From assembly GCA_945873955.1 (NCBI GenBank), contig CAMCFA010000027.1, positions 1 to 34,153 of the forward strand: a stretch of 34,153 bases of DNA. The letters are read 5' to 3'. The position numbers and the translations under genes are program-made. The notes under the pieces were generated by a model. The model saw nothing but the letters and a program-made list of their open reading frames with translations, made no database searches and was not told the DNA's origin. Shown here in pieces: positions 1 through 34,153 of this stretch (its first letter is position 1; each line of letters opens with the position of its first letter). This DNA is from an uncultured Clostridia bacterium (GTDB lineage Bacteria > Bacillota > Clostridia > Oscillospirales > Ruminococcaceae).

Positions 1-149
1 GCTTTATGTGTCATTATTTTTTCGGGTGTTGCACTTAAATTATAAATCTATCATATATTGAAAGGACAGAAAGCGCGATTTTTGCTTTTAACTCGTTTCA
101 CGAGCAAGATGTTTTCAAGAGGTTTGTGATTTTATCTCAAATGTTGGCA

Positions 150-183
150 ACCGCAAAAATATTGCCCACCTTGAAAATGGCTT
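150..183. repeat. Divergent copy of a dispersed intergenic repeat
   Basis: The core TTGCCCACCTTGAAAATGGC at 162-181 matches repeat copies near 1610, 7790 and 20000. Upstream similarity (CCGCAAAAAT against TCGCAAATCT) is weaker. The start of another copy may lie at 18-31, where TTTTCGGGTGTTGC is identical to 19989-20002. The remaining bases from 1 to 251 show no gene I can support. Confidence 0.5.
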
Positions 184-251
184 CTCAGTACCGTCTAAAA
201 TGGATTGTACCATTGCATGACTGATTGTCAATACATTATTGCGACAGGTAA

Positions 252-279
252 TTGCAATATTCCAATTTTGCGTTATAAT
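252..279 (+). promoter_or_regulatory. Sigma-A promoter candidate before the LytTR fragment
   Basis: TTGCAA at 252-257 and TATAAT at 274-279 are separated by 16 bp. A transcript starting near 286 would place the GTG of the LytTR fragment about 43 nt downstream, which fits a short leader. Confidence 0.45.
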
Positions 280-328
280 TATAATAAGCAGAATACTCCT
301 GCCGGAATAACGAAACGAGGTATTACAA

Positions 329-527
329 GTGACAGACAAAACAATATCCTTTATATCCGACCGAAAGCATTATATTATCCCCATAAGCGACATACTGTAT
401 GTGCTTATGAAAAAGCAGGACGCTTATGTTCATGTGTCAGACGGGAGCGTACTTAAAACGCGGATGACCTTACAGCACCGAGAGGAAATAATGTAACAAT
501 TCCATCGTAAACAGCGAGTTATCATAG
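329..527 (+). pseudogene. LytTR-type DNA-binding domain fragment, frameshifted
   Basis: A GTG at 329, with GAGG about 9 nt upstream, opens a 55-codon frame ending at 496. Its translation has the LytTR pattern: a short strand (KTISFIS), then HYIIPISDILYV, then DAYVHVSDGSVLKTRMTL, which corresponds to the beta strands and the 'dIlYie' segment of LytTR response regulators. LytTR domains are about 100 residues, so this is roughly half. After the stop the +1 frame reads CNNSIVNSELS up to a TAG at 525-527, resembling the 'hrSfiVN' segment that normally follows. That suggests a frameshift and a small deletion. No receiver domain is seen upstream. The LytTR identity is inferred from pattern only. Confidence 0.55.
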
Positions 528-632
528 ATGAGCTTCCGGACAACGACAACCCCACATAAAACGAGGATTATCACAGGCATTTTATGTGCTTTGACACAAT
601 ACCGTTTGCATTTGCGGACATTGAGATGATAT

Positions 633-1102
633 TCACAGAAAATGGATGCGCTCGACTTTTCCGTTGTGGTGCGGAGTGTACGGACGAATAAGCTTGTGGC
701 GGATACCGAGCTTTGCGGCAGTATTTTGAAACAGAGTAGGCTTGTCCTTTAAGCCTTGAATAAACCGCGTTGTGAACTTAGGTCCGTTGTCGGTTTGAAC
801 GCATTCCACTTTGATTCCGCGGCGCTTGTACCACTCAACTGCGCGTTTTAAGAAATCCGCTGATGAATAAGTGCTGTGTTCCTCTCGGTAAGACCGAGCT
901 GTAGGTTGCGCCGCCGCATATCCTTGATGAGTTTAAGCTCCTCGGGAGTATGCTCATTCGGGTAATGGTGAGGACGCTTGGAATGCTCCGCGAGTGATTC
1001 AATTGTGCCGTCCCAGCGCGTTTTCCAAAAGTATATGTACGAACGGCTTTTATTGTATTTGCGAGATGCTCGCTTCACACCATATTTCTCGCAATATTTC
1101 AT
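633..1102 (-). pseudogene. DDE (rve-type) transposase with internal deletion
   Basis: The N-terminal part (1102 down to about 880) encodes a helix-turn-helix typical of IS3/IS481-type transposases: MKYCEKYGVKRASRKYNKSR, then YIYFWKTRWDGT. It runs to LGLTE and then stops out of frame. In another frame the sequence resumes as EEHSTYSSADFLKRA, followed by QTDNGPKFT (second catalytic Asp) and HHNGKVER (catalytic Glu), and stops at 633. The part between LGLTE and EEHSTY, which should hold the first catalytic Asp, is missing, as is the C-terminus. The two pieces meet near 883-890, where GAG could belong to either side. The element cannot encode an active enzyme. Confidence 0.8.
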
Positions 1103-1142
1103 TAGGGATGACGAAACCGCATTTCTTGTGTTATATTACCCA

Positions 1143-1214
1143 TGAGAGATAGACCTTCTTTCACTTGAATTGGGTGTGGTAACTTTATTCTAGCAGATTT
1201 TGGTCTATCTCTCA
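1143..1214. repeat. 13-bp perfect inverted repeat upstream of the transposase remnant
   Basis: TGAGAGATAGACC at 1143-1155 is the exact reverse complement of 1202-1214, with 46 bp between. It lies 41 bp upstream of the transposase start, so it may be an insertion-sequence end. I saw no second copy of the sequence on the far side of the transposase. Confidence 0.6.
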
Positions 1215-1475
1215 ATTCTTTTTTCTCATCTTTGTCCAATATCTATTGTAGCACTACAGTTGCTGAAAGTATCAAAATGCGAGGAGCTTGTTTATTATAC
1301 CATATTCCCTTGGGTTTGTATAGAGGGGGGGATTGAAGTTTACGGATTAAGGATTATTTCAAAAAACTATACTTTTCGGCAATTCTAACTTTCTGTGTTT
1401 ACTATATCCCGGAATTCGTTGTCCACATACCTATAACAATCGTAGGGTAACAAGTAAACAGCTTCAATAGTATAG

Positions 1476-1508
1476 TAAAATCGGCAGTCAACTAACGTGA
1501 CTGCCGAT
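1476..1508 (-). terminator. Rho-independent terminator-like hairpin
   Basis: The 11-bp arms ATCGGCAGTCA (1480-1490) and TGACTGCCGAT (1498-1508) flank a 7-nt loop. Read on the minus strand the stem is followed by TTTTAC. No intact gene ends just upstream on that strand except the dockerin gene about 250 bp away, so it may be a back-up terminator or the relic of a lost gene. Confidence 0.45.
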
Positions 1509-1583
1509 AATCTTTCTTGCTGTAATGATGTCAAAACGCATTTCTGTGTTCTTTGATTAAATCTTGAGCGTTCATCATCCGAA

Positions 1584-1657
1584 ACTGCGCAAGAGGAAAG
1601 TTTCAACTCTTTCGCAAATCTGTTGCCCACCCTGAAAATGGCTTAATTAAGCCGTTT
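1584..1657. repeat. Dispersed repeat, full copy 1
   Basis: These 74 bp align along their length with 7757-7830 at roughly 85% identity by eye. The end forms the palindrome GGCTTAATTAAGCC. In one plus-strand frame both copies read NCARGKFQLFRK, then VAHPE, G and PF, and several of the differences are synonymous in that frame. Confidence 0.75.
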
Positions 1658-1715
1658 ATTAGGGTTATTTCTTAACCGGCTTGAATGACGCGCTAACAAT
1701 GCTTTTTGTAATCGC

Positions 1716-1743
1716 AAAAATGGACGCACATCTCTGTACGCCC
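1716..1743 (-). terminator. Terminator of the dockerin protein gene
   Basis: On the minus strand GGGCGTAC and GTGCGTCC can pair over 8 bp, with two G-U pairs, around the loop AGAGAT, followed by ATTTTTG. It sits about 20 bp past the stop codon. Confidence 0.5.
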
Positions 1744-1763
1744 ATTCTGCTATTCGGTTGCGA

Positions 1764-4700
1764 TTACGCTAAACCAACAATTCTTTTCAGAATTGCCGCA
1801 GCGTCCATAACATTGACCTTTCCGTCGCCGTTAAAGTCCGCCATAAGCGGGTTCTTGCCCGGTTCGATCTCTACTATGTCTTTGAGAATAGCCGCAGCGT
1901 CCATAACGTTCATCACGCCGTCGTTATCCATATCGCCGAGCCGGTCGCTGAACTCGCAGAGCATTACTACATAATCGCCCTTTTCGGTGACGTCGGGCAG
2001 GATAACCTTGCCGTCCTCGCCGAGCTTCGCGCAGGTCACGAACGTCAGCTTGCCGTCAACAGACTTGTAGAGGTTCGCAAACTTCCCTGCGTGAGCTGTC
2101 TTAAACGCAACTGTGAGGTCTGTCGGGATATTCGTATTGTTCATGGAGAACTGATAACCGGATATTCCACGCAGAGTATCTGTTTTCAGCTTGCTTGTCG
2201 TGAGAATTGACAGGTCAGCCGCCGCAGGAGTAGTTATCTCTGCGCCATCTGTTTTCCAGCTCTTAACGCTGTCAACTACAAATGTTTCCTTCAATTTCTT
2301 TTCGGCAATAACCTTGATTACCTCAACGGGAACTGTGGTATTGCCGTTAAGTTCGATTGTTGCCTCTGACCCTGTTGTGAGCTTCGCAAGGTCAGCCGCA
2401 ACGTCGCTCCAACTCTTGGAAGAGCCGCCGATAGAGGGGTTATTGGGTTCTGTCGGGGTAGAGGGTCTGTTTCCGCCGCCACCTCCACCGCCGCCGGAGG
2501 ACTTCTTCTGTACGGTAAGAGTGCCGTTCTGCGCTGTGTAGGTGTAGCACTCATCTTCGGTTATCTCGATAGTAACGGTAATTGCATAAGTGCCTACCGT
2601 GCTTGTGTCTGCCGCTTCACAGGTTAGAACGGGAGTAAACGAAAGTTTATCGCCGTTCGCAAGTCCTGTTACGGAATAAGTAAATGTGGGGAGGGCAGCG
2701 TTCTGATATACAGTTTTATCATCTGCCTTGATTGTTACAGCAGCCTTGTTGACCGTTACGGTAACGGTAGTTGTCGCCTGTTCGTAAGCGTCGGTTTCAG
2801 CCGCTGTAATTTCAACGGTTGCCGTACCTGATTTCAGAGCCTTAATTGTGCCGTCTGCGGCTACGGTGATAACATCATCGCCTGTCTTGACAGAGTAGGA
2901 AATTGCTCCGTCACCGTTTGTTGTTGCGCTTATCTTCTTTTCGGTTTCGCCATAAGTCAGCGTGACATCATCGGCGGTGATCGTCTGAATTTCCTTTGTC
3001 GTAATTTTCAGAGTGCCGTCCACATAAGTGAAAGTGTGATTCGGGCTTTCATCTGCGCCCAATACTTTAATCGGGAATGTTCCTGCTGTACTGCTGTCGG
3101 TTGCGGAGCATGAAATAGTGACGGTAATCGGCAGCGTTTCGTTGCTTGCAAGACCCGTTACCTTGTACTTAAATGTCGGGAGCGCGTCGCCGACCTTGAT
3201 TGTGTAGCTGTTCGCGGTGATTGTCACAGCCGCCTTGTTTACCGTTACGGTAACCGTTTTGGTAGCTTGTGCATAAACATCGGTTTCAGCCGCTATAATT
3301 TCAACGGTCGCCGTACCCGCTTTCAGAACGGTGATAGCGCCGTCTGCGGCTACGGTGATAACATCATTGCCTGTTGTAACTGCGTAGGTAATCGCTCCGT
3401 CACCGTTTGTCGCAGCGGTAATCTTCTTGCCGCTTTCGCCATAGGTGAAGGTCACATCATCGGCGGTGATGGTCTGAATTTTCTTTGCGGTGATTGATAA
3501 TGTGCCGTTAACATAGTTGTATTCGTAATTCGTGCTTTCATCTTCGCCCGATACTCTAATCGGGAATGATCCTGCGTTGTCGCTGTTCGTTGCGGCGCAG
3601 GAAACAGTCACGGTAATGGGCAGCGTTTCGTTGTTCACAAGCCCCGATACCTTGTACTCAAATGTCGGGAGTGCGTCGCCGACCTTGACCGTGTAGCTGT
3701 TTGCGGTGATAGTCACAGCCGCCTTGTCAATAGTCCACTTGGCGTTGCTTACAGTGCCTGTGTAGTTGCCCTTGCCCGTGATAGTCACGGTGTATTCGCC
3801 TGCGTTTGTCTGCGATGATACCTCTATATCACAATCATTAGCGGTAAGCTCTGTGCCGTCAAGCGTTACCGAAAATACGGGGGTTCTTGCTCTGCCGTTG
3901 TAGGTGAATGCGTTGACCTGTTCTGCAGTTGCTGCGGAAATATCCGCGGGATTTATCGTGAATGTACCCTCGGTGAATGTAATATCATAGTTCGGGTTGT
4001 TGTCGTTTGTGAGAGTGCCCTGTGTTATATCGTATGTGCCGACATTCTCGCCCTCTGCACGGGTAAGCGTACCTGTGAGAGAATCATCACCTACAAGCGG
4101 TGTCGTATCAGATACGGTATAAGTTAATTCGGGGTCGGTTTCGCCGAAAACCTTGCTCTTGTTGTCTGCCGTAACGGTTACGGGAGCGCGGGCGATTTCA
4201 ACCTCAACGCAGTCGGGACCTGCCAGCAGGGTTTCGCCGTCTGTAACCTTGTACCAGACCTCGTAAATGCCTGCGTCCTTGCCGGTGGGGATTACTGTGT
4301 CGCTGTACTCGCCGTCCTTTGCGGAGGAATACGACATTATGCCGCTGCCTGTTGTACCTGCCGTAATAAGCTCGTGGCTTTCGCCGTCATAAACTAGGGT
4401 AGCAGCCGCAGGAGCGGTCAATGTCAGACCCGCAACCCAAGTGCTTGTATCTGCGTTATAGGTATAAACTGTTACGCTAGTGCCAACTCTTACGGTGTGG
4501 CTCTTGTCGCCGGGGAGGTAGGCGTATACATTACCGTCATCGTGCGTGGGGTATTTTACGCCGTCAATCGTTACGTCATAGCCGTTGGAGTTATCGATTG
4601 TAAGCAGATATACGGGGGTTGACATATCTGCAAGGGTGGGGGTAACTGCGTCTTTATTAAGACCGCCGCCGATAGTGTTTGAATATCCTGAAACAGCCTT

Positions 4701-7346
4701 TACAGAGCCGCCCGTGATAACAATATTTGAGGCTTCTTTCCCAGAACCTCCGCCTATGCCTGCACCATAGTTCTCTGCGTATGCTGTAACCGTACCTCCG
4801 CTTATCTTAATGTCTGAGCCGCTTCCGTCCTGACCACCGCCGATTCCCGAACCGTTTCCTGCTGAACATGTTGCGGTAACCTTACCGCCTGTTATGGTGA
4901 TATTTGAGCCACCGCCTTTTATGCCACCGCCTATTCCGGCTGCGCTATTACCTTTGGCATTTACAATGCCTCCTGTGATAAGAATATTTGAGCCATTGCC
5001 GTTATAACCGCCGCCTATTCCTGCTGTGCCGACAGCGCCGGCTGCAGTAACATTTCCGCCATTTATTGTAATGTGCTCACCATTTCCTTTATTACCGCCG
5101 CCGATTCCTGCACCATTACTATAGCTTTTAGCATATATAGTACCGCTGTTTATCGTGATATTTGAACCGCTTCCGTCCTTGCCGCCGCCGATACCTGCGC
5201 CGTCCTTGTAGCCGATTGCATTAAGCGTGCCGTTTCCGCCTATTACCAGAGCGACATTCCCATCGTTCTTTTGCAGACCTGCATAGACGTTGCCGCTTTT
5301 AAGCGTGTTTTGGGTGTCGTCCGCAAGGGTAACGGTGACTGTGCCTGTGCCGCCGTCCTCAATAAGGAAAGCCGCAGTATTATCCTTTGCCGATACGTCA
5401 ATATTCACGCCCGCAAGCGTTACATTGGCGGAAACACCGCTTGCTATTGCGATAGCGTGGTCAATGGCGTTTTCGCTGTCCTTGTTGGCGATAACAACCG
5501 GTTTCACGGTCTTTACCGTCAGAATGCTGTTTTCATAGGTGTAGTCCTCGCCCTTGACAAGCGTGCTGCCGTCCGCTGCGGTTATGCTTAGCAGCTCGTT
5601 TGATATTATCGCTTCAACGCTTTTCGGAGTTGTTCCGGTATTTTCCGAGGTGCTTTCTACCTTATACCATACGGTGTAAGTGCCGACTTCTGTTGCCGTG
5701 GGTATAGCCGAGGTGTATTCGCCGTTTTCCTCAAGCGAATATAAAAGCGTGCCGAATGTTGTATTACCTGCCGAAACAAGCTCCTGCGGTGCGCCGTTAT
5801 ACTGGAGATTTGTAAACGGCACGGGCGGTGTTACAAACGGTGCGTTAAGCCAATTGCCGTCAACATAAAACTGAACAGAATGTTCGCCCTCTGTGAGATA
5901 TATGTAGAGATTTGAGTCGGCGCTGTCAGCCGCTTTGTGGTTTATGGGTGTATAGTCTGCTCCGTCTACCTTTACAGGGTAATCACCGGTGTTCTCGTAT
6001 GTGCGAAGATATACATTTTCTCCGTTGTCATTTGTCGGTACAGTTTCTGTTTGTGAATTACCGATAGAAAAGTTCCCTTTTTCGGTAACCGTCTTTACTG
6101 AGCCGCCGGTGATTTTGATATCCAAAGCAGTATTACCAAAAAGTCCTGAGCCTATGCCGGAACCTACATTTGCGGCTATTGCAGATACTGTGCCGCCGCT
6201 TATGGTGACACCTTTGCAGTCACCATAGTATCCGCCGCCTATACCCGTGGAGGAATTGCCGGTTGCAACGACAGTACCGCCGCTTATGGCGATATCCAAA
6301 CCGCTTCCGCCTTTATTTAACGATCCGGTGCCACCGCCGCCTATGCCTGCGCCTGAATCACCGTTTGCGAAAACAATACCGCCGCTTATGGTGATGTTTG
6401 AGCCATCGCCGCCTTTGTATGCTGTGCTTCCGCCGCCGCCTATGCCTGCGCCATATTCGCCGCCGTTTGCGGTAACAGTGCCGCCGGTTATGGTGATGTC
6501 TGAGCCGACGCCGCTTGTTCTTTCATTGCTTCCGCCGCCGCCTATGCCTGCACCCAAAGAGCCGCCGGTTGCGGTAACATTGCCGCCGGTTATGGTGATG
6601 CCTGAGCCATCGCCGCTTGCACCTTGAACGCTTCCGCCGCCGCCTATGCCTGCGGCTTTCAAGTCTCCGGTTGCGGTTATTGTGCCGCCGTTTATTATAA
6701 TGTTATAGCAGCTGCCGGCTGAATTTAGCGTGCTTCCACCGCCGCCTATGCCTGCGCCAAAATAGTTGCCGGTTGCAGTGATAACACCGCCGTTGATTAT
6801 GATGTTGGAGCAGCTGCCGGCTGCATTTTCCGTGCTTCCGCCGCCGCCTATGCCCGCACAGAATGGTCCGCCCGTTGCGGTGAGCTTGCCTGTGCCGTTT
6901 TCGCCGCCGTTAATGGTGAGCGTTCCTGTGCCGCCGTTTTTCTGCAAGCCGGCTCCTTTATCGCTATCCAGCGTGTTCTCTGTGTCGTCCGCAAGGGTAA
7001 TGGTGACATCTCCGGTGCTGTCGTCTGCTATTTTGAATGCGCAACCGGGTGTATCAATATTAACTCCCGCAAGGGTGATGCTTGCGCTTGCGCCACTTTC
7101 AACCTCGATATAGTCTTTTGTCGAGGCTTCGGGGTTTTTGTTTTTGATGGTTAGCTCTGCGCCATCGCTGATTTTAACAATATAATTTAGCTCGTATAGT
7201 TCTACGTTAAAACCTTTTCCTGTCAGCTCGAAAGCGCACTGCTCCGTGTAATCCTCGGCAAACGCAATGCCGCCGAAGCTCACACCGGTAAGTGCCACCG
7301 CCGCCGCCGAAACGACCGCGGTAAGTTTCCTAAGTAGCTTGTTCAT
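1764..7346 (-). CDS. Giant secreted dockerin protein with glycine-rich repeats and MBG/Ig-like domains
   Basis: The protein has 1860 residues. The start at 7346 is chosen because AGGAGG lies just upstream and the promoter (7419-7448) excludes the longer frame. A Sec signal peptide (MNKLLRKLTAVVSAAAVALT, then GVSFGGIAFA) opens it. Residues about 165-400 and 715-895 are two blocks of a repeated unit with GAGIGGGG and 'ITISGGTVTATG' strands, probably a parallel beta-solenoid. Residues about 1055-1610 alternate MBG-type domains (KAAVTITANSYT, VGDALPTF) with Ig-like modules (IQTITADDVT, then ITVAADG). Two of these pairs are near-duplicates at DNA level (about 2740-2990 and 3230-3490). A Gly/Pro linker (about 1615-1632) and a further domain follow. 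Residues 1800-1860 form a type I dockerin with two calcium loops, DMDNDGVMN and DFNGDGKVN. It should be exported and held by a cohesin scaffold at the cell surface. No catalytic domain was recognised, so substrate binding or adhesion is inferred. Confidence 0.88.
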   Translation of the reverse strand: MNKLLRKLTAVVSAAAVALTGVSFGGIAFAEDYTEQCAFELTGKGFNVELYELNYIVKISDGAELTIKNKNPEASTKDYIEVESGASASITLAGVNIDTPGCAFKIADDSTGDVTITLADDTENTLDSDKGAGLQKNGGTGTLTINGGENGTGKLTATGGPFCAGIGGGGSTENAAGSCSNIIINGGVITATGNYFGAGIGGGGSTLNSAGSCYNIIINGGTITATGDLKAAGIGGGGSVQGASGDGSGITITGGNVTATGGSLGAGIGGGGSNERTSGVGSDITITGGTVTANGGEYGAGIGGGGSTAYKGGDGSNITISGGIVFANGDSGAGIGGGGTGSLNKGGSGLDIAISGGTVVATGNSSTGIGGGYYGDCKGVTISGGTVSAIAANVGSGIGSGLFGNTALDIKITGGSVKTVTEKGNFSIGNSQTETVPTNDNGENVYLRTYENTGDYPVKVDGADYTPINHKAADSADSNLYIYLTEGEHSVQFYVDGNWLNAPFVTPPVPFTNLQYNGAPQELVSAGNTTFGTLLYSLEENGEYTSAIPTATEVGTYTVWYKVESTSENTGTTPKSVEAIISNELLSITAADGSTLVKGEDYTYENSILTVKTVKPVVIANKDSENAIDHAIAIASGVSANVTLAGVNIDVSAKDNTAAFLIEDGGTGTVTVTLADDTQNTLKSGNVYAGLQKNDGNVALVIGGNGTLNAIGYKDGAGIGGGKDGSGSNITINSGTIYAKSYSNGAGIGGGNKGNGEHITINGGNVTAAGAVGTAGIGGGYNGNGSNILITGGIVNAKGNSAAGIGGGIKGGGSNITITGGKVTATCSAGNGSGIGGGQDGSGSDIKISGGTVTAYAENYGAGIGGGSGKEASNIVITGGSVKAVSGYSNTIGGGLNKDAVTPTLADMSTPVYLLTIDNSNGYDVTIDGVKYPTHDDGNVYAYLPGDKSHTVRVGTSVTVYTYNADTSTWVAGLTLTAPAAATLVYDGESHELITAGTTGSGIMSYSSAKDGEYSDTVIPTGKDAGIYEVWYKVTDGETLLAGPDCVEVEIARAPVTVTADNKSKVFGETDPELTYTVSDTTPLVGDDSLTGTLTRAEGENVGTYDITQGTLTNDNNPNYDITFTEGTFTINPADISAATAEQVNAFTYNGRARTPVFSVTLDGTELTANDCDIEVSSQTNAGEYTVTITGKGNYTGTVSNAKWTIDKAAVTITANSYTVKVGDALPTFEYKVSGLVNNETLPITVTVSCAATNSDNAGSFPIRVSGEDESTNYEYNYVNGTLSITAKKIQTITADDVTFTYGESGKKITAATNGDGAITYAVTTGNDVITVAADGAITVLKAGTATVEIIAAETDVYAQATKTVTVTVNKAAVTITANSYTIKVGDALPTFKYKVTGLASNETLPITVTISCSATDSSTAGTFPIKVLGADESPNHTFTYVDGTLKITTKEIQTITADDVTLTYGETEKKISATTNGDGAISYSVKTGDDVITVAADGTIKALKSGTATVEITAAETDAYEQATTTVTVTVNKAAVTIKADDKTVYQNAALPTFTYSVTGLANGDKLSFTPVLTCEAADTSTVGTYAITVTIEITEDECYTYTAQNGTLTVQKKSSGGGGGGGGNRPSTPTEPNNPSIGGSSKSWSDVAADLAKLTTGSEATIELNGNTTVPVEVIKVIAEKKLKETFVVDSVKSWKTDGAEITTPAAADLSILTTSKLKTDTLRGISGYQFSMNNTNIPTDLTVAFKTAHAGKFANLYKSVDGKLTFVTCAKLGEDGKVILPDVTEKGDYVVMLCEFSDRLGDMDNDGVMNVMDAAAILKDIVEIEPGKNPLMADFNGDGKVNVMDAAAILKRIVGLA

Positions 7347-7418
7347 GTCGTCCTCCTTTGAATATTGCTGAAATGCAGGGCTTGCCGATATATTCCCAAC
7401 ATTTGTATACTCTCTTAC

Positions 7419-7448
7419 ATTATAACACAGCAAATTTGCGTTTGTCAA
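7419..7448 (-). promoter_or_regulatory. Consensus sigma-A promoter of the dockerin gene
   Basis: On the minus strand TTGACA (7448-7443) and TATAAT (7424-7419) are 18 bp apart. Transcription would start near 7412, giving a leader of about 65 nt before the ATG at 7346. Confidence 0.8.
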
Positions 7449-7644
7449 TAGACTTGGTGCAAATTGACATAACGTGGAACGAAAAGTTTATGCGCTTGAA
7501 AAATACGGAATTTTCGTTCCATATCTGTGCTGTTTTGTTCCAATATATCCCGCAATAGCCCAATGGGTATTGTCTATCTGTTGGGCACGGCAAGGTTGAT
7601 AACAGTTCGCCTATGATGTTCTGCGTATTGCTGAGCTAAGACAG

Positions 7645-7681
7645 AAAAGAAAATCTCCGCCATATTATTCCGGCGGAGATT
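7645..7681 (-). terminator. Rho-independent terminator, minus strand
   Basis: The 10-bp arms AATCTCCGCC (7652-7661) and GGCGGAGATT (7672-7681) flank a 10-nt loop. On the minus strand the stem is followed by TTCTTTTCTG. It would stop minus-strand transcripts from the APH/deaminase genes before the dockerin promoter. Confidence 0.6.
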
Positions 7682-7756
7682 GCATTGGTTTTGTATTATG
7701 CTTATAAATGGAATTGCAGCAACATTTTGATTGCCTTTTAGATTTCTATGTGAGGA

Positions 7757-7830
7757 ACTGCGCAAGAGGTAAGTTTCAACTCTTCCGCAAATTTGTTGCT
7801 CACCCCGAAAGTGGCTTATTAGAGCCATTT
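7757..7830. repeat. Dispersed repeat, full copy 2
   Basis: It matches 1584-1657 along its length and ends in the hairpin TGGCT-TATTAG-AGCCA. The changed bases keep the same stem-loop position as copy 1. Confidence 0.75.
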
Positions 7831-7924
7831 GCTTCGATTGGTGCATTACAGTATCCACACCGGAGAGGGGGGTATGCCGATCAATTACTCATCTGCGAGG
7901 TTTTTGAAAGCAAGAAAAGTCAGC

Positions 7925-8911
7925 TTAGGTGACTTCATCAATTCTCATTGTTTCCAGCGTCCTGACTTCCTTTACAAACTCTCCTATCACCCATTCATAC
8001 ATACCGGGATCGCTGTATTTGCGGTAAACTCTCTCAACAACCATACCCAGACGATGCCATACACGATATATCTGATTACGTATCTTCTCATCTGCTGATA
8101 ATTCGGGAATGCCGTATCCACGGAGAAAACCGGGATATGGCGCATCACCGAATTCATGGAAATCATGGCTCATGATCGGATCACCGTAAAGCACCGCTGC
8201 AAAATCGACAAGTCCGGTCAGTTTTCCGTCCTTTACCATGACATTCCCGGGCCATGTGTCTGTGTGGATAAATTTTGGCACTGCTGCTGTGTCAAGAACT
8301 CCGGAAAAGCTTTTAATAAGCTTGCGCAAATCGTTGGGCGTTATTCCGGGGAGGTCTTGAGTGCTCTCTTCTTCAAAATCAAGCAGAAGCCAGTCGATCA
8401 GCAAATATACAAATTCACTGTTGCTGTCGCATTCGCTTTCGGGAATACCGGGGATACCGAATTTTCCTGCGGAAATATTGCAGATGCTTCTTGTAATCCT
8501 GCCCATTTCTTCCTGCACTGCCATACCTTGTTCATCGGTCATGTCCTTATTATCGGAAAGAGGCGAGCCTTCAATAAAGCTCATAAAGAAATATGGCACA
8601 GTACAAACCGTTCGGCTGTCATCATAGAATAACAGCTTTGGCATAGGAATATCGGCAGATTCATTCAATAATTTCAGCATTTGCACTTCCGTAGGTATAT
8701 ATGCTCTTTCATGACGCATTACTTTGACGGAATCATCGGACGCCACTTTAAGCACAAGCTTTTCGCTGTCAGCATTTATCAGGTAGACTGCACTGCAAAA
8801 TCCGCCCGACAGCGGAGTTGCAGAAAAATTGCTCGGAGTATGTCCGAGAGCTTTTTCCGTCATTGCTTGAATAACGTTATCCGGCAGCCATTTTTTTGTT
8901 ACAGCATTCAT
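7925..8911 (-). CDS. Aminoglycoside phosphotransferase (APH)-family kinase
   Basis: This 328-residue protein has the APH/choline-kinase fold signature. There is a nucleotide-binding N-lobe (LSGGFCSAVYLI, LVLKVA around residues 34-57), the catalytic loop HTDTWPGN at 216-223 with Asp218 as the likely base and Asn223 for metal, and LVDFAAVLYGDP with metal-binding Asp236. It probably transfers phosphate from ATP to a hydroxyl of a small molecule. The substrate cannot be read from the sequence, and many family members are not antibiotic resistance enzymes. The start at 8911 is preceded by GGAAAGG. It lies 73 bp after the deaminase gene on the same strand, with no promoter I can see between them, so the two are probably cotranscribed. 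Confidence 0.85.
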   Translation of the reverse strand: MNAVTKKWLPDNVIQAMTEKALGHTPSNFSATPLSGGFCSAVYLINADSEKLVLKVASDDSVKVMRHERAYIPTEVQMLKLLNESADIPMPKLLFYDDSRTVCTVPYFFMSFIEGSPLSDNKDMTDEQGMAVQEEMGRITRSICNISAGKFGIPGIPESECDSNSEFVYLLIDWLLLDFEEESTQDLPGITPNDLRKLIKSFSGVLDTAAVPKFIHTDTWPGNVMVKDGKLTGLVDFAAVLYGDPIMSHDFHEFGDAPYPGFLRGYGIPELSADEKIRNQIYRVWHRLGMVVERVYRKYSDPGMYEWVIGEFVKEVRTLETMRIDEVT

Positions 8912-8984
8912 AATTTTGACCTTTCCATTTCGGTTTTGTGGTTTGAGTCAGCAAATCATCGTGTGAACGAATTTTAATTATCGA

Positions 8985-9605
8985 TCAAGGAGTATGTGAG
9001 AGTATATAATCGTATACTTCCGAAAAGGGTTTCTGCTCACGGGAAAAGGCGTCAAGTGTCTTCTCTCTGAACAGCTTTTCCGCAAGTATAACCGCAAGTT
9101 CGTTTGTTTCACGAAATCGGTTAAGCACAATGTCGCTTGCGCCCTGACTGACATATCTGAATTCATGATAACTCTGAATAGTGAGCTGTACAAATTCCAT
9201 TTCATCATCTGCAAAGGAATAATCAAGACGCTGCCCCATCAGATATGGGTCGCTGTCTTTAAGATGAACGCAGCCGCAGTACATATCTCTTGCGGCGTAT
9301 CTGAGGTGCTTTATGTTAGACATCACTGCTGTTCCCATACACATAGGGCAAGGCTCCATTGTCGCGTAAAGAACAAGCGTTTTGGGGTTATAATGAGACG
9401 TGTCGAGCCTGCGCAGAGCGTTTGCCTCAGCGTGGGCGATGTTTCTGTTCACGCTGTCCGGTTCGTTTGAGCGATTATGTTCTCGCAGAATGATGTGACC
9501 GTTTTCTTCGGCAATAACAGCCCCTATCGGTATGCTTCCGCTTTTAAATGAAGCCCATGCTTCTTCAAACGCACACTGCCAAGCTTCGGATAAGTTGTTC
9601 CACAT
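8985..9605 (-). CDS. CMP/dCMP-type zinc deaminase
   Basis: The protein has 206 residues. It carries the zinc deaminase motifs HAE (58-60, zinc ligand His58 and proton shuttle Glu60) and PCPMC (85-89, zinc ligands Cys86 and Cys89), inside the usual order 'PIGAVI ... HAEANAL ... MEPCPMCMG'. The first 150 residues correspond to the guanine/tRNA-adenosine deaminase branch. The remaining 55 residues form an extension. It should deaminate an amino-substituted base, but which one (guanine, cytosine or a tRNA adenosine) is open. CAGGAGG upstream of the ATG at 9605 and a good promoter (9640-9668) support this start. It leads the short operon with the APH-family gene. Confidence 0.85.
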   Translation of the reverse strand: MWNNLSEAWQCAFEEAWASFKSGSIPIGAVIAEENGHIILREHNRSNEPDSVNRNIAHAEANALRRLDTSHYNPKTLVLYATMEPCPMCMGTAVMSNIKHLRYAARDMYCGCVHLKDSDPYLMGQRLDYSFADDEMEFVQLTIQSYHEFRYVSQGASDIVLNRFRETNELAVILAEKLFREKTLDAFSREQKPFSEVYDYILSHTP

Positions 9606-9639
9606 ATTTTACCTCCTGATGAACTGACTAATTTTTTCT

Positions 9640-9668
9640 ATTATAGCACGCTTTTAGGATTAAATCAA
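9640..9668 (-). promoter_or_regulatory. Sigma-A promoter of the deaminase-APH operon
   Basis: On the minus strand TTGATT (9668-9663) and TATAAT (9645-9640) are exactly 17 bp apart. The leader to the ATG at 9605 would be about 28 nt and carries the AGGAGG. Confidence 0.75.
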
Positions 9669-9700
9669 GCCTTAACCGGCAGGTGGGTCAAGGCTTGATT
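9663..9700. repeat. 11-bp inverted repeat covering the deaminase -35 box
   Basis: AATCAAGCCTT (9663-9673) is the exact reverse complement of 9690-9700, with 16 bp between. The left arm includes the -35 hexamer of the deaminase promoter. It may be an operator, or a hairpin between the two divergent units. Confidence 0.55.
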
Positions 9701-9784
9701 ACATGAAATAGACTTATCAATGTCAACTCCAATGCCAACAGCGATTTACAAAGCAGCGTATTCCTAAAAAACTGAAAAACTCTG

Positions 9785-9813
9785 TTGCATTTTTGCGTAT
9801 ATGATGTTATAAT
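9785..9813 (+). promoter_or_regulatory. Sigma-A promoter of the helicase operon
   Basis: TTGCAT (9785-9790) and TATAAT (9808-9813) are 17 bp apart. The leader to the ATG at 9850 is about 30 nt and includes GGCGGTG before the start. Confidence 0.75.
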
Positions 9814-9849
9814 TATATAAATCGACATGAAGTAACAGGCGGTGACACT

Positions 9850-12800
9850 ATGAGCAAGATAGTATTCGTAGACAGCGAAATCAGCCACAGCGGCGAAATC
9901 TGCGACCTCGGCGCGGTCACACCCGAGGGCGGAAGAATACACACGTCCTCTCACAGCAAGTTTTCTGACTTCGTATCGGGCTGCAATTATGTCTGCGGGC
10001 ATAATCTGATTGCCTATGATTTGAAGTATATCAGAAATCTGATTCTGGGCGATTATATTGCAATTGATACCCTCACCATATCCCCGCTTCTTTTCCCGAA
10101 AAAGCCATATCACCATCTGCTGAAAGACTACAAAATCCAGACCGAGCAGCTTAACGATCCAGCTAACGACGCTGCTTTGTGCATGGAGCTGTTCTTCGAC
10201 GAGGTAGAGGCGTTTAATGCGCTTGACGAAAAACTGAAAGCGGTTTTCTTTGCGCTGATTGGCACAAGGCGCGAGTACATCGGTTTTTTCGATTATGTGG
10301 ATTACATCAGCAAGGAACCCCCCGAGAGCCTTATCCGTGAGCGCTTTTCGCAGAACATTTGCGGAAGCGCGGATTTGTCGGCGATCATTTCCCGCTACCC
10401 CGTGGAGCTTGCATATTGCCTTGCGCTTATCAGCGCCGACGACAGGGATTCGATTATCCCGCACTGGGTGCACCGCAACTTCCCCGCGGTTGAGTTTGTT
10501 ATGCGAGCGCTACGCGGAACGCCCTGCAATAACTGCGCTTTCTGCAATCGCGAGCACAATATCCACACAAAGCTGAAGCAGTATTTCGGCTACGACAGCT
10601 TCCGCACTTACGACGGTGAGCGGCTTCAGGAAAGAGCGGCGCAGGCGGCTGTGGACAACAAATCGCTTATCGTGGTATTCCCGACGGGCGGCGGCAAGTC
10701 GGTTACATTCCAGCTTCCTGCGCTGATGTCGGGCGATTCCTGCCGCGGACTTACCGTTGTAATCTCGCCGCTCCAGTCGCTGATGAAAGATCAGGTGGAC
10801 AACCTCGTTGAAAAAGGCATTGCCGACGCGGTGACGATAAACGGACTGCTTGACCCCGTGGAGCGTGCAAGCGCAATAGAGCGCATTCAGAACGGACAGG
10901 CTTCGCTGCTGTACATCTCGCCCGAATCGCTCCGCTCAAAGACGATAGAAAAACTCCTGCTCAACCGCCACATAACCCGCTTTGTCATTGACGAGGCGCA
11001 CTGCTTTTCTGCATGGGGGCAGGATTTTCGCGTTGACTATCTGTACATAGGCGACTTTATCCGCGAATTGCAGGAGAAGAAAAACCTCTCCGAGCCGATT
11101 CCCGTGTCCTGCTTTACCGCCACCGCAAAGCAGAAAGTAATCAGCGACATCAGCGACTATTTCCGCAGAAAACTCGGAATAGAAATGGAACTTTTCGCAT
11201 CGGGTGCGGCGCGGCACAATCTGCGTTACGAGGTGCTTTACAAAGAGAACGATGAGGAGAAATACCTTGCACTCAGAAATCTGCTGACAGCCAAAAACTG
11301 CCCCTCAATCGTCTATGTATCTAAGGTCAAGAGGACCTATTCTCTTGCGACAAGGCTTTCTGCGGACGGAATAAATGCGCTGCCTTTCAACGGAAAAATG
11401 GACAAGAGCGAAAAGGTTGCGAACCAAGAGAAATTTATGAGCGGCGAGGTCAATGTTATCGTGGCGACCTCGGCTTTCGGCATGGGCGTTGATAAGTCTG
11501 ACGTAGGGCTTGTGGTTCATTTCGACATCTCGCCCTCGCTGGAGGATTATGTTCAGGAGGCAGGCAGAGCGGGGCGTGACGAGGAGCTTCAGGCGGAATG
11601 CTATGTGCTGTTCAAGGACGAGGATTTGGACGGACATTTTATGATGCTTAATCAGAGCAAGCTGTCTATCAAGGAAATAAACCAGATTTGGCGCGCGGTC
11701 AAGGAATGCTCGCGCTATCGAATGACGTTCACCCGCTCCGCTTTAGAGCTTGCGCGAATCGCAGGCTGGAACGACGAGCAGGACGAAATCGAAACCCGCG
11801 TCACAAACGCGATAAACGCGCTGGAAACCGCTGGATATCTGAAACGTGGGAAGAACGTGCCGCGCGTATTTGCGTCCAGCATAAACGCAAAGAACTACAC
11901 CGAAGCGGCAGAGAAGATAAACGGACTTGATAAGCTTGACGACAAGCACAAGCAGTTTGCCGCGAGAATAATCCGCTGCATGATATCCGAAAGAAGCCGC
12001 GCAGACGCGGGAAATAACGAAGCCGAGAGCCGCGTTGACCACCTCTCCGACATTCTCGGAATACCCATGGAGGACGTGGTATTCTGTATCGGCTCTATGC
12101 GCGAAAGCGGGGTTCTTGCCAACGCAAACGACCTCACCGCCTATATCCGCAGAAACGACACAATGCGCAAATCCGCCAAAATTCTCGAAAGATATGCCGC
12201 GCTGGAGCGTTTCCTGCTTAACAGCATAACCGAGGGTGTAGAGTTCTATAACCTCAAAGACCTTAACGAGCAGGCGCAGAAAGCGGGCATTTCCTCCGCT
12301 TCCGTAAAGGCGATAAAGACGCTGCTATATTTCTTTATGATAAAGGACTATATGCAAAAATCCCATATTTCGGGAGAAGAAGTTCAGATTGTTTTGTCCG
12401 ATGATATTGCGAGAATTAAGGCAAAGTCCGAAAAGCGCATTTCGGCTGCGGAGAATATTCTTGAACTGCTCTACGAAAAGGCAGAGGAGCTGAAAGCGCC
12501 CGAAAAGGACGAGATACTCGTGGAGTTTTCGGAGCTTGAGCTGCTGGAATACTGCGGTGAGCGCTCTCTTGAAAAGCCCGACATGGAGGACATAAAGTCA
12601 GCCCTGCTCTACCTCTCAAAGATAGGCGCGATTGACATCGAGGGCGGCTTTTTGGTGCTGTACAACGCCATGCAGATAACCCGTCTTGAGCAGAACAACA
12701 AAATCAGCTACAAGACCGAGGATTACAAGCAGCTAAGCGAGTTTTACAAGCAGAAAATTCAGCAGATACACATTGTCGGCGAGTACGCGAATATGATGAC

Positions 12801-14625
12801 CCGCGACTATGACGCGGCGCTGCGGTTCGTGTCCGACTATTTCGGAATGGACTACAAGAAGTTTATTGCGAAGTATTTCGCAGGTCGCGAAAAGGAGATT
12901 AACCGCAACATCACCCCCGAGAAATTCGACCGGATTTTCGGGGAGCTTTCTCCTTGTCAGCAGAATATAATTAACGATGACGCGTCTAAGTACATTGTCG
13001 TTACGGCGGGACCGGGAAGCGGCAAGACAATGGTGCTTGTCCGCAAGCTTGCTTCTCTCTATCAGATGGAGGACACCAAGCACGAGCAGCTTCTTATGCT
13101 GACCTTCTCCCGCACGGCGGCAACGGAGTTCAGGCAGCGGCTGTGTGCGCTAATGGGCGGTGCGGTGCGCTATATGGACATAAAGACCTTCCATAGCTAC
13201 TGCTTTGATATTACGGGAAGAATAGGATCGCTTGAAAACTCCGCGGATATAGTGGCGCAGGCGGCGAGAATGATTTCCGAGGGCGAAGTCGAGCAGGGGC
13301 AAATCACAAAAACCGTTGCCGTAATTGACGAAGCGCAGGATATGGACGCGAACGAGTTTGCGCTGATAAAAGCGCTTATGGAGCGCAACGAGGATATGCG
13401 CGTTATTGCCGTAGGCGACGACGACCAGAACATCTACGAGTTCCGTAATTCAAGCTCCGCGCACATGGCAAGCCTTATCACCGAGTACGGCGCGGCGCAT
13501 TACACAATGGTAGACAACTACCGCAGCGCCCGCAGAATCGTGACTCTCGCCAACGCCTACGCCGAGAGGATATCCAACCGTCTTAAGAATGAACCTATCC
13601 GTGCCGTGCGTGAGGAAGAGGGCGTTGTAAAGCTGATTAAGCATACGGCAAAGCACATGGATATCCCCGTTGCCGACTGCCTGCAAGGCACTTGGCACAG
13701 CGGCACCGCCGCAATTCTCACTACCACAAACGACGACGCTTTGCGTATGCTCGGGCTGCTGACAAAGCGCGGTATTCCCGCAAGGCTTATTCAAAGCAGC
13801 GATGGTTTCCGTATGAGCCAGCTTTCCGAGGTGAAGATGTTATGCAAACTGTTAGAGCGCAATTCCGAGGGCAATTCGCCGACAATTCCCGAAAGAGTAT
13901 GGAACAGCGCAAAGGAGCAGCTTCGCGAAAAATACAGCGAAAGCACCTGCCTTGAAACGGTGCTGAATATGCTGTCGCAGTTTGAGGAGGTGAGCGGCGG
14001 AGCACTGTACAAATCGGATTTCGATATGTTCATTTTTGAGTCAAGCTATGACGCCTTTACTCTACAGGAGCAGAATGCCGTAACGATATCCACTATTCAC
14101 AAGGCAAAGGGACGTGAGTTTGACAATGTGTACATCATGCTGAATCAATCGTGCGACAGCACCGACGAGGAAAAGCGCAAGATTTATGTGGGCATGACCC
14201 GCGCAAAAAATGCGCTGTACATTCACTATAACAATGCGGTTTTCGACAATATTTCCGTCGAGGGAATCGAATGCGAAACCGACAGCAGCGATTATCCCGA
14301 GCCGGACGAGCTTGTAATGCAGCTTGGAATGAAAGATGTGTTCCTTGATTTCTTCATCGGGAAGAAAGCCGAGGTTTTCGCACTGAAAAGCGGTGACGAG
14401 TTGGAGATAAGGGGCGACGTCCTCTTCGCAAACGGGAATAAGCTTGTCATTCCGTCAAAGGCGGTGAGGGGAAAGCTTGCGGTTTTGCGCGAAAAGGGCT
14501 ATGCGCCGTACAAGGCGAGGGTGTGCTTTATTGTTGAGTGGGTAAAGCAGGAAACAGGAGAATCCGCGGCGGTTATACTGCCCGAGATTTGGCTGAAAAA
14601 GAGCGAGGAGCAAAGCGCTCCCTGA
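9850..14625 (+). CDS. Exonuclease-RecQ-UvrD fusion helicase
   Basis: This 1591-residue protein has four parts in order. Residues 1-115 resemble a DnaQ/DEDD exonuclease (Asp8, Glu10, Asp57, Asp107), but the usual His of the last motif is Asn102. Residues 226-236 hold a cysteine cluster, CNNCAFCNREH. Residues about 260-600 are a RecQ-type SF2 helicase with Walker A TGGGKS near 280, DEAH at 381-384 and GRAGRD near 575. Residues about 1030-1470 are a UvrD/PcrA-type SF1 helicase with TAGPGSGKT at 1052-1060, DEAQD at 1160-1164, STIHKAKG near 1415 and VGMTRAK near 1448. The canonical RecQ zinc domain after the helicase is not seen. It probably processes DNA ends or forks in the cytoplasm. Whether it serves repair or defence is not shown. 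The next gene begins 21 bp downstream and is likely cotranscribed. Confidence 0.92.
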   Translation: MSKIVFVDSEISHSGEICDLGAVTPEGGRIHTSSHSKFSDFVSGCNYVCGHNLIAYDLKYIRNLILGDYIAIDTLTISPLLFPKKPYHHLLKDYKIQTEQLNDPANDAALCMELFFDEVEAFNALDEKLKAVFFALIGTRREYIGFFDYVDYISKEPPESLIRERFSQNICGSADLSAIISRYPVELAYCLALISADDRDSIIPHWVHRNFPAVEFVMRALRGTPCNNCAFCNREHNIHTKLKQYFGYDSFRTYDGERLQERAAQAAVDNKSLIVVFPTGGGKSVTFQLPALMSGDSCRGLTVVISPLQSLMKDQVDNLVEKGIADAVTINGLLDPVERASAIERIQNGQASLLYISPESLRSKTIEKLLLNRHITRFVIDEAHCFSAWGQDFRVDYLYIGDFIRELQEKKNLSEPIPVSCFTATAKQKVISDISDYFRRKLGIEMELFASGAARHNLRYEVLYKENDEEKYLALRNLLTAKNCPSIVYVSKVKRTYSLATRLSADGINALPFNGKMDKSEKVANQEKFMSGEVNVIVATSAFGMGVDKSDVGLVVHFDISPSLEDYVQEAGRAGRDEELQAECYVLFKDEDLDGHFMMLNQSKLSIKEINQIWRAVKECSRYRMTFTRSALELARIAGWNDEQDEIETRVTNAINALETAGYLKRGKNVPRVFASSINAKNYTEAAEKINGLDKLDDKHKQFAARIIRCMISERSRADAGNNEAESRVDHLSDILGIPMEDVVFCIGSMRESGVLANANDLTAYIRRNDTMRKSAKILERYAALERFLLNSITEGVEFYNLKDLNEQAQKAGISSASVKAIKTLLYFFMIKDYMQKSHISGEEVQIVLSDDIARIKAKSEKRISAAENILELLYEKAEELKAPEKDEILVEFSELELLEYCGERSLEKPDMEDIKSALLYLSKIGAIDIEGGFLVLYNAMQITRLEQNNKISYKTEDYKQLSEFYKQKIQQIHIVGEYANMMTRDYDAALRFVSDYFGMDYKKFIAKYFAGREKEINRNITPEKFDRIFGELSPCQQNIINDDASKYIVVTAGPGSGKTMVLVRKLASLYQMEDTKHEQLLMLTFSRTAATEFRQRLCALMGGAVRYMDIKTFHSYCFDITGRIGSLENSADIVAQAARMISEGEVEQGQITKTVAVIDEAQDMDANEFALIKALMERNEDMRVIAVGDDDQNIYEFRNSSSAHMASLITEYGAAHYTMVDNYRSARRIVTLANAYAERISNRLKNEPIRAVREEEGVVKLIKHTAKHMDIPVADCLQGTWHSGTAAILTTTNDDALRMLGLLTKRGIPARLIQSSDGFRMSQLSEVKMLCKLLERNSEGNSPTIPERVWNSAKEQLREKYSESTCLETVLNMLSQFEEVSGGALYKSDFDMFIFESSYDAFTLQEQNAVTISTIHKAKGREFDNVYIMLNQSCDSTDEEKRKIYVGMTRAKNALYIHYNNAVFDNISVEGIECETDSSDYPEPDELVMQLGMKDVFLDFFIGKKAEVFALKSGDELEIRGDVLFANGNKLVIPSKAVRGKLAVLREKGYAPYKARVCFIVEWVKQETGESAAVILPEIWLKKSEEQSAP

Positions 14626-14646
14626 TGATTTTGATGAGGTGAGAAT

Positions 14647-15267
14647 ATGACAGAGCTTGACAAGCTGATTCGTGCAGAATCCTATATCCGCAAAATGGCA
14701 AACGGAATAAATCCCATCACAGATGAAACTGCCGCTGATGACGATATGGTCAACAACGTCCGCGTAACACGATGCCTTTACTATGTGTCGGATATTTTGA
14801 GACAGGTTATTGCAAACAACGGCGTGGTTGAAAAGAAACCCAGCGGTTCGGGCAAAAAAGTAGATTTCTATATGACCGATGAACAGCGGGCTAATCTCGT
14901 TGAATTTGACCATCCTGTTTTTCTGAGGGAATTAGTTGATGAAATCAACCGACTGACCGAAGCAAATCACTGTAAGAAATTTGCGGCAAGGTGGATAAGA
15001 GCCTATTTGGTAAGCATAGGATTGCTTGTTGCCGATGCAGATTTCGTCTCAAAATATGCGACGGAGGAGGGTGTAAATCTTGGCATTATTCCGGAACTGC
15101 GTCAGTCGCAGCAATCAATGAGAGAGTATTGGGTAAACCAATACTCGCCGGAAGCTCAGCGGTTCCTTATTGACAATATTGATACCATAGTCGAATTTGC
15201 CAAATCGCCTCAGTATACTCAGTTTACCCACCCCGAAAGCACCAATAATGTCTCCTCTGCCGAATAA
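14647..15267 (+). CDS. Unrecognised 206-residue partner of the fusion helicase
   Basis: It follows the helicase gene by 21 bp with its own GAGGTGAG ribosome binding site, so both proteins are probably made together. No transmembrane segment, signal peptide or catalytic motif is visible. The N-terminal half (AESYIRKMANGINPITDE) is predicted helical. The middle contains DEINRLTEANHCKKFAARWI followed by RAYLVSIGLL, which could be a winged-helix-like DNA-binding unit. The last 15 residues look disordered. I do not know a function. Its position suggests a role with the helicase, for example as a substrate adaptor, but that is inference. Confidence 0.8.
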   Translation: MTELDKLIRAESYIRKMANGINPITDETAADDDMVNNVRVTRCLYYVSDILRQVIANNGVVEKKPSGSGKKVDFYMTDEQRANLVEFDHPVFLRELVDEINRLTEANHCKKFAARWIRAYLVSIGLLVADADFVSKYATEEGVNLGIIPELRQSQQSMREYWVNQYSPEAQRFLIDNIDTIVEFAKSPQYTQFTHPESTNNVSSAE

Positions 15268-15350
15268 TTAGCCGTGTCTTGGGTGCAATTTATTCAGGCG
15301 AGCAGCGTTGTAAATACTGCATATTGGGTGGATATTGACCCATATATATG

Positions 15351-15379
15351 TTGCATTCTGCAATTCAATGTGCTATAAT
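15351..15379 (+). promoter_or_regulatory. Sigma-A promoter of the MazG/nuclease pair
   Basis: TTGCAT (15351-15356) and TATAAT (15374-15379) are 17 bp apart, the same hexamers and spacing as the helicase promoter. It implies that the pair downstream is transcribed separately from the helicase, although read-through is possible because no terminator is visible after 15267. Confidence 0.75.
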
Positions 15380-15416
15380 AACATTAACAATGTTTCACAG
15401 AAAAAGGGAGATACGT

Positions 15417-15737
15417 ATGCCAACAATAACACACAACAAACTCGTCCGCGATAAAATCCTCGAAATAATCACCTCTGCGGGCAAGCAGGCGGTAACGCGC
15501 ATATTGTCCGATGAAGAATACCTCGCCGAGCTTGACAGAAAGCTTACCGAGGAGTGCACCGAGTATCAGGCGGACAAGAGTATTGAGGAAATGGCAGATG
15601 TGCTCGAGGTGGTGTACGCTATCGCCGAGGCGCGGGGGTATTCCGTGGAGGAATTGGAGCGCCTTAGAGCGGCAAAAGCCGAAAAGCGCGGCGGGTTTGC
15701 GGACAGGATTTTCCTTGAGAAAGTTGTGGAGAACTGA
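15417..15737 (+). CDS. MazG-like nucleotide pyrophosphohydrolase
   Basis: The protein has 106 residues. The start at 15417 has AAGGGAG 7 nt upstream; a longer frame from 15348 begins at the promoter and is rejected. The N-terminus HNKLVRDKILEII is typical of the all-alpha phosphoribosyl-ATP pyrophosphohydrolase-like branch. The metal-binding pattern is present: KLTEECTEYQ around residues 41-50 and EEMADVLEV around 56-64. Members remove pyrophosphate from (d)NTPs or related nucleotides in the cytoplasm. The next gene starts one base after the stop, so translation is probably coupled. Confidence 0.85.
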   Translation: MPTITHNKLVRDKILEIITSAGKQAVTRILSDEEYLAELDRKLTEECTEYQADKSIEEMADVLEVVYAIAEARGYSVEELERLRAAKAEKRGGFADRIFLEKVVEN

Positions 15738-15738
15738 T

Positions 15739-16701
15739 ATGAAAAATGACGCGATTACAGTTAATTCGGTAAACAGCCCTGCCGAGGACTTGTTTGTGCA
15801 GCTTTTCTGCGAAACCTTTGGACCCGATAAAGCCGAAAAGCTCTATATTCAGTACCCCTTTGCCGATATTTACGGTCATCAGAGATTCATTGATTTCGCT
15901 CTGCTGAGCGGCACGGATAAAATAGCCATCGAGATTGACGGCGAAAGCTACCACAACCCGAACAAGGTTTCGGAGAACAAGTACATTGATGACCTGCTGA
16001 AACAGAACAGCCTTGCCTATCTTGACACGCCCATCGACGCCGCAGACTATGAGATAATCGATCTGTTCAACTGGCAGACCGAGGTGCAGAATATGATTTC
16101 GCAGCTTGAGTTTGTCCGTATGGTTGATGTTCAGTCGGAAACGGTGGAGCGCTACATCAGAGAGGGAAAAATCGTGCCGGATTTGGCTGTGCCGATAAGC
16201 GAGAACAGGTTCTTTAATTATTTCAGGGAAGACACCGTGAAAGTCTACGCAGAACAGTACGGCTGGGATTTGATTACGCAGAGCAACATCAAGTCGAAGT
16301 TTATGGAGTTCGTCAGCAAGATGGACATGAGTTTTTCCTACAAGCCTGTGCTTTTGAAGGAAATGATGCGCCATGCAGATGAAAACGGCTGTGTTGCGCT
16401 AGAGGATATTGTGGACTATTTTAAGGAGTATTACGAGGGCAGAGCCGCTGCGGGGCTTGTTGTAGAAAAGCCTTCCAGCATTTTCGCAAAGGGCGGCTAC
16501 TCCGACAAGGATGTGGAGAAGAACATTCTCGCAAACCCGTTCAAGCGCTTTGCGGATATGCGTTTCTTCCAGCGCTGCAAAGATGTGACTGTGGTGCGTT
16601 TCAACCCGTGGATTTTCAAGAAGCTGACTACTGATGACTTCAAGCAGATTCACAAGATTTGCGATAAGAAGCTCGAGGAGTATTATGCACGGTTTAAGTG
16701 A
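15739..16701 (+). CDS. DUF559-like (PD-(D/E)XK fold) nuclease-domain protein
   Basis: The protein has 320 residues. The start at 15739 is chosen because it directly follows the MazG stop and has GGAGAA upstream. Residues 49-72 read RFIDFALL then KIAIEIDGESYH, matching the core of DUF559/Vsr-like endonuclease folds: Asp52 at the start of the hairpin, then Glu65-x-Asp67-Gly and His72. The rest (about 100-320) is helical and not recognised, with an aromatic C-terminal part (VVRFNPWIFKKLTTDDFKQI). It could cut or bind DNA, but activity is inferred only. A strong terminator follows. Confidence 0.7.
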   Translation: MKNDAITVNSVNSPAEDLFVQLFCETFGPDKAEKLYIQYPFADIYGHQRFIDFALLSGTDKIAIEIDGESYHNPNKVSENKYIDDLLKQNSLAYLDTPIDAADYEIIDLFNWQTEVQNMISQLEFVRMVDVQSETVERYIREGKIVPDLAVPISENRFFNYFREDTVKVYAEQYGWDLITQSNIKSKFMEFVSKMDMSFSYKPVLLKEMMRHADENGCVALEDIVDYFKEYYEGRAAAGLVVEKPSSIFAKGGYSDKDVEKNILANPFKRFADMRFFQRCKDVTVVRFNPWIFKKLTTDDFKQIHKICDKKLEEYYARFK

Positions 16702-16723
16702 TTGAACATACATCAAACCCAAG

Positions 16724-16762
16724 AAATCCGAGGATTATCTGTCCTCGGATTTGCTGTTTTCT
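16724..16762 (+). terminator. Rho-independent terminator after the nuclease-fold gene
   Basis: The 11-bp arms AAATCCGAGGA (16724-16734) and TCCTCGGATTT (16742-16752) surround a 7-nt loop, followed by GCTGTTTTCT. Confidence 0.8.
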
Positions 16763-16850
16763 GAGTAAAATAGATTGCTTATTATTCACAGAGAGGTAAT
16801 TACCAGGAAAACGCTTAGACGGGTTTTTGTCGAATGGTTCGACGATTTTA

Positions 16851-17022
16851 TCAATCCCCAAAACTGCTATAAAGCATTATATACTTTTCTACACTTATTC
16901 TCATCACTCTCCACCAATTCCCCAGCCTAAACACTTCAATTTTACCACTCTGCACAAGTTGCAAGTCGGTGTTTTTGCCTATATACATCAGCTCCTGAAG
17001 TATCTTTAGTATTGTTAATCAT
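16851..17022 (-). pseudogene. Excisionase-type HTH remnant
   Basis: The only start with a good ribosome binding site (ACAGGAG before the ATG at 17022) opens a 26-codon frame ending in CAEW. In another frame an open stretch ends at 16851 and reads ILQELMYIGKNTDLQLVQSG, then KIEVFRLGNWWRV and SVEKYI. This is the pattern of small excisionase/MerR-type winged helices (HTH_17): 'L.IG.NTA..LV.SG.I..FRvG..WRi...sVe.yI'. In that frame a stop lies just before the homology, so a frameshift near the 5' end is likely. Translation could only start at the internal ATG at 16988. Such proteins help an integrase excise its element; no intact partner integrase adjoins it. Confidence 0.55.
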
Positions 17023-17106
17023 AAAGTCACTCCTGTTATCAATATTCAAATCAAAAGTGTCTGTAATCAGCAGATGATTATTTCTATGAATCTTTTGGAT
17101 AAAATG

Positions 17107-17409
17107 CTATTTGTGTTTCTCGTGTAGTGCATCTAGGAAATCCGCCAATGCCATCTGCTCCTTATCGGACAACTTGCTTATTGCACTCATAAGGCATGGA
17201 TTGATGCCCGAATCCTCTTCCCGGAAGAACTCCTCCAGAGTAACGCCGAGTGCGTCACAGAAGTAAGACAACGTTTCAACAGTAGGATTGCGCATACCCA
17301 GCTCTATCTCCCGCAGGTGGCTTTGTGACACCCCTGCCAGATTAGCCAGCTTGTTAGTGGTCAGTCCCCGCTTTTCTCTCAGATATGTTATTCGCGACGC
17401 TACATTCAT
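17107..17409 (-). CDS. XRE-family transcriptional regulator
   Basis: The protein has 100 residues with an N-terminal Cro/C1-type helix-turn-helix: RITYLREKRGLTTNKLANLA, then GVSQSHLREIELG and NPTVETLSYFCDALGVTLEEFF (residues 6-60). The last 30 residues are a short helix tail. AGGAGG lies 9-10 nt before the ATG. It is divergent from the 17590-19416 operon, and the repeated ATTGTGATA sites in the shared region suggest that it represses that operon and perhaps itself. Its own promoter is unclear: TATAAT on the minus strand at 17439-17434 has no good -35 box. Confidence 0.88.
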   Translation of the reverse strand: MNVASRITYLREKRGLTTNKLANLAGVSQSHLREIELGMRNPTVETLSYFCDALGVTLEEFFREEDSGINPCLMSAISKLSDKEQMALADFLDALHEKHK

Positions 17410-17445
17410 GGCTACAAGCCCTCCTTTCTCATAATTATAAAGTAT

Positions 17446-17498
17446 ATTGTGATAATTTATTACTGTTATACAGTTGACAAATTATATTTATTGTGATA
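17446..17498. promoter_or_regulatory. Pair of direct ATTGTGATA repeats, candidate XRE operators
   Basis: ATTGTGATA occurs at 17446-17454 and 17490-17498, 44 bp apart (about four helical turns). The second copy overlaps the -10 box of the plus-strand promoter. Both are in AT-rich DNA, so chance similarity is possible. Confidence 0.4.
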
Positions 17499-17502
17499 TA
17501 AT
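17474..17502 (+). promoter_or_regulatory. Perfect consensus sigma-A promoter of the XRE-controlled operon
   Basis: TTGACA (17474-17479) and TATAAT (17497-17502) are 17 bp apart. Such a strong promoter normally needs a repressor, which the divergent XRE protein could supply. Confidence 0.85.
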
Positions 17503-17589
17503 CTTATTTGGATAAGTATAGCATCGATTTAAATTGAAAAACAATTGAGGCGGTCTTATGATAGTATGCCACAAGAAAGGAAGCAAGCC

Positions 17590-17799
17590 ATGTTACAGTT
17601 TAACGCAAAATCAAATATGAAATTCTGTGCCTTTTGCAAGTTCTGGTATGACCCGACTAATTCCGCTATTTTTCCCAAAGCTCCGCAGATAGGTCTGTGG
17701 GAGTTTGACAATAAGGTGGAGAATATATGCCAGAAATGGGGTACAAAAAAGAAGGCTAATATGCCGGGGTGCAGCAACTATACTTGTAAGTTTCCGTAA
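17590..17799 (+). CDS. Small cysteine-rich protein, probable zinc ribbon
   Basis: The protein has 69 residues. The ATG at 17590 is preferred because AAAGGAAG lies 7 nt upstream; upstream TTG and ATG codons in frame lack this. CAFCKFWYDP near the N-terminus, then a single Cys (ENICQKW), then GCSNYTC near the end give five cysteines spaced as in a treble-clef or ribbon zinc site. No other motif is visible. It is the first gene after the strong promoter, and the next gene starts 23 bp downstream. Function is unknown. Confidence 0.65.
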   Translation: MLQFNAKSNMKFCAFCKFWYDPTNSAIFPKAPQIGLWEFDNKVENICQKWGTKKKANMPGCSNYTCKFP

Positions 17800-17822
17800 T
17801 AATGGTGATTGAAGGTGATCGA

Positions 17823-18641
17823 ATGGAATTGAAAGAAAAGGCAGTTGAGCTGTTTAAAAGCACCGCAACAATGATGCCGACTCAGATCGTGCAGAAGGCG
17901 GCATCATCACTGGCACATAGCAAAACTCCGACTGGTGTTAAAGTACCCATATTGACAAACGACCCAGAGGTTCAGAGATTCGTGGACGAATTCGAACTTT
18001 ATAAACCAGAAAAAATGGTTCAATTCTTGATCCAGGGTGGATTTGCTCAATTTGAATGCATAATGGATGCAGTAAATGAACTAAAGGAAATTGATTTAAT
18101 AAATTCACATTCGTTTATAAAAGCTGCTCAAAGGCACTATAAACGTGCAATGGCGAATGAATCAAAATTTGATGCAGAACTATCATCGGCAATGGATAAA
18201 CTTGATCAGGGTCTTCCACAGCTTGAGGATAAAGCCATATACTATGTTAATCAAATCAGAGCGATTGACAATAGACCAAAGCTTTCATTTTTCGTTCGCG
18301 CAAAGCTTGATATCAAGAAAGTTGACCTCAATAATCACTGCGCAAAAGCAGCAATAAAATCAGTAATGAATGGTTACAATCTGCTCATTGCTATTGAATC
18401 CGCACTACATCTTGATACACAAAGTACGATCGAGGAACTGGAGAATTTTCAATCCAAGATCCTTGCTGATGATAATTGTTCATTAATGCACGCTTACGAT
18501 GATGATAAACCATCAGAATTTTGGACAACATTATCTGATCAGTTTGATAACGCAATAGATAATTCTGACCTTTTGACTGATTTCTTGTCAAGTACTAAAG
18601 AGAATGAAGAAGAATTCATTGATTATGCAGCATTGCGATAA
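17823..18641 (+). CDS. Unrecognised 272-residue cytoplasmic protein
   Basis: The start at 17823 has GAAGGTG 6-8 nt upstream; an earlier ATG at 17802 lacks one. The protein is mostly helical, without a signal peptide or transmembrane helix. It shows a conserved-looking opening (KEKAVELFKS, then MMPTQIVQKAASSLAHSK), a middle segment RPKLSFFVRAKLDIKK, and an acidic C-terminus (TKENEEEFIDY). I do not recognise a family. It is followed with overlap by another unrecognised gene, so the two products probably work together under the XRE-controlled promoter. Confidence 0.75.
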   Translation: MELKEKAVELFKSTATMMPTQIVQKAASSLAHSKTPTGVKVPILTNDPEVQRFVDEFELYKPEKMVQFLIQGGFAQFECIMDAVNELKEIDLINSHSFIKAAQRHYKRAMANESKFDAELSSAMDKLDQGLPQLEDKAIYYVNQIRAIDNRPKLSFFVRAKLDIKKVDLNNHCAKAAIKSVMNGYNLLIAIESALHLDTQSTIEELENFQSKILADDNCSLMHAYDDDKPSEFWTTLSDQFDNAIDNSDLLTDFLSSTKENEEEFIDYAALR

Positions 18642-19416
18642 AATCGCTGTTATGTCACAGATCTATGAGCTCCTTAACAGTTTTGCTAATGCCGATGCTC
18701 AAAATTCTGATGTTCGGCGTGCTAACATAGAACTTTCCAAAATACGTAATTCGCTCCCTCTAAACAATAACGATAAGAGAAAACTGGTCAATAAATTCAA
18801 AGGCATTTCAACACCGCTGGAGGATATCTCGTCAATAGCCGCGTTCAGCGGAGAAAATGGCGGAGCAGTCAGGGAAAATGTTGCCTATATGCTATATGCA
18901 ATATACTGCCAGAAATACAAAGACGATCCTTGCGGATATGATATGCTTATGGATTATTACAATTTCCTTGGCTATCATGGGAGCTTTGCCAAAGAAATGA
19001 TTCGAGAGAACGGAGAAACATACTCCAATATCACCGATGACCAGACAGCGTATCTGAAAATGGCACGTGGAATGATAAAGCAGGTGTTTGTAACAATACC
19101 GGAAATCAGCATCGACCGGCTTAATGCTCAGGCAGATGAAATGGCAAAATATGATCCATATTCTATCAGAAGAAAAAAGGTTCAGAAAGCCGGAGCGGCG
19201 GGTATAATGACTCTTGGCGGGGTGTTTGCCAGACGTCCGGATATCGTTCTTCAAGCGGGTTCAACGGCTCTTGCTCAGATACAGCTGGAAGGAAACGATA
19301 ACGCTGTTGATTTTCTTGCAAAAACCTTTAAGGATAAAGGAATCGACCTTAACGCATTCAGTTCAATGCTGAACCAAAGTAAGATTATTTCATCAACATC
19401 GCAGGATATGGTCTAA
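18625..19416 (+). CDS. Unrecognised 263-residue protein, overlapping the gene before it
   Basis: Three in-frame ATGs (18604, 18625, 18652) are possible. 18625 is chosen because GAAGAAG lies about 9 nt upstream. The frame overlaps the previous gene by 17 nt, which implies coupled translation. Residues 1-170 are helical. Residues about 195-225 include AGAAGIMTLGGVF, a glycine/alanine-rich hydrophobic stretch that could touch a membrane. The C-terminus is predicted helical. No catalytic motif is visible and no family is recognised. Confidence 0.7.
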   Translation: MQHCDKIAVMSQIYELLNSFANADAQNSDVRRANIELSKIRNSLPLNNNDKRKLVNKFKGISTPLEDISSIAAFSGENGGAVRENVAYMLYAIYCQKYKDDPCGYDMLMDYYNFLGYHGSFAKEMIRENGETYSNITDDQTAYLKMARGMIKQVFVTIPEISIDRLNAQADEMAKYDPYSIRRKKVQKAGAAGIMTLGGVFARRPDIVLQAGSTALAQIQLEGNDNAVDFLAKTFKDKGIDLNAFSSMLNQSKIISSTSQDMV

Positions 19417-19478
19417 ATCCTAAGGGCATTCCGCTTCTACATATCTTGAACAATAGATACTACCGCATTATTCGGCTT

Positions 19479-19505
19479 GCCGCTCTGAAACAGATTCAGG
19501 GCGGC
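19479..19505 (+). terminator. Hairpin after the XRE-linked operon, weak terminator candidate
   Basis: GCCGCTCTGAA (19479-19489) and TTCAGGGCGGC (19495-19505) pair over 11 bp with one T-G pair around a 5-nt loop. There is no clear T-tract, so termination is uncertain. Confidence 0.35.
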
Positions 19506-19540
19506 ATTGGTATAAATGATACAAAAAGGATAGTGATAAT

Positions 19541-19750
19541 ATGTTCATAATCTTTGCAGTACTCGGACTTGTTGCAGGGGCAGTTATAGGCGCACTGATC
19601 GGTGCTGTTGCCGGAGCTGCAATCGGATTGCTTATCGCAGGCTTGATATTGTTCTTTATTCAGATAGCCGGTATGGCGCCCATCTCCGTTGTGGCTCTCG
19701 TCGGGAGTAAGATACCAGTTCACGCCAATCGAAAGCCCCGCCGAATTTAG
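19541..19750 (+). CDS. Small glycine-zipper membrane protein, possibly chimeric
   Basis: The 69-residue frame starts with FIIFAVLGLVAGAVIGALIG followed by further GA-rich hydrophobic sequence to about residue 40. This is the pattern of a glycine-zipper membrane hairpin. AAAAAGGA lies about 11 nt upstream of the ATG. The last 25 residues are antisense to a different gene fragment (19630-19810) and probably do not belong to the original protein, so the C-terminus looks like a product of recombination. Confidence 0.35.
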   Translation: MFIIFAVLGLVAGAVIGALIGAVAGAAIGLLIAGLILFFIQIAGMAPISVVALVGSKIPVHANRKPRRI

Positions 19751-19810
19751 TACCCGAAGCAAACCCAGCTTGCCAAAATCTCCAATGTCGCCTGTATAAC
19801 GGTTTTGCAT
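19630..19810 (-). pseudogene. 5' fragment of an uncharacterised phage/defence-type gene
   Basis: From the ATG at 19810 the frame reads MQNRYTGDIGDFGKLGLLR, then GLSIGVNWYLTPDESHNGDG and RHTGYL. I recall this opening from larger uncharacterised bacterial proteins (more than 200 residues) starting with a similar 'NRY.GDIGDFGK' motif. After about 60 residues the sequence turns into a low-complexity antisense of the glycine-zipper frame, so only the 5' end survives. Function is unknown. Confidence 0.55.
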
Positions 19811-19937
19811 TCATCTCATCTCTTTCTTACTTTTGTAAAGTTGAACTGAATTGTCTAATTACTATTATACCCTTTCTGAGGAGGATAGTCAAGGAACATA
19901 TCAACGTTTATCCATTGAGTGCCAATTGGTTTCACGC

Positions 19938-19974
19938 ATAAAAACCGCCCTCTCGGATTATCCGAAAGGGCGGT
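19938..19974 (-). terminator. Strong Rho-independent terminator, minus strand
   Basis: ACCGCCCT (19944-19951) and AGGGCGGT (19967-19974), plus an inner TCGGA/TCCGA pair, form a stem of 13 pairs with one mismatch and a 3-nt loop. On the minus strand it is followed by TTTTATG. It probably served the gene whose 3' end survives at 20071. Confidence 0.75.
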
Positions 19975-19996
19975 AAAATTCGTATGATTTTCGGGT

Positions 19997-20062
19997 GTTG
20001 CCCATCTATGTCCAACCTCAAAGATTGGCTCTGTTAAGCCATTCTCACAGGGGGTGGGCAAC
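19997..20062. repeat. Dispersed repeat with inverted outer ends, copy 4
   Basis: GTTGCCCATC (19997-20006) faces GGTGGGCAAC (20053-20062), and TGGCT-CTGTTA-AGCCA forms an inner hairpin at 20026-20041. The VAH...G...KPF reading frame of copies 1 and 2 is partly kept (GVAHL, then VKPF). Confidence 0.5.
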
Positions 20063-20070
20063 AGAAAATC

Positions 20071-20241
20071 TTACTTCTTGAAACTTTCCTCAACAGCAAC
20101 CGCACAAGCAACAGTAGCGCCAACCATGGGATTGTTGCCCACGAAATATATGCTCATCAAACCATAATCAAATAACCTCTCTTGTAACTTATAGACCCTG
20201 ACTTTTTGGCTTTGTACAGGGGATTGCCGAGAATGGCGCAT
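20071..20241 (-). pseudogene. 3' end of a host gene joined to ICE-end DNA
   Basis: A 56-codon frame from ATG 20241 to TAA 20071 ends with GNNPMVGATVACAVAVEESF and two lysines. This looks like the ordered C-terminus of a conserved metabolic protein, though I cannot name it. The N-terminal part (MRHSRQSPVQSQKVRVYKLQ) looks like non-native fused sequence. A terminator follows downstream on the same strand. The arrangement fits an element that integrated inside or at the 3' end of this gene and left only the end on this side. No ribosome binding site precedes the ATG. Confidence 0.5.
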
Positions 20242-20303
20242 GACTTATTTGCACCTACTAACATTATGGGGTTTCCTGTTACACTAAATATTTATTTGTG
20301 CTA

Positions 20304-20338
20304 ACGAAACCAAAATGAAACCATTTATGCGGTTTCGT
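20304..20338. repeat. Inverted repeat near the ICE end
   Basis: ACGAAACC (20304-20311) pairs with GGTTTCGT (20331-20338), with an extra GAAACC direct repeat between them. It lies between the presumed attachment site and the integrase promoter, where integrase or excisionase arm sites are expected. Confidence 0.45.
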
Positions 20339-20396
20339 AAAATACACCAGATGGTTATTGCGACACTAAACAAACGGGATTACAATGGGATTTCTA

Positions 20397-20425
20397 TTGA
20401 CTTTTTCTTTTTGTTATGGTATAAT
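20397..20425 (+). promoter_or_regulatory. Sigma-A promoter of the integrase
   Basis: TTGACT (20397-20402) and TATAAT (20420-20425) are 17 bp apart. The leader of about 28 nt carries AAGGAGG before the ATG at 20461. Confidence 0.8.
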
Positions 20426-20460
20426 AATTCTATACCAAATAAATTGAAGGAGGAAAAAAG

Positions 20461-21672
20461 ATGTCTGAATTGCGAGTTTATAAAAGGGGTTGTAATTGGG
20501 TGTATCGTTTTGAGATTGCATCCGAGAACGGGAAACGCAAGTTTGCTCAAAAATGTGGTTTCAAAACCAAAAAGGAAGCACTTGAACAAGGCACGGCTGC
20601 ATTCAATGCGTTCAATTCGACAGGTCAAACCATTACTATCTCGGAGATAGGCGTTGCCGATTATTTGAACGAATGGCTCGAGAACATTCAGACAAGCATA
20701 AAGCCAAACACCCTTGCAGGATACAGGAAGAAAATCAATTCCTATATTATCCCCAGATTAGGCAATTACAAGGTAAAAAATCTCACTGCATCTATTCTTC
20801 AAAAATTCATCAATGATTTATTTGACAATGGATATAGCAGAAATACCTTGATTAATATAAAGGCAATTCTATCAAGCTCTCTTAATTATGCTATTGAACC
20901 AATGCACTACATAATCTCAAACCCAATGAATTTTGTTAAGTTACCCTCTCCGAGAGTTGAGCCGCATATTCCAACGAGGTCAAACCCGCACGTTTTTATT
21001 GAAAAGGAAGATATGCAACGGATTTTTGAACGCTTTCCGGAGCGGTCAACAGCCCATATTCCCCTTATGCTTGGTTACAAATGCGGACTCCGTTTAGGAG
21101 AGGCATTTGGAATATGCTGGGAAGATATTGACCTTGACAAGAAAACCATCGAAATCAAGCGCCAGGTTCAATGGAAAGACAAGAACAAGGATAATCCGGA
21201 GGACGGCAGCTATTGGTACTTTTCAAAACCGAAATACGATAGCTGTAGAACAATCACAATAGATTCCGAACTCTGTGAACTGCTGAAAAGAGAAAGAGAG
21301 CGTCAACGCAAAGCCCAAGACTATTATGACGAACTCTATGTTCACAACTTCAGGACTCAATCCGGAAGGCTGAATACCGTTGGTGATGGAGAGGAAGTAC
21401 ATCTTCTCTGCATCAGGGAGAGCGGAGATTTCACACAGCCGAGAATTATGCAGCACACATCTCACATTATAAATAGCGACTTGAACATTAAGTTTGATTT
21501 CCATTCATTAAGGCACACACATTGCAGTATGTTACTCACAGCAGGAGCCAAGCCGAAATATGTTCAAGAAAGGCTCGGACACAAAAACATTCAGGTAACA
21601 TTGCAGATATATCAGCATCTTACTGAGGAAATGAAATCGCAAGGTGACTCCATACTGGAGGAAATGTTTTAA
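20461..21672 (+). CDS. int: Tyrosine recombinase (ICE integrase)
   Basis: The 403-residue length is typical of ICE integrases. It has an N-terminal arm-binding part (residues 1-55), a SAM-like core-binding domain (about 60-145, VADYLNEWLENIQ to LSSSLNYAI) and a catalytic domain. Active-site residues are visible: Arg211 in CGLRLGEAFG, His348 and Arg351 in HSLRHTH, His374 in RLGHKN, and nucleophile Tyr384 in QIYQHL. It is complete and should cut and join the element ends at attP and attB. AGGAGG precedes the ATG by 7 nt. A strong terminator isolates it from the partition genes. Confidence 0.95.
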   Translation: MSELRVYKRGCNWVYRFEIASENGKRKFAQKCGFKTKKEALEQGTAAFNAFNSTGQTITISEIGVADYLNEWLENIQTSIKPNTLAGYRKKINSYIIPRLGNYKVKNLTASILQKFINDLFDNGYSRNTLINIKAILSSSLNYAIEPMHYIISNPMNFVKLPSPRVEPHIPTRSNPHVFIEKEDMQRIFERFPERSTAHIPLMLGYKCGLRLGEAFGICWEDIDLDKKTIEIKRQVQWKDKNKDNPEDGSYWYFSKPKYDSCRTITIDSELCELLKRERERQRKAQDYYDELYVHNFRTQSGRLNTVGDGEEVHLLCIRESGDFTQPRIMQHTSHIINSDLNIKFDFHSLRHTHCSMLLTAGAKPKYVQERLGHKNIQVTLQIYQHLTEEMKSQGDSILEEMF

Positions 21673-21693
21673 CCCACTAAATCTGAATACCAC

Positions 21694-21720
21694 AAAGGCA
21701 GGCAAACACCTGCCTTTTTT
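21694..21720 (+). terminator. Rho-independent terminator of the integrase gene
   Basis: AAAGGCAGG (21694-21702) and CCTGCCTTT (21709-21717) form a 9-bp stem around CAAACA, with a run of T to 21720. Confidence 0.85.
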
Positions 21721-21735
21721 ATATACAACTTTGAT

Positions 21736-21878
21736 AATCCCCCCGCTCCGGGGATTAGATACCTCCTACTACGGTGGGCAGTTTTCCGTCTGCCCACCAA
21801 TACGGTAAATAGCCGAAAGGCTTTTACATATATAAATCGGCAGACCGTTTTTTACTCCTTTTTAGCGGTCTGCCGATT
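21736..21878. other. Hairpin-rich segment between integrase and partition genes
   Basis: Three perfect inverted repeats follow one another: AATCCCC/GGGGATT (21736-21756), GGTGGGCAG/CTGCCCACC (21773-21798) and a 13-bp pair starting AATCGGCAGACCG (21835-21847 with 21866-21878). Such clusters are typical of conjugation or replication origins and of partition sites, but none of these roles is proven. The third stem has an 18-nt loop with two T-runs, so it could also act as a terminator or regulatory RNA. Confidence 0.5.
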
Positions 21879-21919
21879 CTCATAAAAAGGATTGCACTTT
21901 TATAATATGGGAGGCTATT

Positions 21920-22189
21920 ATGAACACGCAGGACAAGAACAACCAGGCAGAGGCAGAACAGATATTCCTTGAAAGCTGCATTGCTTTAACCGAGGTAGCT
22001 GCCGACCTTGTGAACACCGTCGAGGAACAGCGCAGAATTATCGACTTGCAGAGAGAACTCATCAAGACGCAGGGTGAGCTTATCAAGAGAGATAACGCTC
22101 TCATAAGTGTACTCCTTGCGGTATCTCCGTTATGCGAAAGTAAGGATCCCCTCGTCGAGGTGATTGACAAGCTGGTGGAGGTGTTCTGA
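21920..22189 (+). CDS. Small coiled-coil protein upstream of ParA
   Basis: The protein has 89 residues, with GGGAGG 6 nt before the ATG. Residues about 25-65 form a probable coiled coil (EEQRRIIDLQRELIKTQGEL). There is no membrane segment. It ends 2 bp before parA, so it belongs to the partition operon and may bind DNA or the ParA/ParB complex; that is inference from position. Confidence 0.75.
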   Translation: MNTQDKNNQAEAEQIFLESCIALTEVAADLVNTVEEQRRIIDLQRELIKTQGELIKRDNALISVLLAVSPLCESKDPLVEVIDKLVEVF

Positions 22190-22191
22190 TA

Positions 22192-22983
22192 ATGGAAGGA
22201 AAGAAACCTACGATTATCGCTGTTGCCAATCAGAAAGGCGGCGTTGGAAAAACCGTTACCGTGGTCAATCTTGCCGCGGCACTTGCAGAACTCGGCAATA
22301 AGGTTCTCTGTATTGACATCGACCCGCAGGGAAATTTGAGCGACTATCTCGGCTATGACTTTGACAACAATAGTCATACCGTTGCCGACGTAATGAAAGG
22401 CACTTGCCATCTGTCAAACTGTATCGTGTTCAACGAAGCGGAGAATATCTACTATGTCCCCGTAGATATTACCCTTGCGACAGCAGACCTTTTCCTCGCT
22501 CAAACAATGTGCCGCGAACAGGTACTCCGTCATGCTATCGTCACCGATGAGGAAATTGACAAATTCGATTACATTCTGATTGATTGTCTGCCGTCACTCG
22601 GTATTCTTCTCACCAATGCGCTTGCTGTTGCTGACGGGGTGATTATTCCCGTGCAAATGCAGAAATTCGCACTCAATGGCATAGTGCAGTTTGAGGATAT
22701 ATTCAATCTCGTAAAGGAGAACATCAATCCGAAACTCCGTATTTTCGGCATACTTGAAACCATGACCGAGCGCACAGCTATGTCGAAGGAAATAGACAAG
22801 GTGCTGAACAACCGGTATAACGACCTTGTTTTCGGAACGAAGATAAGCCGCCGTATTGAAGCTGCCAACAGCACTGCCGAGAGAATATCTCTTGTGTCAA
22901 AGAAAAGCTCTACTATCGGCGATCAGTATAGGCAGCTTGCACAGGAAATACTTAATAAGGAGGCTGCACCAAATGGCGTTTAA
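22192..22983 (+). CDS. parA: ParA/Soj-family partition ATPase
   Basis: The protein has 263 residues and the deviant Walker A of ParA proteins, KGGVGKT (15-21), then DIDPQGN (42-48) and Walker B YILIDCLPS (about 125-133). ParA binds DNA non-specifically in its ATP form and moves ParB-bound DNA, here probably stabilising the excised circular ICE. It overlaps parB by 11 nt. Confidence 0.93.
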   Translation: MEGKKPTIIAVANQKGGVGKTVTVVNLAAALAELGNKVLCIDIDPQGNLSDYLGYDFDNNSHTVADVMKGTCHLSNCIVFNEAENIYYVPVDITLATADLFLAQTMCREQVLRHAIVTDEEIDKFDYILIDCLPSLGILLTNALAVADGVIIPVQMQKFALNGIVQFEDIFNLVKENINPKLRIFGILETMTERTAMSKEIDKVLNNRYNDLVFGTKISRRIEAANSTAERISLVSKKSSTIGDQYRQLAQEILNKEAAPNGV

Positions 22984-24088
22984 TCTGGAACCAAGCGCAA
23001 ACAGCGGTAAGCTGAACAGCGAAGGTTTTCTTTCGGAGAAAAGCGAAAAGCTCATACCGCTTGACAAGCTCCTTGAATGGGATAATCAGCCGTTCAAACC
23101 ATATTCGGATGACGCGCTGCGTACTCTTGCAGCGTCTATCAGTACAAATGGTCTGCTTACGCCCATTATCGTCAGACCGGAGGGCGATAAATACCGAATT
23201 ATCGCAGGTCATAACCGTGCGCGAGCCTGCCGAATGCTCGGCTGGACAGATATAACGGCAGTAGTTAAGGACACGGACGAGATACACGCAAAGCTGATGA
23301 TGCTGGATACAAACCTTTGTCAGCGGCAGGCTCTTTCCCCGTCCGAACTGATCAGAGCTTATAAGGCGCAGTATGAGGTGTTGTCTGAAATCGAGGGTAA
23401 AGGCTACGGCGTTCAGAAAAAGATAGCGGAACAGTACAATCTCAACCGTAAGACGATCTCAAAATATCTGAAATGCGCCAGTTTATCCGACGCGCTGCTT
23501 GATCTGCTTGACGAGGGACGATTATCGCTCCGCACCGCAGAGATATTTGTGGGACTATCCGAGGGCAATCAGGCTGTCCTTGCAGAATGGCTTGCAGATA
23601 ATCCATCTTTTGAAATGAACGAGGACTATGCAAGGCAGATAGCCGAGCAGGACAGATACGGACTTGACGAAGAAACGCTTAACGAAATAGTATTTGATAA
23701 GAAACCAAAGAAGGGTGCAGGTCCAGCAGAGCAGAAAACAAGGCCTGTTTCCGAAAAAGAAACATCATGTGAGGAGCAGCCGCCCGAAGAAACCTCGTCC
23801 GATACTCCATCCGAGGACAAGCCGCAGGATACACCGCCTGCCCCGACCCCTGCTGATGAAAATTCTGCTGTTCCCGCTGCTGAACAGTATACAGAGGACG
23901 AGGAAAATTATGTTGTATCCTTTTCTCACGATGAGGTCAGTCAGACAATCGGAGAAATAGACAAGGACGAACTCGGCGAGTATTTCTGCTATTGCCTTCA
24001 GCGTGATGATATTATTGCCGAATGGCTTGACACCCGCAGGCAGAACGATGAATTCAAGCAGTTGGAGAAAGGAGCGTCGCCGTATTGA
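22973..24088 (+). CDS. parB: ParB/Spo0J-family partition protein
   Basis: The protein has 371 residues. The start at 22973 has AAGGAGG 8 nt upstream and lies inside the end of parA; longer frames have no such site. The N-terminal ParB nuclease-like/CTPase domain has LIPLDKLLEW, NGLLTPIIVR and IIAGHNRARACRML. It is followed by a helix-turn-helix (GYGVQKKIAEQYNLNRKTIS). Residues about 250-310 form an acidic, proline-rich linker. The C-terminal part (DELGEYFCYCLQRDDIIAEW) is probably a dimerisation or ICE-specific domain. It should bind parS-like sites, perhaps in the hairpin-rich segment upstream of the operon. Confidence 0.92.
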   Translation: MAFNLEPSANSGKLNSEGFLSEKSEKLIPLDKLLEWDNQPFKPYSDDALRTLAASISTNGLLTPIIVRPEGDKYRIIAGHNRARACRMLGWTDITAVVKDTDEIHAKLMMLDTNLCQRQALSPSELIRAYKAQYEVLSEIEGKGYGVQKKIAEQYNLNRKTISKYLKCASLSDALLDLLDEGRLSLRTAEIFVGLSEGNQAVLAEWLADNPSFEMNEDYARQIAEQDRYGLDEETLNEIVFDKKPKKGAGPAEQKTRPVSEKETSCEEQPPEETSSDTPSEDKPQDTPPAPTPADENSAVPAAEQYTEDEENYVVSFSHDEVSQTIGEIDKDELGEYFCYCLQRDDIIAEWLDTRRQNDEFKQLEKGASPY

Positions 24089-24273
24089 GCGAAAAAGACA
24101 GCAAAGGGCTGTTTTCCGCCGAAATAAAGATTGAGGAACAGGAAACGCCTAAAATGAACGAGGCACAGCACAAGGCACTTAACCGCAAGATACTATTTCT
24201 TATCAGCCTGTTTGCCGGCTTTTCGCTGTTAAGCCTATTTATGCGATTCCTAATGGACATCACCGGTTCATAG
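24085..24273 (+). CDS. Small single-pass membrane protein
   Basis: The protein has 62 residues and starts with TTG, overlapping the parB stop as TTGA. AAAGGAG lies 11 nt upstream. One hydrophobic helix is present near the C-terminus (ILFLISLFAGFSLLSLF). The N-terminal half is charged and cytoplasmic. Function is unknown. The overlap shows that it belongs to the partition operon. Confidence 0.7.
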   Translation: MSEKDSKGLFSAEIKIEEQETPKMNEAQHKALNRKILFLISLFAGFSLLSLFMRFLMDITGS

Positions 24274-24300
24274 AGCCGTGATATACCCCATCTTTCCAAC

Positions 24301-24328
24301 GGGCGCATATTCTCCCATCTATGCGCCC
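24301..24328 (+). other. Hairpin in the leader of the replication operon
   Basis: GGGCGCATA (24301-24309) and TATGCGCCC (24320-24328) are perfect 9-bp arms with a 10-nt loop. It is followed by further pairing (TAGTATATG against CATACACTA, one mismatch) up to the terminator-like hairpin at 24388. I recognise no known riboswitch. Confidence 0.5.
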
Positions 24329-24387
24329 ACATTTCCGGCCGATAGTATATGCAGGTGCAACTCCGGCAGGCTGGACCATACACTACC

Positions 24388-24417
24388 GGCTCCCGACAGA
24401 AAACGGGAGCCTATTTT
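24388..24417 (+). terminator. Terminator or attenuator before the replication genes
   Basis: GGCTCCCG (24388-24395) and CGGGAGCC (24404-24411) pair around an 8-nt loop, followed by TATTTTTGTTTT. It sits only about 20 bp before the next gene, so downstream genes need read-through, antitermination or a promoter inside this leader. Confidence 0.75.
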
Positions 24418-24439
24418 TGTTTTCAGCAGGAGGTATTAC

Positions 24440-24754
24440 ATGAGAGCAAATTCAGATATGCCAATCGTTATACGACAGGGCGGGATAGTCACAGCCGACA
24501 GCGAGCGCAGAAACCATATTGTCAGAGAGCTTGTGCTTTCCGGTAAGCTGAAAGCGCTTACAGCGACAGAAATGGGTACATACCTTGAACTTATGCTCCG
24601 CGAATTTGACGCGACCATTCCGCTTACGACCTACAAAAACGAGGTAAAGGACGATTTCCGCTGCGGTATTGACGGTCTTATCGGAAAGAGATTTATCGTA
24701 CCTGCCGACAGATGCGGCTACATCTTTGTAAATCTCAAAAAGTGGGATATATAG
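24440..24754 (+). CDS. Unrecognised 104-residue ICE protein
   Basis: The ATG at 24440 has CAGGAGG 7-8 nt upstream. The protein is soluble, with VIRQGGIVTADSERRNHIVR near the N-terminus and GIDGLIGKRFIVPADRCGYI near the end. It stops 13 bp before the replication protein and should be cotranscribed. No family or motif is recognised. Confidence 0.7.
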   Translation: MRANSDMPIVIRQGGIVTADSERRNHIVRELVLSGKLKALTATEMGTYLELMLREFDATIPLTTYKNEVKDDFRCGIDGLIGKRFIVPADRCGYIFVNLKKWDI

Positions 24755-24767
24755 GAGGTGCAGCGCC

Positions 24768-25778
24768 GTGAACAAGTCAAACGACCAGATTATTCGCATT
24801 AAACACGAACGGCAGTATATGGTCATATCCAACTACTGCCTGTTCAACGAGCCTCAAATGTCGGGAAAGAGCAAGAATGTGCTTTCCACAATGCTTGCTT
24901 TGCCCGACGGATACAACATAACCATCAAGGGCATTTCCAGCTTTATGAAGGACGGTATATGCGCTATACGCAGCGCGATGGACGAGCTTGAGGAACATAA
25001 ATACCTAAAGCGTCGAAAACTGAGGGACGAGAAAGGCAGATTTTTCGGAGTGGAATACACCGTTTATGAATTACCCTACACCATGCTTGAGGGCGAGCAG
25101 ACAGAGTATAAACTTGCCGCCAAGAAAGAAAAAGCTGTTTCTTCTGCTGCTCCGAAATGCGATTTTCCTAATACGGAAGCTCCGCATACGGAAAACCGCA
25201 CACAATCAAATACTGTTGAAAAAAATATTGTATTTATCAAATCTGTCGATGACAGAAAAGATATAGATACTGAAAAAAGAAATAACTGTATAGACAGCTT
25301 TGTTTCTACCGCGGAGGTTGAGCAGCAGATAAATGCAGACGAACTCAAACAGAAACTTGACGATAGGTTTGTCGATATGGTTGTTGAAATAATAACCACC
25401 TGCCGGAACGCTAATTCTGTCCGCATATCCGGGCGTGTTATTCCAAAGGACGAGCTGCACAAGCGTTTTGCTGCAATAACCTATGATGACGTGATGAACA
25501 CCGCCAATTCCGCACGGAAACGAAAGGCGGCGAACCCCAAAGCGTATATTCGTGCTATCCTTTTCAGCGGCAGTTATTCCCAGGAGTATGACAGATACAA
25601 TCCGGAAAACCGGATTAACGCATTTTACTCCGACTATGATACTCAGACATCATCAATCGACATTGACGGAATTTTAGCAGACATACGCGCTAAGTACCGA
25701 CAACCCGAAGATGAACCGGAACATCCGCCTTTCTGCGTTACGAACGATACGGGGCAATACACGCGGCAATTCAACTAA
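24768..25778 (+). CDS. ICE replication-initiator-like protein (winged helix, DUF6017-like)
   Basis: The protein has 336 residues and starts with GTG at 24768, preceded by AGGAGGTG. The N-terminal domain (residues about 15-100) has the winged-helix order of RepA_N/DnaD-like proteins: YMVISNYCLFNEP, then NVLSTMLALPDGYNITIKGI and AIRSAMDELEEHKYLKR. The C-terminal domain (about 200-290) has DMVVEIITTCRNANSVRISG and ARKRKAANPKAYIRAILFSG, which resembles DUF6017. Proteins with this order are common in clostridial ICEs. A role in replicating the excised circle is likely but inferred. Cys/Ser-rich low-complexity sequence links the domains. Confidence 0.75.
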   Translation: MNKSNDQIIRIKHERQYMVISNYCLFNEPQMSGKSKNVLSTMLALPDGYNITIKGISSFMKDGICAIRSAMDELEEHKYLKRRKLRDEKGRFFGVEYTVYELPYTMLEGEQTEYKLAAKKEKAVSSAAPKCDFPNTEAPHTENRTQSNTVEKNIVFIKSVDDRKDIDTEKRNNCIDSFVSTAEVEQQINADELKQKLDDRFVDMVVEIITTCRNANSVRISGRVIPKDELHKRFAAITYDDVMNTANSARKRKAANPKAYIRAILFSGSYSQEYDRYNPENRINAFYSDYDTQTSSIDIDGILADIRAKYRQPEDEPEHPPFCVTNDTGQYTRQFN

Positions 25779-25790
25779 CGGAGGTTTTTA

Positions 25791-26996
25791 ATGGCTTTTT
25801 CTTTCAGAAATAAAGATGTGTACATAAATGCACAGAAAAGTGAGAACGCACCTGTTCCCACTGCGGCAGTCCTTCCCATTCAAACGGTTGTCCCCTCCGA
25901 AACCGCTTTTGATGAGGAAATGCACACCCTTGAGGTGTCCGCCGAGAGAGCAAGCGAGATTGTAGCCGGAGGAACAGGCAGCGAACAGCCTATCGTGACA
26001 TCTCCGTATATGTCTGCCGAGCAGGTAAACGAGTATGTTGCCAACGTGCTGAAAACATATTTTCCGCTGCCCTCAAAGCAGATAGCCGCCGAGCGTATCA
26101 CCCTCGGACACAATCGCCTATCGGTAAGTTACATGGCGGACGAGCAGCTTAAAGGACTTGCGTCGGATATGTATGCAAACAGCCTTCTGGAGCCTATTCT
26201 TGTTGTACCCATTGATTCCGGAAAGTTTGAAATCGTCGCCGGTTACAATCGTTTCAAGGCGGCAGAGGATATATTGCGCTGGGACGAGATACCCTGCAAG
26301 GTAGGCAACAGAGAAGTCCTTACCGACGAGGTGCAGAAGATGATCGCGGCAATAACAAATCTGTTCCGTGCGGACAGCATGACTTTCGGCGAGCTGTTTC
26401 GTTCATTCACAGCGTTGCAGCTTTATGAACCCCGCGAAAAACTGATTGCGCTTTTCCACCTTTCAGAGAGTGAGGTAAACAGGCTTGCCGAATTGTCCGT
26501 CCTCAACCCAGAACTCATGGAATATGTTGGGAGCTGCATTGCGGCAGATATTGCCTTGGTACGCTGTTCAGCTTTTAAGGAGGTGCGTATGCGTAAGTAC
26601 ATAAAACGGCTTGCTGAAAAGAAAGGCAGTACCTATATCGGCGTTACGATTTTCGTGATGATAATGGTAATGATGCTGATGTTCATCATCACCGTTGCCC
26701 CCGTTTTCCTTACGAAAATGACTCTGAACAATTACGCGAACGAGCTTTGCCGTGAGGCAGAGATTGCCGGCAGAGTAGGCAGCGAAACCACCGCACGGCT
26801 TGAGCGGCTAAACGAAACCAGTGGAATTACCCCAACCGTTGTATGGTCGAAAAACGGTAAGATACAGATAGGCGATACATTCACCGTGACAGTATCCACA
26901 CAAGTGGACTTATCGTTCTTTGTTTTTACCGGGCACCCGATCACAATTACATCCAGCGCAAACGGTATCTCGGAGGTGTACTGGAAAAATGCTTAA
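25791..26996 (+). CDS. ParB-like protein fused in frame to a TadE-like pseudopilin
   Basis: This open frame has 401 residues. Residues about 95-245 are ParB-like (ITLGHNRLSVSYMADEQLKG, IVAGYNRFKAAEDI, then MTFGELFRSF). The ParB part stops being recognisable near LNPELMEYVGSCIAADIA. The frame then reads straight through an AAGGAGGTG ribosome binding site into the start of a separate pseudopilin-like domain (residue 267 onward). A normal ParB-like gene would have its own stop, so this looks like a deletion that removed the 3' part of one gene and everything up to the next. GGAGG precedes the ATG at 25791. Whether the fusion protein or only the separate pseudopilin functions is unknown. Confidence 0.75.
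   Translation: MAFSFRNKDVYINAQKSENAPVPTAAVLPIQTVVPSETAFDEEMHTLEVSAERASEIVAGGTGSEQPIVTSPYMSAEQVNEYVANVLKTYFPLPSKQIAAERITLGHNRLSVSYMADEQLKGLASDMYANSLLEPILVVPIDSGKFEIVAGYNRFKAAEDILRWDEIPCKVGNREVLTDEVQKMIAAITNLFRADSMTFGELFRSFTALQLYEPREKLIALFHLSESEVNRLAELSVLNPELMEYVGSCIAADIALVRCSAFKEVRMRKYIKRLAEKKGSTYIGVTIFVMIMVMMLMFIITVAPVFLTKMTLNNYANELCREAEIAGRVGSETTARLERLNETSGITPTVVWSKNGKIQIGDTFTVTVSTQVDLSFFVFTGHPITITSSANGISEVYWKNA
26589..26996 (+). CDS. DUF4320-like TadE-type pseudopilin (internal start in the fused frame)
   Basis: The ATG at 26589 has AAGGAGGTG 4-5 nt upstream, a strong independent start. The 135-residue product has a basic N-terminus, then a hydrophobic helix (IFVMIMVMMLMFIITVAPVF), then CREAEIAGRVGSETTARL and VVWSKNGKIQIGDTFTVTV, ending SANGISEVYWKNA. 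This matches DUF4320 proteins found in clostridial ICEs, which resemble TadE minor pilins. It should sit in the membrane as part of a pilus-like or transfer apparatus. It overlaps the next gene by 8 nt. Confidence 0.75.
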   Translation: MRKYIKRLAEKKGSTYIGVTIFVMIMVMMLMFIITVAPVFLTKMTLNNYANELCREAEIAGRVGSETTARLERLNETSGITPTVVWSKNGKIQIGDTFTVTVSTQVDLSFFVFTGHPITITSSANGISEVYWKNA

Positions 26997-27501
26997 AAGG
27001 TTACGCTCCAACAAGGGCTTTTCTACGGTCATGACCTCGGTTATTGTTATCGTTGTAATGCTGCTTGCCTTTGGTATTTTTGAGGTTATCCGCATAAATA
27101 TCGAGGTGGCAGCAATTCGCGATAAGTATGAGGACGCTATCATTCATGTTTCGGTGTCAAATTATGCGAAACTATATCAGAATGTGCGCGAGGGACAGGC
27201 AGCAAGCTATTCTAACACAGGCGGCTATGTGTGGCGTGAATCACATACCGCGACTAAAGCGCAAATCATGCAGTATATGAATAATGCCATGTCCAACGGC
27301 GAAATAGCACAATGCACGATAAAGAACATTACCTTTTCAGTAACCCCGGCTCCCCGCGCTCCCGGCGACACAAGCACAGCCGAGAAATTTTCCGTTGAGG
27401 GAACGATAGAGGTTGAGATACCCTATGATTTTGCATGGTCAAGCCTTGCCCCAATGCGCTATACGCTGGAGGTAAAGTCGGAATGGAAAGCAAAGTTTTA
27501 A
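26989..27501 (+). CDS. Second TadE-like pseudopilin
   Basis: The protein has 170 residues. The ATG at 26989 overlaps the previous stop, with GGAGGTG about 11 nt upstream. LRSNKGFSTVMTSVIVIVVM and LLAFGIFEVIRINIEVAAI form the type IV pilin-like N-terminal helix with a short basic leader. The rest is a beta-rich periplasm-side domain ending in VEIPYDFAWSSLAPMRYTLE. It pairs with the DUF4320-like protein. The motor and platform proteins expected for a Tad-type system are not in the window. Confidence 0.75.
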   Translation: MLKRLRSNKGFSTVMTSVIVIVVMLLAFGIFEVIRINIEVAAIRDKYEDAIIHVSVSNYAKLYQNVREGQAASYSNTGGYVWRESHTATKAQIMQYMNNAMSNGEIAQCTIKNITFSVTPAPRAPGDTSTAEKFSVEGTIEVEIPYDFAWSSLAPMRYTLEVKSEWKAKF

Positions 27502-27512
27502 TGAATAAGAAA

Positions 27513-27534
27513 CCGCCCCGAATACTCGGAGCGG
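27513..27534 (-). terminator. Terminator between pseudopilin and toxin-antitoxin genes
   Basis: CCGCCCCGA (27513-27521) and TCGGAGCGG (27526-27534) form a 9-position stem with one mismatch and a 4-nt loop. On the minus strand TTTCTTATT follows. It could work in both directions between the convergent genes. Confidence 0.55.
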
Positions 27535-27540
27535 ATAGCC

Positions 27541-27852
27541 TTATCTGCAATAGAGGTTGAATTTTTCGGGGATAGTCGGGTCAGTTTTCAGCATATAAAG
27601 CATTCTTCTTGCTGTTCCGGACGGAGTGTTTGTGCCGCTTTCCCAAGCCTCTACGGTCTTTACGGAAACACCCATGACAGCGGCAAAAATAACCTGCGTC
27701 ATGTTTAGGGAGTTTCTTATGCTCTTTACCTCATCGGAATCAATGTCGGGAATAGGAGCAACAGAAATCGTTGCAGTACGAGCCTTGACATTGCCTTTTT
27801 CGTACTCAACGGCTTCATTAAGACCCTGCATAATGCTTTCATAAACACTCAT
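27541..27852 (-). CDS. HTH antitoxin of the RelE-type pair
   Basis: The protein has 103 residues. The C-terminal half is a helix-turn-helix (VKSIRNSLNMTQVIFAAVMG, then VSVKTVEAWESGTNTPSG), the usual order for antitoxins of RelE/HigB-type toxins encoded after the toxin gene. It starts 3 bp after the toxin stop and is therefore cotranscribed. It should neutralise the toxin and repress the operon by binding the palindrome in the promoter. Confidence 0.85.
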   Translation of the reverse strand: MSVYESIMQGLNEAVEYEKGNVKARTATISVAPIPDIDSDEVKSIRNSLNMTQVIFAAVMGVSVKTVEAWESGTNTPSGTARRMLYMLKTDPTIPEKFNLYCR

Positions 27853-27855
27853 GGA

Positions 27856-28203
27856 TCATTCTCCTTTCAGCTGTTTGTCCAGGAACTCAATCACTCGTTT
27901 GATATTGTTCCTTTCGGCTTGTGATAGATTTTCCTTTTCGTTCTTTTGATAAACGGTTATCAGGTAGATTTTCTCATAGACAACAAAATCAACATAGGCA
28001 ACTCTTGCGCTGCCGCTTTTTCCCCTGTTTTCAAAGGCAAAGCGCAGCTTTCGCAGCCCACCGGTACCTTGAATTACATCGCCTTTTTGTGGGTTTTCAA
28101 GCAATTCAAGCTGCAATCTGTTTAAATCCTTGTCTGTAAGCCCAAGATTTGCCCATTGCTTATCAAATTCGGGGAGCATAACAAATGTTCTTGTCAATAG
28201 CAT
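27856..28203 (-). CDS. RelE/ParE-family toxin
   Basis: The frame has 115 residues from ATG 28203. That ATG is only 2 nt after AAGGAGG, so the TTG at 28197 (MTRTFVMLPEFDKQW) may be the real start. The fold pattern is visible: FDKQWANLGL, LLENPQKGDVIQGTGGLRKL, then RGKSGSARVAYVDFV and KIYLITVYQKNEKENLS. Such toxins usually cleave mRNA at the ribosome. The operon runs against the ICE transfer genes and probably stabilises the element. Confidence 0.88.
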   Translation of the reverse strand: MLLTRTFVMLPEFDKQWANLGLTDKDLNRLQLELLENPQKGDVIQGTGGLRKLRFAFENRGKSGSARVAYVDFVVYEKIYLITVYQKNEKENLSQAERNNIKRVIEFLDKQLKGE

Positions 28204-28219
28204 TCCCTCCTTTGATATT

Positions 28220-28248
28220 ATTATACCCTATTTAATAGGGTTTGTCAA
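28220..28248 (-). promoter_or_regulatory. Consensus promoter with palindromic operator for the toxin-antitoxin pair
   Basis: On the minus strand TTGACA (28248-28243) and TATAAT (28225-28220) are 17 bp apart. The spacer holds the perfect palindrome ACCCTATTTAATAGGGT (28225-28241), ideally placed for repression by the antitoxin. Confidence 0.85.
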
Positions 28249-28284
28249 GAGGTTCTAAAATAATTATATGGAGGTGCAGAGTCA

Positions 28285-28476
28285 ATGGTGAATAGACTTC
28301 ACCTAATAAATATTAAGCCTTTAGCAGCTGTTATCGGAATTGAGAAGGAGAACACCAATGAGCCAAAACAAACCAACCCTTATATTACTGAATGTTGCAG
28401 ACCGAACGGAATACATCGTCTGTCCGCCTTCAATCTCACCGGAAAATGTGGTGCGGCTAATCGACGAATACAGTAA
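28285..28476 (+). CDS. Possible short leader frame before the transfer genes
   Basis: GGAGGTG lies 7 nt before the ATG at 28285, an ideal ribosome binding site, and the frame has 63 codons. It overlaps the next gene by more than 100 nt in another frame and its later residues look unnatural. It may be a leader peptide, or the 5' remnant of a deleted gene. Confidence 0.3.
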   Translation: MVNRLHLINIKPLAAVIGIEKENTNEPKQTNPYITECCRPNGIHRLSAFNLTGKCGAANRRIQ

Positions 28477-29626
28477 GCAGGAGAGCTTTTGCGAAGCGGA
28501 GCAGCTCTTTCTCATTGATATTGAGAAGATGGGCGCACACACATCGTATGATGATTACACCGCCGCCAAGAACGCTGAAAACTACCTTGCTTTCGAGGTC
28601 GATTTTCTGTTCCGTAGAATTACTGCCGCAGATAGCACATCTAACGAGATACAGACGCACTCATTTTCGTTCAATTACATTGATTTGTTTATCCGCACGA
28701 ATATGGGCAGGGAAACAACGCCCGACGGTGCAAGTATGGGCAGCATAATGCTTTTTAACGAACCCGAACTTGAATATCGCGAGGTTTTCTTTATCGACTA
28801 TGAAAAGAACGAGGTGCGCTGGATGTACTACAATCCCGACAGCACCTCAAACGGTCAGATAGTGACCAATCATCTGGATTTTGAGGATATTGTGGATATT
28901 GCTAAGACCTATTCAAGAGATTATGATTTTTTCAATCACCTTCAGAGCAGCTGCCGCCAATACCTTGCCGACCGCGGAACAGAATGTTTTGAGGCGGCGG
29001 TAAATGATTTTCTCAAACCCGCCGCCGTGTGCGTTGCAGACGAATATGCTATGAAACTGCTCACAAAAGCAGCCCGGCGCGGACTCGGACTTGATAAAAC
29101 CACCTGGGACTTTACCAATGACCGCCGCATAATGAGAGATTTTCTGCGTAAAGACCGCAGGGAATTTCTTCAGCTGCACTCTTACCTCAACGAACAGGAC
29201 TACACCGCTGCACTGGTAAATACTCTGAATATTTCCCATCCCATCACATTCACACGCCTTGAATTGTCACAGGGGAATGAAACAGAGGTGTTCTTTGAGG
29301 GCAGCTATTGCAACTGTGAGGAATATCTCAAAAACAGCGACAGAGCTGATGAATACATCTACTGCCACAATCAGAGCGACACGGTTGATGCGGAGTATGA
29401 ATACTACCATTTTGCTCCGACAGGTATCACGGGCGAAACCGAAAATGCCACCGCAGAGCAGCTTGAACATATTTCTCATTTCTGGGACGAGATAGAGAAT
29501 GTAGGCGAGCTTACTCTGCTTGAAAGCGGCAGTTTTTCTGTTGAACGCTCCTCATTTCTCGGTTTAGATGAAGAAAGCTACTGCGGTGATGACGATTACG
29601 ATTGGGAGGACAACGAATTACTATGA
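28358..29626 (+). CDS. Unrecognised 422-residue acidic ICE protein
   Basis: The ATG at 28358 has AAGGAG 8 nt upstream. The protein is acidic, without signal peptide or membrane helix. Seen in order: a beta-rich N-terminus (TLILLNVADRTEYIVCPPSI), FVDFLFRR-like and SFSFNYIDLFIRTNMG segments, a helical middle (DFLKPAAVCVADEYAMKLLT), and a very acidic C-terminus (CGDDDYDWEDNELL). It overlaps the next gene by 4 nt (ATGA). I recognise no family. Its position between the toxin-antitoxin pair and the transfer ATPase suggests a conjugation or element-maintenance role. Confidence 0.8.
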   Translation: MSQNKPTLILLNVADRTEYIVCPPSISPENVVRLIDEYSKQESFCEAEQLFLIDIEKMGAHTSYDDYTAAKNAENYLAFEVDFLFRRITAADSTSNEIQTHSFSFNYIDLFIRTNMGRETTPDGASMGSIMLFNEPELEYREVFFIDYEKNEVRWMYYNPDSTSNGQIVTNHLDFEDIVDIAKTYSRDYDFFNHLQSSCRQYLADRGTECFEAAVNDFLKPAAVCVADEYAMKLLTKAARRGLGLDKTTWDFTNDRRIMRDFLRKDRREFLQLHSYLNEQDYTAALVNTLNISHPITFTRLELSQGNETEVFFEGSYCNCEEYLKNSDRADEYIYCHNQSDTVDAEYEYYHFAPTGITGETENATAEQLEHISHFWDEIENVGELTLLESGSFSVERSSFLGLDEESYCGDDDYDWEDNELL

Positions 29627-30654
29627 CATACAGCGTTTCTAAGGTGATTTCTCTCATAAATCGCATGATTGCCGAAAAAGGAACGAAAGATTTTCCTGCG
29701 GAGTTTTACGAAGGCACAAACACATACGATTTTGTTAAGCATTGCACCAGAGATAGCAGGCTTGACAGAGAGCTTGTAAACACATATCACCCATATTTTC
29801 AGAAAGATTGTTTATACAACATTCTTGTCCAATGGTGCGATATGAGGAATGAAACCGCGAACGATCTTCTGAACGAAAACAACCGCACTACCAACACTAT
29901 TACTCTCATTTCGTTGATTGAGAACGGAAAAAAGTTGTATTTCCGCTGTGATGAACTGGACACGGCTGATGCACTTATGCTGTTTCATACCGACAGCCTT
30001 GCTGAAACATTATCCAAATCGGCGCTGTTTATCCCTCAAACAGATTATATCGACAATATGATAAGCTCTGAAAATGTGCTTGAAATTGAGTTTAATGCGG
30101 ACAGGCGTTCCGTAGCTGTTATGAATTATTTCAGCGGCGGCGAGGTGAAAGAAAAGCGAACATCATTCCCCTTTGACCGTATTCCCGCTGCCTATGACCA
30201 TTACATCAACACCCGATATGAGCCTATCAGCATAAACGGAGAGAGCGTTATTCTTCCGGACGGACTTGAAGGCGAATGGCGAGTAGTTGACGGAAGGCAG
30301 CTCCTTTCCGACAATCCGCAGTACCTTGTGGAGAGCGTAAACTACGGGCTTTCGCCCGACGTGAAATATGCCATTGTAGACGGAAACGGTCAGCTTATTA
30401 TGGATAATGTGGATAGTATTGACGCAGCTCAAGGGCAAACCACAGAAAGCAATCCCGTTCGTATCAAGACTAGCCTTGCCGGAGAACTATGGAGAGAGAA
30501 CAAAGGCTCTGTCTTTATAGGTGATTATAACCCCGCAGACGTTCTTGATTTATGCAGCTCGCCGGATTATACGCTTAAAGCATATCCGTCAGCGATATGG
30601 GCGCATTTATCCATGCAGAACGAGCAGACTGATGAAAACGAGATTGAACCTTAA
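29623..30654 (+). CDS. Unrecognised 343-residue ICE protein
   Basis: The ATG at 29623 overlaps the stop of the gene before it (ATGA) and GGGAGGA lies 12 nt upstream. It resembles the preceding protein in style: soluble, with helical N-terminal (VISLINRMIAEKGTKDFPAE) and beta-rich later parts (NYFSGGEVKEKRTSFPFDRI), then EGEWRVVDGRQLLSDNPQYL. No catalytic motif is visible. It may be a paralogue or partner of the preceding protein, judged from context only. Confidence 0.8.
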   Translation: MTYSVSKVISLINRMIAEKGTKDFPAEFYEGTNTYDFVKHCTRDSRLDRELVNTYHPYFQKDCLYNILVQWCDMRNETANDLLNENNRTTNTITLISLIENGKKLYFRCDELDTADALMLFHTDSLAETLSKSALFIPQTDYIDNMISSENVLEIEFNADRRSVAVMNYFSGGEVKEKRTSFPFDRIPAAYDHYINTRYEPISINGESVILPDGLEGEWRVVDGRQLLSDNPQYLVESVNYGLSPDVKYAIVDGNGQLIMDNVDSIDAAQGQTTESNPVRIKTSLAGELWRENKGSVFIGDYNPADVLDLCSSPDYTLKAYPSAIWAHLSMQNEQTDENEIEP

Positions 30655-30674
30655 TTCAGAAAGGAACAAAGCCT

Positions 30675-31364
30675 ATGCAGATAGCAATTTCCCTTATTGT
30701 GCTGGCGCTTTGCGGCGGTTTTCTCTGGTGGTTTCGCAGGAACGAAGCTGCCAAAAGTATAAAGTCCAACGACGAGGAAGAACGGGAGAAAGCCGCAAAA
30801 GCCACAGCGCAGGAGTTTATTAATGCCCGAACACTAGGAGAAAAATGCCTTTACACTATTGACGATATGATTATCGCAGCCGTACAGATCGAAGGTCTGT
30901 CAATCGAGCTGTTTTCAAACGCGGAGCAGGAGGTTATAAAGCGAAACCTCTCATCTCGCTTGTCCTCTGTAAAATACCCATACAAGTATATCGCGGTATC
31001 CCGTCCTGTTGATATATCCCGCGCCCTCCGCGATTATGAACAGCTGAAAAACGATGCTGCCGGCGGCAGGCGAAAGCTGATAAAAGCAGAAATGGACGAG
31101 CTTGCGGGAATGGTAATGTCAGGTGAAACGCTGGAACGTCAGTATTACATCATCATCTGGGAAAGCACCAAGCGCGAGGACGAGCGTGGTATCGTTGCAA
31201 GAGCCGAGGAACTTGCCAAGATATACAACGAAAACCGCATTAAAGCAAGCGTTGTTGACAGCCGCGGTCTTGTTCGCCTTTGCAATCTCGTGAATATTCC
31301 CGCTTATGCTCACCTTGAAAACACAGACGTTGACGAGAAGATTTCCGTACTGAAAGCAAGATGA
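30675..31364 (+). CDS. Membrane-anchored conjugal transfer protein upstream of VirB4
   Basis: The protein has 229 residues. It begins with one membrane helix (IAISLIVLALCGGFLWWF). The cytoplasmic part includes IAVSRPVDISRALRDYEQLK, LAGMVMSGETLERQYYIIIW and VRLCNLVNIPAYAHLE. This order is seen in ICE proteins encoded just before VirB4-type ATPases. AAAGGAAC lies upstream of the ATG and the stop overlaps the first possible VirB4 start. It probably docks the ATPase to the transfer channel. Confidence 0.7.
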   Translation: MQIAISLIVLALCGGFLWWFRRNEAAKSIKSNDEEEREKAAKATAQEFINARTLGEKCLYTIDDMIIAAVQIEGLSIELFSNAEQEVIKRNLSSRLSSVKYPYKYIAVSRPVDISRALRDYEQLKNDAAGGRRKLIKAEMDELAGMVMSGETLERQYYIIIWESTKREDERGIVARAEELAKIYNENRIKASVVDSRGLVRLCNLVNIPAYAHLENTDVDEKISVLKAR

Positions 31365-31375
31365 AAGGACACCCT

Positions 31376-32365
31376 ATGAAACAGAACGAATTTGAAGAAT
31401 TACAGATAAACACCGCTTTGCAGGCGGCGATAACACCTGTTGGTCTGGAATTTAACCGCAACGATTTTATGCTCGGCGAGTATTTCTGCCGTGTCTATAC
31501 GGTTATCAGCTATCCGTCCAATCCCGATTATGGCTGGTACTCAAAGCTCACCAATCTTCCGGGTACCATCGTTGCTATAAACTACGAACCAATCGACAAC
31601 GGCTTACTTCTTGCCAATATGTCAAAGAACATAACCACCCAGCGCGGTATTCAGCTATCAACGAAAGACTCCCTTGAACGCCAGAGAGCAGAAAAGTCCG
31701 CTGATGACCAGGAGAACGCCATGCGGCAGATGGATCAGAACAACGAAACTATGGGCGTATGGAATACCACAATTATGGTTATCTCAAATGACGAGGACGA
31801 TTTCCGGGAACGCTGTACGCGAGTAGTGTCCCTTGCGAACACCGTGGGCTGCCGCCTGCGCGTACTTGCTAACCTCCAAAAAGAGGGCTATCAGCATATC
31901 AGCCCCACCTATCCGCAGAACAAGGAAATAAACGAGATTTCCAGTCGAGCGTTTCCGCTTTCCACTTTTGTAGGCGGATTTCCATTTGCTGCGTCCGGCT
32001 TTAATGACGGCAGCGGCTACTATCTCGGAAAGGACAGCGGCGGCGGAATTATTCTGCTTGACCTCTGGAAGCGCGAAAAGAGCCGCACCAACAGCAATAT
32101 AACCATTATCGGCGGCACAGGAACGGGCAAATCTACTGCGACAAAGCACATTGTCGCCAGCGAATACGCTCACGGCACAAAAATCATAATCATCGACCCC
32201 GAAGGTGAATACAAGGATATGTGCCGCGGTGAATTCTTTGACGGTGACTGGATAGACGTTGCCGGAGGGCGCGGCGGTCTAATCAATCCGTTGCAGGTGC
32301 GCCCTGCGCCAAAGGACGAGGACGATAAGAACACCTCGGATAACGACGGAATACAATGGTTGTAG
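31376..32365 (+). CDS. virB4: VirB4/TraE-type conjugation ATPase, truncated after Walker A
   Basis: The open frame has 329 residues; full VirB4-type ATPases have about 600-850. The ATG at 31376 has AAAGGA 6 nt upstream; an alternative ATG at 31361 overlaps the previous stop. Visible are the N-terminal VirB4 domain (LTNLPGTIVAINYEPIDNGL), FPLSTFVGGFPFAASGF and Walker A GGTGTGKS (246-253), then IIIIDPEGEYKDM. The Walker B and C-terminal ATPase lobe are missing. The frame ends with DGIQWL at a junction to unrelated sequence near 32350, so this copy cannot power transfer unless the break is an assembly error. Confidence 0.85.
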   Translation: MKQNEFEELQINTALQAAITPVGLEFNRNDFMLGEYFCRVYTVISYPSNPDYGWYSKLTNLPGTIVAINYEPIDNGLLLANMSKNITTQRGIQLSTKDSLERQRAEKSADDQENAMRQMDQNNETMGVWNTTIMVISNDEDDFRERCTRVVSLANTVGCRLRVLANLQKEGYQHISPTYPQNKEINEISSRAFPLSTFVGGFPFAASGFNDGSGYYLGKDSGGGIILLDLWKREKSRTNSNITIIGGTGTGKSTATKHIVASEYAHGTKIIIIDPEGEYKDMCRGEFFDGDWIDVAGGRGGLINPLQVRPAPKDEDDKNTSDNDGIQWL

Positions 32366-34153
32366 CTGAGGACGGTTTTGACCTTCGTTCTGCACTTCAT
32401 GAAGCAGTCGGCAAGCTCTCCGCCGAGATCAGTCATGAGCGTGGCAGAGATGTTTATGCGAAAACGGCTGACGGTGTGCAGGTGCAGATTCCCTCGAAAC
32501 TGCGTAATTACAGCTTTTTCCTTTCGGACGATCAGGTGTTCTTCAAAAAGAATAACGCTGCCTGTGAGTTCCGTTTCGATAAGGGTACTGCACAGCACAA
32601 GCGTTTCAAGGCGTTTATTGAGCTTCGTGACCTCACCCGTGAGCTGATCGAAGCAATGGAGCTTGACAAGCCGGACAGCGTTATCAAGGATTTGCAGGCA
32701 AAGCTGAATGTGGCATACGATGATTTCTACAAGAAGTTCGGGCTTATCCACTCTCAGACCAACAAGCGTTATTTTGCGGAAGATGTTTCGTATAATCTTG
32801 TGGCAGGACTGGAAAAGAGCTATGATAAGACTAAGCTCCTTGAAAAGTCCGATATTTTCACAAAGCGGACTATCGTGCCGCCGAAGGCTGTGGAACGAGT
32901 TGATACAGCACTTGAAGCACTCACGCTCTCCATTGCGGAGAAAGCACGGGTTGACTTTGAGTACATGAGCAGTCTGACGGGTATGACAGAGGACGAGCTG
33001 AAGCACGACCTGACGGGCGAGATTTTCAAGATTCCCCATACGGAGAATGAGTATCAGACGGCAAGTGAATACTTGTCGGGCGATATTCGCAAGAAGCTCC
33101 GTGAAGCTGAGGAGATCGCTGAATATGATCCTGACTTTAATATCAATGTATCAGCTCTGAAACAGGCTATGCCTGAACTGCTGAAAGCCGGAGATATTGA
33201 CATTAAGCTCGGTGCCGCTTGGATTGATCCGAAATACTACGAACAGTTCATGTATGAGCTGTTGCAGACACCAGCGTATCAGCGGAGTGACAGTCCGTCT
33301 GCCCGTTGGAACAAGTCTGCTATTGTTGGAGTGGAATACTCCGTCCACGCAAATTCCTTCCATGTGAGCAACAAGAGTGCCGACAGGTCGGTGCTTGCGA
33401 CTCAGAAGTACGGCACACACAAGATGAACGCTTATGACATCTTTGAGCATCTGCTGAATCTGCAAGAGCCAAAGGTCTACAAGACGATCGAAGTGCCGGA
33501 CGGTTTGGGAGATACAAAGGAAAAGCGTGTGGTCGATATTGACGCTACCCGTGTGGTACAGCGCAAGGCTGACGATATTCGCAAGGCTTTCAAGGCGTGG
33601 ATCTTCAAAGATCCGCAGCGCCGTGAAGCTATTGTGGAGCGTTACAATGAGCTGTTCAACTCCATTCGTCCCCGTGAGTTTGACGGCTCGGCTCTTTCTT
33701 TCCCGATGATGACAGCGGACATTCATCTGCACGATCATCAGAAAAATGCGATCGCTCACGCTATGTTTGGCGGAAACACTTTGTTCGCTCACTGTGTTGG
33801 CGCCGGAAAAACCTTTGAGATGATCGCTACTGCTATGGAAAGCAAGCGGTTAGGTCTGTGTACCAAGAGCCTGTTTGCCGTTCCGAACCACTTGACGGAG
33901 CAGATCGGTGACGATTTTCAGAAGTTATACCCAGGTGCAAACATTCTTGTTGCGACCAAAAAGGACTTCAAGAAAGAAAATCGCCAGCAGCTCTTTGCAA
34001 AAATCGCTACTGGCAACTACGATGCAATTATCATCGGTCACTCTCAGCTCGGTAAGATTCCTGTTTCCAAAGAGAGACAGGTCATGACCATTCAGAGCCA
34101 GATCGACGATATTCTGCAAGGCATTGAGGAACTGAAAAAGAGCGAAGGCTCTA
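32356..34153 (+). CDS. Start-less fragment of a large SNF2/DEAD-type helicase, open at window end
   Basis: The reading frame is open from 32356 to the edge (599 codons). The ATG at 32356 has no ribosome binding site and overlaps the VirB4 end in another frame, so the true N-terminus is missing. It matches the helicase region of very large ICE proteins that carry an SNF2/DEAD helicase: QRSDSPSARWNKSAIVG, IHLHDHQKNAIAHAMF, then Walker A HCVGAGKTFEMIATAM near residues 479-493 and SLFAVPNHLTEQIGDDF. In such proteins, a methylase or other domains usually come first. Codon use differs from the ICE to its left: no ATA isoleucine codon in about 38. Confidence 0.75.
   Translation, partial: MVVAEDGFDLRSALHEAVGKLSAEISHERGRDVYAKTADGVQVQIPSKLRNYSFFLSDDQVFFKKNNAACEFRFDKGTAQHKRFKAFIELRDLTRELIEAMELDKPDSVIKDLQAKLNVAYDDFYKKFGLIHSQTNKRYFAEDVSYNLVAGLEKSYDKTKLLEKSDIFTKRTIVPPKAVERVDTALEALTLSIAEKARVDFEYMSSLTGMTEDELKHDLTGEIFKIPHTENEYQTASEYLSGDIRKKLREAEEIAEYDPDFNINVSALKQAMPELLKAGDIDIKLGAAWIDPKYYEQFMYELLQTPAYQRSDSPSARWNKSAIVGVEYSVHANSFHVSNKSADRSVLATQKYGTHKMNAYDIFEHLLNLQEPKVYKTIEVPDGLGDTKEKRVVDIDATRVVQRKADDIRKAFKAWIFKDPQRREAIVERYNELFNSIRPREFDGSALSFPMMTADIHLHDHQKNAIAHAMFGGNTLFAHCVGAGKTFEMIATAMESKRLGLCTKSLFAVPNHLTEQIGDDFQKLYPGANILVATKKDFKKENRQQLFAKIATGNYDAIIIGHSQLGKIPVSKERQVMTIQSQIDDILQGIEELKKSEGS

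Follow-up and report, generated by a model that had tools for sequence, protein, structure and literature searches.

The locus described here raises the question of what a single large gene that joins a putative exonuclease to two helicases does, and whether the small gene directly behind it belongs to it. In an earlier note, made from the sequence alone, the pair had been put forward as a candidate for an undescribed DNA-processing or defence system. The window, i.e., the whole stretch of DNA that was analysed, comprises 34,153 nucleotides of an uncultured Clostridia bacterium; no tRNA genes and no Rfam families at gathering score were found within it. The features used in the following are:

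7925-9605, minus strand: APH-like kinase and TadA-like deaminase, left flank of the variable site
9700-9849, no strand: left edge of the variable cargo
9850-14625, plus strand: exonuclease-RecQ-UvrD fusion, 1591 residues, ATG start, from the open reading frame and profile matches
9850-10260, plus strand: DEDD exonuclease domain, residues ~1-137, with D8, E10, D57, D107 and N102
10525-10545, plus strand: CxxCxxC cluster (C226, C229, C232) directly before the RecQ core, from an alignment of 89 sequences
10567-11724, plus strand: RecQ-type SF2 core, residues ~240-625
11725-12939, plus strand: linker, residues ~626-1030
12940-14259, plus strand: compact UvrD-type SF1 helicase, residues ~1031-1470
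14647-15267, plus strand: 206-residue partner, ATG start, with a helical N-terminal part and a winged-helix-like part (residues ~70-190)
15416-15540, no strand: right edge of the variable cargo
20461-34153: integrative-element-like block to the right of the cargo, cut by the contig end

The fusion of three enzymes on one chain, as claimed in the earlier note, was borne out by domain matches and conserved motifs. Pfam E-values of the fusion were 1.5e-30 for UvrD-helicase, 4.4e-28 for DEAD, 1.1e-23 for UvrD_C and 2.2e-20 for Helicase_C, and both the RecQ (DEAD/Helicase_C) and the UvrD-type domains scored far over the curated Pfam cut-offs. The protein also exceeded the cut-off of the RecQ family model TIGR00614 of NCBIfam (273.8 bits against 219.8). 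The scores with the DpdF model NF041063 (214.3 bits, cut-off 550) and the NCBIfam PcrA equivalog (116.4 bits, cut-off 911.2) remained below the respective limits, placing the fusion outside Dpd and the PcrA equivalog. RQC, HRDC and RecQ_Zn_bind domains were not found in the fusion, including its linker, at Pfam E-values up to 0.01; RQC, HRDC and RecQ zinc-binding domains are not present in every RecQ-type protein.

The active sites were compared in an alignment of 89 fusion sequences of more than 1400 residues (79 mapped loci and 10 plasmid copies), the loci having been retrieved with exonuclease-domain patterns that leave out both the catalytic residues and the UvrD half. As had been stated before, the Walker A and B motifs of both motors are intact (FPTGGGKS/DEAH and GPGSGKT/DEAQ); both Walker A lysines were conserved in 89 of 89 sequences and both DE pairs in 88-89. 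The key residues of SF1 motifs III-VI and SF2 motif VI were likewise kept in 88-89 of 89. The SF1 half was earlier called a complete UvrD. This is correct with respect to motifs I-VI of the UvrD/PcrA SF1A helicases, all of which are present, but the half is compact and its subdomain 1B short: PcrA residue 101 aligned to fusion residue 1123 and residue 196 of a UvrD to residue 1131, which puts the apparent loss in subdomain 1B at about 85 residues. The CxxCxxC cluster at residues 226-232, retained in 85-86 of the 89 fusions, possibly binds metal.

The assignment of the N-terminal domain as a DnaQ-like exonuclease held in part. The four carboxylates are present (D8, E10 and D57 in 89/89, D107 in 88/89), but the position of the catalytic His of DEDDh enzymes is taken by Asn102. 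In DEDDh exonucleases, this His is located five residues before the last Asp, while DEDDy enzymes have a Tyr four residues before it. The fusion family conforms to neither pattern, as residue 102 is Asn in 86 of the 89 sequences (Ser in two, Lys in one) and position 103 is Asn in 79 and Asp in 8. The domain from the single fusion sequence gave no Pfam match, and a 15-row profile best matched chains named 'exodeoxyribonuclease III' (E 0.00085, best stretch 0.0085), which we take to be TREX-type; in the profile alignment, N102 was located opposite the His of a solved exonuclease. With Asn instead of His, the exonuclease may be weak or even inactive. The spread of this Asn-type DEDD site across several phyla is part of what is newly mapped here.

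The fusion is a widespread but patchy family that is not unique to the window genome. It was present in 14 of 200 relatives and in 11 of 43 genomes within the genus; among the 14, the copy of G015 is a fragment with stops, that of G026 has in-frame stops near its end, and those of G003, G030 and G035 are divided between contigs. In the plasmid collection, 383 records matched by tblastn, mostly via the RecQ part, and in 13 records one place covered at least 80% of the fusion query. The plasmid records inspected came from Bacteroides, Phocaeicola, Aliarcobacter, Allochromatium, Thiothrix, Sulfitobacter, Scytonema, Microvirga, Calothrix, Nostoc, Cereibacter, Pseudanabaena, Rhizobium and Paracoccus, with some records unannotated at the fusion gene. 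A scan of genome contigs with the exonuclease domain yielded at least 377 confirmed matches, the best 80 of which were examined and carried titles mostly of Clostridia, Ruminococcus, Oscillospiraceae, Lachnospiraceae and Bacteroidales. Viral contigs from a virus catalogue contributed 22 exonuclease-domain matches, of which 12 were mapped and L096-L105 left out. The fusion start was found in 92 of the 93 mapped loci and an open reading frame of more than 1400 residues in 79; most of the remaining loci were cut by contig ends, and in L112, L146 and L160 the gene is divided into two reading frames. One Nostoc copy (L192 8824-15569) is interrupted by an IS1634 transposase gene. The two-motor helicase-nuclease probably occurs in hundreds of species, and in the annotated records inspected it is labelled only as 'RecQ family ATP-dependent DNA helicase' or similar. 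In agreement with the earlier statement, no description of a system with the same set was found among the open-access papers listed; passages of PMC5512222 and PMC9122126 concern other proteins.

Sequence comparison of species points to horizontal movement of the fusion gene. Between the window genome and G003, RpoB was 82% and the fusion 91% identical over 1205 aligned residues; for G035 the values were 82% and 93% over 836 aligned residues. In comparison with G005 and G033, RpoB was 81-82% and the fusion 56% identical. RpoB values for G026 and G036 were excluded because of a wrong or partial frame, and G015 has no comparable fusion. Since a large repair-type protein is thus more alike than RpoB between some species, transfer appears to be indicated.

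The surroundings of the gene were compared with those in congeners. On the left, the window shares DNA with G003 up to 9700 and with G004 up to 9720; on the right, shared DNA resumes at 15416 (G003), 15483 (G021) and 15539 (G004). Contig 67 of G003 matches window positions 8050-9700 (97%) and then again from 15416 (78%), and the kinase and deaminase genes of the left flank are 96-97% identical with G003 and G004. Between the edges, G003 carries other cargo (L051 1692-5467), namely a 551-residue protein with RNase_T and Ada-Zn-like matches, a NADAR protein that is the PADLOC candidate PDC-M42C, and a 355-residue partner homologue with an RNase-H-like tail; its own fusion is located on another contig. 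In G004, about 0.95 kb of other DNA is found in place of the cargo. With other cargo at the same site in two congeners, fusion and partner are to be regarded as cargo of a variable site. To the right, the block at 20461-34153 contains genes for a tyrosine integrase, ParA, ParB, a replication-initiator-like protein and DUF4320/ParB as well as LPD18-like, TraG-like P-loop and helicase genes. An integrative element therefore probably begins about 5 kb from the fusion cargo, which may or may not belong to it. Further to the left, the minus strand encodes at 1764-7448 a 1894-residue protein that combines a dockerin with MBG and beta-helix repeats and suggests a cellulosome-type organism.

Several copies of the fusion lie beside defence genes. 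On an Allochromatium plasmid, a type I restriction-modification system is located about 1 kb from the fusion, and on a Thiothrix plasmid Cas6 and CRISPR I-D genes are found at about 4-9 kb. On a Scytonema plasmid typed as conjugative (L082 2-12974), the DISARM genes drmA-drmB-drmC lie upstream of the fusion on the same strand. In Nostoc ATCC 53789 a viperin gene is located about 4 kb away, and in Nostoc C052 a helicase with BREX/Druantia-type likeness adjoins the fusion. Toxin-antitoxin genes occur near the fusion in several annotated plasmid records and HipA, at greater distance, near another plasmid copy; no clear defence genes were seen around the fusion in several other annotated plasmid records. 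In L140, a PDC-S06 candidate defence gene (9314-11191, called by a simple ORF finder) overlaps the fusion end on the same strand, and L165 has an equally long reading frame likewise overlapping it.

For a quantitative view, 140 of 302 neighbour genes from 29 of 65 loci in genome contigs were scanned with PADLOC, together with 134 control genes taken from 18 of 20 regions chosen by hand. The neighbours matched 78 PADLOC families; the 25 listed correspond, by distinct names, to about 10 genes, as one gene may match several models. Among them were PtuA/PtuB of Septu, a type IV restriction enzyme and a number of candidate PDC families. The control matched two families, mad3 in 5 genes and mad8 in 1. 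Comparing about 10 of 140 with 6 of 134 resulted in a Fisher p of 0.44, and with the MADS-component hits of the control set aside (0 of 134) in a p of 0.0017. Pfam matches of the 140 neighbours comprised PDDEXK_9, Fic and AAA families, and many metabolic families as well. The check for defence islands proposed earlier thus gave a divided answer, defence genes standing beside several copies while the enrichment depends on how the control is counted. Enrichment of the neighbourhood for defence genes is no more than suggestive. A defence role of the fusion is plausible.

The second gene was found as described earlier: an open reading frame of 206 residues begins 21 bp past the fusion, with GAGGTG preceding its ATG. 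It was said to belong to no known family, and indeed Pfam, NCBIfam, PADLOC and PHROGs gave zero matches. Homologues occur in 18 of 200 relatives, and a partner profile matched in 27 of 391 genomes of the class, in three of these only inside RecQ proteins and in two as short partial matches. The plasmid collection contained no match, and among phages two short unannotated records from human faeces were found. The scan of viral contigs confirmed none with close partner relatives; L084, a viral contig retrieved via the fusion, carries a distant homologue.

By sequence, the partner matched solved structures weakly (winged-helix type, E 0.066; RNase H, E 1.5), and its winged-helix reading is based on the sequence and on the secondary structure in a model of the homologue in L127. 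A fold search with this model listed RNase H rows throughout. Longer homologues carry a tail with an RNase H fold, which is absent from the window protein. The L127 tail reads SVGSC, ILTG and TSTP at what, by eye, appear to be the catalytic stretches, and hence lacks the RNase HI carboxylates. Other homologues have a small HTH-like piece as tail. Most homologues are located away from any fusion, and the neighbours of such orphan genes are unrelated. In L064 (8796-10435), the homologue is followed about 20 bp on by a 345-residue macro-domain protein, while in L051 the gene before the homologue encodes a NADAR protein, as also, judged by DNA match, in L072. The partner may conceivably be part of ADP-ribosylation systems, although these are three cases and most neighbours are unrelated.

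The view of the small protein as a dedicated partner did not survive. It adjoins only 11 of 79 judged fusions, most homologues lie elsewhere, and the 68 fusions without it exclude a strict dedication. The judged set comprised 79 of the 89 rows, ten with less than 700 bases downstream being left out; 10 plasmid rows were scored as 'none' since the plasmid collection had no partner match, and L084, L122 and L153 were counted as positive despite a short downstream flank (8 of 76 without them). The partner follows the fusion in the window, L110, L117, L121, L125, L127, L128 and L153 (where the contig ends), precedes it on the same strand in L122 and, with one gene between, in L120, and is divergent in L084. 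L110, L127 and L153 correspond to G033, G005 and G113 under their record names and do not add cases. In G003 both genes are present but unlinked, and in G035 a partner remnant of 30-40 residues is located beside the fusion.

The expected co-occurrence, on the other hand, was observed: the partner is present in 6 of 14 genomes with a fusion and in 12 of 186 others (Fisher p 0.0004, kinship ignored). About 0.008 adjacencies would be expected by chance against the 11 observed in 79 loci, assuming one genome in 12 with one copy, 2500 genes and three neighbour slots. On the fusion tree (FastTree, with long-branch warnings), the partner label changes nine times, eight of these changes being required by well-supported branches; of 500 shuffles, 35 needed equally few changes, indicating that the partner is barely clustered on the tree. 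Adjacency far over rough chance together with several origins makes an optional functional link between partner and fusion likely.

Further evidence came from canonical RecQ helicases. Among the loci examined, seven reading frames of more than 380 residues contain the partner domain; they come from six genomes and are all RecQ proteins with a CxxCxxC ribbon; RQC, HRDC and RecQ_Zn_bind were found in the three scanned. L270, L271, L272, L279, L280 and L285 represent canonical RecQ with an extra C-terminal winged-helix-like domain, which no Pfam model covered in the three proteins scanned. The partner profile, which contained no RecQ rows, matched RecQ C-termini with hmmsearch i-values of 3.9e-25, 3.5e-21 and 5.1e-18. 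By blastp, the window partner matched the RecQ proteins of G373, G484 and G225 at 6e-8 to 6e-9 and that of G597 at 2.5e-6, while those of G611 and G781 gave no match. The fusion of the domain to RecQ in six genomes argues for the 206-residue protein being a RecQ accessory module supplied in trans. The unnamed domain is thus built into RecQ in some species and in others encoded by its own gene next to the fusion.

Taken together, we give about even chances to a mobile helicase-nuclease whose substrate is foreign or damaged DNA and whose accessory protein is exchangeable. Enzymatic activity, an anti-invader role and complex formation of fusion and partner are what we infer from sequence features. 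Two motors of different superfamilies, RecQ and compact UvrD, would open and strip DNA, motors of both families running 3'-to-5'. The RecQ core would open forks or branched DNA, the compact UvrD motor would pull DNA or strip proteins, and the metal-dependent DEDD exonuclease, with Asn for His, would trim the freed 3' end. Most likely, the protein would serve to attack or disable invading DNA, such as that of phages and plasmids, or DNA damaged by invaders. The winged-helix part of the partner may guide the complex and probably binds DNA or docks on the RecQ core, being an optional accessory in trans that corresponds to the C-terminus of RecQ in some Bacillota; the RNase-H-like or HTH-like tails of its homologues suggest exchangeable targeting. 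A more specific proposal, i.e., a one-gene anti-invader class combining a WRN-like exonuclease-RecQ with a GajB-like motor, an Asn-type DEDD site and an exchangeable winged-helix accessory in trans whose tail tunes the DNA recognised, is more tentative and, in our view, less likely than not. If the defence reading is true, a large single-gene system has been overlooked.

It is possible, but on balance unlikely, that the fusion is not a defence effector but an accessory repair or recombination enzyme serving mobile elements, e.g., a WRN-like resection or fork-restart helicase for plasmids, integrative elements and proviruses. Both helicase types, RecQ and UvrD, serve in DNA repair, the exonuclease-RecQ arrangement resembles WRN (by the aligned RecQ part), ParA/ParB or ParG, SSB or replication genes are found close to two plasmid copies, and the window copy is about 5 kb from the integrase-ParA-ParB-TraG-like block. 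However, in the window genus the fusion occupies, as cargo, a site at which a NADAR protein is found elsewhere, and several fusion records adjoin defence systems without any single element type. A housekeeping repair protein of the clade, to which the conserved motifs and the position of some copies among metabolic genes would fit, is very improbable. The locus is not universally present and syntenic but patchy and mobile: it is found in 14 of the 200 relatives and 11 of the 43 genomes of the genus, its site holds other cargo elsewhere, and the fusion is more alike than RpoB between some species; patchy distribution and RpoB comparison led to rejection of this explanation.

The fusion may also be real and the 206-residue gene unrelated cargo or an orphan regulator, there by chance. 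This we consider doubtful: the many homologues apart from fusions amid unrelated neighbours and the 68 of 79 fusions without partner speak for it, but adjacency is about thousand-fold over rough chance, with several origins and differing gene orders, and RecQ helicases of six genomes carry this domain as a fused part.

Among known systems, DinG of Bacillus subtilis likewise combines a DEDD exonuclease with a helicase on one chain and is reported to degrade single-stranded DNA 3'-to-5', but its helicase is XPD-like and a single motor. Hachiman (HamAB) is similar as a helicase-nuclease set with a reported antiphage role; it consists of two proteins of other helicase and nuclease families. RqlHI and PsyrTA pair a RecQ-like helicase with a small partner, and the PsyrT model matched the RecQ part at 1.8e-79. 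These systems have neither UvrD nor exonuclease and a partner of another kind, and the 206-residue protein, having no PADLOC match, does not qualify as a PsyrA-type partner. Among the UvrD-type PADLOC matches listed for the fusion, GajB of Gabija was the best for its UvrD half. GajB is a protein of its own that carries neither an exonuclease nor a RecQ domain, and models of the OLD nuclease GajA had no match in the ten window proteins scanned (for the fusion, among the matches listed), which sets the locus apart from Gabija. WRN is similar in having a DEDD-type exonuclease N-terminal to a RecQ core, the alignment covering the RecQ part. WRN is of the DEDDy type, contains RQC and HRDC and lacks a UvrD motor, whereas the fusion carries Asn at the His site, is unmatched by RQC and HRDC, and possesses a second motor.
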